The notes below the pieces were generated by a model. That model ran no database searches and had not been told where the DNA came from. It was given only the letters and a program-made list of their open reading frames with translations. Below, in pieces: positions 1 to 64,000 of a stretch of DNA of 64,000 bases (within the stretch, counting starts at the first letter, position 1; the number at the start of each line of letters is the position of its first letter). The DNA lies in contig BDDD01001628.1 in NCBI GenBank assembly GCA_001972305.1, positions 3,888-67,887 of the forward strand, read 5' to 3'. This DNA is from Cephalotus follicularis. Taxonomy: Eukaryota > Streptophyta > Magnoliopsida > Oxalidales > Cephalotaceae. The translations under genes and the position numbers were made by a program.

Positions 1-756
1 ACTTTGGTCCTTCCGGTTCTTCAAAGAAGTGTCGACCATATGGGGAGCTACTCTTGCCAGTTCAACAAATTTAGCCTCGTACTGGCCTACTGTCATATCG
101 CCCTGGGTTAAATTAAGAAATTCGGCTTCTCTTCTGTCCACTTCCGCCTCGGGATAATACTGTTCATTAAATTCTTCTTTAAATTTATCCCACGTTCTGA
201 CTATCCCTGATCGTTTCCATGTATCATCAATCATTTTCCACCAGTGATCCGCTTCGCCTTGTAACATATACGTGGCGAAGAGTATTTTGTGAGAATCAGA
301 ACACTCCAATACAGTGAAAATCTTCTCAATTTGCATTATCCATCTCTCTGCTGCTATAGCATCTGCATCTCCGGTGAACACTGGGGGGTTCAGTCTTAAA
401 AACCTGACTAAGGGATCCTCTGAGCGTGAGGGTTGGTCCACCGATCTTCTTGTCGTCATAGAACGCCTAAGAGGTCTCATCGCCGGAGGTTGTTCAGGTG
501 CTTCAGCCGCACGTCTATCCTGTCTGGCAGCTGAGGTCTGTTCTGATGTAGTAGCATGACGCTGCATGAATTCACTCATCTGGGCCATCATTGCCCGCAT
601 TCTTCTCATTAGGCCCCTAGATTCTCGTTGATCAGGAGCTGCAGCCTCTGTCTCTTGGGCTGTATTTGTTTCTTCTGTACCTCTCATTGATCTAGTACGT
701 CTAGTCGATGGTTCAGCTCTCGATCCTCGTGCAGTTCGGCTTCGACGACCGTCCAT
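1..756 (-). CDS. gag polyprotein, N-terminal part (gypsy)
   Basis: The reading frame opens at an ATG at 756 and stays open to the window edge (about 252 codons), so the visible part looks whole. The first 90 residues are basic and Gln/Met/Ala-rich, with repeated MRRM-type stretches. A Ty3 gag (retrotrans_gag) domain follows from about residue 125: LRLNPPVFTGD, then AERWIMQIEKIF, then QGEADHWWKMI around residue 190, then the conserved EFNEQYYP. Gag forms the virus-like particle in the cytoplasm. The zinc knuckle, protease and RT would follow off the left edge. The openness contrasts with every other retroelement in the window and suggests a relatively young copy. Confidence 0.85.
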   Translation of the reverse strand, partial: MDGRRSRTARGSRAEPSTRRTRSMRGTEETNTAQETEAAAPDQRESRGLMRRMRAMMAQMSEFMQRHATTSEQTSAARQDRRAAEAPEQPPAMRPLRRSMTTRRSVDQPSRSEDPLVRFLRLNPPVFTGDADAIAAERWIMQIEKIFTVLECSDSHKILFATYMLQGEADHWWKMIDDTWKRSGIVRTWDKFKEEFNEQYYPEAEVDRREAEFLNLTQGDMTVGQYEAKFVELARVAPHMVDTSLKNRKDQS

Positions 757-870
757 TTTCGCTTTCCCCTGTATAACGACAAAAGGGTTAATATCCACGT
801 GTTTATCCGCATGCAATTATCTTTAGAAGCCAAGGACTCCTTACTGGCATACCCAGCATAGGAGAATCGC

Positions 871-883
871 GGCTCTGATACCA
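871..883 (-). other. Primer-binding site, tRNA-iMet
   Basis: The reverse strand reads TGGTATCAGAGCC, the standard plant primer-binding site complementary to the 3' end of initiator tRNA-Met. It lies 4 bp inside the LTR edge at 888, which fixes both the LTR boundary and the minus orientation of the element. Confidence 0.9.
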
Positions 884-1204
884 AGACTGTAACGCCCCAA
901 ACCCTAAGGAAATCCCTAAGGTATGACGCACTACTAACAGTGACATTTAATAAATTGCAGGAAAAAAATTTAAACATTAAAACACATTTAATTCAATATA
1001 ATAGTGCACGCGGAAAACCCATAAATAAAATAGAATTTCTCGTGGATAAGTCCAGTTCGTACAATAAATAAATGATCGCTCTGCCACAAACCGGCAGGTC
1101 ATAAATACATCACTTTATAGAACTTCGAGGTCGCCGAACTGCATCTGGAGGAGGAGACTTACCCTGGTTCAGTCTTCGGATTGCTGTGAAGCTCCACCTG
1201 TACC

Positions 1205-1234
1205 TGACCCATTACATTGAAATGCAATGGGTCA
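1205..1234. other. Near-perfect hairpin in LTR
   Basis: Two 14-nt arms beginning TGACCCATT and ending AATGGGTCA flank a 2-nt loop. There is one mismatch, at arm position 10. Matching hairpins occur in the solo LTRs at 15632-15662 and 35749-35778. Confidence 0.7.
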
Positions 1235-1627
1235 GCAACCACTGGTTGTGTAGGAACCCCTACCCGTGCATGTGTGGAGTGCAATGCAGCAGATATAAAT
1301 ATGTATGCAATGCGAGATGCAGCAGGGAATAGTACAATATATTAATTCAGTTACTATCACTAACAGTTAATCATTAACAGCCATTATAAAAATCCTTACG
1401 CGGCATCCCCCTTGGGGAGGAGCGGTAACGCACTCCGGACGTTAAAGGAGGAGAAGCCAGGAGGAATAAAACACTATAATTCAGGCAGACCAATTCCTCG
1501 AGTCCTCGGCTGTGGGAGGAGCAATGTACGCGCTCCAGGCGTTATAGGCAGAGGAGAGGAATACATTCATTTATACCGTAACCGTCATTCATTACACAGT
1601 ACAATAACATTAACCGTGACATTCAGT

Positions 1628-1800
1628 GTGGCTCATCTCGGTCGGTGATCAGTCGGCTCATCTCAATTGGTGATCCGAAGGCTCATCTCGGTCGGTGATC
1701 CATTAGGCTATCTCGGTGATCCACCAGGCTCATCTCGAAGACAGCCTTGCCGACTCATCTCAGTTGGTGATCCCGTTGGCTCATCTCAACTGGTGATCAG
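1628..1800 (+). repeat. Tandem repeat, about 25-bp unit
   Basis: Six to seven imperfect units built on GGCTCATCTC followed by GGTGATC, separated by 3-8 variable bases, lie within the LTR. They are non-coding. Confidence 0.8.
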
Positions 1801-2576
1801 GCATAACACAATATATTAACATTTACTAATAGTACGTTACACTACCTTTACTACATTGACAATTATAATATTTCATTATTTATCATAGGGTCTGCCTTCA
1901 TTAACGCATTAAACCATATTTAAGTCATTATACCTTTTTATTGTTATAATCCTTGCTTTTTATTCCCATTTACTAACCCATAAAGTATATTGTCCAAGGC
2001 CTAAAATCCCACTTACTCATTTAGTGGAGTCAAAGCACAGGAAGGGCCAAACTCTGCCAAGCCCAACATTTAAAAGTGGCATTGGCGCCCACAATCGACA
2101 GCACCTTCTCTCTCCCTCTCATTTTGCCTGCATGCATGCTTCCAGGACCTTCACACGTTGGCGCCAGGCTTGTCCTTGCAATTGTACATCTCTGATCCCA
2201 TGGCGCACGAAGCTGTTCGTTAGTATGGGTGACAGTGGATGAGGGTGTCTCCTGCACTTGGTCCTCGGGAGTTTGGCGCCGTTAGCAGAGGACCAGCTTC
2301 ATGGCGCAGGTCGACTACGATGCTCTGTTCTGGCGCATCCTTGGGCAGGACAGAGGAGGGTACAAGGGCGCCTTCGTGGAGAGCTCTGGCGCTGTTCCAT
2401 GCTTGGGACGCATGGCCTTGCTTCCTCGGACACCTGGGACTAATGCGTCCTCGGCAACATCGCGGTGCTGGCACATCTCTCGCGTTGTGGAAGAGAACGA
2501 TACGCATGGCAGGGGACAAGGACGTCCTCTGCGCATGGTATCCTCGACGCCTAGTCACCTCGGCATTTGGAAGCAC

Positions 2577-2780
2577 TGCGTTTCTCCTCGGCCGTTCGCA
2601 CCTCGGCGCTGGCAGCACTGCGCTTCTCCTCAGCCGTTTGCACCTCGGCCATTGGCAGCACCGCGCTTCTCCTCGGCCGTTCGCACCTCGGTGCTGGCAG
2701 CACTGCGATTCTCCTCGGCCGTTCGCACCTCGGCGCTGGCAGCACTGCGCTTCTCCTCTGTCGTTCGCACCTCGGCGCTC
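2577..2780 (+). repeat. Tandem repeat, 42-bp unit, about 5 copies
   Basis: Units start TGCGCTTCTCCTC and end CTGGCAGCAC. One unit is 43 bp and the last is partial. The array is GC-rich and open in several frames on both strands, which explains the overlapping ORFs here. The surrounding LTR (2210-3060) is also rich in the words TGGCGC, CCTCGG and GAGGAC. Confidence 0.85.
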
Positions 2781-3849
2781 TCGGCAACCAGGGCATGCAG
2801 AGGACGCATGCTAGGGATAAGGGTGTCCTCGGCACCTTGGCTGCACGTAACGCATACAGAGGACAATAGCATCCTCTGGCGTACGATACTAGCGCGCGAC
2901 GTACACAGAGGACGCTGGCGTCCTCTGCACTCGAGGTCCGCACGTCACAGTGGCGTGTCCGCAGCGTTGGATGCTGGTGTGGCTGGGTAGAGGTCCTCGG
3001 TGATGGCGTCCTAACATCTCCCAGCGTCTGCATGGCGCACCTCAGCCCGTGACGCCATCATCCTACTGCCCAGCATGAGAAAAACGTAGAAGAGACGCTT
3101 GCGCAGTGACAGGGAAGCACAAGGCATCCTCGGCGTGCAAAGACAGTAATAACCAAAGCCATTCGCACAATGTATATATATATTCCAAAAACACTGTGCT
3201 AACAATAAAATAATGCCATAGTTAAATTAGTTAAAAGGATGCTGGTAGGAGGACCTACCTCAGTTCCTCTGGTTGTGTGCTTCCTTCCTGCTCAGCGCAG
3301 TTCGTCAATCACTCTTCCAACTCCACTGCTCTTCAGCTCACAATTGCAACTTCCCTTGCTTCAGTGTGTTTCTTGCGTTCCTTTCCAAGCTCAAAGTGAG
3401 AGATTATATAGGAGAGGAGGAGGGAGACAAGAATTCTCCAGATCTCTTTCATTTCTTGTCCTTTCCTCTCATTTTTTTTCCAGCAGCCGTGCCCCACACA
3501 CCATCTCCCCTTTATATAGCCACCAGCAGAAGGTTCTGGAATTCACTACCAAATTACAGTATTTCCTCTTCTAACTCCAATATGGGCTGCTGAGGACAAC
3601 CCACTTCTCCTTTTTATTTTTCTTTTCTTTGGACCAACATCAACATAAGTGTGGTCCAATTCTCAACCTTTCATTAAATTCAATTCTAATTGGGCCTTTA
3701 GCATTTCCGGTCCAAAATCTATATTCTAGACCCAACAGTCATTCATTAAATTTCCAGTCCCATAAAAATAATGATACATTTCGGGCCTGGATACTATTCC
3801 TCAAAATACTGTACATATAAATTTTATTTACAAAATTTCGGTTATTACA

Positions 3850-3971
3850 CCATTAATCGGACCGGCCTGGACCGTGAGAAAAGCGGGCCGGTTCAAGAAC
3901 CGGCCCGCCTGTCGCCTGTCCCGACCGGTCCGGGCCATGGTCCAGACCAGCCCAGACCGCTTGCATCTCTA
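3850..3971. mobile_element. hAT-like terminal fragment
   Basis: This GC-rich stretch holds GGCCGG and CCGGTCC subterminal words and a perfect 12-bp inverted repeat (3883-3894 with 3897-3908, 2-nt loop). It ends in TTGCATCTCTA, which reads TAGAGATGCAA on the other strand, typical of plant hAT ends. The left part is missing or lies beyond the gypsy element that abuts at 3849. Assigned from end motif and composition only. Confidence 0.45.
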
Positions 3972-4197
3972 CCAGGAGACAATTAACCTTTCTGCAACCA
4001 ATGTCATCTAATTAAATATGTATCTTTATTTCAAGTTTGTCTGACTATTGATAAAATAACATCAAAGTGCTCACCATAGCTCACCAGTGTTCAACCAATA
4101 TTCAATCTTAAGTGATCTAACAATCTTCATATTTCAAACTCACTTAAGTCTGATCACTTAATTTACAGTCACTGTATTTTTAATGAAACCGTTACAA

Positions 4198-4507
4198 TGT
4201 TAAAAGGTATTTTCGTCAATGACATAATGAGAGCGATAGGGTTTCTGTCCTTATAAATACAATAGGGTTTGGTCTCAATTGTTATCTGAATATATTATCC
4301 TCTCCTAATTCTTGAGATATAAAAAATAGCCAAAACCATCTTTACGGTTAGAGAGACAATTGAAGATCAAATCCTTCATAATGTTTTCACATCAAGATGT
4401 TTGTTCTTCAAAACTATAAATTTTGTTATTATTTATCTTCTTATTTTATACAAATATTATGATTTTGACGTATGTGTTCTTGATGTTGTGAACACATAAT
4501 TCTAACA
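4198..4507 (+). repeat. 5' LTR of copia element, 310 bp
   Basis: It starts TGTTAAAAGG and ends ATTCTAACA, with perfect TGTTA/TAACA inverted termini. A TATA-like TTATAAATAC lies at about 4251. It is followed at 4509-4520 by a degenerate form of the tRNA-Met primer site. No second copy was found in the window, so the boundaries rest on the termini and the primer site. Confidence 0.6.
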
Positions 4508-4974
4508 TTTTGTATCAAAACGATTTGATATTTGTATAAAATAGAATCAATAAAATTATATGCATACAAATTTATGTTTAAGACTTATACGATATTGTGC
4601 CGCTGCTATGTTGATATTGTTGTGGGTTCATGCTACTGTACAAAACTAATGCTTGCGGTGCCGTTGATAAACTGTTACAATTGTGTTGCTATTATACTTT
4701 AATAATGATTGACGCTTTCACCCAGAGTTTTCTTTTGTTTATATGTCACTGACTTAAGACAAAGCAGAATTCTATTATTGTGTTTCATTGCTTTCAACAT
4801 GTGTCATGCTTTAATTTATATTGTTTATATATTGAAGCAATGATTACAATGAAAACAAAACTCGGTGTTGTGGTTTTGTACCATAAAATGATAAAAAGAG
4901 TACTGAAACAATATACATGCTTGTCACGGTTTATATTGTTTGGAGGATAAAGGAATTATTGTCTTGATCATTTA
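4508..4974 (+). other. Copia leader, no gene
   Basis: AT-rich sequence lies between the copia primer-site remnant and the Harbinger insertion. No open frame of note is present. The last three bases (4972-4974, TTA) are the Harbinger target duplication. The stretch 3972-4197 to its left is also AT-rich with no feature seen. Confidence 0.55.
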
Positions 4975-5008
4975 AGCTGCGTTTGGTAACACGTTTTGCG
5001 TTACCAAA
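4975..5008 (+). repeat. Harbinger left terminal inverted repeat
   Basis: The 34-bp repeat itself contains a 9-bp internal inverted repeat (TTTGGTAAC and GTTACCAAA), so each end can fold alone. It matches the right end with two mismatches. Confidence 0.85.
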
Positions 5009-5440
5009 TGCAGTTCTCCTAACTTTCTTTTTCAAAACGTCGTAATTTAGGCGTTTGGAAAAAAAAATGAAAACGACGTTTTATTAAACGTGGTTCTCAT
5101 TTGCTTTAGGTTGAGAACGAAACTAAAGTGTTGCTTTCTACGCGTTCTCTCGTCCTCTCTGTTCGTCCCTCTCTCCTTCGTGCCTCTGCTCAGTCTCCCA
5201 CAACTCTCACTAGTCAGTAGCCACTCACACTCACAAAGCCACCATCGACAACACAATTGATCCGCCACAAAGCATCCCACAATCGACGCATGAGTCACCG
5301 TCCTCTCCTCTCTCTAAACGCACGACATTGAACGCCAGAAACCCAGATCGAAGCCACACTTTCTCCCATAACCACAAAGGCCAAAACCACCTCGCCTTCT
5401 CCTTCAGATTGAAGCCAGTACCAGATCGAAGCCAACACTG
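5009..5440 (+). other. Harbinger left subterminal region
   Basis: Non-coding; similar in inverted orientation to 26160-26587. Its last bases, rich in GCCTTCTCCTT and GAAGCCA words, resume at 18241 after the Tekay insertion. Confidence 0.65.
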
Positions 5441-7904
5441 TGGTCACACCCCATTTCTCAAACAACACTTAAGTGGTAGCAATTAACATAAAATCTGGAT
5501 TATCCATTTTCACGATAAAATTTAAACTTTAAAATAGTTATATTAATTGCGGAAGCATTCGATAATAAGCCGAATTAAAACGCAACATGTGTCCCATACC
5601 ACGTGTTACCAGCATCATAAATAAACCATTGTCAAAAGCCCTTAAACGGAGCGTAAATTAAAACATTCGATACGGTATTTGATCATGTGTAGAAATTCAT
5701 CAAATACATTATCCCATTAATACATTTATCCAAATAATTAAACCGTTATGATGACTGGAAATCCATCGGTTACCATAACATAACACAATAACCAATTAGT
5801 AATCCCAAAAAGAGTTATAACTTCACCAGCTAACATTATTACAAGTTATGCTTCTCCACGCGCGTCCACATTGGTCCCATTGCATCAATCTAAAATGTAG
5901 CGGGTTAACCTTTGTCCTCACTAGGCTAAGTAGAGAAGTTATAAATGCAATTCGGGGTCAATAATAATGAGTGTCATGTGTGAATGCATAATGATGCAGT
6001 ACATAGTGTATAACAGTACATATATATATATCTATATGTATATTTATCTGTATAACTAGAACATGTCCTCAAGGGGACAACTCAATCATATTCAGTACAA
6101 ACAATACCCACATTACTTACACGACGGCAGTAACAATAGTCAGGACACAGTAAACGATACTAGCACGGCGGCTAACTACCAACAGTACCCCCACTAATGG
6201 CAACAGTAGAAACGATACCCAACACGGTGGCTAAGTAACAACAATACCCCGCTAGAGGCAACGGTAACAATCACATTCAATAGTCAACTCAAGTGATGCA
6301 TAATTATAACACTTGAAACAGTAATATTGATGTATAGGCCATCTTTTAAAAAGTTCACAATATTTGGGGATTACCTCCCAGTCATTTGAAAATATATGTA
6401 TTTTCGTACAAAATAATGATTCATTTACAATCATTTATAAACTTCTAAAATGATATAACGCTTTAGAAAACAGTCACAATTCGTTTCACAATTCAGTTAA
6501 CGGTACAATATATAATGCAAACATATGCTCAGAATGCATCTAAGATTGTTGGCGACGCGCCTATGTTTATCACTTTCTCTAAGGTCGATTTTTCCTCTGT
6601 AACAATCGGTTGCTTTCCATAACAGTCGACTGTTCCCTTGAGTTAGTCGGTTGTCTTCCTTAGCAGTCGACTAATCTGGCACGAGTTTCAACAGTCGGCC
6701 GTCTTTCTTCGACAATCGACTGTTCTGGGCGGACAACACATGCACAGTAGACTGTTCTTCTTAACAGTCGGCTGTATACTTTGAGCAATCAACTGTTGTA
6801 CATCAACAGTCGGCTGTTCTGCGAAAAACAGTAGCACTCAATTCATTCTATTTCATCCAACATTCAATTACAAACCATTCTACCATATTCATACCATAGA
6901 ATATCATAAATGATCATTTCACAGTCCACAGACATAACTCAGTTCATGCATTTTCTCCGTTTTATCTCGATATCAGTGGAAGCTAATCATGGTAATGCAT
7001 GAAAACCAATCATTCTCAATTAGAACTCAGTACACATATCATGTTAACAATCAACAGTAAGCATGATATTTATCCCTTTAATTCACAGTCCATCAACCAT
7101 ATGATTCATTAATAACATCACTATTTTTAAACTCAAATAGCATGCATAATTTCTCCAGAATTTTCCCTTACCTTTGATTTCAAGTAAGAAATCTGTAAGT
7201 CCACCTCTTTAAGTCTCCTTTCCAGTAACTTTGAGCCTCCCAGTAGCTCCAAGAACAACTCGGTAGTTCCAACCCGAGCTCCAAGCTTCAACAATTTGAG
7301 AATCTCTCTCTCTTTCTCTCACTATTCCTCACCATTTTTCTCTGTAATTTCTCACTAGTTTCTTTCCTTTTTAGGTACTGCACGAGAGAGGTGAAGAGGA
7401 GAGCGTTTTATGCAGGCATTTCTCTCCCTCTCTCTTCCAACCCGTTTTCATGGCACTAAATGCCATAACCTCTCTCACAGCTGCATGCACACACACATGA
7501 CCAATTCTCCCTGTCCCATGACCTGTATGGCATACAGGTGTTCACTCTTCCCTTTGCATTGGCCGCATGACGCCCAACTGGCGTCCATTTCCTTCTTGTC
7601 AGTTGTTGCATGTGATCCCGTCATATGTTGCACAAAACAGAGCATAAACCAGTCGACTGTCCTTCCCAGACAGTCGGCTGTCTTCTTGGCAGTGGTTGCC
7701 AGGTGGCTCGACAACCCGCCAGTCGGTTGGTCTATTGTACCAGTCAACTGTCCCAGTCCACATTTCAACAATTATACCTCTAAGTACTTAATTTGATTTG
7801 GAAATCAACATATTAGCCAGAAAATTCATCTTTCTCATTAATTCGATAATAAGATTACATTTGAAATTCAAATATTATAACATGCAAAAATCTCAGGCGT
7901 TACA
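5441..7904 (-). repeat. 3' LTR of Tekay-like element, 2.46 kb
   Basis: It aligns along its length with 12589-18240. It ends GCGTTACA at 7904 (TGTAACGCC in element sense). It holds arrays of CAGTCGACTG/CAGTCGGCTG words at 6590-6830 and 7650-7755, and looser CAGTAAC words at 6115-6250. The open frames at 7410-7796 are chance frames in these arrays. Confidence 0.9.
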
Positions 7905-7922
7905 TCCACCCCTCCTTCAAGG
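7905..7922 (-). other. Polypurine tract
   Basis: The minus strand reads CCTTGAAGGAGGGGTGGA immediately before the 3' LTR, the expected primer for plus-strand DNA synthesis. Confidence 0.85.
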
Positions 7923-7939
7923 AATTTCGTCCTCGAAAT

Positions 7940-9250
7940 TATAACAGTACTAGAAAAAGTGCGGGTAATGCTCTCGAATATCATCCTCACGTTCCCAAGT
8001 GGCCTCATCCAGATGGTGGAACTGCCATTGAACCTTTAACATCGAAATGGTTCGGTTTCTCAACATCTGTGTCTTCCAATCTAGAATCCGCACCGGCGAC
8101 TCCTCGCAAGAAAGGTCAACTCGCACAAGAACCGAATCATAATCTAGGACATGTGATGGGTCTCAGATGTATCTCCTCAGCATAGACACATGAAAGACGT
8201 CTTGCACCTTTGATAGTGCAGGAGGTAAAGCAAGCTGGTAGGCTACCTCCCCAACTCTCTCCAAAACCTCAAAGGGACCAATATAGCGCGGAGCTAACTT
8301 GCCCTTTTTCCCAAACCTTTGAACGCCCTTCCATGGTGAAATTTTCAAGAACACATGATCACCAACATCGAAGGTTAAAGGCCTCATCTTGACACTGTCA
8401 ACATAACTCTTCTGCCGTCTTTGAGCAGCAAGCAGCTTCTCCTTGATCACCTTGACTTTTTCTAAAGTCTCTTCAACTAGGTCAGATCCAAGCAATGGTC
8501 GCTCACCAACATCATCCCAACAAATGGGTGATCTACAATTCCTCCCATACATAGCCTCGTATGGGGCCATACAGATACTGGAGTGATAGCTGTTATTATA
8601 AGAAAACTCTATCAAAGGAATGTGATCCTCCCATGTACCAACAAAATCGATAACGCAAGCCCGGAGCATATCCTCCGCGGTCTGGATGGTACGCTCAAAC
8701 TGCCCATCGGTCTGAGGGTGAAAGGCAGTGGTCAGGTTTAGCTTCGTCCCAAAAGCTGTCTGAAATCTCTTCCAGAAATTGGAAGTGAGGATCGAATCTC
8801 TGTCACAAACAATACTCACGGGAACACCGTGCAACCTCACAATCTCCTTGACGTATAACCGAGCCAACTTGCTCGCTGAATCTGTGACATGAGTGGGTAG
8901 AAAATGAATTGACTTCGTGAGTCTATCCACGATAACCCATACTGCATTGTGACGATGTCTAGTCAGTGGAAACCCTGAGACAAAATCCATGTTTATGTGT
9001 TCCCATTTCCACTATGCCACTGGCAAAGGCTTTAACAACCCTGCCCATCTCTGGTGTTCGGTCTTGACCTGCTGACAAGTCGACACTTCGCAACGTACTC
9101 TGCAATCTCACATTTCATACCTGACCACCAGTAATTCTTCTTCATATCCTGATACATCTTGGTGCTACCAAGATGGATACTGTACCGAGACTTGTGAGCC
9201 GTATAGAGCAACTCACTCTTCAATCCGTGTTCGTCTGGTAGACACACCCG
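7940..9250 (-). CDS. Integrase and chromodomain region (Tekay-like)
   Basis: In element order: the HHCC zinc-binding region (about 9200-9040, HLGSTKMYQDMK then a Cys pair), the integrase core beginning MDFVSGFPLTRHRHNAVWV at about 8990, the motif TAFHPQTDGQ near 8700, and a GPFEVLERVG-type C-terminal domain. A chromodomain-like end follows (about 8100-7940, VQWQFHHLDEATWE). The longest intact stretch is 275 codons (8990-8163). The chromodomain directs insertion to chromatin in this clade and places the element with chromoviruses. Broken. Confidence 0.88.
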
Positions 9251-9429
9251 TCCCCGAAATCTCAGAATACCATCGGCATGTACCCAAAAATCGACTCCAA
9301 GTCCATATTCTCTAGAATCTGCTGCAATTCAGGATCATGTGCTTGAGCGTTTTTTATTTCGTCAAGCAAAGCTGGTTATACTCTAATGCTAGCCACAAAA
9401 ATACCCGATGATTGATCAAACGGAGTCCA

Positions 9430-10740
9430 CTACTGAAAATCTTCTAACATCTTCCATTGCGACACCATCGTACTGGCAATCATGGCCTTGCGACTCAAGG
9501 CATCAGCGACCACATTCGCTTTCCTCAGATGGTACTGAACACTATAATCATAATCATTAAAGAATTCCAACCACATTCGTTGCCTCATGTTCAACGTATC
9601 TTTGCAGAACATGTAACTTAAACTCTTATGATCTGTAAAGATTTTGAACTGCGCCCCATAAAGATAGTGCCTCCACTTCTGAAGGGCGAAGATAATCGCT
9701 GCAAGTTCAAGGTCATGTTTCGGGTAGTTCTCCTCATAGGGCTTTAACTTCCTCGAGGCATATGCAATCACTCTGCCCGCTGCATCAACACACAGCCCAA
9801 GCCCTTACCTGATGCATCACTGTAGACTGCAAAACCCTCATTACCCTTGGGTAATGCCAAGACAGGTGCAGTAACCAACCGATTCTTCAGCTCACAGAAG
9901 CTAGCTTCGCAATCCTCATCCCAGACAAATAAGGTCTTCTGCTGGGTCAGTCTAGTCAAAGGCACGGCTATCCTTGAAAAGTTCTAAATGAACCTCCGAT
10001 AATACCCCGCCAATCCAAGGAAGCTACGCACCTCTGTCACATTCTTCAGTTGCGGCCAGTCCCGCACAACCTCGGTCTTTGACGGATCCACCGTCAAGCC
10101 TTCTCCAGATACGATGTGACCGAGAAAGATCACATGATCAAGCCAGAACTCACACTTGCTGAACTTGGCGTACAAAGGATGCTCTCTGAGAACTTGCAAT
10201 ACTAGCCTCAGATGATGAGTGTGTTCCTCCTCACTCCGCGAGTATACCAGTATATCATCAATAAACACTACGACAAACTGATCCAGGTATGGTCAGAATA
10301 GGTCATTCATCAATGACATGAAAGCTGCTAGTGCATTGGTAACACCAAACGGCATCACCAAGAACTCGTAGTGACCATACCGTGTCCAGAAGGCAGTCTT
10401 CTCAATGTCTCCTTCCCTTACTCTCAGCTGGTGATAACCCGACCTCAAATAGAGTTTGGAAAACACCCTCGACCCTTGCATCTGGTCAAACAAATCCTCG
10501 ATGTGGGGTAAAGGATACTTGTTCTTGATAGTTTCCTTATTCAACATTCGGTACTAGATGCAAAGCCTCATCGACCCATCCTTTTTCTTGACAAACAGCA
10601 CAGGCGCACCCCACGGAGAAACATTGGGTCCAACAAAACCTTTATCAATTAGGTTTTGCAACTGTAACTTCAACTCTCATAACTCTGACCGTTCCAGGAA
10701 CAAGATCAATAAAGAACTCCATACTCCGCTTCGGTGGTAA
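9430..10740 (-). CDS. Reverse transcriptase and RNase H region (Tekay-like)
   Basis: Running from 10740 down: RT palm motifs ([17 protein letters not shown], then [10 protein letters not shown] near 10430, VMPFGVTNA near 10330, the catalytic box [11 protein letters not shown] near 10260), the thumb ([12 protein letters not shown] near 9990), the connection (CVLMQRAE) and RNase H ([11 protein letters not shown] near 9620, [12 protein letters not shown] near 9500). The order is standard for Ty3/gypsy. The region is broken into several frames. Confidence 0.88.
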
Positions 10741-10802
10741 AGACCCCAAGTGGTCAGGAAATACATCTGGAAATTCACACACAACCAGAGTCTCCTCCAT
10801 AC

Positions 10803-11240
10803 TCAAACCTTCTCCTTCCTTCGATCAATTACGTAAGCCAGGTATCCTTCGCATCCCTTCTTTAGATACCTCGATGCTCGAACAAAGGATATGATCGGTG
10901 TCGAGAACCCTTTGTCTCCCTTGAACTGAAATGTCGTTCCGTCGGGCAGACAAAAATCCACAGTTTTATTATAGCAATCCATGCGAGCACAGTGTGCTGA
11001 TAGCCAATCCATCCCCAGTATAACATCAAAGTCACGGATAGGTAGCACAATCAAATCTGCATACAAGGAAATACCTGCCATAGACATCTCACAACTCCTA
11101 TATACCGAATCAGTGTACATAAAAGTCCCAGTTGGTGTACTCATATCAAGCATATATGACATGCAGTCAGGGGTAACATCTAAGCAAGATGCAAAACGTG
11201 CAGATATAAAAGAATGCGATGCTCCAGAATCCATCAACAC
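10803..11240 (-). CDS. Retropepsin region (Tekay-like)
   Basis: An open stretch of 145 codons begins with the aspartic-protease motif DSGASHSFIS (11235-11206) and contains VILGMDWLSAH near 11000, the two hallmarks of gypsy proteases. It would cleave Gag-Pol inside the particle. Confidence 0.87.
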   Translation of the reverse strand: MLMDSGASHSFISARFASCLDVTPDCMSYMLDMSTPTGTFMYTDSVYRSCEMSMAGISLYADLIVLPIRDFDVILGMDWLSAHCARMDCYNKTVDFCLPDGTTFQFKGDKGFSTPIISFVRASRYLKKGCEGYLAYVIDRRKEKV

Positions 11241-11299
11241 CCTAACAGAAAAACCATAGATATACAGAGTACCTCCAACAACAGAAGTCGACTCTGGAA

Positions 11300-12478
11300 C
11301 CTCTTTCTGAGTAAATACAAAGACTCTACCTTTTACGATGCCGTTGCCGGTGTCTCTCCTCTGTAACGGTCCCGTGCCGCACCACTACTACTCCCAGGCC
11401 CAGTCGGTACTGCCGCTGAACTCTTCGGACAATCTCTCACTGAATGGCCAGACGCCCCACACCGCAAACACAACCCATTCTTCGCCCAACAATATTTCAC
11501 CTGATGACCTGAACGACCGCAATGAAAGCAAATACCAGACCTTGCATTACTCCCTTGACTCGGAGTACCCTGTGTAGCAGTCTGGTCAGATCTATTTTTG
11601 TAGGATTTTGTTGGAGACCCACTTCCCTGCCATTTCGAGGAAGCCAGTCTAGATTGTGTCGGGATCTACTTATTCTGCTGTGCACGGGCCCTCTCTGCTC
11701 GATCTTCACTAGAAATACTCTCCAGCAGTCTCGCTTTCTGAGCGACCTCTGAAAAAGTCCCCAGCTCCATAGCCCTGATCCTTGACCGAAGATCCGATCG
11801 CAGACCTCTCAGAAACCTCCGTATCTTCTTCACTTCATTAGCTACCAGATAGGGTGAGTGTCTGGCTAGCTCCATGAACCTTGATTGATACTCTGCCACT
11901 GTCATATCTCCTTAACGCAACTTAAGGAGCTCTGTCTCCCTCATCTCCTGCTCAATTCGAGGAACATAAGTCTCCAGAAATTCTGTCTGAAACCTAACCC
12001 AGGTACTGTCAAGCCCCATGGACTCCCATTTTTCTTTGATCATCTCCCACCAGTGGGTGGCCTCTCCCCATAGACGATATGCGGCGAACTTCAAATTCTG
12101 ATCGTCCGTACAGTCCATAACATCAAATATCTTCTCCAAATCCTGTAGCCAGCTCTCTGCAATGGTGGTATCGAGTTCCCCTTGAAAACTGGGTGGATTT
12201 TACCGCATGAACCTCTCAAGGTCCCTTCCAAACTGATTATCGTCCTCACCTGGGCAATGGTCCGGAGCTCTATGTTGTGGCCTAGCTTGTGCGTAGTATT
12301 GGCGCATCCCCTCCGCAATAGCCATATTAAAGGCCATTTGCTGTTGAAAATAATCTGCGATACGGACCATCGGATTCCTCTTATCTTGGGGAACATTCCC
12401 CCATTGCAGAACATTAGCTCCCTCAGGGGCATTTGCTCCAGCAGCTCTAACTCTAGCGCGTGTTCTCCTTCTGCCCAT
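11300..12478 (-). CDS. gag region (Tekay-like)
   Basis: It starts with a basic Ala-rich segment at 12478 (MGRRRTRARVRAAG). The Ty3 gag domain follows (KFAAYRLWGEATHWWEMI near 12080, then ETYVPRIEQEMRE and MTVAEYQSRFMELARHSPY), and a CCHC-type zinc knuckle (LCLRCGASGHS near 11470). Broken in several frames. Confidence 0.85.
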
Positions 12479-12573
12479 TTGTTCCTATATGGAAAAGATG
12501 TCATCAGTAATCATCTCAAGGAACATTAGTCAATTGCCAAGGAAAATATCCTAGCTAAGCATATATGGAATAT

Positions 12574-12585
12574 GCTCTGATACCA
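12574..12585 (-). other. Primer-binding site, tRNA-iMet
   Basis: The minus strand reads TGGTATCAGAGC, three bases inside the LTR edge at 12589. Confidence 0.9.
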
Positions 12586-14853
12586 CGTTGTCACACCCCG
12601 TTTCTCAAACAACACTTAAGTGGTAGCAATTAACATAAAATCTGGCTTATCCATTTTCGCGATAAAATTTAAACTTTAAAACAGTTATATTAATTGCGGA
12701 AGCATTCGATAATAAGCCAAATTAAAACGCAACACGCGTCCCATACCACATGTTACAAACATCATAAATAAACTATTGTCAAAAGCCCTTAAACAGAGCG
12801 TGAATTAAAACATTCGATACGGTATTTGATCATGTGTAGAAATTCATGAAATACATTATCCCATTAATACATTTATCCAAATAATTAAACCGTTATGATG
12901 ACCGGAAATCCATCGGTTACCATAACATAACACAATAACCAATTAGTAATCCCAAAAAGAGGTATAACTCCACCAGCTAATATTATAACAAGTTATGCTT
13001 CTCCACGCGCGTCCACATTGGTCCCACTGCATCAATCTGAAATGTAGGGGGTTAGCCTTTGTCCTCACTCGGCTAAGTAGAGAAGTTATAAATGTAATTC
13101 GGGGTCAATAATAATGAGTGTCATGTATGAATGCATAATGATGCAGTACATAGTGTATAACAGTACATATACATATATCTATATGTATATTTATCAGTAT
13201 AACTAGAACATGTCCTCAAGGGGACCACTCAATCACATTCAGTACAAACAATGCCCACGTTACTTACACAGCGACAGTAACAACAGTCAGGACACGGTAA
13301 ACGATACTAGCACGGCGGCTAACTACCAACAGTACCCCACTAATGGCAACAATAGAAACGATACCCAACACGGTGGCTAAGTAACAACAATACCCCGCTA
13401 GTGGCAACGGTAACAATCACATTCAACAATCAACTCAAGTGATGCATAATTATAACACTTGAAACAGTAATATCGATGTATAGGACATCCCTTAAACAGT
13501 TCACAATATTTGGGGATTACCTCCTAGTCATTTGAAAATATATGTATTTTCGTACAAAATAATGATTCATTTACAATCATTTATAAACTTCTAAAATGAT
13601 ATAACACTTTAGAAAATAGTCACAATTAGTTTCACAATTCAGTTACAATATATAATGCAAACATATGCTCAGAATGCATCTAAGATCGTTGGCGTCGCGC
13701 CTATGTTTATCACTTTCTTTAAGGTCGATTTTTTCCTCTGTAAGAGTCGACTACTTTCCATAATAGTCGATTGTTCCCTTGAGTTAGTCGGCTGTCTTCC
13801 TTAGCAGTCGACTAATCTGGCACGAGTTTCAACAGTCAACTGTCTTTCTTCGACAGTCGACTGTTCTGGGCGGACAACACATGCACAGTCGACTGTTCTT
13901 CTTAACAGTCGGCTGTATACTTTGAGCAGTCGACTGTTGTACATCAATAGTCGGCTGTTCTGCGACAAACAACAGCACTCAATTCATTCTATTTCGTCCA
14001 ACATTCAATTATAAACCATTCTACTATATTCATACCATAGAATATCATAAATGATCACTTCACAGTCCACAGACATAACTCAGTTCATGCATTTTTTCCG
14101 TTTTATCTCGATATCAGTGGAAGCTAATCATGGTAATGCATGAAAACCAATCATTCTCAATTAGAACTCAGTACACATATCATGTTAACAATCAACAGTA
14201 AGCATGATATTTATCCCTTTAATTCACTGTCCATTAACCATATGATTCATCAATAACATCACTATTTTTAAACTCAAATAGCATGCATAATTTCTCCACA
14301 ATTTTCCCCTAGCTTTGATTTCAAGTTAGAAATCTGTAAGTACACCTATTTAAGTCTCCTTTCCAGTAACTTTGAGCCTCCCAGTAGCTCCAAGAACAAC
14401 TCAGTAGTTCTAACCCGAGCTCCAAGCTTCAACAATTTGAGAATCTCTCTCTCTTTCTCTCACGATCCCTCACTATTTTTCTCTATAATTTCTCACTGGT
14501 TTCTTTCCTTTTTAGGTGCTGCACGAGAGAGGTGAAAAGGAGAGCGTTTTATGCAGGTAGTTCTCTCCCTCTCTCTTCCAACCCGTTTTCATGGCACTAA
14601 ATGCCATAACCTCTCTCACAGCTGCATGCACACACACATGACCAATTCTCTCTGACCCATGACCTGTATGGAGTACATGTGTTCACTCTTCCCTTTGCAT
14701 TGGCCGCATGACGCCCAGGTGGCGTCCATTTCCTTCCTGCCAGTTGTTGCATGTGATCCCATCACATGTTGCACAAAGCAGAGCATAAACCAGTTGGATG
14801 TCCTTCCCAAACAGTCGGCTATCTTCTTGGCCGTGGTTTTCAGGTGGCTCGAC

Positions 14854-17800
14854 TATCATGCCCCGAACCGCGAGAGTAACCCACGATCCGACACGTGAGA
14901 TACCAATCCGTTCCGTCACTTCATCATTATATTCATATTCCAAAGTGCTATACTTATAAATCTTAAAGTCAAAGTCATATACATCAGCGGAATAGTCAAT
15001 TGGAATAAAAACTAACTCTTAAAATCTCCCAAAAATCGGCTATGATGTATTCGTTTATCGGACTTAACCCCCTGTAAAGAAAAACACATTTTTATATATT
15101 CACACTCCCGAAGGAGGAATCAACAGTTTATGTATATATGGGGCTCAGCCCTCAGCAATCACAGCTTAACTCATTATTACATCATTCTAATGCCTCAAAT
15201 GATGGGTCTGTCCCTGTTTAATACATCAACACATATATCATAAGCACTACCACATGTCGGCAGGTCGATAGCTGAAATAAAACATCTCGTATACATCTTT
15301 AGATTTGTCTCTTTACATAACAAGTCTTATATATCAGTACAGTTCAACTATAAACATAAGGCCCCTTTTTACTATTCTTTATAAGTAAACCCATATCCAT
15401 TACCATAAGTAAGATCATATACAATATGGCAAATCAAAACATGCTACAGAAAATCTATCCATCCTAGCCTGTCTCATTTAATACAATTCATATAAGTAAA
15501 TCCATAACATGATCATAACGAAACCATATACAATAACAACACAATCCCCACACCACTACTATCCAAGATCCAGCTTAAGTATCCATCCATCTCGATCCAT
15601 TTCACTGTGATCCATCACCTGGGTCTGAGCCTGACCCACTCCGCATACAGGGAAATGGGTCAGCGACATAATGTCGTGTAGGGTATACTATGTGCTATGT
15701 ATGCAACAGTTATAACAGTATGCAATGTATGCATCAGTACAATAGTGTGACAGTGTAACAGTATGCCGTGTAACGGTACAGTGACAGTAGAATACAGTAA
15801 CAGTACCGTATAGTTTTCAGTGAACAGTAACGGTGTATAATAACAATGGCAGTAATAGTGCAGTATATCAGTGTACAGTTGTGGACAGCTTCGATATACC
15901 AACCGTCCCTAAGCGGAGTATATCTAGCTAGTCCTAATCACATCCAAGGCCATAGGCCTACAGACACTCAGTAAACAGTCAGTAACAGTACATGGGAATA
16001 AACAGTTGTAGGGTCAAGTACTTCTCTGCCACTCCGGCCCGAGATAGTACCCCCATCGACTAAACACAACCCTCCCGTGTTATAGCCGTGTGGGGCATAG
16101 GATAACACTGGCCATGAAAACAGTACAGTAGCGCTAGACCTGAAGGTGCCAGCCAGTACAGTAACAGTAACAATAGTGCTAGACTCGAAGGGTACCAGCC
16201 AGTAACAGTAATGCTAGACCCGAAGGGTACTAGCCAGTAACAGTAACAATAGAGCTCTCAGTAACAGTAACAGTATCAGTACCAGTAACTGTATCCATCC
16301 CTCAGGCGGTGACTCCCGTAGGTCACAAAAAAGGAGGATTAACAGTGATGGGTGGCCAAACACCCATAATACTTCATGACGGAAATGAAGATTATGAATG
16401 GGTTATCCCGTACAGTCTCAAACAATAACAGTAAACAGTAATCCTACGGTAGTCGTACCCAGTAACGGTAACAGTAAACAGTAGAAATGATAGGGACCTA
16501 AAGGACCAATGTGATCCACATCCGTCAATACAGTTGTAAAACAGTTTTTAGTAACAGTATTCAGTAACAGTTTCAGTAACAGTTTTCAGTAACAGTTGTT
16601 GGTCCCTATCGAAGTTTGTAAAATAATGGAGAGGAAGTCCAATTGGATATCCGGGCCCAGATGTCCAAAAGGAGCCATCCTAACCATTCTTAAAAACCAT
16701 TTGCATGAAAACTCTTTTGTTGCATTGCTTCAAGAATCACTTTGAAAACTTGATTTAAGATTCAACAGTGTTAAAAGATGATTCGCATAGGATACAAGGC
16801 CTTAGGGAGGCTTCCTATGGAATCAATTTAAAGAAGAAACAGTTTGAATTTGAAGACAGTGAGAAACAGTGCCATTTCGCAAAACAGGGCACTAAGCATC
16901 AACTAGTTTAGTTTAAAGGTGTAAAGTGTCAACTATTTAGTTTAACACAAAAAAGAGTCGATGGTTTTAGAAAGCATAAATATAAAGCATCGACTACTCA
17001 GTTTGAAGGCATGAAAGCGTCGACGGGTCAGTTTTGAAAGCAGTAAAGTGTCGATGGTTTTATTAGAAACAACAGTTCGCAAAGCAGTTCGCAAATCAAT
17101 GGAACTATGTCCAAAATCCATGAAATCCGTTTCAATCTCAGTAAAGACAGTTTATAAATCCATACCCAGTTCCCAGTCGGTGCAATAACCAGTGAACAGT
17201 AGCATTTTCAATAATAGTATAACAACAGTCAATCAACACGCAATAACCGTAACGCGTAACAATTCATACAATTCATTGAAATGCATGAATGCAGTGCAAA
17301 TAGTATAACCTACCTGTTGAAGCAGTAACAATAGTTGTGCTTGCTATTTAAGGGATTCTATAACAGAACCAACGAACCGTCAGCTCCTCCAAGCTTGAAC
17401 CGGCTATCGAATCGCAATCGCCTTGGAACCTCCTATCCTTGATCACTTCATTCACACTGCATATACAACACATTCCCGTTACGCTCTACGCACAGGAATC
17501 AACACTGCCATCACCGAAGCTCCGGCCAGTTTCTGACCAACTCACCCAACTTCGGCGACACCCGTAAACAGACTCCAAATTGGCTGATCAATTCATATCT
17601 ACCAAGGAACCATCGTGACTCGCCGTAAAACGAGCTGTCAACGGCCGACAGTGAGTTCGACTCACTGAGTCAACTCGTCGGTTAACCACAACTTCGGTCA
17701 CCACCCTAAAACGCCATACAATCATCAGTTCTAGGCGTCACAACCAGAGACTCGCCGAGACTCGTCAGTCACGGCCGGCAGTGAGTTCGACTCACTGAGT

Positions 17801-17994
17801 CGACTCGCCGGACTTCAACAGTTCCGATCAACACTCAAAAATGCCATAACCGACCTTAAAATCCTTCAATCAGTCCATTGGCGACCCCGTAGTGCCTGGC
17901 GTTTTAACGCCAGACGCTTTTTCTTTTTCTTTTTTCTTTTTTTATATATAAATATATATATAATTATTTATTCATATATATCCGGGGCATTACA
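14854..17994 (-). repeat. Solo LTR A, gypsy, 3.14 kb
   Basis: Flanked by TCGAC on both sides (14849-14853 and 17995-17999). It starts TATCATGCCCCG and ends CCGGGGCATTACA, so the termini are inverted although the left base pair is TA rather than TG. It is related to solo LTR B (35171-38750) in the same orientation. Minus orientation is inferred from the shared hairpin (15632-15662) with the LTR at 888-3849. It is dense in CAGTAAC words at 15690-16620 and holds GTCGAC-like words at 16900-17070. No gag or pol is attached, so it is a product of LTR-LTR recombination. Confidence 0.88.
15632..15662. other. LTR hairpin, diverged copy
   Basis: TGACCCA and TGGGTCA arms as in 1205-1234, with mismatches at arm positions 8 and 10 and a weaker inner stem. 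Confidence 0.5.
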
Positions 17995-18240
17995 TCGACA
18001 GCCCACCAGTCGGCTGGTTCATCCAACCAATCGACTGTTCCATTAAACAGTCCACCAGTCGGCTGGTCTATTGTACCAGTCGACTGTCCTAGTCCACATT
18101 TCAACAATTATACCTCTAAGTACTTAATTTGATTTGGAAATCAACATATTAGCCGAAAAATTCATCTTTCTCATTAATTTGATAATAAGATTACATTTGA
18201 AATTCAAATATTACAACATGCGAAAATCCTGGGTGTTACA

Positions 18241-20199
18241 ACTGCCTTCTCCTTGAGAATCGAAGCCACCATCGCCAGTCACAGTATGTCGTCTCTCTCT
18301 CTCTTTAAACTCGATCTCTTTCTTTCGGCCATATATTGCACATGAAATTCAGTTACTAAAAATTCCAATCCATATATTCAACTCTGTTGACAGATTCATA
18401 TACTGATTACATAGATTAAACATATTTAACCAATTTTTTATTCATCAAATTTACGTTTTTATTTCATTTCTCTTTTTGACGAAACAAAGTCACAGAGAGA
18501 CGCGAATCGAATCCTGATATCACCTCTTTTGATATTGATGTTTGTTCTCTATTTAATTTGGTTTTCTTGTTTCATTACCATTTATTGTTTGCTATTTTAT
18601 ATCACCTGAATTTCCATTCAGTGTTAGAATTTCTTTTAGTAGCATGTTTAGGACTTTGCAATCAATAATTAATATTTCTTTTTGAGAATTCTTCTCTTTT
18701 TGCTGGTGGATTCCACAATTTACTTCGGGTTTACACGCATTTTAGCCTACTTGCTATCAATAAGTAAGTTTACTAGGGTAATCAGATGTAGTTTCTGCCC
18801 TTAGGTTAAATTTATCAAAGACAGTGAAAGGAGACAGGGAAGGCTGCAGATCAAACTTCTTGTGTGTGTATGTGTGTGTGTCTCATGTCTGTGAGAGAGT
18901 GAGAGAGAATGGGGTATAATAAACGTCCATAAAAACGGCGTAATTTTCGTGGCCACTTTCATGTTGTTGTTTGGTGTGATTGTGTTTTTGTGAGAAATGT
19001 AACTATCATTGAATCACATGACTGTGCCTTTTTGTTGCCATCTCTTGAGATTCTTAATTCTGCTTTGTTTGTTCTGTTTCCATTAAAGTGCTTGCTCTAA
19101 TCGTTGCATATGCACGTATATACATACAATTATTTATGCACTATTTTCTTGTTTCTCTTTTTTCTTTTTACCTTTATGAGATACATGGTCCATGAGGCTT
19201 CTTTTTTTTTTTATTAAAGGGCAAGGAACAGTGAGGCATCACTTTCTTTCCTATTTCATCTACCACGAATAATATATAATTGAAACGAGGGACCCTCCAT
19301 ATTTATGGGATATATAATCTACATAGTTCTTGTGTAGCTGAAGCTTTTCAAGTTTTGTTGGGGTTCATATATTGCCAGCATTTGGATTTTGGTATCACTT
19401 GGTCCTGTGTTTTATCTCTTTTATTTATTTGTTCTTTTTCTTCGTGAAATTTAAAAGAAAGATAAGTGCTGCGTTTTAGAAGTTTGGTGGGGATGTGATA
19501 GAGCCATAAAGGTATGGAAGGCATGTTGGTTTATTTAAAAAGTCGGCAAGTGTGTGAGGCCTGCTTTAGCTTTCTGGTAGAGTGTGTGTATATGCATAGG
19601 TTACCTTAAAAATGTTGTCATGAAAGCTCTAAAATAGTCACTTTAAACCATTATTTACATTAAATTACTAGTTAAGTCAATTATGTGTGTCAATTATACA
19701 TAACAACAGGGTGAGTCTTTGTTGATTAACGAAGCAAAAGAACACTTTAGCTTATGTCTTTGGTCAAAAGAATGCCCTTTTTTTTTGTGGTTTGTTTTGT
19801 TTTACCCATTGGATTTGTAAGAAGTTCTGTTAAATCAACTTTATGTCAATGACCCTTGTACCCATCCTGCTCTGTTTATGCATGCCCTGGGGGTCTTATA
19901 TTCTTTTTGTCGATGCTCATAAATTTGCATAGCTTCATTTTTTTTTGCATAAATTTGAATGTTTAATGCATATATGACTCGCTGATGTTTGCAAACAAGA
20001 AAATTGATTAAACGAAGGAAAATTGCACAATGGTTCGATCATGTTGTCTGTGCATATGTATTTGAGGATTTATGAATAAGTAATATGGGGATGTGAACTT
20101 TTCTTTTTCTTGTGTAATCGAGGCTTTTTATTTACCTAGATGGTAATCAAGAAAACAACTCAACAAGAAACTTAGCCTATGCCTCTTGTGATGATATTT
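18241..20199 (+). other. Harbinger 5' non-coding region
   Basis: It continues the Harbinger left arm after the Tekay insertion (GCCTTCTCCTT and GAAGCCACC words shared with 5395-5440). It is T-rich, with a TC microsatellite near 18290 and a TG repeat near 18870. No open frame of note; probably promoter, 5' UTR or intron of the transposon genes. Confidence 0.5.
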
Positions 20200-21092
20200 T
20201 GTGACGCAATCATTAAAGAGATTGCAATTGGGGGATTGGCAAACACACATTTAAGTAAGGAAGGTTGGAAAAATGTTGTGGAAGCATTTAACACATCGAC
20301 TGGGAAAGACTACGATCACCATCAACTTAAAAACAAGTGAGACCAATTAAAAAAAGATTATTCATTGTGGAAGGATTTGATAGGAAATGATACTGGAGTA
20401 GGGTGGAGTTATACGAAGCAAGTGGTGGGGAAAAAAAATTCAGGTTCGTATATATAATTTGTTAGCATAGAAAGTTACATTATTATACAATTTTTATTTG
20501 TATACTTCACTAATTTATGTCTCTTTATAATATGTATCTTTTTCCTAAAGCAAAAAAATTTCGCCTTCGTGGCATAGACCCATAGCTTCAAGATAAGTTA
20601 TGCAACATCTTTTCACTAATTATAGCATATGGGTCACATGATTGGGCTCCTTCAAGTGGTTCACTCCCTAATGAGACTGTGAACATGGTAGAAGATGGTG
20701 GTGATTCTGATGATGAGGAATTGAATGTTAGTCTCGAAAACATCACAACGAACCCTATACAAGATAGTGATATCTCTACTAGTAAGAGAAAGAATCTCAT
20801 TGGTGGTACCCAATTGAACTCAAAGAAAGGTAAGAAAGGGGGAGGGAAAGTAGGGGGTGCATCTACGATGGCTTTGGGTATTGAACGACTCATTGCGGCA
20901 TATGAAGCTAGGAGTACTGCGAAATCTGCTACGGATAGTGCTTTTAGTATAGGAGCTTGCATGGAATTGTTGAATGTCATGCCCGATGTTCCGCCTGGTG
21001 GTGAGCTGTGGTATTTCGTCACTCGTCTCTTTATGAATAAGAACAAGAGAGATATGTTTCTTGTATTAAATGATAATTTGAGATTAGTTTAG
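20200..21092 (+). pseudogene. Myb/SANT-like protein of PIF/Harbinger
   Basis: PIF/Harbinger elements encode a Myb-like partner that binds the element ends and helps bring the transposase into the nucleus. Here the SANT-like domain reads FCDAIIKEIAIGG near 20200, EGWKNVVEAFN near 20265 and DQLKKDYSLWKDLIG near 20342, ending near VGWSYTKQ. An in-frame TGA at 20338-20340 replaces the tryptophan usual in KNKWD. An intron probably follows at about 20445-20550. The C-terminal part (20679-21092) is open for 137 codons, with an acidic stretch, a basic Lys/Gly-rich stretch (KKGKKGGGK), and a helical tail with PPGGELWYFV. The same strand and order as the transposase downstream support the call. No autonomous function is expected. 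Confidence 0.75.
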
Positions 21093-21693
21093 CTCAATAA
21101 TGAGAAACTTACGGAGGGAAACATCTAGGTGACAATTATAAGTGGCATGTTTTCATAGTTTATGGCTTTGTTGAAAAATTTAAATTAAGTTAATATTGAA
21201 CAATTGTGTGTTTTTTTTATTATAAATATTGTAATAATTAAGTGAAGATGTACTTTTTTTTTCAATACATGCATATTATCCACGACATTAACTTCTAAAT
21301 TTATGCATTCATTTATATTCTGATATAATTGTTTTATAGTTTTCTTTTGAAGGGTTGAGCCATATTTATAACTTATGCTTGATAATAGGGTTGAGGTGGA
21401 GCCCAACCCATCTATTGACGGACTGAGTCCGATATATTGTTTTCTGTTTCTGATGAGATGGGCGAAGCTGTAGTTTTGTTTTGAAATATTGTGAAATTCC
21501 TTCTACGGTAGTGGTTTGTTGAGGGCTGAGCCCATTTTATGAACTGTGTTTTTTCTTTGCAGGGGATATAGTACAATAAATGGATATTACATGCCCGATT
21601 TTCATAAAAATTTAAGAGTTCGAATTATTTTCAGTTTTTTAAAGAAATTATTCAGTTTAAAAATGTATTTGATCATATGTTGATTTTTATTAT
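21093..21693 (+). other. Spacer between Harbinger genes
   Basis: An AT-rich non-coding spacer separates the Myb-like gene from the transposase gene on the same strand. No further feature was seen. Confidence 0.5.
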
Positions 21694-23062
21694 AGCTAAT
21701 AGATGATGAACATGATGCTCAGAACGAGGAGGAGGAGGAGGAGGATTATCTTTTGACAGTTACTGTATGTTGTATAAGTGAATATTATTATAAATATATT
21801 CATAAACAACCTTGCATGAATTCACATCAAACTGGGCATAAGTGAATATTTGAGGTTATGCAGGGAAATGAAACAAGATGTTTCAACATGTTCAAAATGG
21901 AAAAGCATGTGTTCATTAAATTGATTAATAAATTGCAATCATGTTACAGTTTGAAAGTTAGTAGAAGAATGAGTGCCCTTGAAATGTTAGGTATATTTGT
22001 GAACATTGTCGGTTTAGGATGTTCTAATAGGGCTGCACAAGAACGATTTCAACATTCAGGCGAGACTGTGAGCAGAGTTTTTGACCAAGTTTTAGACAGT
22101 ATATGCAAAATGGCAATTGATATTATTAGGCCATCTGATCCTTCCTTCAAAGATATTCCTATGGAAATTCTTAACGATTCAAGATACATGCCTCACTTTA
22201 AGGTGAAATTAGGTTTATATGATTATGATTACTCAGGTTATTATTACAAATATATTATTAATGTTTAATGTAATTATTATATATAGGATTGTATTGGAGC
22301 GATTGATGGGGTTCATGTGCCTACATGTGTAAGTCCTGCTGATTCCATTCCATTCATTGGACGGAAAGGGATTCCAACACAAAATTTGATGGCAGCATGT
22401 GGTTTCGACATGCAATTTACATTTTGTTGGGAAGGTTGGGAAGGTACAGTACATGATACTAAAATTTTTTATGCAGCTCTTCAGAATCCAGAACTGAACT
22501 TCCCTCATCCACCTGACGGTAATCAAAAGATTGAATTTTTTTTCTTATTTAACTGGTTTCTTTTTGTCTTTTTAAATTCGATATGTATAATATGTTGTAG
22601 GTAAATATTATTTGGTAGATTCTGGATATCCTTCGAGGAAAGGCAACATAGGACCATATAAAGGAGAGAGATACCATCTACCTGAGTTTCAAAGAGGGAG
22701 ATTACCTTCAGGTCCTGAAGAGATTTTTAATCATGCTCATTCATCCCTCAGGATTGTTATCGAAAGAAGTTTTGGGGTATGGAAAAAAATGGAAGATTAT
22801 AAAATCAATGCCTTCATACCCATACAACAAACAAGTAAAAATTGTAGTGGCAACGATGGCATTACATAATTTTATTAGGAGGAATAGCACACAAGATATA
22901 GATTTTGAAACATCTGATACTCATGACCCTGAAGATGCAGATGGAATCCAAAACGCTCAAAGTGAGGCTACCCGTATATCAGAAAGTGCAACTCAAGGAG
23001 GAGGAAGAGAAACGGAGATTATACGTGATGCCATTACTCATAGTTTAATGTCATCTCGTTAG
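21694..23062 (+). pseudogene. PIF/Harbinger DDE transposase, three exons
   Basis: It encodes the HARBI1-like nuclease that cuts and joins the element ends. Exon 1 is about 21694-22202: a run of Glu, then IHKQPCMNSHQTGH, GNETRCFNMFKM, ERFQHSGETVSRVF. Exon 2 is 22287-22518: GAIDGVHVPTC with the first Asp, RKGIPTQNLMAAC, GWEGTVHDTKIF with the second Asp. Exon 3 is 22601-23062: KYYLVDSGYP, PYKGERYHLPEF, RIVIERSFGVWK with the catalytic Glu. Introns 22203-22286 (84 bp) and 22519-22600 (82 bp) are canonical GT-AG. All three catalytic residues remain. It is broken by an in-frame TGA at 21843-21845 and a frameshift near 22770-22800, after which VKIVVATMALHNFIRRNS continues in another frame to a stop at 23060-23062. 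Family certain, inactive in this copy. Confidence 0.88.
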
Positions 23063-23429
23063 TTGTTTTATATCTTGCCAATTTTTAATTAAACAGAGAC
23101 TAATTAAATGTATCGCATTGTAATATGTTTTTGACTATGGAGATTAGTTATTTTATTTCTTGACTATTTATTAATATAACTTTGAACAATTAAGTTCATG
23201 TTAATTTGCATTTTTTAATATCATAAACAATTCTTGAGTATTTTTATTTAAACATAACGAATAAAATGTTATATTATATAAATATGTAAAAATAAAATAA
23301 AATAAAGAATCAAATTATAAATACTATCATTATTATGTCTATTTTAAGAAATTTATACATTTACAGTAATGTCATAAAAAGATTTATCAAATACATAAAC
23401 AATATATTTTTTGCCAGAAAGCACATTTT
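23063..23429 (+). other. Transposase 3' flank, AT-rich
   Basis: Over 75 percent A+T by eye; likely the 3' UTR and subterminal region of the Harbinger. No gene seen. Confidence 0.45.
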
Positions 23430-23513
23430 CGTACAGTATTACCAAACAGCTTCAGCCACAGCACAACTTTTTCCCACAGCATTTTCTCCCACAGCATTAC
23501 CAAACAGAGCGTT
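23430..23513 (+). repeat. Internal Harbinger-type right end
   Basis: ATTACCAAACAGCTT, several CCACAGCA words and a terminal ATTACCAAACAGAGCG make a right-hand end. It is the reverse complement of the block at 24345-24460. Confidence 0.6.
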
Positions 23514-24344
23514 AGTGGTTGTGGATCAGGCACCATTGTCGATACCTATGGTATTTGTGTTGGAAACAATTGATAACCTTTGCTGCTAAATTCGGCTACT
23601 GTTATGTTAATATCACAATAATGGTTTGTTTCATATGGTTGTAATTTGTTGTCATTGCTAGTTGTTGTTATTGGTACAGAACTATTATTCTTGTAAACAA
23701 CTTCAATGACAAATTATTTAGGACTTTTCATCATTTTAATGTTTTTATTAATTAATCATGTAATTTTATTATCAACCTAATGACATGTGTTATATGATTT
23801 TTCACTTGTATTTGATAATTGATTAATTTTATAAGCGATTTTCTTATTGTCTCGAACAACAATCAGACAAACGTAAGGATGTTGTTTTGGACAATAGGGA
23901 AAAATGTAAAGCCACCTTATGTTGTCTTTGATGAATTGTGACTGTTAATTTAACCAACGTTAATTAATGATGATAGTTCATTAAATAAAATTTATATTTT
24001 AAGTGATTAAATAATTTACATAGTGATTTTCATTTCTGCCCAACGATGATGCGAGATGATGTGTGGAACTATCATTAGTATATTATTAATCAGACCAACG
24101 TAGGGTTAATAATATAAATATACTGTTAAAAAATTTACTGAAATTTTATGTGGGTGTTAAAATAAAAATTTCAGTGTAGCTAACTGATAGCTCTACAGTT
24201 AGTTTATGTTTATAACTGATAATTGATGTATGTTTCTTTTGTGAAATTATGTAGTATATTGTAAGCATGTTAATTTATGTGATTATACTGTAGCATTTAG
24301 TCCATCTGTTATTTCTGGATATCTGTGTGATATTGAACCTCTTA
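23514..24344. other. AT-rich interval between two transposon ends
   Basis: An interval of 831 bp with no open frame and no recognisable element. Confidence 0.4.
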
Positions 24345-24460
24345 AGCTCTGTTTGGTAATTATGTGAGAAAAAGTGTTGTAGGATGGTGCTGTGGGAGAA
24401 AGTGTTGTGGGAGAAAGTTGTGCTGTGGTTGAAGCTGTTTGGTAATGCTTTACAAGAAAG
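24345..24460 (+). repeat. Internal Harbinger-type left end
   Basis: AGCTCTGTTTGGTAAT opens a left-hand end preceded by TTA. Words GTGTTGTGGGAGAAAG and GAAGCTGTTTGGTAAT follow. It pairs with 23430-23513 as an inverted repeat, but the two face away from a shared body. Confidence 0.6.
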
Positions 24461-24587
24461 TGTTTTCTGACCCAAAAAAAATATGTGCAAGTCTCCCACT
24501 AGACAAAAAGACTGCAGATTGTCCTCTGCCTCACAACCCACATCCTCACGCCATATCATATGTTGGCTTTTGCCACCCCTTTAAATA

Positions 24588-25719
24588 TGTTAAGGATTGA
24601 TATTTCGATGATTAACAAACATGAAACACTTATATGCATATTTTAATATCTTACAAACTCATCTACTTACTTGATTTTATGTCAAAAGTGTTGCAAAACT
24701 TAAAACTGCATATACAGGCAAAAACAGCCGACTACCGAATATGAACAGCCGACTGTTTAGGTTGAGTAGCCGACTGCTAAGTATAAACAGCCGACTGGAA
24801 TTACAAAGGATCCCAGCAACTGGAATTACACTCCATCCAGCGGACTGTAACAGGGGTCCAGCCGACTTCCAAGTCAAAACAGCCCACTGTCCAGATTCAC
24901 CAGCTGACTGTCACCAAATGTCAAGATTAGACCAGTAGCTTTTTGGAAGTCATTTCTACCTCCACCAGCCGACTGGAACAGAGCACCAGCCGACTATTTT
25001 GGAAAAACAACCGACTGTCAAATTGAACCAGCTGACTGCCTTCTCCAACGACTATAATTAGAAATATGCACAAACAGCTCCAGCTGACTGCCATGAAAAT
25101 CCAGTCGACTGGATTGGGTTAGATGTTTAAAAATAGATCCGTTGGAGCTTGTCTATTTAAGCAAAAGTGAGCTATCATTCCAAAGACGTGATAGCGAGAC
25201 AACACTTAATTCTTCCAAGCAACTCAACAACAATCCTACATCTTTCAAATCACTACCGAAGCTTGTCTCAAGTACTGTAAAATCTATTTTAGAGAGCTAT
25301 CACTTGTAAGCTTTACTAAGCAATATCCAACCTTTGAGAGGTTATTGTAAATAACATAAAACATCCTTACAGTCTTTTATTGTATAAGGGGAGTGAACCC
25401 TTAGTGAGATAATCAATGGGAGTGAACCCTTAGTAGGATTATCGGAGGCGAGTGAACCCTTGTAAGGTGTTTTCTTTGATTTGCACCCGCAATCCAAAAT
25501 CAAAGGTTACTAGTGGTTTCTAGTGGAAACTCAAGGAGCTACCTTGAGAAAAGTGGATGTAGGCAAGAGTTAAGTCGAACCACTCTAAAACCGTGTTTGC
25601 AATCTCTCTAACTCTCTCTCTTTATTACTTGTGAAATTGTTTTAGTTGTTCTTGATTGCTTATTTGATTCTTGTTTATTTGTTTGATTTCCATTAGTTTA
25701 ATTTATTATTCCGCAAACA
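24588..25719 (+). repeat. Solo LTR, SIRE/Maximus-like copia, 1.13 kb
   Basis: It starts TGTTAAGGATTG and ends TTCCGCAAACA, with flanks AAATA (24583-24587) and ATATA (25720-25724) as a 4-of-5 target duplication. The 3' part holds the AAGTGGATGTAGGC and GAACCACT words typical of SIRE LTR ends. At 24720-25110 there are seven exact GCCGAC words in direct orientation plus variants, upstream of a weak TATA-like TATTTAAG near 25153. Repeated AGTGAACCCTTAGT units occur at 25390-25460. Confidence 0.8.
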
Positions 25720-25724
25720 ATATA

Positions 25725-26324
25725 ACTTTAGAAGGTTTCCATATAGGTTTTTCATCACATAACGCAAACCCAACATGCACACACCCGTCTAGCCATGGCC
25801 ATAGACCCACCACGAACAACCACACCCTTGACCAGATCAGACCCACAATGCACAACACCAGATCATCACACAACCCCTGCATCGCATAGCTTCACCTTTA
25901 TCACAGCAACGCTAGCAAGCCCAACTCTCGCCAGTCAAAGTCAGCAATCACCAGTACCAGCTACGCTACAAACATACCAGATACTCCAGCGCATCATCGC
26001 AAACCCATGACACCGCCAACAATCAACGCCAACCACAACCATCACCATAGGGACGCCAGCAACGCCACAACGTCCTTGCATCATCCTCACCACTTTCAGC
26101 ACCAATTACTTATTACTGTTCATTAATTCAGTCAAATACCATAGGATATAACTCTTACAAGTGTCAAGACATTCCCAATTTGAGTTCCAAAATCATTCAA
26201 CAATTAACAACGGCAACAGTGTCGACTGGCGACACTATTGCTGGCTGCGATGATGGGGATACTGGTGTGGTGCGTGGCTGGGTCTAGTGCTATGGAAGGG
26301 TGTGGGTATGTGAAGAGGATTGGT
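25725..26324. other. Harbinger right arm, no gene
   Basis: C- and A-rich sequence (CCACAACC-type words) before the subterminal repeats. The short open frames at 25671-26010 show no homology I recognise. From about 26160 it mirrors the left arm. Confidence 0.45.
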
Positions 26325-26468
26325 AGAGAGAGGGATGAAGCGTGAGAGAGATGGGGGTGAGGGAGAGAGGAGAGAGGAGAACGCAGAGAACGCGTTAGAG
26401 AGAGGGATGAAGCGTGAGAGAGATGGGGGTGAGGGAGAGAGGAGAGAGGAGAACGCAGAGAACGCGTT
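26325..26468 (+). repeat. 72-bp tandem duplication in Harbinger arm
   Basis: Two near-identical purine-rich units (AGAGAGAGGGATGAAGCG through AACGCGTT) lie end to end. The overlapping open frames at 26204-26692 and 26320-26529 are a by-product of the repeat. Confidence 0.8.
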
Positions 26469-26587
26469 AAATTTAACGCGTTCTCAAGCCTTAATGTTTG
26501 AAATAGCGTTTTCCACAACTGTGTTTTAATTTTTTTACCAAACGCCTCAAAACAGTGTTTTGTCAAAATAGCTTTCCCAAAACTGTG

Positions 26588-26621
26588 TTTGGTAACGCAA
26601 AACTCGTTACCAAACGCAGCT
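26588..26621 (-). repeat. Harbinger right terminal inverted repeat
   Basis: Inverted copy of 4975-5008 with two mismatches, followed by TTA at 26622-26624. Confidence 0.85.
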
Positions 26622-27770
26622 TTAATGAGACTAACTTTCTCACTTGGAAAGAGCAAGTTGGCATTGTTTTGGGTGTGATGAATTTGGAACATGCATTACG
26701 AATGATGCTCCCGTTGTTATTACAGCCCAAAGCATTAATGATCAAAAGGCCGCTTATGAAAATTGGAAGCAGTCTAATTGCATATCCCTTATGATAATGA
26801 AAAGCTCCATATTTGTGGCAATTAGAGGAGCAATTCCTGATTCCAACAATGCCAAGACTTACCTTACTTTTGTGGAAGAGCAATTTAAGAGTTCTTCTAA
26901 AGCTCATGCAAGTATCCTTATAATGAAAATTCTTATCACCAGGTATGATAGGACTAGTGGTGTGCGTGAGCATATTATGATGATGAATGACATAGCCTCT
27001 AAATTTAAGGGCATCAAAATGGAAATCTCATAGGGTTTTCTCGTTTATTTGATTATGACTTCTTTACCTGCGCAATTTGGTCATTTCAAGATCAACTATA
27101 ACACATAGAAAGAGAAGTGGAAAATAACGAGTTGATTGCCATGTGTGTCCGAGAAGAGGAAAGGCTTAAGATTGAAAGGCTTGATTTTGCCCACTTTGCA
27201 ACTGCTAGCCAAAGAGAAAGAAATCCAAAGGCATTGACGAAAATAAAATAAAAGTGGATTAGGGCAAAATTGATGAATAAAGCAAGTGCATATGGTACGA
27301 AGCTTGTGCAAGCTCCTACGTGTCATTTTTGTAAGAAGTTTGGACACCTAAGGAAGGACTGTACAGGATTCAAAGACTGGCTCGCTAAAAGGGAAATAAT
27401 TTTAATTTTATGATTTATGAATCCCTTTTAATTGATGCTCCCTCAAATACATGGTGGGTTGAAACTGGTGCCACTGCACACATTACTAATTCTATGCAGG
27501 GATTCCTTACCATGGGAAGCTCCTAAAGGGTAAGCGAAACCTTAAAGTTGCTAATAGAGTGGAGGCTGATGTTGAAGTTGTTGGAACTCTTCGTTTAGTT
27601 TTGAAGAGTGGTTTTCTCCTCCACTTATATGATGTAGTTTATGTTCCTTATTTGAGATGAAATTTAATATCCGTATCCATACTTGACGCTTATGATTTAT
27701 CGTTTAAGTTTAGTAAAGAAGGATTTAAACTTGTAAGCCCTGCGCCTTGTATAAATTGTCGTATTAAATG
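26622..27770 (+). CDS. Copia gag and start of protease region
   Basis: It picks up within copia gag right after the Harbinger (NETNFLTWKEQVG at about 26625). The UBN2-type gag follows (VAIRGAIPDSNNAKTYL near 26820, VREHIMMMNDIASKF near 26965), then a CCHC knuckle CHFCKKFGHLRKDC at 27321-27362, then WWVETGATAHITNSMQGF near 27450, which is the protease active-site neighbourhood. Recognisable sequence fades at about 27770, where the next LTR begins. Broken. Confidence 0.82.
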
Positions 27771-28647
27771 ATAATGTGCAATGGTATGGTAACATGACAT
27801 GTGTTCACCACAACCTCTTGCCATGTGTCCTACATTCATTATTAATCAAGTGGCTTCTATAAGAAGATTCCGGACACTAAGAGAGGGGCATCATCTCTCA
27901 TTCCCCGATTATTCTCACTCACTCGCCTCCTGTTAGAGAGAGACAGGGAGAGAGGGAGTTAGAGATTGAGAAAGCTCGAATTAGAGCAAGGAAGATTCGT
28001 TGAACTCATGGCAGAGTGTAGAGCCTGAAGGAAGAAGTAGATCGAGGTTTTAGCAACAAAGTTCCTCAAGATCTGCAATTATCGAGGTAGGCACTACTTA
28101 TATGACTGAACTCATAGATATAATTGCCTTGAATGATGTATGTTGTTATGAACTGATAGATCAGAGCTAGATGAATAATTTAGGAGCCCTGGTCCGCTTA
28201 ATAGCATACTATAATAGATATCAAAGAAAGGATGGAGATTTTGAGGTTATAGACCCAAATCTCTTCTCTCCGCTGATTGTGAATCCACAAGTATGGATCT
28301 TAGTGATGAAGTTAATTTTGAGTAGTAGCAACCACTGGAGCTTATGGATTGAATTGAACTGCAATGGTTATAAGTCCTTATCGATGTTCTGCAAAGACGA
28401 CAACGTTGGCACTTTGCTTATGGGATAACAATTGACGCCAAGAGCAATTGTCACATGTAAACCTCCAAGGCAGAGGTCAGACCTGGAGCAAAAGATTTAA
28501 GGTAGATCTAGGAAAGCTAAGGCAGACCTCGGTGCTTAGCGCCTTGTTCTCTGCTAATCACCTTGTTTTCAACCCCCAGCTATTCCTACACTCAATTGGG
28601 TTCCATAGGAAGCCTCCCTATGGCTGTATAATCTATGGAAACCTCCT

Positions 28648-28862
28648 TTATCGGTTAGGACCTTCGAGAACTAGTAATCATATCGTTATCGGCTAGCACC
28701 TTCGGGAACTAGTAATCGTATCGGTTAGGACCTTCAGGAACTAGTAATCGTATCGGTTAGGACCTTTAGGAACTAGTAATCGTATCGTTATCGGCTAGGA
28801 CCTTTGGGAACTAGTAATTGTATTGTTATCGGCTAGGACCATCGGGAACTAGTAATCGTATC
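28648..28862 (+). repeat. Tandem repeat, 34- or 40-bp units
   Basis: About six units on the pattern TAGGACCTTCGGGAACTAG then TAATCGTATCG. They alternate between a short form and one with an added TTATCG. Confidence 0.85.
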
Positions 28863-28875
28863 ATCAAAGAACTCC

Positions 28876-29020
28876 ATATGTGAAGGCAGACCTTTGTGCA
28901 TGAAGGCAGACCTCCATATGTGAAGGCAGACCTCCGTGCGTGAAGGTAGACCTCCATATGTGAAGGAAAACCTCGTACGAAGGCAGACCACGCGCTAGAA
29001 GGTAGACCTCGGAGGTAGAG
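28876..29020 (+). repeat. Tandem repeat, about 20-bp units
   Basis: About seven imperfect units of GAAGGCAGACCTCCATATGT. Confidence 0.8.
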
Positions 29021-29932
29021 GTCAGACTACGTGAATCCTTCTCTGAAGCAGATGGTTTCAAATATGAACCTTCCAAGGGGTTTTATAGTTAAAGACCTAT
29101 AGGGTCTCTGACTTGACAGTATTGTTAAGTCTTGACGAGATAGTCTACTTCCAACCTTCACTAAGTCATGGAGGGTTGACCAGACCAGGGATATCTCATC
29201 CCCTTCCTTTCAGTACTAGTAGTGCGTGGATGATAGTGATGCTACCTTGAGCCGAGGAGGCCGAGGTATGCTTCTCTGCTACTTTGAGCCAAGAAGGCAG
29301 GAGCACTTATGCTTGTTGACTCCTTTACCTACAACACCTAGAGTGTGTAGGAGGTTGGAAGTCCTCTGCCCGCTCATACTTTGTGAATATAGAGTATAGA
29401 TCGGCAGAGTAGTGTGTAGGTCGGCAGAGTAGTGCATAGAAGGGTGAAAGTCCTCTGTCTACTCTTACCTTGTGAATATATGTACCTCCAGACGACTTCG
29501 GGTTAGTCTGGGTAATGCCTGTAGGCCAAAAAGGGTATGAATGATGACTTCTATGATATGTATACAACAATCAGGGGTAGGTACATATGATATATCGAAG
29601 TGACTAGATGGGCCACATTGGAGAGCAGGGCGTCCTCTGCAGTGCAGTTCCTTCCATTTATACCTACATTGTATAAGAGACTTAATGTTAAGAATGATTG
29701 TACTTCAGTGATATGTGACTTGCTGACTTGTGGCCGTGCTATTGATATAAGATGATGTATATTATTGGGGCTATCCACGCCAGATATGAATGATCATATT
29801 CTGCATACGTGCTTATATATTGAAGTTTTAGATTTATTGCCTATTTTGGATGGTGATGATTGATTGGTATGGATGGCATGTCACGTGTTGGACCATGGGG
29901 TCCTCCTCCTAGTTTGGGGCGTGACTGTTTGG

Positions 29933-29944
29933 TGGTATCAGAGC
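29933..29944 (+). other. Primer-binding site, tRNA-iMet
   Basis: TGGTATCAGAGC directly after the LTR end. Confidence 0.9.
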
Positions 29945-30089
29945 ATAAACTATGCTGGATATGCCAAGATAGGATCCTTGGCAGTTACAATTGTGAATGA
30001 TTGATTGGATTAAGTGTTGCTTCAATTATTTTGGAGTTGCGGATATGACAAGTGGATATTTGACCCCTTTTCTCTTATATAAGGTAGGT

Positions 30090-31597
30090 ATGGAAGGTCA
30101 TCGTGGAAGAGCTGCAAGAAGAACTGGGGTCGGGCCGTCGACCAGACATACCCGAGCCAATAAAGGCAATGAAAAACAGGGAGCTGAGAATGTGGCCCCA
30201 AAAGCAGAATTTGTTACTCCTTCTGAAGAGTAGCCTAGAGATTATATGAGAAAGATGCATTCCATGATGACCCAGATGAATGAATTAATGCAAAGACAAG
30301 CGGCTGCAGCAGAGCAAACCTCAGCTGTAAGACCAACTATATGGGCAGAAGCAATAGTTTGACTAGCTGCTCGTGCTACACCGAGGGTAGATCCCTTGGT
30401 TAAGTTTTTGCAGTTAAATCCTCCAGCATTTACAGGGGATTCAGATGTTGTGGATGCTGAGAGATGGCTAATGCAGATAGAGAAAATCTTCAGAGTCTTG
30501 GGATGTTTAGACTCAGAGAAGGTTGCTTTTGCCACTTTCATGCTACAGGGCAAAGCAGAACATTGGTAGAGGATGGTTGATGCCTCATGGGAAGAATCAG
30601 GGCTACCCAATTCATGGGACAAGTTTAGAACAAAATTCATGAGAAATACTTCCCCGAGGCCCAAGTTGACAAAAATGAGGCCGAATTTCTTGGCGTAAAA
30701 CAAGTATACATAATAGTGGCCCAGTACGAGGCCAAGTTTATTGAGTTGTCGAGGATAGCTCCTCATGTGGTTGGCATTGAAGCAAGGAAGGCCAAGAGGT
30801 TTCTTGGTGGACTTAGACCAAATATTGGACATAAGCTAGTGTCTATGCGATTGATATCCTTTTTTGAGTTGGCTAGTAGAGCTAGAGATGTTGAGGCAGT
30901 AGCAGAAGAACTACGTAATTTAAGGATCCAGACCAAAAGCCCCAGGCCTGCTTGGTCAGACTGGCAACCAGGAAGGAGCTCTGGGAGCAGTAATAAATCC
31001 CAGAGGTCAGGAAATAGCAGCACAAGTCGAGGTGGCTTACCTCAGAGCATCGATAGTCCACCCAGTTTTTCAGAACAGGGGGAACAGTTTGGAAGTCCGC
31101 CGTAGAGGAGTGGAGGAGAGGGCTCCCGTCAGAGGGAACAGAAGAGGATTGTTGCTCAGGGTGGTCGTTCTAGACTCTCCAGTGGCGGCGGTCAGGCTTC
31201 CTTTGATCCGTGCGTGCATTGTCACCGCACTAATCACATGTCTGAGGATTGTTAGTGAAAGGCCGACAAGTGCATTATCTGTTGAGCTCCAGACCACATG
31301 GCTAGGAATTGTCCCTATGATAGGTTTGGTGTAGGGTATCCGCATAGTCAAAGTTTGAGTAGATCCCAAGGAGGATCTCAGCAGAACCTGAGTATCGGTT
31401 ATCAGCAGAGCAATGGTCCTAGACAGCAGTACCAGGGGTCGTCCTAGCACTAATTCACCTTCTACAGTGTGGGGAGATTGTGGTAAGCAGCCTATGGGAT
31501 TGGCACCTACCGTGCAGGGTAGAGTTTATGCCATGGATCAGAGAGCTGCTGCGGGATCAGCTTTAGTTGCTGAAGGTACGGAGCAAGAACATCGCCT
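30090..31597 (+). CDS. gag region (gypsy)
   Basis: It begins MEGHRGRAARRTG at 30090. A Met/Gln-rich segment follows, then the Ty3 gag domain (LNPPAFTGDSDVVDAERW near 30415, MAQYEAKFIELSRIAPHV near 30716, ARKAKRFLGGLRP), a Ser/Gly/Gln-rich linker, and a knuckle-like CVHCHRTNHMSEDC near 31213. Protease is not reached before the copia LTR. Broken in several frames. Confidence 0.8.
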
Positions 31598-33592
31598 TGA
31601 TTAAAGCTTTATGGCAGTACCATGGACTCAAAGAGCGCAGCGGAAGCATTGGAAGATGTCAGAGTATTTTACCTTCATTGTTTTGACCTTAAGGAATCTC
31701 GAAACGAGATTTCTTTAGGGAGCACACAGGAAAAACAGGCCATTGTATTCTCTCTCTCACAATGCTCACAAAGAGAAGATTGGGATTGACAAAGATTTTC
31801 GATAACAATACACCCTAGGTTAGCTTCAAAACTTGGTGAATAACTCAATGAAAGGATCTGCTTAGTGTGTAGCAAGTTCGACTCTTTTGCCCAGCAAAAT
31901 CAGATTGTCTCTTTTATGCCTACCTTCCTCTCTCCCTTTTGTTGCACGCCTAGCCCCGCTCAAAGCGCACACACAATTGCACCCACTCTTAGATCATGGT
32001 CCTTCCTCTACGGAAAAACCATCCCATGATCTCGGACGTGCTTCCTTCCACTTTCCAAGAGGTGAAGAACGCTGGTAATGGGAGAGAGAAAACGTGCGCA
32101 TGTCGTGTGTCCGATCAAAGCACCCACGTTTCGTACTAAGTGTTGACACATTCTACAAAGGCATCGACGCTTTGACGGGCTAAACGTTGACGCCTTTCCA
32201 AAAGGGTATCGACGCTTAGATGGAGCTAAGCGTTGACGCTTTTCCAAAAGCATCGATGCTTAAACAGGCTAGTCAAAAGTTTCAGTCCAACTCTTACTTA
32301 AATGAGTCCTACTCATTTTAGTGGTGCCACATATCCCTTCGAATATTGATTAAATAAGATCCAACAAATGTGTCACCACAAATTGCAAAATTCATCTAAC
32401 CAATATTTGATTTTATAAATATCACCAAAACTTAAATATGTCCAACATATTTATGAAGAAATCATTATCGGACATGGACCCTTTAAAAATCTCAGTTAGA
32501 ATCTGTGGTGTTCATAAATTACCGAAATACCCCTAGGGTTAGGTTAAGCCATTCTAAATAGTCCCAACATATTTAAAATGCTTCCGGACTAGTATTCAAT
32601 ATTATCCAGATGAAAAATTAATCTAAATAATTTTCTCATAATTTATTACACACCGCCGTAACGCAATACTTTCTAAGTCGTCGGCGTGTACTATAATCCC
32701 TTGTCATACTTAGTCCCGATTGACGCATAGGGTAAGGATATGTGTCAACCCTAGATAATACCTCAATGCCTAAAATATCTGATCATTACTAGGACCTTTG
32801 GTAGACTCTCCGAAAATCTAGTTTCCAGTCCACCTTAACCTTGGTCAAGGATTTCATAAGTCTAAAGTACAATCAGACCATAATAGAGCTGATCACCTTC
32901 GCTCGGGTGTGACAATCCCATATTGCACACTCGCTTATATTCGTACAGATTATATCATATCCAAAGACCACCTGATTGCTAGCCCTGCACAAGAACTGGG
33001 TAAGGTGGAGATCAAAGCATAACCGTCTCCATACAATATAGAGCAGTCGCTCAGGTCTAAGGATCAGACGAGTTCGAGAACTCGCTAAGTGACTAACACT
33101 TATACACAACCGCAACAAGTAGGAGTCACTACTGACATGAGAATAACAACTATCAAAATAGTGTCTCATACGCGAATCCTGTTCAGTGTACACGCTCCTA
33201 GAGTGCACCCCGTATTTGCTATAGTGTCGCAACATAGATAGTAGTGAGAGAATCCATCCTCCAATTCCAAAAGTAGACAACATACGCGCAAGTCTATCCG
33301 GTTCACTAATGCCCACAAAGTGAACCTATGACTTGGAACTAATTCGACATAAGGAATAAGGTAGCCAATCTTACTACCTCCATGCTTGGCATGCAACCTT
33401 ATGTCAGGGCATCACAAGCTAAGTACATTTATATTAACTATTTCGATTATATGATAAAACACAAGTGATATTGCCATATAAATTATAAACAAAATAGCAC
33501 ATATCATATATTTGGAATAAGACTGTTTATATACAGAGATAGGTCCGATACAAAAACCCATCCAATGGCTTGTCGGGTCACCCTATCTAACA
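31598..33592 (-). repeat. 3' LTR of left copia copy, 1.99 kb
   Basis: In element sense it starts TGTTAGATAGGG next to AAGTGGGAGAT and ends ..TTAATCA. It is homologous to 41611-43792 with clear divergence, perhaps 10-15 percent by eye, except for a 108-bp block (32990-33097) that is identical. Cys/Ser-rich open frames here (33316-32873) are LTR frames. GTTGACGC/ATCGACGC words lie at 32130-32270. Confidence 0.8.
32990..33097 (-). other. 108-bp LTR block identical to 42099-42206
   Basis: Reverse complement of 42099-42206 with no differences in 108 bases. It includes a hairpin CGAGTTC-TC-GAACTCG. Confidence 0.85.
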
Positions 33593-33769
33593 ATCTCCCA
33601 CTTGACTCAAGCCATGAACTCCTATAGCCTAGACCCATCGTCCCACGATGATGCTCCAAAGCCTTGGTGCCCATTGCCTTGGTTAGTGGATCTGCTGTGT
33701 TCTCCTCTGAGGAGACCCTCTCAAGCTGAATATCTCCCCTACCAATAATCTCTCGAATGAAATGATAGC

Positions 33770-35170
33770 GTCATTCAATGTGTTTGGATCGCTGGTGAGA
33801 CCGTGGTTCCTTGGCTTGTGCTACAGCCCCATTATTGTCACGGTATATTACAACTGGACTGCTAATGGTAGGAATAACTCCTAGTTCAGTAATGAACTTA
33901 GGCATCCAAACACCCTCCTTGGTGACATCTGAGACTGCTATGTACTCGGCTTCTGTCATAGAATCCGCTATAGTCCTTTGCTTTGAACTGTGCCAGCTCA
34001 CAGCTCCTCCATTAAGTACAAAAACATACCCAGAGACAGATTTATGATCATCAGGATCACTATCAAAACTGGAGTCTGTTTAGCCCTCCAATTTTAACTC
34101 ACTATCCTTTCCATATATTAAGAAGATATCATGAGTCCTTCTAAGGTACTTCAGAATCCCCTTGACCACTTCCCAGTGCTTTTCACCGGGATCAGACTAA
34201 AATTGGCTTGCCATTCCCAAGACATGCGTGACATCAGGCCTAGTACATGACATGGCATACATGATCGATCCTACTACCGAAGCATAAGGTATCTGACTCG
34301 TGCGTGCTCTCTCTTCAGATGTCTGTGGAGACATCTTTCGAGAAAGATGAATTCCTTCACCTATTGGCAATAGGCCTCTCTTGGAATTCTCCATGCTAAA
34401 CCTTTTCAGCACCTTGCTGATGTACTGGCTTTGGGAAAGCCCAAGCAACCTATTGGATCTATCCTTGTAGATCCTAATACCCAGTATATAGGTGGCTTCT
34501 CCCAAATATTTCATGGAAAAATTCTTAGTCAGCCATATCTTTGCAGATTGCAACATTCCTACATCATTCCCAATGAGTAGGATGTCATCTACATAAAGCA
34601 CCAAGAAAGTGATGTTAGGTCCCTCTTGCTTCCGATAAACACAGGGTTCGTCTATATTTTTAATGAAATCAAAAGCTTTGACTGCTTCATCAAAATGTAG
34701 AATCCAGCTACGTGATGCTTGCTTTAGTCCATAGATGGACCGTTCGAGCTTGCACACCATGTGCGGATGCTCGGCAGATGTAAACCCCTCCGGTTGGGAC
34801 ATATAAATGTCCTCTTCAAAACACCCATTTAAAAATGCCGTCTTGACATCCATTTGTCATATCTCATAATCATAATGAGCAACAATCGCAAGCAAAATCT
34901 GAATGGATTTGAGCATGGCGACAGGTGAGAATGTCTCAGTATAGTTGATACCATGTCGCTGTCTATACCCTTTCGCCACTAATCGAGCTTTATATGTCTC
35001 GATCTTTCCATCTGCATTCATCTTCTTCTTGAAGATCCATTTGCAGCCAATAGGCACATGCCTTCGGGTGCTTCAACCAAATTCCAAACCTGGTTGGAGT
35101 ACATGGAATCCATTTTAGATTTCATGGCTCCTAGCCATGCCTCAGATTCAATGCTCTATACTGCCTCCTG
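33770..35170 (-). CDS. Copia reverse transcriptase and RNase H region
   Basis: From the right: RT motifs [14 protein letters not shown] (about 35050), [40 protein letters not shown] (34853), the catalytic [11 protein letters not shown] (about 34590), and [19 protein letters not shown]. Then come [12 protein letters not shown] and RNase H ([20 protein letters not shown], 34001; [20 protein letters not shown]). This order is diagnostic of Ty1/copia. Broken. Confidence 0.9.
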
Positions 35171-38100
35171 TGTCCTGTCCCGAACCTTGAGGAAACCCCC
35201 ACGACTCGACACGTGATATACCTTCCCTTTAATCCATTCATATCATATAAAACATACTCCAAAAAGTGCGATAAATTTAAAACTTAGATCAACCATATGA
35301 CATCAGCGGAATAACAATCCATATAAAAACTAACTCTTATAATTTCCCAAAAAATCGTGCATGATGTATTCGTTTATCGGACTATGCCCCCTGTAAAGGA
35401 AAACACATTTTATACGTTTGGCTCAGTCCTCAGCAAACCACACTCCCGTAGGAGGAAATCCACAGTTTAAACCATATCCAATACATCAACACACATATCT
35501 TAAGCACTACCACATGTCGGCAGGTCGATAGCTGAAAAAAACATATCTCTAACTCATCATTAGATTTGTCTCTTATACATAACAAGTCTTATAATTCGTA
35601 CAGATCAGATATCAAACACAAGGATCTTTTATACAACTCATGTACAAAATCATAAGCACAACCATATACAACATGGCTAACAAAATCTGCTATAGGAAAA
35701 CCCATCTGTCTCAGCCTGTCTCATTGCCTGCAATCCATCATCTGGGCCTGACCCATTCCATTAAAATGAAATGGGTCATCGACATATGGTCGTGTAGGTA
35801 TACTATATGCTATGTAATGCAACAGATATAATGATGTGTCATGTAATGCAACAGCATAATAGTATGTTATGCGTGCAACAGTATAACAATATATGCATGG
35901 CATGTCATATGCATGAATGCCAAGTGCTGCTCTAGTATACAAATCGTCCCTAAGCAGTGGTATACTTTGCTAGTCCTAGTATCACATCAAAGGCCATAGG
36001 CCTGCAGACACTCCATAAAACCATCCGTAACCATACCTTGGGAACAATCAATCCATAGGGTCAAGTACTTCTCTTCCTCTCCGGCCCGAGATTGTACCTC
36101 CACTGTCCATGCACTCTTCGTGCCATATCCAATGAAGCATAGGATAACACCGGTCACATGTCCCTGTCATAATGCTTATACCCGAAGGTACCAGCCCCTG
36201 AGGGGACCTGTGCGATCTACCACGAAGGAGACCTGCACGATCCACCTAATATCCCTAATACTAGTCCTGAAGGTACTAGCCCCTGAGGGGACCTGTACGA
36301 TCTACCATGAAGGAGACTTGCACGATCCTCCTGATATCCCTAAAATATGGCATACATCCATAATGCTTCATGATGGAAATGAAGATTATGAATGGGTTAT
36401 CAAGGTCGCAACCATAACAATCAACAGCCATAGCCGTACCATACCCATAATCCATAACCATATTCCATTTAAAAGATAGGGACCTACCATAAAGTATCGC
36501 ATAGGATCCATCCGTCAGAACTATTAAAAACCATTTCCATAGCCATAACCCTTTCCATAACCCATTTTCCATAACCATAAACCATTTCCCTCTTTGTTGG
36601 TCCCTATCGGAGTTGTAAAACAATGGAGAGGAAGTCTAATTAGGATATCCACGTCCAAATGTCCCAACTGAGCTATCCTAACCATTTATTGAAAAACCAT
36701 TTCAAAATCCATAAAACGATGGAAAGGAAGTCTAATTAGGATATCCGCGTCCGGATGTCCCAACTGAGCTACCATAACCATTCTTGAAAACCATTTGTAT
36801 AAAACCCCATTTTTAAGAAACTTTCTTAAAGATTCATTTTGAAGATAGATTTGTAGTTTAAAAGTGTTAAAATAGGATTTACATAGGTTACAAGGACTTA
36901 AGGAGGCTTCCTATAGAATCCATTTGGAGAGAAAAACATTTGGGTTGAAAACCATAAAATTTGGCTAAACAAAACAGGGGCTTTAGGCATTGACGCGTAA
37001 AGTTTAGGCGTCGACGCATAACATCTAAGCGTTGACACCTTGCGCTAGGCGTCGGCGATTAAGGCTTTGTGCCTTGGGCATCGACGCATGCATTAAGCGT
37101 CAATTGCTGGCAACACATAAGGCATCAACGCTTCAGCCTAAAGCGTTGACGCTTATGTCCCCTTTTTCCCTTACCGGGTTAACGCATCATGCTAGTTAGC
37201 ACGAGAACGCGAAGAAACACATATGGCGTCGACGCATAGCCAAGGCGTCGACGTTCTGGGCAATCAAGAACACGTCAACACGCACGAAGAACACGTTGAC
37301 GCCCTGGACCGCAGTCAACTGTAAAAATCGATCAAAACTGGTTTAAATCCGTTTAAAATTCAAATCAAAGGAAGCTATAAGCTTCAACCTTCCATTAAAA
37401 CTCAACCCAATTTAAAACCATTTAAAACCATATCCATAACCCTCAGATTGAGAGAAAACAGAGAATGAGTAAAAAGGACCCAACTCACAATTTCCTCTAA
37501 AATCTCCATTTTCCTCCGTTATAAACCATACCATGTACCATAAACCTTCCATCTAGCATGTATACAGCTATCCATTTAGCACACAATCATCAATCAACAG
37601 TCATGTCCGTACAATCCATTCAAAAGGCATGAATTTAAGCAAAATAGTATAACCTACCTGTTAGCAATTGAGCTTGGAAACCTCTTATCCTTGACCACTT
37701 CTTCACACTGCATATACAATACATTTCCATTACACTTTACACATAGGAAACGAACACTGTCACCACCAGAGCTCCGGCCAAATTCCCGCCAACGCACCGG
37801 GGCCCGACCGCGCCACCAATAGGCTCCAAACTGGCCTATCTACACCATGCTGTCGAAGACTCACTGTGACTCACCGTGAAACACGCTGTCATGGCCGGCA
37901 GTGAGTCCAACTCACTGAGTTGACTCTCCAGTCATCAACAACTCCGGCCACCTCACAAACTGACCTCCATAAGACCCGTTCTACACATCTCCACCTGAGA
38001 CTCACTGCGACTCGGTGCCAAACGCTGTGTCACAGGCGACAGCGAGTCGAACTTGTTGAGTCGACTCAGTCGACTGATTTTGACCTATTCAGGCTGAGAA

Positions 38101-38750
38101 ACGCCTCAACCACCGTCAAAACGGGTAGAGCTGGCCTTCCAGACGAAAACCGGCCCCATCCGCGACGCTAACGGCAGTGAAATCGCACGGCCGAAATGGC
38201 ACAGTATCAGGGAGAGAAAGAGAAAGAGAAAAGAAAAGAAAAGAAGAAAAGGAGATTACCGTCGGTTGAGGGCTTGCACCGCACGTCCTCCGGCCATCAA
38301 CGCTTTACCTGGCACCGTTCCTTCTTCTCCTGCTCGTACTGCTCTTTCTTTCTCTCTCTCGCGCTCTCGTCTCTTTTCTTTCACACAGGCGTGCTATGCG
38401 CCCGTGCTCCCTCTATCTCTCTCTCTCATTGGTTGCTCCCCTTTTTCTTTCTTAATTCTTTACCTTTCTTCTTGGTATTTACCAGCAAAATATTAAGGCC
38501 TCGGTCCTGTTTATTCTGCGCATTGCAATATTAATTAACCTAGCCGCCCACTAAAATAACCATGATAATAATGCGAACATTGGGCCTCAGGGACGCACAT
38601 TAAAAATGAGCTTTATTAGACATTTTGGGCTTTATAATTGTGGGCTTCAATGCGCAATGCCTTTTATTGATTTGGGTCTCCATCGGCTTTATTAAGGCCA
38701 TACACTGTGCCAATATCACAATAATTATTTATGAAATTTCAGACATTATA
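35171..38750 (-). repeat. Solo LTR B, gypsy, 3.58 kb
   Basis: Flanked by TCCTG on both sides (35166-35170 and 38751-38755). It starts TGTCCTGTCCCGAACC and ends CAGACATTATA, so the 3' terminus is TA rather than CA. It is a homologue of solo LTR A at 14854-17994 (shared CACATGTCGGCAGGTCGATA, GATAGGGACCTA, TTGTTGGTCCCTATCG). Where copy A has CAGT words this copy has CCAT (35990-36800). GCGTCGACGC words lie at 36980-37310. Frames such as 38196-38534 are low-complexity LTR frames. Confidence 0.88.
35749..35778. other. Near-perfect hairpin in solo LTR B
   Basis: 14-nt arms TGACCCATTCCATT and AATGAAATGGGTCA with a 2-nt loop and one mismatch at arm position 10, the same position as in the copy at 1205-1234. 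Confidence 0.7.
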
Positions 38751-38755
38751 TCCTG

Positions 38756-38932
38756 ATAGCTGGTAGGCTCGTCGTCTTCAACAACGTTGACCTCATCAGA
38801 ACCATCAATGAGGAAACCATATCTCTCAGGTGCTAATGGGATCCGACCTGATATCCTCAAAGGAGCTTTGCCTAACTGAGATTCATTCTTAGCTTGAGAT
38901 CCAATCTCAGCTGTGTCTGTTGAAGGTCCAAC
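38756..38932 (-). CDS. Copia linker before reverse transcriptase
   Basis: RISGRIPLAPERYGFLIDG and VEDDEPTSYQD are the conserved linker between integrase and RT in this copia group. It lies directly beside the solo LTR target site. Confidence 0.75.
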
Positions 38933-39529
38933 TGTTGGAACCTTATGGCAATTTGGCAATAAAATATCTAGATGCATCAAACCCTAATATATATATATAT
39001 ATATATATTGTGTGATTATCTCATGAATATCAAGCAATATAGTTCGTTTCTAGGATCTTTTGAGCATACATATATAGTTAGATATAAAGCAATAGGGAGG
39101 AGCAGGCAGAATTACTCACATAAATGGAGCGACTCCTTCCTTCTTCCGATGAGTCTTCTTGCTTCCAAAAGCACAGCTACTTGTTGAACGTATTAAACGG
39201 TTCCAGCTTCCAAGTATAGAAAGCCTCCAAGGTATCCACACAAAGCTTCAATTTCTAACACCAGGTTTCCCAAACCTTCAACTCTTAATTGTATATAAGA
39301 GAGAGGAGAGAAGACACCAAGAAAGAGCACAAAAACGTCCAACAACAACAACCAATAGGAAGGGGGGTGTGTTCTATATATTCTTGCTGCTAGACAATCA
39401 TATTAGAACACAAACTCTTACCCTATCATGCTTAGGGTTTCTTAATGCATTCAAGATTCTTCCTTAGATAGTCTTTCTCTCCTTTTTGACTTCTACTTTC
39501 TTTAATCCCATTCAGGATAATTAATCTCA

Positions 39530-39560
<31 letters not shown>

Positions 39561-39750
39561 ATCTCATTAAATATAATTAGGAAATAACATCCCATTTTTT
39601 TTCTCTCATCACGTGTTAGAAATATCATCCCGTATTGTGTGTGACCCTATGGGTTCACTATTACGCTGGCGTAGGATTAATATTGTGACGCTCACATATT
39701 TATTATCACATAAAAAATATTATCTCGAATATTTCGAAATAAAAGACATC
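38933..39750 (-). repeat. Copia LTR-like insertion
   Basis: In minus sense it ends GGTTCCAACA at 38933 and carries a TATATAAG-like promoter near 39295 and AGGGTTTC near 39430, consistent with a copia LTR. Two AT microsatellites lie at 38985-39008 and 39535-39560. The right limit is approximate, and no target duplication was found. The copia integrase C-terminus expected here is missing, so some host-element sequence was lost. Confidence 0.5.
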
Positions 39751-40437
39751 CTAGATCGAACCATGTCCAACAAGGTCCGATTCCTCCTTTCGGACAACCA
39801 TTATGCTATGGTATTCCAGGAGGTGTCTGCTGAGAAAGAATTCTGTTATCTTTAAGATAACCTAGGAATTCAGTGGACAAGTATTCACCACCTCGGTCCG
39901 ACCGAAGTATTTTTATTGACTTACCAGTCTGCTTTTCTACTTCAAGTCTGAACTTCTTAAATTTCTCAAAGGATTCTGACTTGTGTCTCATCATATACAC
40001 ATAACCAAACATAGATAAATCATCGGTAAAGATTATGAAGTAGACATAACATGTTTGTGCACTGACTGACATAGAACCACATACATCGGTGTGGACTAAC
40101 CCCAGTAAGTCCATTGCCCTTTCTCCTTCCCCGGAGAAGGGAGATTTGGTCATCTTTCCCAATAAGCAGGATTCACACGTTGGATAGGACTGAAAGTCCT
40201 GGATATCAAGAAGACCATCCTTAACCAATTGTGAAAGTCTAGCATCACTAAGATGTCCAAGTCTACAATGCCAAGTGTAGGTTTTATTTAACTCAGTTTC
40301 TCTTGGTCTTTTCTTATTACTTTGCTCTATGGACAGGACTTTAGATTGTGCAGTATTTAAAACAAATAATCTATTGTCGATAATACCATTACCAACACAA
40401 ACAATGTCAGAATATACAATACATCTGTCGAGCATTC
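39751..40437 (-). CDS. Copia integrase region
   Basis: From 40435: VGNGIIDNRLFVLN, then the GAG-pre-integrase motif TYTWHCRLGHLSDARLSQL (about 40280), CESCLLGKMTKSPFSGEGER, and the integrase core DLLGLVHTDVCGSMSV (about 40100), YFIIFTDDLSMFGYVYMM, ILRSDRGGEYLSTEF (about 39885). The longest open stretch is 209 codons. It ends abruptly at 40437. Broken. Confidence 0.88.
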
Positions 40438-41610
40438 ACACATGGTGTGCAAGCTCCAACGGTCCATCTATGGACAAAACAAGCATCACATAGCTGAAAT
40501 CTACATTTTAATGAAGCAGTCAAAGCTTTTGACTTCATCAAAAATGTAGATCAGCCTGGTGTTTATCGAAAGTAAGAGGGACCTAGTATCACTTTCTTAG
40601 TGCTATATGTAGATGACATCCTACTCATTGGGAATGATGTAGGGATGCTACAGTCTACAAAGATATGGCTAACTAAGAATTTTTCCATGAAGGATTTTGG
40701 AGAAGCCACCTATATAGTGGGTATTAAGATCTTCAGGGATAGATCCAATAGGTTGCTTGGGCATTCCCAAAGCCAGTACATCAGCAAGGTGCTGAAAAGG
40801 TTTAGCATGAAGAATTCCAAGAGAAGCCTATTGCCAATAGGCGAAGGAATTCATCTTTCTTGAAAGATGTCTCCTCAGACATCTGAAGAGAGAGCACGCA
40901 TGAGTTGGATACCTTATGCTTTGGCAGTAGGGTCGATCATGTATGCCATGTTATGTACTATGCCTGATGTCGCATTTGCCCTGGGTATGGCAAGTCGTTT
41001 TCAGTCTGATCCCGGTGAGAAGTACTGGGAAGTGGTCAAGGGAATTCTGAAGTACCTTAGAAGGACTCAGGATATCTTCTTGATCTATGGAAAGGATAGT
41101 GAGCTGAAATTGGAGGGCTTCACAGACTCCAGTTTTGATAGTGATCTAGATGATCACAAATCTGTCTCTGGGTACGTCTTTGTACTTAATGGTGGAGCTG
41201 TGAGCTGGCGCAGTTCTAAGCAAGGGACTATTGCAGATTCTACCACAAAAGCCGAGTACATAGCAGCCTCAGACGCCGCCAAGGAGGGCGTATGGATGCG
41301 CAAGTTCATTACTGAACTAGGAGTTGTTTCTTCCATTAGTAGTCCAGTTGTAATATACTATGACAATAATGGGGCTGTAGCACAAGCCAAGGAACCTCGG
41401 TCTCACCAGCGATCCAAACACATCGGGCAACGCTATCATTTGATCTGGGAGATTATTGGTATGGGAGATATTCAGCTTGAGAGGGTCTCCTTAGAGGAGA
41501 ACATAGCAGATCCACCGACCAAGGCAATGGGCACCAAGGCTTTGGAGCATCATCATGGGATGATGGGTCTAGGCTATAGGAGTTCATGGCTTGAGGGTGA
41601 AGTGGGAGAT
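40438..41610 (+). CDS. Copia RT (C-terminal half) and RNase H
   Basis: It starts at HMVCKLQRSIYG, then [17 protein letters not shown] (40604), [19 protein letters not shown]. RNase H follows, from [19 protein letters not shown] through [39 protein letters not shown] and NIADPPTKAM, stopping at 41616. The last 249 codons (40867-41616) are open. It is better preserved than the left copy. Confidence 0.9.
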
Positions 41611-43792
41611 TGTTAAAAGTAGTGACCTAACAAGCCATTAGATGGGCTGTCGTATTATATCTATCCTTGTATATAAACAATCTTATTCCTTTTATATATG
41701 ACATGTGCCAATTTGTTATGGCAATATCACTTGTGTTTTATCACTTAATTGAAGTAGTTTGTTATTTACCTACTTACGCTTGTGATGCCCTGACATAAGG
41801 TTGGATGCCTAGCATGGAGACTATGAGATTGGTTACCTTATTCCTTATGTTAAATTAGTTCCAAGTCATAGGTTCACTTTGTGGGCATTAGTGAACCGGT
41901 TAGACTTGCGCGTATGTTGTCTGCTCATGGAATTGGAGGATGGATTCTCTCACTACCATCTGTGTTGGACACTAGGGCAAATACGGAGTGCGCGCTGGGA
42001 GCATGTACACTGAACTGGACTCGCGTAGGAGACATTGTTTGGATAGTCACTATTCTCTTGTCAGTAATCATTCCTACTAGTTGCGATTGTGTATAACTGT
42101 TAGTCACTTAGCGAGTTCTCGAACTCGTCTGATCCTTAGACCTGAGCGACTGCTCTATATTGTATGGAGACGGTTATGCTTTGATCTCCACCTTACCCAG
42201 TTCTTGCGCAGGACTGGAAATTGGGTGGTCTTTGGGTATGATCGAATCTATACGAATATAAGCGAGCACGCAATGAGGGATTGTCACACCTGAGCGAAGG
42301 TGATCGACCCTATTATGGTCCGATTATACTTTGGACTTATGAAATCCTTGGCCAAGGTTGAGGTAGATTGGAAATTAGATTTTCAGAGAATCTGCCAAAG
42401 GTCCTAGTAATAATCAAATATTTTAGATATTAAGGTTTCATCTAGGGTTGACACGTATCCTTACCCTAGACCTCAATCGGGATCAAGTATGACAAGGGAT
42501 TATAGTACAAGTGAACCAACGACTTAGAAAATCTTAGGTTAATGTGTTGTGTAATAAATTATGGGAAAAATTAATTAGATTAATTTTTTATCTGGATAAT
42601 ATTAGATATTATTCCGAGTGCATTTAAATTGGTCTAGGACCATTTAGAATGGATAAACCGAACCCTAGGGGTATTTCGATAATTTATGAACACCTCTGAT
42701 TTTAACCAAGATTTTATAGGTCCCTGCTCAATAATGATTAGTTCTTTAATATGTTGGACATATTAAGTCTCGGTGTAATTTTATCAAATATCGGTTAAGT
42801 AGATTTTGTATCTTGTGGAAACACATTTGCCTGATCTTACTTAATCAATATTAGAAGGGATAATATAAGTTGGACTTATACTGATTTTGCTTGACCAGTC
42901 AGTCAAAGAGTCGATGCCTTCTAGGAAAGCGTTGACGCATTACAGTAGTCTAAGTATCGACACCTTCTGGGAAGCGTCGACGCTTATCACTAGTATAGGC
43001 GTCAATGTCTTTTAGAAAGACATCGACGTTTTTAGTGCCATGTTATACAAGTGTCGATGCTTTTATTGAAAGCGTCGACGCTTTGTGCTCGATGTGCAAC
43101 CTGTGCACGAACACACATCGTGGGCATGTTTTCTCTCTCATCTGCAGCCATTTTCTCCCGTCCATGCCTGATATGAACGCGTGAGGATCATGGCTTCATG
43201 CTTCCTTTGAGTCAGGACCATGATCTTATGTTAATGGGAGAGTGGGAGAGTGGGAAGTGTGGCTAGTAGAAGCATTATCTACAGAAAACGGGTCAGAATA
43301 TTAAGAGAGTTTTTGCTGGGCATTTTACAGTTTGTAACCTCTCTACACTTGAGAATTCCTTCACTTATAAACACCAAGCAAGTAACTTATCTAGGGTGGA
43401 AAGATTTTGGCTAAGTCTTGTCAATCTCAATTTACTCTCCTTAAGCTTAGAGAGAAAGAGTGAGTGCACATTATCTTTGTTCTTGCTGGTTGGAGTAGCT
43501 TCTGTACTAGGCACTTTGGGAGCAACTTCTGTGGTGTCTTCCCAAGCTTGTAGCGGCAGAGAAAGAAGGAGCCATCACCCGTTGGTATATATCTTGATCC
43601 TTCTTTACACTGCCATGTTTTATGTTTTTCCATTCTTGTGTGTGTCACCTATGCAAGCCTTGGTGACACCAATTCAACTATTGTTGATGATGTGGTGATC
43701 CTTGTGGCTTGTGTTCTTGCCATTATGGACTGGTTTTGTTTGTTTAGGGTGTTTTCCCGCTGCCATGATTATGCTTTTAAGTTTTGTTCTAC
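41611..43792 (+). repeat. 3' LTR of right copia copy, about 2.2 kb
   Basis: It starts TGTTAAAAGTAG after the polypurine tract. The end at GTTCTACA (43792) is a best guess. TATATAAAC at 41669 and TTATAAAC near 43365 are promoter candidates. Words of the GTCGACGC type lie at 42900-43090. Confidence 0.7.
42099..42206 (+). other. 108-bp LTR block identical to 32990-33097
   Basis: No differences in 108 bases against the inverted left copy. A perfect hairpin CGAGTTC (42112-42118) with GAACTCG (42121-42127) lies inside. Confidence 0.85.
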
Positions 43793-43829
43793 ACCCTTTA
43801 ACCCTAAGTCCATTTTTGGCTACAGAGAC

Positions 43830-45335
43830 GTTTTATCGTTTCCATCAAGGAGGAGACCAGAGATTAATACATCTCTGCAGGCGGAGTCCTCGACTACCAG
43901 GGATCACTCCAACGATCCTCGGCCCGAGCATTCCGAGCATGAACCAATGGAAGTGGATCACCTGGTAGATGCAGAGGACACCCGAGTGCGCTCCCACGCC
44001 TAGCGCAAGACGGAGGCCGTGCATAGGAGTAGGACGGCCCGTTCAGCCACATTGGCTGGGCAGTCTCATGTTTCTAGCAAGACTAGGAACATAGAGGACG
44101 TGGAGCAAGCCATGAACAAGAGGCTTGTCGAGATGGAGAGAAGGCTCCGAGGAGCCGAGCAGTCTAAGGGGTACATGTCTGAGGTACGTAATATCAGTGC
44201 CACTCCTTTCACATCCGAGATCATGAAGGAGCGTATCCCTAGAGGATTCTAGTTCCCAAGTCTCAAGGAGTACGATGGGTCCACGGATCCAATCCAGCAC
44301 GTGCGCTACTACCCCCAGGTCATGTTAGTGCACCAAGCCTCGAACGCGATCCTTTGCTGAGGATTCCCGGCAACACTGACTGGAGCTGCCCAGTCGTGAT
44401 ATTCCACCCTACCAGAGGGGTCAGTGGCGAATTTCGAGCAGTTTATGGAACTGCTTGTGGTCAAGTTCCTCAACAGCACCACGCAGAGGAGAAATTCAAC
44501 ACATTTGATCAACGTAGTGCAAGGGAAATATGAGTCACTGAGAGACTACCTCTTCAGGTTCAACAAGGAGTGTCTGACAATGAAAGACCTGGAGTCGTCC
44601 TTCGCTCTAGCATCTCTGAACAGTGGGCTAAAGGACAATTCTCCCTTCACCTTCTCTCTCATGAAGAAGCCCGCGGTGGATATGGTAGACATGCTGAGGA
44701 GAGCAAAGAAATATGTCAATGCTGAGGAGGCGATGACCGCTAGGAAACAAAAAACTTCCTGGTCGGGTCATCAGGTGGAGAAGGGGGAGCACTCACAAAG
44801 TGTTCCCGAGAAGAAAGAGAAGATGAAGGAGAGGTCTGAGCTACCAAAGGATGACCTCAGGCACAAGCTTTCCAAAAGGGAGGAATCCCCAAAAGGGGGC
44901 ACTCCAATTCCTAGCTACAATAATTATGCTCCCCTTTTGGAAACTCGAAGCAGGATACTTGCAGTAGAGAAGGACAAAGTCCTGATTCAATGGCCAGCAC
45001 CATTGAGATCCGCGCCAGAGAAGAGGGACTCAGATAAATATTGCCGATACCATCGTGACCACGGGAACGATACGGAGGAGTCCTGGCACTTGAAGAATCA
45101 GATTGAGGACATGATTCGTAAGGGTCATCTACGCAAATATGTTAACAGGAATGCTCCTTAGGAAAGGAGGGAGTGCAGAGAAGAAGTTCCACAACAACCC
45201 GAGAAGCAACAGCCCAGAAGTGTCATCCACACTATCTCTAGAGGGGTCACGTCCGGGGGCAACCATAAGAGGTCTAAGAAGGCCTATGCAAGGAAGACCT
45301 TTGCTGTGCAACAGTACCAGCAGAGCAAAAGGTTG
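43830..45335 (+). CDS. gag region (Tat)
   Basis: A charged N-terminal segment is followed by ATPFTSEIMKERIPRGF near 44195, FPSLKEYDGSTDPIQHV near 44252, and the gag core ANFEQFMELLVVKFLNS (44425) with GKYESLRDYLFRFNKECL. A Lys/Glu-rich segment follows, then the Tat-specific CRYHRDHGNDTEESWHLKNQ near 45040 with a Cys/His pattern. The 245 codons from 44424 are open. The frame continues toward QQSKR at 45320, where the SIRE-like element interrupts. Broken upstream. Confidence 0.87.
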
Positions 45336-45340
45336 AAGAC

Positions 45341-46634
45341 TGTTGGTCCACAAAAAGTAACCAAGAGGGGGGTGAATTGGTTATGAGGAAAATAACCTCC
45401 ATTTTTAAGATTAAAAACAAGAATGATAATATCAATCAAAACACACATGACAATAAAATAATTTACAAATAAAGTAAAGAGTAAGAGAAGAGAGATGCAA
45501 ACTATTTTATAGTGGTTCGACAAACCGTGCCTACGTCCACTCTCCCAAGCCGCACTTGAGGTTCCACTAGAATGTAATCCCCCGATCACAAACAGTAACT
45601 CTGGATTTTTACAAGTTCAATTCTAACTTGAATTTTTGTGAGCTAAATTCTAACTCAGATTTTTAAAGCTAAATCCTAACTTTTGAGTAAGGTACTAACG
45701 ACCTTGGGTTACACAAATAAGAGGTTGTGTGTTTGTGTTTTCTTTCACCTCTAAAAGGTTGTATATGAAAATGATATCTCATAAAACAATATCAAAAGAT
45801 ATAACAAGAACAAAAGCTCTTAAGAATGATAAAACACTTGTAGGTTTGCTTTGATACTTTGCTTGATTCTCACTTGATTTTGATTGATGAATTCTTGATG
45901 AATTCAGCCTCTATTTATAGTCTTTAAAATATTGTAGCCGTTTCTAGAGTCCAGGAATCGTCAGAGAGCCGTTTGAATCAAGTATGGAAAGGATCACACC
46001 ATTTCAGCACCTTCATTTCTTACAGATTTCATGTCTGGCTGTCATTGGTGTTGATGTGTACGCATGGCGTTGACGTCTATCTCCGTATGCGTTAACTCAT
46101 GTGGCTTTCTACGTTGATACTCCAAGCTTTTCTTCAGCTTTAGCTCAATTCATGTTGACGCTCATACATGGCGTTGACGTTAATATCATTTGAGTTGACT
46201 CCATAGTATCTTCGCGTTAATTTCCAAACTCACTGTCCAAAATGTGCATCATTTGCACTGACGTCTTGATATGGCGTTGACGTCTAAAGACAAGGTGTTG
46301 ACTCCACTTGTTTTCTGCGTTGACGTTCAAGTCTCCATCACATTTTGACGTTGACGTCTTCCTCAAGGCGTTGACGTAAATCATAAGTTTCCCAGCACGT
46401 TGACGTGGATAATGAATGACGTTGACGAGAATCATCCTTTCAAGCCCAGAACATGTACTTATTCTCAGCACGTTGACGCCTATATCATAGTTGTTAATGC
46501 CAATAGTTCTGATATGCAAGTTTTAGCTTTCTTACAATGCAAGTTAACTTGGTTAAAGATTCCTTCACATCAAACAAACACATTAGGTGCTTTGTAATCA
46601 TCAAAACAAGGATTGTAACATATAAATGTCAATA
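45341..46634 (-). repeat. 3' LTR of pol-less SIRE-like element
   Basis: Starts TGTTGGTCCAC and ends TGTCAATA. TATAAATA on the minus strand at 45919-45912. GTTGACG words, nearly all on the plus strand, fill 46040-46500, just upstream of that TATA in element sense. Confidence 0.9.
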
Positions 46635-47369
46635 ATCTCCCCCTTTTTGATGATGACAAAACAAACACAATAAAAAGAATAAAAACTTAATACCAAATGT
46701 GAGAATAACACAAATATAACTTTCCTTTAGATTTTGCATGAAGCTTTGCTCATTATACCAAAAGACAAAACATATACAAATTTAAGCATTCATTATAGAG
46801 CAAACATCACTCCCTCTTAATGGGATATCCATCAAAAAAAATATTAAACACATTTTAATGTAGCCTTTTAATTTCTCAAGCATATGTAGCCTTAAACATC
46901 TCCCCCTTTTTGGAAATCATCAAAAAGGCTAAGGAGTTGTAAAACATCCCTTGGCTTTATGCAATAAAAATCAATCTCACATAAACAACAAATAAGTATC
47001 AATTATACATTATGCCATTAAATCAAACAAATATCAATAAGTAAAATATCAACAACAAACAATCTCCCCCTGAATAAATCAATTCACTAACACTTTTAAA
47101 AGCAATATATCAAATTATTCAAGGAGATCATATATCAATATTCACATATCATCAAGAATGAAACTTATTGTAAACAAATTTTAAACTTGCAATGCATAAA
47201 AATATTTCCAATAACAGAAAATTATAATTCCAAATTCATCAATAGAAATGTTGTCCAACATTGAAACTCATGTCAATAACAACTCAATTAAACCATAATC
47301 CAAGAGTTTTAAAAACAAAAACAAAATCACATAAAAGATGTACAGGAATTTGCAAAAACAGAAACTGGA
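46635..47369 (-). other. Polypurine tract and 3' non-coding region
   Basis: In minus sense, ATCAAAAAGGGGGAGAT abuts the LTR, a typical SIRE tract. The remaining 700 bp are AT-rich without genes. A second purine run (AAAAAGGGGGAGAT) occurs near 46900-46915. Confidence 0.7.
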
Positions 47370-48512
47370 AATCATGCTTTTTCTTCTCCTCCTTCTTCTT
47401 CTTCTTCTTCAGATTCCGAAGATGAGATATCCGTAGCTTCAATCAATCCTTTTGTAATCATCTTCTTCTCTATTCTTCTAGTTCTTCTTTTTTTTATCAT
47501 AAAAAAGATCAATGAACTCTCCTCGCAAGTTGTCCATCTTAATGTTGAGTTTCTTCATCTCAGATAAAATAGAAGAATCCGAGCTGCTGCTAGCTTGCTG
47601 TTATGGTGCAGGGGTAGGTCTAACCCTTTGTGCTTCACCTTGCTCCTCTAACCCTTCACCTTCAATTCTGCTTTTTCTTCTACCTCCTTCCTTAGGCAGC
47701 CAAATATTTCCTTTACCACTCTCATACACTCTCTTTCATCCCATTCTCTTCAATGAGGAAGCATTGTAAATATCTCCAGCATCAATTCTAGAAGCAACCT
47801 CATTTCCAATCACAATTCCAAAATGAGAAATGATCTCGGTGATCACCATTCCGTATGGTAATGCACCATCATCATTAGAAGTTGCTCTAAGCATATTCTT
47901 CATGATCAAGTGGGGAGGGTTCAAGGCTTTACCAGTCACCACATGCCACATAATGTACAAATCTTGGTAGCTCATTTTCTCATGCCCACCGGAAGTAGGG
48001 AGAATATGAGTGGCTATGATGTGGTAGAGTAGCCTATGTTCAGCACCAAGAAGGTTTGTAGGTTTGGCCATACCTCAAAAAATGTTCTCATTTGGGTAAA
48101 ATACCCTTAAACAGTCCTCAAGCACAAGCTCGGGATCCTCTGGCCATTTCTTTGTTTCAAAGAATTTTGATCCAACAGCAGGGACACTTAAAATATTTCT
48201 TAATAATTTATCATCAAATTTTATCATGGTCCTATTCACCTTGGTCTTAATTTCCAAAGAATCATAATCATCACTAACATTAACCATATTGCTATAAAAT
48301 TCTTTTACTAGCTCAACATAATAAGGGGCATTGATGGTAAAATAATCTTTCCATCCTAAGGCAGTAAACCATTGCTCTAATTGAAAATTATCACCAGAAG
48401 TAAAAGCAAAATCAACAACCCTACCACATAGCACCTTTCTTCCACCATAGCTGTTCTTGTATCGGGCTCCAGATGGGGTCTTTCCTCTATGTGATGAGTG
48501 CTTTTTCGGCAT
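47370..48512 (-). CDS. Plant transposon protein ORF of SIRE-like element
   Basis: It begins MPKKHSSHRGKTPSG at 48512. Motifs GRVVDFAFTSGDN, WFTALGWKDYF and YYVELVKEFYSNM are followed by LLYHIIATHILPTSGGHEKM and YQDLYIMWHVVTG near 47950, and an acidic Glu-rich tail near 47400. This matches the domain annotated as putative plant transposon protein (Transposase_32 type), found in SIRE- and Ogre-derived elements; its role is unknown. It does not resemble a DDE transposase. Broken at least once. Confidence 0.65.
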
Positions 48513-49475
48513 GGTTGATGTATGCAGGTTGAAGTTTTAAAGAGATTTTGGTGATTGAAATCGGTTTTTCAGAGAAAATCAGAAGAGGGAAAAGTTAGGT
48601 TTTGACGCTAAAAGGAATGTGTGTAGACGAAAATGCCCAAAACAATATATATCAGGTGTTTAGGCATCGACGAATAACATACACGTTGACGTTAATCGTG
48701 TACATTCATGTACAGGGGATAATAACGTTAACATCATTGTTGACGTGAAAACATAACGTTAACGCTAATCTATAGCGTTGACGCTAAAAGCATAGAAGGG
48801 GTATATATATTCATTAACGTTTATATAATGCGTTGACGCAAAAACATAGAAATGAAAACATTTTCGTTAACGCTTAAAAAACAAAGGTTGTATATATGTT
48901 AATGTGTATATTTACGTTGACGTAAATATATAGCTTTGACGTGAAAACGCTTAAAACATGAAAACTTTGATTTTTCAAAATATTTTAACAAACTCTTTCA
49001 TTCAAAAACTTTGTCACTTTAAAACATTGAGAAATATGGCACATTCAAAAACAGCAAACAAAATAATGCATACATAATTATTCATTGCATAATCGAACAA
49101 TTCAATCAACAATCATATAACATTTGAACAATAAGAATAATAAACACTTACAATATGTGTGCTTGGATCATCTTTTTGTCCAATCTTCTTCAAGCACACC
49201 TACAAAACAAAAAAAGTTCATTTTTTTGGTACCCAAAAGGTTTTGGGTCCTTTTGCATTAGTAGGAAAAGTTTCTTTTGGAACACATATCCTTTTAACAT
49301 TTGTATTTGTTCTTCTAAACCAACAAGTTGTAGAAACATGTCCAAATTTTCCACAATAATTGCAATTAACCATATTCTTCTTTCTATTCAACAATTTATT
49401 AAAATGTTGTACCTTGTTTATTCATCAAAACCTAAATCGGCTTTGTCAAAAACACAACGTTGCATTCCTAGCAAC
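48513..49475 (-). other. Interval between the two SIRE-like ORFs
   Basis: A C-terminal gag-like remnant with a Cys/His knuckle (about 49380-49150) lies nearest gag. Then comes AT-rich non-coding sequence with an array of GTTGACG/GTTAACG words at 48660-48950, the same words as in the LTRs. Confidence 0.6.
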
Positions 49476-50828
49476 TTATCCAGTTTTATTACTACTATCA
49501 GAAAATTTTGAAAAAGTCTTTTTTAAAGCATCTATTTCCATTTTCAAATCTGAATTTTCTTTTTCTAAAGTAGAATTCTTTTCAATTAAACATTCATCAT
49601 TTTTCAATTCCAAAATATGATTTTTCAATTCAGCATTTTCTTTAGCTCTATCCTTAGCTATTTTCTTTAAGAATTGATATTCTTTATTAAGATCATCCAA
49701 GACATCAATTAATTCATTATATTCATTTTGAAGATCATTATAACTAAGGGATGAAGAACATACCTCATTTTCGTCTTCCATAGCCATAAAAGCAATGTTG
49801 GCAATTTCCTTGTTTTTGTCCTCGTCCAAACTTGAATCATCGCTATCGCTCCATGTTGCGATCATAGCTTTATTTTTGTCATTTTTCTTCTTTAATTTAG
49901 GACAATCAGGCCTTATGTGACCAGGTTTGTTGCATTCATAACAAATCACTTCTTTTTCATCTTTGTCACTTTTACTTGAATCTTCTTTCGTTTGGAACTT
50001 CTTCAATTGCTTCTTTGAAAAATTCTTTTTGTTCAATAGTATTCTTCTAATCCTCTTTGTAAGTGAAGCCATTTCATCCTCATCGCTTTCCTTATCTTTT
50101 AACGCTTTCAAGGCAATCGTCTTTTTCTTTGGCTCATTCCTTGCTTGATCATTCATTCTAAGCTCATGTGTCATCAAGGATCCCAGCAAGTCTTCTAAAG
50201 GCAAAGTTGATAAATCTTTCGCTTCTTCTATTGCCGTGACTTTTGGTTCCCATGATTTTGGTAGACACCTAAGAATCTTGCTCACAAGTTCATGGTTAGT
50301 GTATACATTTCCAAGACCTTTTAGAGCATTAATAATATCATTGAAACGAGCATACATACTAGAAATATTTTCATTCTCAAGCATAGTAAATAGCTCATAA
50401 TCATGCACTAATCGGTTTATCTTGGTGTCCTTTGCCTGGTTGGTTCCTTCGTAGGTAACCATTAACCTATCCCACATTTCCTTCGCAGAATCAATGGATA
50501 AAACACGATTGAATTCACTAGGACTCAAAGCACAAAATATAACATGTTTTGCCTTAGCATTCAACTGAAGCAAATTATAGTCATGATCATTAAACTCATT
50601 ATTCATTTTCAGAGTCCTTTGACCATAAACTATTTTAGTGGGAACTTCAGGACCATTAGTAATTATATTCCACAATTGATAATCCAAAGATTGAATGAAA
50701 ATGGTCATACGAGTTTTCCAATAACTATAATTGTTTCCATCAAAGCTAATAGGCTTGTTGATAGATTGACTCACATTATCATTAAAGAAGGTTGCCAGGA
50801 TCAAACTAATTTTAATTAAGATTAACAA
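49476..50828 (-). CDS. gag of SIRE-like element, 450-codon open frame
   Basis: It starts near the primer site. PISFDGNNYSYWKTRM (DUF4219/UBN2 type) lies near 50745, QLWNIITNGPEVP follows, and the gag core CALSPSEFNRVLSIDSAKEM then GLGNVYTNHELVSKILRCLP comes next. A CCHC knuckle CYECNKPGHIRPDC lies near 49935, followed by an acidic segment and a coiled coil (about residues 340-440). This is the longest intact frame in the window, consistent with Gag being the product that a non-autonomous element retains. Confidence 0.88.
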   Translation of the reverse strand: MLILIKISLILATFFNDNVSQSINKPISFDGNNYSYWKTRMTIFIQSLDYQLWNIITNGPEVPTKIVYGQRTLKMNNEFNDHDYNLLQLNAKAKHVIFCALSPSEFNRVLSIDSAKEMWDRLMVTYEGTNQAKDTKINRLVHDYELFTMLENENISSMYARFNDIINALKGLGNVYTNHELVSKILRCLPKSWEPKVTAIEEAKDLSTLPLEDLLGSLMTHELRMNDQARNEPKKKTIALKALKDKESDEDEMASLTKRIRRILLNKKNFSKKQLKKFQTKEDSSKSDKDEKEVICYECNKPGHIRPDCPKLKKKNDKNKAMIATWSDSDDSSLDEDKNKEIANIAFMAMEDENEVCSSSLSYNDLQNEYNELIDVLDDLNKEYQFLKKIAKDRAKENAELKNHILELKNDECLIEKNSTLEKENSDLKMEIDALKKTFSKFSDSSNKTG

Positions 50829-50836
50829 TTAGAACC

Positions 50837-50848
50837 GCTCTGATACCA
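50837..50848 (-). other. Primer-binding site, tRNA-iMet
   Basis: Minus strand TGGTATCAGAGC, two bases inside the LTR edge at 50851. Confidence 0.9.
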
Positions 50849-50850
50849 AG

Positions 50851-52098
50851 TGTTGGTCCACAAAAAGCAACCAAGAGGGGGTTGAATTGATTATACGGAA
50901 AATAACCACCATTTTTAAGATTAAAAACAAGAATGATAATATCAATCAAAACACACAAGACAATAAAATAATTTACAAATAAAGTAAAAAGTAAGAGAAG
51001 AAAGATTCAAATTATTTTATAGTGGTTCGGCAAACCGTGCCTACGTCCATTCTCCCAAGCCGTACTTGAGGTTCCACTAGAATGTAATCCCCCGATCACA
51101 AACAATAACTCTGGATTTTTACAAGTTTAATCATAACTTGAATTTTTGGGAGCTAAATCTTAACTTTTGAGTAAGGTACTAACGACCTTGGGTTACACAA
51201 ATAAGAGATTGTGTGTTTGTGTTTTCTTTCACCTCTAAAAGGTTGTATATGAAAATGATATCTCAGAAATCAATATCAAAAGATATAGCAATAACAAAAG
51301 CTCTTAAGAATGATAAAACACTTGTAGGTTTGCTTTGATACTTTGTTTGATTCTCACTTGATTTTGATTGATGAATTCTTGATGAATTTAGCCTCTATTT
51401 ATAGTCTTCAAAAGATTGTAGCCGTTTCTAGAGTCCAGGAATCGTCAGAGAGCCATTTGAATGAAGTAAGGAAAGGATCACACCATTTCAGCACCTTCAT
51501 TTCTTGCATATTTCATGTCTGGCTGTCATTGGGGTTGACGTGTACGCATGGCGTTGACGTCTATCTCCTTATGCGTTAACTCCTGTGGCTTTCTGCGTTG
51601 ATACTCCAAGCTTTTCTTCAGCTTCAACTCTATTCACGTTGACGCTCATACATGGCATTGACGCTAATATCATTTGAGTTGACTCCATAGTATCTTCACG
51701 TTAACTTCCAAACTCACTGTCCAAAATGTGCACCATTTGCGTTGACGTCTATAGACAAGGTGTTGACTCCACTTGTTTTCTGCGTTGACGTTCAAGTCTC
51801 CATCACATTTTGACGTTGACGTCTTCCTTAAGGCGTTGACGTAAATCATAATTTTCCGAGCACTTTGACGTGGATAATGAATGACATTGACGAGAATCAT
51901 CCTTTCAAGCCAGGACATGTACTTATTCCCAGCACGTTAACGCCTATATCATAGTCGTTGATGCCAATAGTTCTGATATGCAAGTTTTAGCTTTCTTACA
52001 ATGCAAGTTAACTTGGTTAAAGATTCCTTCACATCAAACAAACACATTAGGTGTTTTGTAATCATCAAAATAAGGATTGTAACATATAAATGTCAACA
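50851..52098 (-). repeat. 5' LTR of pol-less SIRE-like element
   Basis: Starts TGTTGGTCCAC and ends TGTCAACA. Minus-strand TATAAATA at 51403-51396. Nine exact GTTGAC words lie at 51530-51845, with further variants to 51965, all on the plus strand. Confidence 0.9.
51396..51403 (-). promoter_or_regulatory. TATA box of SIRE-like LTR
   Basis: TATAAATA in element sense, in the expected position between the word array (U3) and the start of the transcribed part; conserved in the other LTR at 45919-45912. Confidence 0.6.
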
Positions 52099-52103
52099 AA
52101 GAC

Positions 52104-54542
52104 TGGTGGAGATGAGGAGGTTATATCCTTCTCCAAGGTTGACTATGAGGGAGTACGTCTCCCTCATGATGATCTAGTGGTGGTGACTCTTCTCGTGGAG
52201 CTTTTCACTATGAAGAGGATTCTTATTGATAGCGGGAGCTCATCGGATATCTTGTACAAGCCTGCTTTTGACCAACTAAGGATTCCGATCGACCAACTCA
52301 GGCCCGTAAAAACCCCACTTTTGGGCTTTGCAGGTGAGATGGTCCATCCTCTGGGATCCATCGACCTGTCCGTGGTTGCAGTTGCTACCCCAAGTCAGAC
52401 CCAGGTAGAAATGACATTCTTGGTGGTAGCACGTCAAGCCCGTACAATGCTATAGTCAGGCACCCGGTATTAAATTTGATAGAGATGATAGTGTCCACGA
52501 GACACTCATTGATCAAAATTCCTAACAAGGTTTGGCGTGGGGGAAGCCCGAGGAGACCAACAGGTAGCAAGGCAGTGTTACAATACTACCATAATGGACA
52601 AGGGAAAAGAGAAGGCCTTGTCTATAGCAAATGTGGAGCTCAGAGGCGAAGTGGAGCCCGACGTCCACAGCCTGTTGAAGATGTGGTGCAAGTGCCCATG
52701 AAAGAGGGCAATGGAGAGAGAGTATTCCAAGTTGGCTCACAACTTGGAGAGGTGGAGAAACGGGAACTTATAATGTTCCTCAAGAATAATAAATATGTGT
52801 TTGCTTGGTCGGTAGAGGAGGTCCCTGGGATTAGCCGAAAGGTGATGGTCCATAAGCTAAGCACGAATCCTATGAGGCCTCCGACCAACCAAAAGCAAAG
52901 GAACTTCGCTCCCGAGAGGCAGAAGGTAATAGCAGAGGAGGTGAGAAAGCTATTACAAGCGGGGTTCATTAGGGAGTGTATTATTCTGACTGGCTGGCGA
53001 ACCCGGTCCTAGTCAAGAAAGCAAATGGCAAATGGAGGATGTGTATTGATTTTACCGACCTCAACAAGGCTTGTCCCAAAGATCACTTCCCCCTTCCGAA
53101 GATTGATCAGTCGGTGGATGTGACCTCGGGGTATAGGATGTTAAGCTTCTTGGACACCTACTCGGGATATAATCAAATCCCCATGTATGGGCCCGATGAG
53201 AACAAGACAGCTTTCATCACTGACAGAGGCATGTACTGCTACAAAGTCATTACCTTTGGATTGAAGAATACAGGGGCGACCTACCAACGATTGGTCAACA
53301 AAATCTTTGAACCTCAGATCGAGAGGAATATGGAGGTTTATGTTGACGATATGCTTGTCAAGACACCAGTAAGGAGCCCACACATTAAAGACTTGGAGAA
53401 AACTTTTGAGGTACTGAGAAGATACAAAATGAAGCTCAATCCTTCTAAGTGTACTTTTGGGGTCACTTCTGGTAAGTTCCTCGGGTTCATGGTCTCAAGC
53501 AGAGGGATAGAGGACAACATGGAGAAAATTTTAGCAATTCAGAGCATGAGGCCTTCTCAGACCATCAGGGATATATAGAAGTTGAATGGCAGAATAGCAG
53601 CCCTGAGCAGGTTTGTTTCAAAATCAGCAGAAAAATGCCTTCCTTTTTTCAAAGTGCTGAGAGATCCCAAGGGATTTTCTCGGTCGGATGAATGTTAGGC
53701 AGTCTTCGACAAGTTGAAGGAATACTTAGCTTCCCCTCATATGATATCAAAACCTAAGGATGGGGAAGACTTGTATTTGTACCTTACTGCAACATCGGGT
53801 GCAGTGAGTGCAGTGCTTGTCAGGGAAGGGGAGAAAGTTTTGAGGCTAGTATACTATGTCAGTAAAGCCTTGAATGACGCTGAGGGAAGGTATCCGGAGG
53901 TGGAAAGTTTGCTTATGCTATGATTATAGCTGCGAGGAAGTTAAGGTCATACTTCCAAGCCCATAACATAAAGGTCTTGACCGACCAACCACTAAGACAA
54001 GTCCTAGCAAAGCTAGACATCTCGGGTAGATTGATCAAGTGGTCGGTTGAGTTGGGTGAGTATGACGTGAGGTCGAAGCCAGACCAGTAATAAAATCACA
54101 GGTTTTGGCCTACTTTGTAGGATATCATACACTTACAGAGTGTATGGAAGAAGACACCTCTAAAGAAGAGAAGGGGTTATGGAGGTTGTCCGTGGATGAC
54201 TCATCCCGCGTCTCTGGCAGTGGAGCAGGATTTGTGTTGACTAGCCCAGATGGGTGGACCTTAGAGTATGCTCTAAGATTCGGCTTCAAAGCCACAAACA
54301 ATGAAGCCGAGTGGGAAGTTCTGATCGCCTGACTGACAATTGCAAAGCACTTAGAGGTTCAAAAAGTAGAGACCTCTAATGATTCTCAGTTGGTAGTTGT
54401 TCTGGTGAGTGGAGAGTATGAAACCAGAGAAGATTCTATGGCTAAATACTTAGCACATGTTCAGAGTTTGAAGTCGGCTTTCCAAGTGTTCAGAGTTTTG
54501 AAGGTACCTAGAGTAGAAAATGCCCGAGCAGACCAGTTGTCT
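52104..54542 (+). CDS. Tat protease, RT, RNase H and second RNase H
   Basis: Protease: FSKVDYEGVRLPHDDLVV, then the active site ILIDSGSSSDILY near 52220. RT: NGKWRMCIDFTDLNKACPKD (53024), SFLDTYSGYNQIPM, FGLKNTGATYQRLVNKIF, catalytic YVDDMLVKTPVRS near 53340, CTFGVTSGKFLGFMVSSRG. Gypsy RNase H: LYLTATSGAVSAVLVREGEK near 53775, then LTDQPLRQVLAKLDISGR near 53975. Archaeal-type RNase H: SVDDSSRVSGSGAGFVL (54190), ATNNEAEWEVLIA, VPRVENARADQLSKL up to the solo LTR. Broken in several frames. Confidence 0.9.
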
Positions 54543-54547
54543 AAACT

Positions 54548-57042
54548 TGTAATACCCGTAATTTTAATTCAATATATATTATACAATTAATGAATAAAAA
54601 ATACATTGATTCGAAAATTTGATGCTTAATTACCATTTTATTAAGCTAACTATTGATTATGGTTTGAATTGAGAGGCTTAACTGAGATAAAAAGAAAGTT
54701 GATTAAATGAGGTTAAAAATCAAATTTTGGCACCAACCGTCGATGCCCAACGCCAAGGCATTAACGCTTTGGAGATAACCGTCGACGCTTTGAAGTTTAA
54801 ATACGTGTCAATTGGAAAGATGTAATAGCTTACGTGGCTTGGGCAGAGCAGTGACTTAACCGACAACGCCCAAGGAGAAACCGGGGACTCTTTGAGCGGT
54901 GCCAGGTGTGGAATACGTGTTGAATGGAATGGAGCTGTGGCGTTAAACATTTCCTTGCATGGTAGGTGTCTTAATCGTGTCAACAACACATCAATGCATG
55001 TCACCAGCTGCTCACCGGCTGAGGTTAGAATCTTGCATGTGTCCTAAACCTGCAAACCTGTAAGCAGCAAGAAAGAGAAAGAAATGGAGAGAGAAGAGAG
55101 AAAATGCTGGAATTTAGAGTTAATAGAATCAGACGAATTCCTGGGCATTGAACCTTTATATCAGTTGTTGAGAGAGTGAATTTTAGTGTTAGAAACATTG
55201 TAAAAGAGAGGAATTGCTCTGGACAATTTCTGGAATTGCATGTTGGAAATTAGAGTTGCAAAGTGAGTTTTGAAGGTTATATTCTCACTGGTAAGCTACT
55301 GTTTCAGTTTTAGTTGATGTTATCTTAGTTAATCAGTAAGCATGCATGCTGAGTTCGTTTCTATATCTTCTGTGTTCATGCAAACATAGATTGAACTATG
55401 AGATTATTGGAGATTGTTGGAATTGAAGAATATTGGACTTAGAGAGAAGAATCATTCAATTGATTCTGGGATAAGCGATTGAGGTAGGGGTTTTTGACAT
55501 GTTTTTGAACATATAACATGTATGTCGTGTGGTGATGATTTGTAAATGATTATATGTTGAACTGAATTGGAATTGGACTAAGATTATGCATGCACTGTTT
55601 TAATTGTTGATGTTGTAAATTTCCTATTCGTCATAAAGCGCCTACGCTTAGTATATAACCATCGACGCTTAAGGCGTAAATGTCGACGCCTTAGCCAATT
55701 ACATCGATGCTTAGGGAATGAACACTATCAACGCTTTAGGCATACCGTTGACGCTTTGGAGATAAGCGGAGACGCTTTAGTCGCAACTATCGATGTTTTA
55801 GTGTACTGTCTTGGCTAATCGTACGAATTTACACTAGTTTCCAATGGGGATGGTTTCCATAATCAACCTCTACTATGTGTAATCATTTTATAGCTTTGGA
55901 CAGCTATTGAAACTACTGTTTAATTGCATATTTTTGGGAGATGAATGTATTACTGTTGTTCTTGAAATTGATTGAATGGTTGTTGTGCATTGCATATCAT
56001 TCAAAGTGTTAATTGTTACCAGTGTTCAAATACTACTGTTAAAGTGTTGCAAAGGGTTTCAAGAACTATGTGCTATATGCACAACTGCTGTTTACTGTTT
56101 GAAATACTGAGTGCTTCATGCACAAATTACTGTTACTGTTATCTTGTTCTGTACGAGAACCTACTGAAAGTGTTACTGCTATTTTGTCCCAAATGAGGAC
56201 CACTGAAACTGTTTACTGTTTTACTGTTTTCTCTACAAATAGACCAAATGTTTTGTTACATTATATATGTAATACACTGTATTGACTGTGATTGTTAGTT
56301 TCTGTTAGCTAAGTGATAGGAGCCATCACTGACTACGGAGGTGGACCTATGTGCCAGGAGTTGGCTAGAGCTTTCACCAAATTTATCGGCAATGCCGATC
56401 GTGACTGTTAGCTACCTGCTAAATGTCGGCAGTACTGTTTACCTTTTCTGCCATCATCAGAGTGCATGGTGGTAGTTAGGTGGTGCGCAGTTTGTGCTAG
56501 GAGTTAGCAACATGTGTCACCCACTACTGGTCTTCGGACAACTGAGTGATTGTACCCTTGAGCGGTATCTTTGATAACTGATTGACTGTAGCCACTTGGC
56601 ATGTTTTCGTATATATTGGCATATATATAAACTGTTTCAAAAATCATAAATGTCAAGCATGATTACATATATATTTTCATATTCATGCACAATTCCTACT
56701 TAGCCGAGTGAGGACAAAGGCTAACCCCCTACAATTTCATATTGAAGTGAATGTGTTGTGGACCTACGGCTGAAGCTATACTCGGAGGCTTCTTATTTTA
56801 AGGTTGTTAATGTTGATTTGTAATAGGTCATACTTCCGTTATGTTATATTTACATTTCAGATGTGTAATGTATAACTTGTATTGTACTTGTAAGCATGTA
56901 GTGTGGGCTGTATGCAAATACTTAAAATAATCCAGTATATCGAATGCTTCCGCAAAGTATTAATTTATTTGGATTATTGGTAAATGTTGGATTATTAACT
57001 GATAACCATATATATGTTGTTAATGGAAAACGGGGTATGACA
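54548..57042 (+). repeat. Solo LTR C, Tekay-like, 2.5 kb
   Basis: Flanked by AAACT on both sides (54543-54547 and 57043-57047). Starts TGTAATACCCG and ends CGGGGTATGACA. It shares an identical 38-bp stretch (56696-56733) and other similarity with the Tekay LTRs in inverted orientation, so it lies in plus orientation. It holds GTCGACGC-like words at 54738-54800 and 55640-55800 and ACTGTTTACTGTT words at 56000-56240. No coding region. Confidence 0.88.
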
Positions 57043-57047
57043 AAACT

Positions 57048-58396
57048 AGCCACTGCGGAGGAGTTGAAAAAAAACCAAACCGTGCTAGTGGACTATCTGG
57101 ATAGGCCTACCATTTTAGAGATTGATGTGATGGACATAGATGCACCACAGGAGCCGAACTGGATGACTCCAATTATCAGTTGTCTAAGGAATGAGATTTT
57201 TCCCGAGGACCCATTGGAGGCGAGAAAACTGGTGTACAGATCGAATAGATATCAACTCCGAGATGGGATCCTCTACAAAAGGTCTTTTTCTTTTTCCTTG
57301 AATGAGATGCTTGACTCCCCTAGAGGCCGATTATGCTCTAAAGGAAGTCCATGAAGGAGTATGTGGCAACCACATGGGGGGCAGAACCTTGTCCAACAAA
57401 TTGTTGAGGCAGAGCTATTTCTGGCTGACCATGTACCAGGGCGTCATAGACTTAGTGAGGAAGTGTGATAAGTGTCAGAGGAATGCTAACATAAGCAGAA
57501 GACCCTCAGAGCCTTTGACATCTATCACGGCCCCTTGGCCCTTTGCGCAATGGGGGATGGACTTTGTCGGACCACTTCCAATAGCAACAGGGCAGCGGAA
57601 GTACTTGATTGTGGCAGTGGATTATTTCACCAAATTGGTAGAAGCCGAGCCCCTGAACACAATTATGGAGAAGAACATGGAAAGTTTTGTGTGGAAGTCC
57701 ATCATCTGCAGATTTGGAGTCCCGAGGATAATAGCCTCAGATAATGGTAAACAGTTTGACTGTCAAGCATTCCGTGATTTTTGTAAAGAGTGGAGAATTG
57801 AGCATAGGCTTGCCACAGTAGCCTACCCCCAAAGCAATGGTCAAGCCGAGGTGATTAACAGACAGATCATCTCGGGGTTAAAAAAGTGCCTTGAGGATAG
57901 AAAGGGTAGATGGACAGAGGAGCTACCACGTGTACTATGGGCATATAGAACCACTCCTCGGACCACAACAGGTGAGTCCCCATACAGCCTTTGTTTTGGA
58001 GCAGAAGCCATGATACCGCTGGAAATTGGAGTGCAGTCACCAAGGGTCGTGCATTTCAGTGAAGAGAATAATGAAGAAGGATTAAGGAACCTCCTTGATT
58101 TAATGGAATAGCTCAGAGATACAGCAACTATCAAAGTTGTGGCCTACCAACAAAGAGTGAGCCGTTATTACAACAAAAGGGTAAACCCCCGACCACTAAG
58201 GGAAGGAGATTTAGTCCTCCGCAATGCAGCTATAGCAGATCTGACCGGTACCAGAGGAAAATTAGCTCCGAATTGGGAAGGACCCTACAAGGTGAAAAGA
58301 GTGCTCTGCTCAGGAACATTCAAACTTGAAACTTTGGGGGGCAGGGAGATTCCTAGAGCTTGGAATGCCGAGCATCTGAGGAAGTACTACCAGTGA
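57048..58396 (+). CDS. Tat integrase region
   Basis: N-terminal part WMTPIISCLRNEIFPEDP (57158). Zinc-binding part: HEGVCGNHMGGRTLSNKLLR and CDKCQRNA. Core: WGMDFVGPLPIATGQRKYLI (57550), DYFTKLVEAEPL, FGVPRIIASDNGKQFD, YPQSNGQAEVINRQI (57825, catalytic Glu). C-terminal part: VNPRPLREGDLVLRN and GKLAPNWEGPYKVKRVL, ending at 58396. It joins viral-type DNA to the genome. The 269 codons from 57302 are open. Broken before and after. Confidence 0.9.
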
Positions 58397-59290
58397 TTTT
58401 TGTAAGTTGTACATTGAAAGACATCAATAAATTTTAATTTTTGATTCAAAAATGTGTTCAAAGATCATTGTTTTAAGTTTGCAATGGACCGGAGGCCCAA
58501 TGTTCATGTCCTTAAACCTATGAACAGCCACCGATCAACTCCCTCAATCAATAAGCTTAAGTGCAAGCATGCCCGACCACGCTCCTAATGGAGCAATTAT
58601 AGCAGGCCTTGATACGGGTCCCGAGCTCTAATTCTCACGAAGACACTAAACTCCTAAAGGAGTAAAGCAAATATGACTAAAGTCTCGAACAGACCGAGGT
58701 CACAAGTCAACAAAGACTCCTTCCGATGAGCGATAAAGACTCCTTCTGAGGAGCGCTAAAAACTCCTTCCGAGGAGAACTAAAGACTTCTTCCGAGGAGC
58801 ACTAAAGACTCTCACCCGAGGAGCACCTAAAAGTATACCTACAAAAGACTCCTAAAGGGGAAAACTTAAAAAGGCTTCTAAGGAAGCAATAAGACTCCCA
58901 AGGGAGCAAGCACAGGTCAGAGATTCCATGAGAAGTTGTTTGACCAAACCAATATCGTGTCTTGAGAGGCAAATCCATAAGAACTCGCAACGATCAAGTT
59001 CGTTGGACTGAGCACTTTGAAACAAGTGTCCCTATGAGGATTGTAAGCTCAGACAACCTAGTCTATAATATAACGGACTAGACGAGATCCTGTCCGACAA
59101 ACCCGTAAGAACTATCCCGTGCAAACTTATAACTTGGTCTGCGAACACACAAGAACTCACAAAGACTAAGTATAATTGCCTAAGCGCTCTTGAAATAGGG
59201 TGTCCTAAGAGGACTAGAAAGCTTGGGTAACTAGGTCTAAAAATTGTAAGACCATGATCTAAAGTCTATAAGTTAGACTAAGTTAAAGTT
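58397..59290 (+). other. Tat 3' non-coding region with 21-bp repeats
   Basis: No gene. At 58680-58830 there are about six imperfect units of AAAGACTCCTTCCGAGGAGC. Scattered related words (CCTAAAGGGG, CCTAAGAGG) continue to about 59360. Confidence 0.7.
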
Positions 59291-59499
59291 CCTAAGGGGA
59301 ATAATAGTGCTCAAATGAAGCATTAGTCAAGTTTCTTTGAAATTTCCTAAAGGAAATGAAAGTGCTCGGAAAGAGCTCAAGCATACAATGCAAAAAAGCG
59401 AAGAAGTGCGTAGAGAAAAGACACAGTAATGACAAAAGCTCTTTTTTATTAATACTTGGTGAAAAACTACAAGGCAGAAAGGAAAACAAATTTAGCCTA

Positions 59500-61865
59500 A
59501 ATCTAGTCCTCAGACGGGACATCATGAATATCAGGCATGAAGGCATTGAGAGGAGGAGGGCACAGGACATGATCCGCGGTAGCTTCAAAGAACGGAACCA
59601 GGGCACTTGGTTGCTCAACCCTTGTTTGCTCCTCGGCCTCCCGAGCCAAACTTTCCTGCTCCTCATAGGCAGCGCGGGCTTCCATCTCTTTGTCGTCAAC
59701 CCCCTGGGGAAAGAAGTCAAACTCGCCCATTCTCGGGCGGCAAACAACAGAGTCAAGAGAAACATCCAATGCCGAGCAACCAAGTTTCGGCAGGTGTAAA
59801 AGCCCCGACGATGGAACACTGCGGACTCCGCAAAGACCTCATCCCCAAAAGCAGACAAAGCCTTAAAATCCTCCACGGCGGCCTCCATCCCAGATTTCAT
59901 CAGAAGTTTTGAAATCCAAGAGCGCTTTGTCTGCCACCTCCTTGTCCCAAGCTACATCCCCATCTCGGTAAGTGGAGAATTGCTTTGCAAGATCTCGATG
60001 CGTTTCACCTACTCGCGAAAGCTCATGCTCCACCCTCATCCTCTCGGCTTTCTTCTTTGCCAACGCCTCAAAGGCCTGCCTCTTCTCCTCCAAGACGGAA
60101 TCTTGAGCCCTAAGCACTTCCTCCATCTGGGTGCTAGCTTCGTCAGAGGATTTTTTGACCTCAGGATTTTCTGTTTAAAGTCGCTCAATTTCTGCACAAG
60201 CATCCTTGGCATCCCTGAGCAGGAGGTAAGCATCGACCATGGCCTGGAAAATAAAACTTAAGATCAAAAGAAAGTAAAACATCTACATGAAGAAAGAATG
60301 AGCAGAAGTCACTAACCTTGAAGTTGCTCTGGAAGAGATGGGTCCATGTCTGGTTGACCGACCAACCCTCCCTTGCCTCTACCTCAGCGGGAAAGAGGTC
60401 TAACCTTCTGAGCTCGACTGCTACGCCCAGAGTTTTCAGGCTCACACCCGATTTGTAGAGCTTATTAAATATCTCGTTTACCCTGCCGAGATTCACAGGA
60501 ACATCAGGGCAAACAGGTTACCGAGGGGTTACTTCAAGAGCATCTTCCCGAGAAGCACCCTCCCCATCTTTCCTTCTCTTTCGTTTCTTGGAGGGATGAG
60601 GTGGTGGATCGGCAGCCTTGCGTTTACTGCAGGCAATCTCGGCCCTAGCAGCCTCGGCCGCAGCATCAGTAGTAGCAGCAATAGCCTCCTCAGCTTCTAG
60701 TCTCTCTGCCTCTTTGGCAGCCATCCGAGCAGCCCTCTCCTCGGCTCTCTGCCTTTGCTCTTGAGTAGAAACACTTGCTCTCTTCTAAGTAGCTCTCAAG
60801 ACGTCATCAGTGGAACGGTGAGGAGCCATTGCTACATACAACAATGAAATCAGTTAGTCAGAGGTATAAGTTATAGAGATAACAAAAAACGAGCAAAGAG
60901 CCAGAATTGGAGGAGGTGAAGGCTTAATACAACTTTCGCTCTCGGCCTCGGACCGAGTTTCAGGTCTCTATCGGCTATTTTCAACTCCCTCTCTATAGCC
61001 GTTGGGATCTCCTCCTCTTCATCCAAGCGAAATCTCTGACCAGGGGACATGCTTAGCCCAACGCGACACAAGCGATCATCGAAGATGACATGGTTCACCT
61101 CCTCGGGATCCAGGGTAGAGAGCTTTTTCAAGTCATCCTTCTCGGCAACTGATAGATTTGACCTCTGATTGAGTTGAGAAACATTCAAGGAGTCACATCA
61201 ATGACAGGGGGTGAATCCGTGGAGGTTCTCAATGAGAAAATACCTCCCCCTCCAACCCTTCACGGATTTTGTGGGCTCCACCAACAGTTTCTTGGTCAAA
61301 CCGACACGAGATTTAAAAAGAACCCGCGCTTACCGGGGGAAGCAGCCAGAGAATGGAACTCCTTGAAGAGCCCTACTGTAGTCGTTGCTCCGACCTCCAA
61401 ACACTTCACCAAAAATCCTATGATGAAAGCCCAGGATTGTGCTTGTAGCAGAGAGGGATGAATCTGGAAATGCCTCAATACTGCTATGGCAAAGGACTGT
61501 AGAAGAAGCCTCAGGCCATGCTCTAAAGCATCCAAGAACACCACAATGAGGCCAGGCTTGCTCTCGGTCACCTCCTTGGGATCTCGGGGAATGAAGCACT
61601 CCAAGATTCTCGGGAATGCATACTTTTTGACCAGTTGCTTCATCTTCTCGGGTAGGAGCACACTTTTATCAAAATGAGTTCTAAAAACTTGAACCCCGGC
61701 TTCAGAGGAAGCATCATTTGGAGCGCCCGCGGCGGTGGCATCCATCTCGATATCAGCATCGAGAGGGCGTTCGACGACAGTCACCGGGTCAGTGAAGCGT
61801 CGAATCGTTGCCGAGGAAACTGGTTGAGAGCCAACAGGTCTGGTGGTTTGCTTGGTTCGAGCCAT
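59500..61865 (-). CDS. Antisense ORF of Tat element (gypsy-type transposon domain)
   Basis: It begins at an ATG at 61865 with MARTKQTTRPVGSQ. A domain matching the family called putative gypsy type transposon (Transposase_28 type) follows: LPEKMKQLVKKYAFPRILEC near 61640, HFQIHPSLLQAQSWAFIIGF and GLFKEFHSL near 61360. Further segments on the same strand are KKLSTLDPEEVNHVIFDDRL (61120), a basic KKRKRRK nuclear-signal-like run with Ala/Glu helices (60724-60518), VNEIFNKLYKSGVSLKTLGV (60480), and a coiled coil (60126-59870). The family is known to splice such ORFs, and GT/AG-like junctions occur between segments. Function unknown. Broken in several places. Confidence 0.72.
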
Positions 61866-62117
61866 CTGGAGATTGATGAAGGAGAGAGAGAGAGAGGGAC
61901 GGAGATTCAGAAGCCGAGAACAACCCTTTAAATGATTCAGAGATGAGTAAAAGAAAAATAACTCACCGAACTTCTTTAGCAGTGGGTTTCTGAAGCAAAG
62001 ATTGATTCGAAGATGGGGAAGCTTGAAGGATTTTAGATAGCAAGAAACTTTCAGGCTTAGGCGAAGACAAAAGCGAAAAGTTTTCCTCAAGAAGGAAAAG
62101 GGAATTTAAAGGGATAA
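61866..62117 (+). other. Region between antisense ORF and 3' LTR
   Basis: Presumed promoter and leader of the antisense ORF, with a TC microsatellite near 61890. It ends in a purine-rich stretch (AAGGAAAAGGGAATTTAAAG) that could be the plus-strand polypurine tract. Confidence 0.4.
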
Positions 62118-62945
62118 TGATCACTCTCAGACCGTTAGATCTCGGCGAGTTAAACGGTAGAGATCAAGCAATCATGACTGTAAAGGAAATCGAAGCATCC
62201 TTGCTTTGTTATTGAAGAGACGTGGGCGGGAGACGGGCTCATCTAGCCACGTATTAAAATCAGAATTGGGTTAAATGTCTAGGCCCAATAGGTGAAATGG
62301 TTTGCATTACACTCGGACAACAAGTCCGATAATCAAAACAGGCCCAATTAGTACATTAAAGCCCTGCTCAAAGCCAAGTCACAAATGGTCTCCATCCTCT
62401 GCTAAGCCCAGAAAATGAAGACCAGAGGTGCATATGATATGAAAAAAATCTTCCATTAAAATACTGCCACGCGTCCTTGGGAGAATAGGCCAAGCATCCT
62501 CCAAGGCTACAGACACGTGGTCGGGTGTAATTATGCAAATTCGGAGAAGATAACACATAATAACGCATTGGCGCCAAATCCGGTGGAAAATCAGGAAAAT
62601 CCCGAGATCCTTGGCATTTCCTTTTAGGGGAATGCAAATCACATCCGCAAGTCATGCACGACAGTTATAATCCATCTCCTATAAATACAAGAATCAAATA
62701 CAAAACACAGGTCCGTCATTTTTACATACACTAAAACACCCAGTGATTTTCTTCTCTGCCTTTTAACTGACTTAAGCATCGAAATGTTCCCGGGAGAAAA
62801 CCCTCATGGACCTACGATCAGTTTGTTCTATTTGTACATGGAGGGCGATTCAGTACCTATTCTCGGAGCATTTACAACGTTTCTCTCAATAAATCAAACC
62901 ATTTCATGTAAGGGACTGTTGAGAACATGATTTTTGCATCAACAA
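62118..62945 (+). repeat. Probable 3' LTR of Tat element
   Basis: It follows the purine tract and contains a clear CTATAAATAC promoter near 62681. Then come CTGACTTAAGCATCG and GAAAACCCTCATGGACC, words typical of Tat/Retand LTRs, and an end at TTTGCATCAACA. No second copy exists in the window, so the limits are approximate (start within about 20 bp, end 62944-62947). Confidence 0.6.
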
Positions 62946-63307
62946 CAAGTGTCCAAATCTCATTTATAAGTTTTAAAATATAAATATAAATATTTTAAAA
63001 ATCACAAAAAGATTTTGCTACCACTTGTGACTTACTCACACATATATAAAAAGTTAATCCCATCCTTTACCCGCAATATATACGATTAAACTATATGATA
63101 TTTGATAATTTACCCATTTTTCTACTAGTTTTGTAGCCATGAAATTGAACAAGAATATTCTACAAGCAAACATGAGCCATACAAAATCATGACCTATAAT
63201 AAAAAATCATCATTTCCCTTCAGATACCATAAGAATTATTCCTTCTTGGTTCTCCTTTCACGCTTCAGCCACAAAATAAAAAACATAAAAAGCCACAGAG
63301 AAATTAA
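62946..63307 (+). promoter_or_regulatory. Host promoter and 5' UTR region
   Basis: 362 bp separate the Tat LTR from the start codon of the host gene. TATATAAA at 63043-63050 is a candidate TATA box and would give a 5' UTR of about 230 nt. The region is A+T-rich and shows no transposon signature. Confidence 0.45.
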
Positions 63308-63586
63308 ATGGTTTCTCTAACCTCTTTCTGTCACTCCTCACTACCCTCTTCTTCTTCAATCGATAGTTTACTTCCCACAAAAACTCACACAGTTATAACA
63401 AGAGCTCTCAAATTTCACTCTCTTGGAGGGGATCATTTGCGTTTTAATAGGCGGCAGTTCCATCAAAAGAGAAGCTTTGCGTTAAGATCAGCTGTTGATG
63501 AGGTGGTTATTGTTCCATCTACTCCCTCTTCTAATACTGAAGAGCCAAAATCTGAGCCGGTTGCTTCTTTGAAGCTCAAATTACTC
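63308..63586 (+). CDS. FBN4: Fibrillin 4 / harpin-binding protein 1-like, exon 1
   Basis: Exon 1 has 93 codons and ends in phase 0 at a GT donor (GTGAGT at 63587). The first 60 residues are Ser/Thr-rich with scattered Arg and no acids until position 42, as in a chloroplast transit peptide. FHQKRSFALRSAVDEV probably surrounds the processing site. The exon ends ASLKLKLL, which in the FBN4/HrBP1 (PAP6) family leads straight into the conserved SVVSGLNRGL of the plastid lipid-associated domain. Fibrillin 4 coats plastoglobules and affects plastoquinone storage and stress tolerance. The start has A at -3 and G at +4. The rest lies beyond the right edge, so the call rests on this exon alone; another plastid fibrillin is the main alternative. 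Confidence 0.65.
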
Positions 63587-64000
63587 GTGAGTTTCTTATT
63601 GGTACATTGCCCATTTTCGAATATTAAATTATCTGATTAATGGTGTGTTTAAAGAGAATAATTTATGAACTGGGTTCTCCTTTCTTCGTTCAATTTTTTT
63701 GTTGATGGGTTTTTGTTGTATTCTGATCTTATATGATCAATCATTTATTCTTTTACTTTTTAGCTGGATTCTGTATGTCTTGTTACTTCATAATTATGTA
63801 TTGTCCAATTATCCATTTGGTTGGAATTTGTTGCTTGATTATGTGTTTTTTTAAATCTTTTTTGTGAATTCTGCACTTGATGTTAAATTGTTAAGCATGC
63901 ATTCTCGCTAGTGTTGATGGATTTCAATTGTTTAAATGGGGTGAGGTAGTTTTAGACTTCATAAATAAGTACTGTTTAAGTATGGCTCACTGGTGAGAAT
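63587..64000 (+). other. Intron 1 of FBN4-like gene, start
   Basis: It opens with GTGAGT, is T-rich throughout and has no acceptor followed by a coding frame before the window ends. Open codons after 63586 in the exon frame are intron read-through. Confidence 0.65.

Follow-up and report, generated by a model that had tools for sequence, protein, structure and literature searches.

Two related LTRs in one region of the Cephalotus follicularis genome are filled with different four-letter words, CAGT in one and CCAT in the other, which raises the question of whether dispersed words are replaced as a set between relatives and what process would replace them. The window, by which we mean the whole stretch of 64,000 nucleotides that was analysed, lies in an assembly of 1.58 Gb and 9746 contigs. 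It contains solo LTR A (14854-17994, sense strand minus, CAGT class), flanked by the 5-bp target duplication TCGAC (14849-14853 and 17995-17999), and solo LTR B (35171-38750, minus strand, CCAT class), flanked by TCCTG (35166-35170 and 38751-38755). The insertion site of A is the second LTR of another element, H. Ten pieces of the two LTRs align, nine of them with 71-81% identity and a 31-base piece with 90%, which bears out the homology proposed in an earlier, sequence-only reading of the window: A and B belong, as related solo LTRs, to one family of Ty3/gypsy type. Genome-wide, the PBS TGGTATCAGAGC adjoins the family LTR end at 1141 junctions (reversed control, 0). Domains read by eye include RT-, RNase H- and integrase-like pieces between two family spacers in copy L077, and gag-like pieces soon 3' of the PBS in the CCAT copy L013. 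From the style of LTR and PBS, together with general sequence features, we provisionally regard the family as a putative Tekay/Del-like chromovirus.

Word domains of LTRs A and B

The main word domain of A (15690-16620, minus strand, 931 bp) holds 50 CAGT, counted on the plus strand (the antisense strand of the LTR), against 2 ACTG; 500 dinucleotide shuffles gave 13.2 ± 3.1 CAGT and a maximum of 23. It also contains 5 CCAT and 8 CCGT. The corresponding domain of B (35990-36600, minus strand, 611 bp) has 26 CCAT against 3 ATGG (shuffles 7.7 ± 2.2, maximum 14, n=500), with 3 CCGT and no CAGT. The description of A as studded with CAGT and of B with CCAT was accordingly accurate. The words are directional and of the form C[CA][GA]T, and in hand-chosen copies they are surrounded by A/T-rich flanks.

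In both LTRs the main word domain lies upstream of a putative TATA box. That of A is at 15092-15098 on the minus strand (sense position 2897), adjoining a block conserved in B, and the match in B (sense position 3337) stands beside the same block. Because further TATA-like matches exist in both LTRs (in A near the start and at 2662, in B at 3118), the placement of the words in U3 is a prediction only.

The family is abundant. A conserved spacer, ATGAAGATTATGAATGGGTTAT (16385-16406, plus strand), served as a genome-wide anchor and was found with at most two mismatches at 5870 places, compared with 3 for the reversed control. The CAGT-type word triplet CAGTAACAGTNNCAGTAAC occurred at 615 places (reversed control, 3) and its CCAT version at 150 (control, 6); the CCGT version, at 22 places, was barely above its control (11).

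Word classes at homologous slots

We sampled 121 loci, which yielded 109 distinct copies, and compared three blocks, all on the minus strand. L1 (15969-15989) consists of four word slots directly after CAGACACT; R1 (16407-16498) contains slots E, F and H and is closed by GATAGGGACC; R2 (16519-16610) is a length-variable word run from CATCCGTCA to TTGGTCCCTATC. R1 was obtained from 104 copies and R2, of 41-165 bases, from 97. The sample is not a random one. Best matches to A or B, these two included, account for 16 of the 104 copies, and the remaining 88, seven of them of the CAGT class, are first-listed pattern matches and chosen pairs. The R1 alignment comprises 99 copies, five of the 109 being without R1 and five of the 104 having an R1 of <60 or >95 bases, and word shares were counted in 96, eight of the 104 with fewer than four words being left out.

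Among these 96 copies the share of CAGT in all CAGT and CC[AG]T words was <0.1 in 78, at least 0.9 in 13 and between these values in 5. CCGT and CCAT formed a graded, skewed series, with 46 of 81 copies having less than 10% CCGT and the others ranging up to more than 90%. On this count the sample divides into CAGT copies and a continuous series that runs from CCAT to CCGT. The word classes with conserved spacers anticipated by the sequence-only reading were found; CAGT stands apart at homologous slots, and CCGT and CCAT grade into one another.

Class was assigned from the word counts of R1 and R2 together (15 CAGT, 55 CCAT, 17 CCGT, 12 of 99 without class) or, less circularly for R1, from R2 alone (15 CAGT, 57 CCAT, 9 CCGT, 5 of 99 mixed and 13 of 99 without class). 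Under the joint assignment, slots E, F and H of R1 taken together carried the word of their class in 33 of 45 cases for CAGT, 131 of 165 for CCAT and 32 of 51 for CCGT. When class came from R2 only, CAGT copies had CAGT in 33 of 45 R1 slots, and the 171 slots of the CCAT copies included 125 CCAT, 7 CCGT, 2 CTGT and 3 gaps. The nine CCGT copies showed 15 CCGT, 4 CTGT and 2 CCAT in 27 slots, and the five mixed copies 8 CCGT and 3 CCAT in 15. Gains of 6-bp units also occur in R1 among the aligned copies. L1 was compared over 51 distinct sequences, L003 having CAGTAAACAGTCAGTAACAGT and L063 CCATAAACAATCCATAACCAT, for instance. Here slots 1, 3 and 4 swap cleanly across classes. Many copies of CCAT type have CAAT in slot 2, an extra A or two is found in some B-like copies, and in the CCGT copies L055 and L070 and in L076 neither word is clean. 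Cleanly homologous slots across classes number about six, namely the three of R1 and slots 1, 3 and 4 of L1.

Three examples of swapped words had been quoted for A and B, and all are present in the sequence. The blocks after CAGACACT, where B carries one extra A plus CCGT, and before GATAGGGACCTA are in register, but the run before TTGTTGGTCCCTATCG varies in length and does not correspond slot for slot. The claim that dozens of words changed in step likewise stands as to the swap at homologous slots but overstates their number. Independent microsatellite expansion with no positional match, the outcome against which the claim had been set, was rejected, as slots E, F and H of R1 and the slots of L1 are in register in both of these alignable blocks.

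The letters within a slot differ in how freely they vary. Ungapped alignment of the CAGT copy L008 with any one of 19 chosen other-class copies covered 5-12 of its CAGT words, and over these slots word position 2 was identical in 0-40%. Position 1 was also variable (20-90% identical), the final T was identical in 73-100% and the spacers in 63-71%. Near relatives of CCAT type keep some CCGT slots (L034 compared with L033, 3 of 4; with L039, 2 of 4).

Replacement of the whole set at once was not supported, as some copies combine words. CCGT and CCAT are graded and regional: L055 has CCGT around R1 and CCAT further right, and L034, L025 and L063 combine CCGT words in R1 with words of CCAT type in L1. 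In L109, CAGT, CCGT and CCAT are mixed in one tandem array, and L076 is a recombinant. This was apparent from its affinities, since left of a point near the start of R2 its nearest relative in most blocks is L055, of the CCGT class, and right of that point its nearest relatives are CAGT copies; L076 was therefore rejected as a transitional form.

A midpoint-rooted tree of 67 copies, built from 908 spacer columns, placed 13 CAGT copies in one clade with a support of 1.0. For the 60 labelled copies (7 of the 67 were left out), class changed in 11 steps over all columns compared with a shuffled minimum of 19, in 12 compared with 17 over the left columns and in 13 compared with 18 over the right columns. 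The left and right trees disagree: CAGT is one clade in the right tree (0.999), and in the left tree 11 of the 13 CAGT copies group, with L060 and L076 placed elsewhere.

A possible fourth class was seen once, in L050, where CGAT (4) and CTAT (8) replace the usual words of R1 and R2.

Explanations for the word changes

A constraint on the word itself accounts best for the slot result, and the simplest such constraint is selection through a DNA-binding reader. We tentatively propose, at a probability of roughly 0.42, that the pattern of word classes at homologous slots, in one orientation and upstream of a putative TATA box, with mixed and recombinant copies, reflects a U3 binding-site array for a sequence-specific nuclear factor. 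This factor, most likely host-encoded, would activate the LTR promoter or keep it from silencing. Within A/T-rich flanks, source lineages would have moved between the site versions CCGT, CCAT and CAGT; one slot after another would be rewritten by selection for whichever version is in use, and short tandem duplication and recombination between families would add and move words. We infer that the words have a protein reader, that the host encodes it and that its action benefits the element. Speaking for a reader are the enrichment above all 500 shuffles, the strand asymmetries of 50:2 and 26:3, the prediction of R1 slot words by a class taken from R2 alone, the position of the words upstream of a putative TATA box in A and B, a word position 2 that differs at homologous slots while the final T and the spacers are mostly kept, the split of CAGT shares into low and high values with few between, and the shared orientation of CAGT in the LTRs of A, C and H. 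Against it count the limitation of cleanly homologous slots to about six, the disagreement of left and right trees, the variability of word position 1, the CCGT slots kept by near relatives of CCAT type, the CCGT copies L055 and L070 and the recombinant L076 with their lack of clean L1 words, and L109 and the CCGT/CCAT gradient, which fit a gradual, partly neutral process.

A neutral process could take the form of concerted evolution, in which slippage, short tandem duplication and RT template switching spread a word variant with no reader involved. The variable length of the R2 arrays, the 6-bp gains in R1, the mixed tandem array of L109, the recombinant L076 and the regional distribution of CCGT and CCAT within copies are what such spread would produce. 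However, slots E, F and H and slots 1, 3 and 4 of L1 keep their own flanks and a near-constant spacing as their letters change, so that conversion tracts would be just a few bases long, and the CCGT in spacer CATCCGTCA is not converted. With about six clean slots, we consider neutral spread within arrays less likely than a reader but plausible. CpG decay would likewise dispense with a reader, CCGT giving CCAT on loss of a methylated CG and CAGT arising from CGGT in the same way. CCGT and CCAT are indeed one CpG transition apart and mixed within copies, and slots E, F and H of the CCGT class show even products (5 CCAT and 5 CTGT of 51). The same tetramer CCGT outside the array, in spacer CATCCGTCA, provided a control. 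In the 57 CCAT copies the spacer tetramer was CCGT in 32, CTGT in 9, CCAT in 8 and other in 8 (29 CCGT, 10 CTGT and 9 CCAT of 55 under joint R1 and R2 classing). Decay of the spacer was even (8 CCAT, 9 CTGT) and the slots of the same copies were uneven (125 CCAT, 2 CTGT), with a Fisher P of 2e-8 in which related copies are treated as independent; because the copies are related, P values overstate and independent switches are few. CpG decay is therefore rejected as a full account, and the contrast suggests that the source elements probably already had CCAT at most of these slots. With just 0-4 CGGT in the scanned part of each copy, and with CCGT to CAGT requiring a transversion, decay is a highly improbable explanation of the classes, although it may have been the source of the first CCAT words.

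Selection on methylation context, by which word changes would rid U3 of CG and CHG sites without any protein that reads the words, draws on the letters: neither CG nor CHG is present in CCAT, CCGT contains the two and CAGT contains CHG, and disfavour of CTGT, a CHG site, would fit. But CAGT brings CHG sites in, and the spacer CCGT is still intact in 32 of the 57 CCAT-class copies, and we give this account very little credence. A VANC-like protein, encoded by the element, could instead read the word and strip methylation from its own family. Dense noncoding arrays in the same orientation that differ between relatives are the VANDAL pattern (Hosaka et al. 2017, PMC5735166), and in some sunflower Tekay elements an additional open frame at the 5' side carries signals for nuclear localisation (PMC11728184). 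No such gene was recognised by eye in H, L013, L080 and L081, whose interiors are few and partly degenerate. The gag-pol-like interior of H and the gag-like pieces soon after the PBS in L013 point away from a dedicated upstream element gene, and an element-encoded reader appears quite improbable. VANC proteins are of the DUF1985/DUF287 type; a genome search for DUF1985 (PF09331) gave no match, and control genomes were also without a match.

A reading of the words as MYB sites, based on MYB core motifs, was considered as a possibility. More generally, the words of this high-copy group may amount to a rewritable U3 recognition code for activation or anti-silencing, VANC-like but with no dedicated element gene, in which tens of word copies would be read by a trans-acting, element-favouring factor and families, by changing word at homologous positions, would become separately addressable; this extension is doubtful on present evidence. 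Slot-for-slot word replacement in an abundant Ty3/gypsy-type family, with an internal control that speaks against CpG decay, would carry the idea of VANDAL-type motif turnover over to LTR retrotransposons, and word class would be a simple handle on the ways in which LTR families evade control or have it in common.

Known systems and other elements of the window

In VANDAL elements, joint turnover of short motifs underlies sequence-specific anti-silencing (PMC5735166; Sasaki et al. 2023, PMC10398659). As in the VANC targets, the words are dense, short noncoding motifs in one orientation that differ between related families and are gained and lost through tandem repeats. The parallel drawn by the sequence-only reading was supported as to turnover between related families, and single orientation and noncoding LTR position were likewise supported. 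VANDALs are Arabidopsis MULEs, DNA transposons whose encoded binder has been examined experimentally; the present case concerns an LTR element with a hypothetical reader, and part of the change is base for base at fixed slots. With its LTR ends, its target duplications of 5 bp, its junctions with a PBS and its gag-pol-like pieces, the element is not a Mutator-like DNA transposon. The boxes of Sirevirus LTRs (Bousios et al. 2010, PMC2829016) are similarly a high-copy clustered motif upstream of the TATA box, retained while the remaining LTR diverges. They have a palindromic CGG-CCG core and belong to Ty1/copia elements, unlike the directional words of approximately 4 bp with A/T flanks, swapped between classes at homologous slots, of this Ty3/gypsy-type LTR. 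The resemblance to VANC targets and to Sirevirus boxes is one of behaviour, not of membership, and the element is no VANDAL.

In Del/Tekay elements the variable, fast-evolving 5' part of the LTR has been proposed as a moving silencing target (Cruz et al. 2014, PMC4029996). It is a CpG-rich island of variable length in monocot groups, absent from the eudicot group, and the accessible part of the account does not invoke word classes. Sunflower Tekay group 2 (PMC11728184) is alike in being a Tekay-type element and has its own candidate nuclear protein; unlike there, no extra 5' frame was recognised after the PBS in L013, and dispersed words go unmentioned in the portion of that source available to us. 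In titles and abstracts of the open-access literature we found no description of such word classes in LTR elements. In Tnt1 and Tto1, U3 holds repeated sites for host factors, the enhancer boxes, which vary from one subfamily to another; they are few, whereas the words described here are dispersed in tens.

Two further LTR types in the window carry CAGT in the same relative orientation as A. Element H (5440-18241, minus strand) has LTRs at about 5440-7905 and 12587-18241, the second split by A, and a PBS at 12585; CAGT outnumbers its reverse by 33 to 9 in the first LTR and by 28 to 7 in 12587-14853. Solo LTR C (54548-57042, plus strand, target duplication AAACT) has 31 against 8 on the antisense strand. 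LTR A had no match to C or H at E 1e-8, and at lower stringency C aligned weakly with A or B (best 1e-4, with B). The H interior of approximately 4.7 kb contains, by eye, sense pieces that resemble gag, protease, RT, RNase H and integrase (7953-12510) and are separated by gaps of at most about 250 bases, as well as two antisense open frames of 100 and 126 amino acids. Its open frame at 8163-8990 matched Pfam SH3_Tf2-1 above the cut-off and an integrase core below it. The palindrome AGTCGACT occurs three and five times in the H LTRs (5440-7904 and 12587-14853).

Inspection by eye for a coding element of the CAGT class recognised no gag-pol-like frame in the approximately 2.2 kb of L080 (longest frame, 122 amino acids), which lies between two A-type LTR matches on contig C7852 with 87% identity to the word domain of A, nor in the CAGT copy L006/L081 as far as a second LTR-type junction next to a stretch of N. 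Other candidates did not yield one either: L124 (C149) is related to the LTR of H alone, L122/L123 (C73) has gag-like pieces after a PBS and an LTR piece that did not reveal its word class, and the pairs on C71 and C75 are not coding elements of one class. In L079, of 10,000 bases, three LTR spacers of the same orientation follow each other at intervals of approximately 4.3 kb, as a series of short elements with possibly shared LTRs.

Dispersed words are also found elsewhere in the window. A copia-type LTR pair (45341-46635 and 50851-52099; 91.7% identical over 1295 columns) flanks a copia-type gag frame and carries another such word in an unrelated superfamily, GTTGACG, 10 and 7 times with none on the reverse strand. 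A near-palindromic word, GCGTYGACGC, was noted by eye in LTR B (36980-37300) and LTR C (55650-55790). Dense one-strand hexamers occur at 1501-3600, 24001-25800 and 27901-29400, namely CCTCGG (up to 15 against 0), CCGACT and AGACCT (each 8 against 0).
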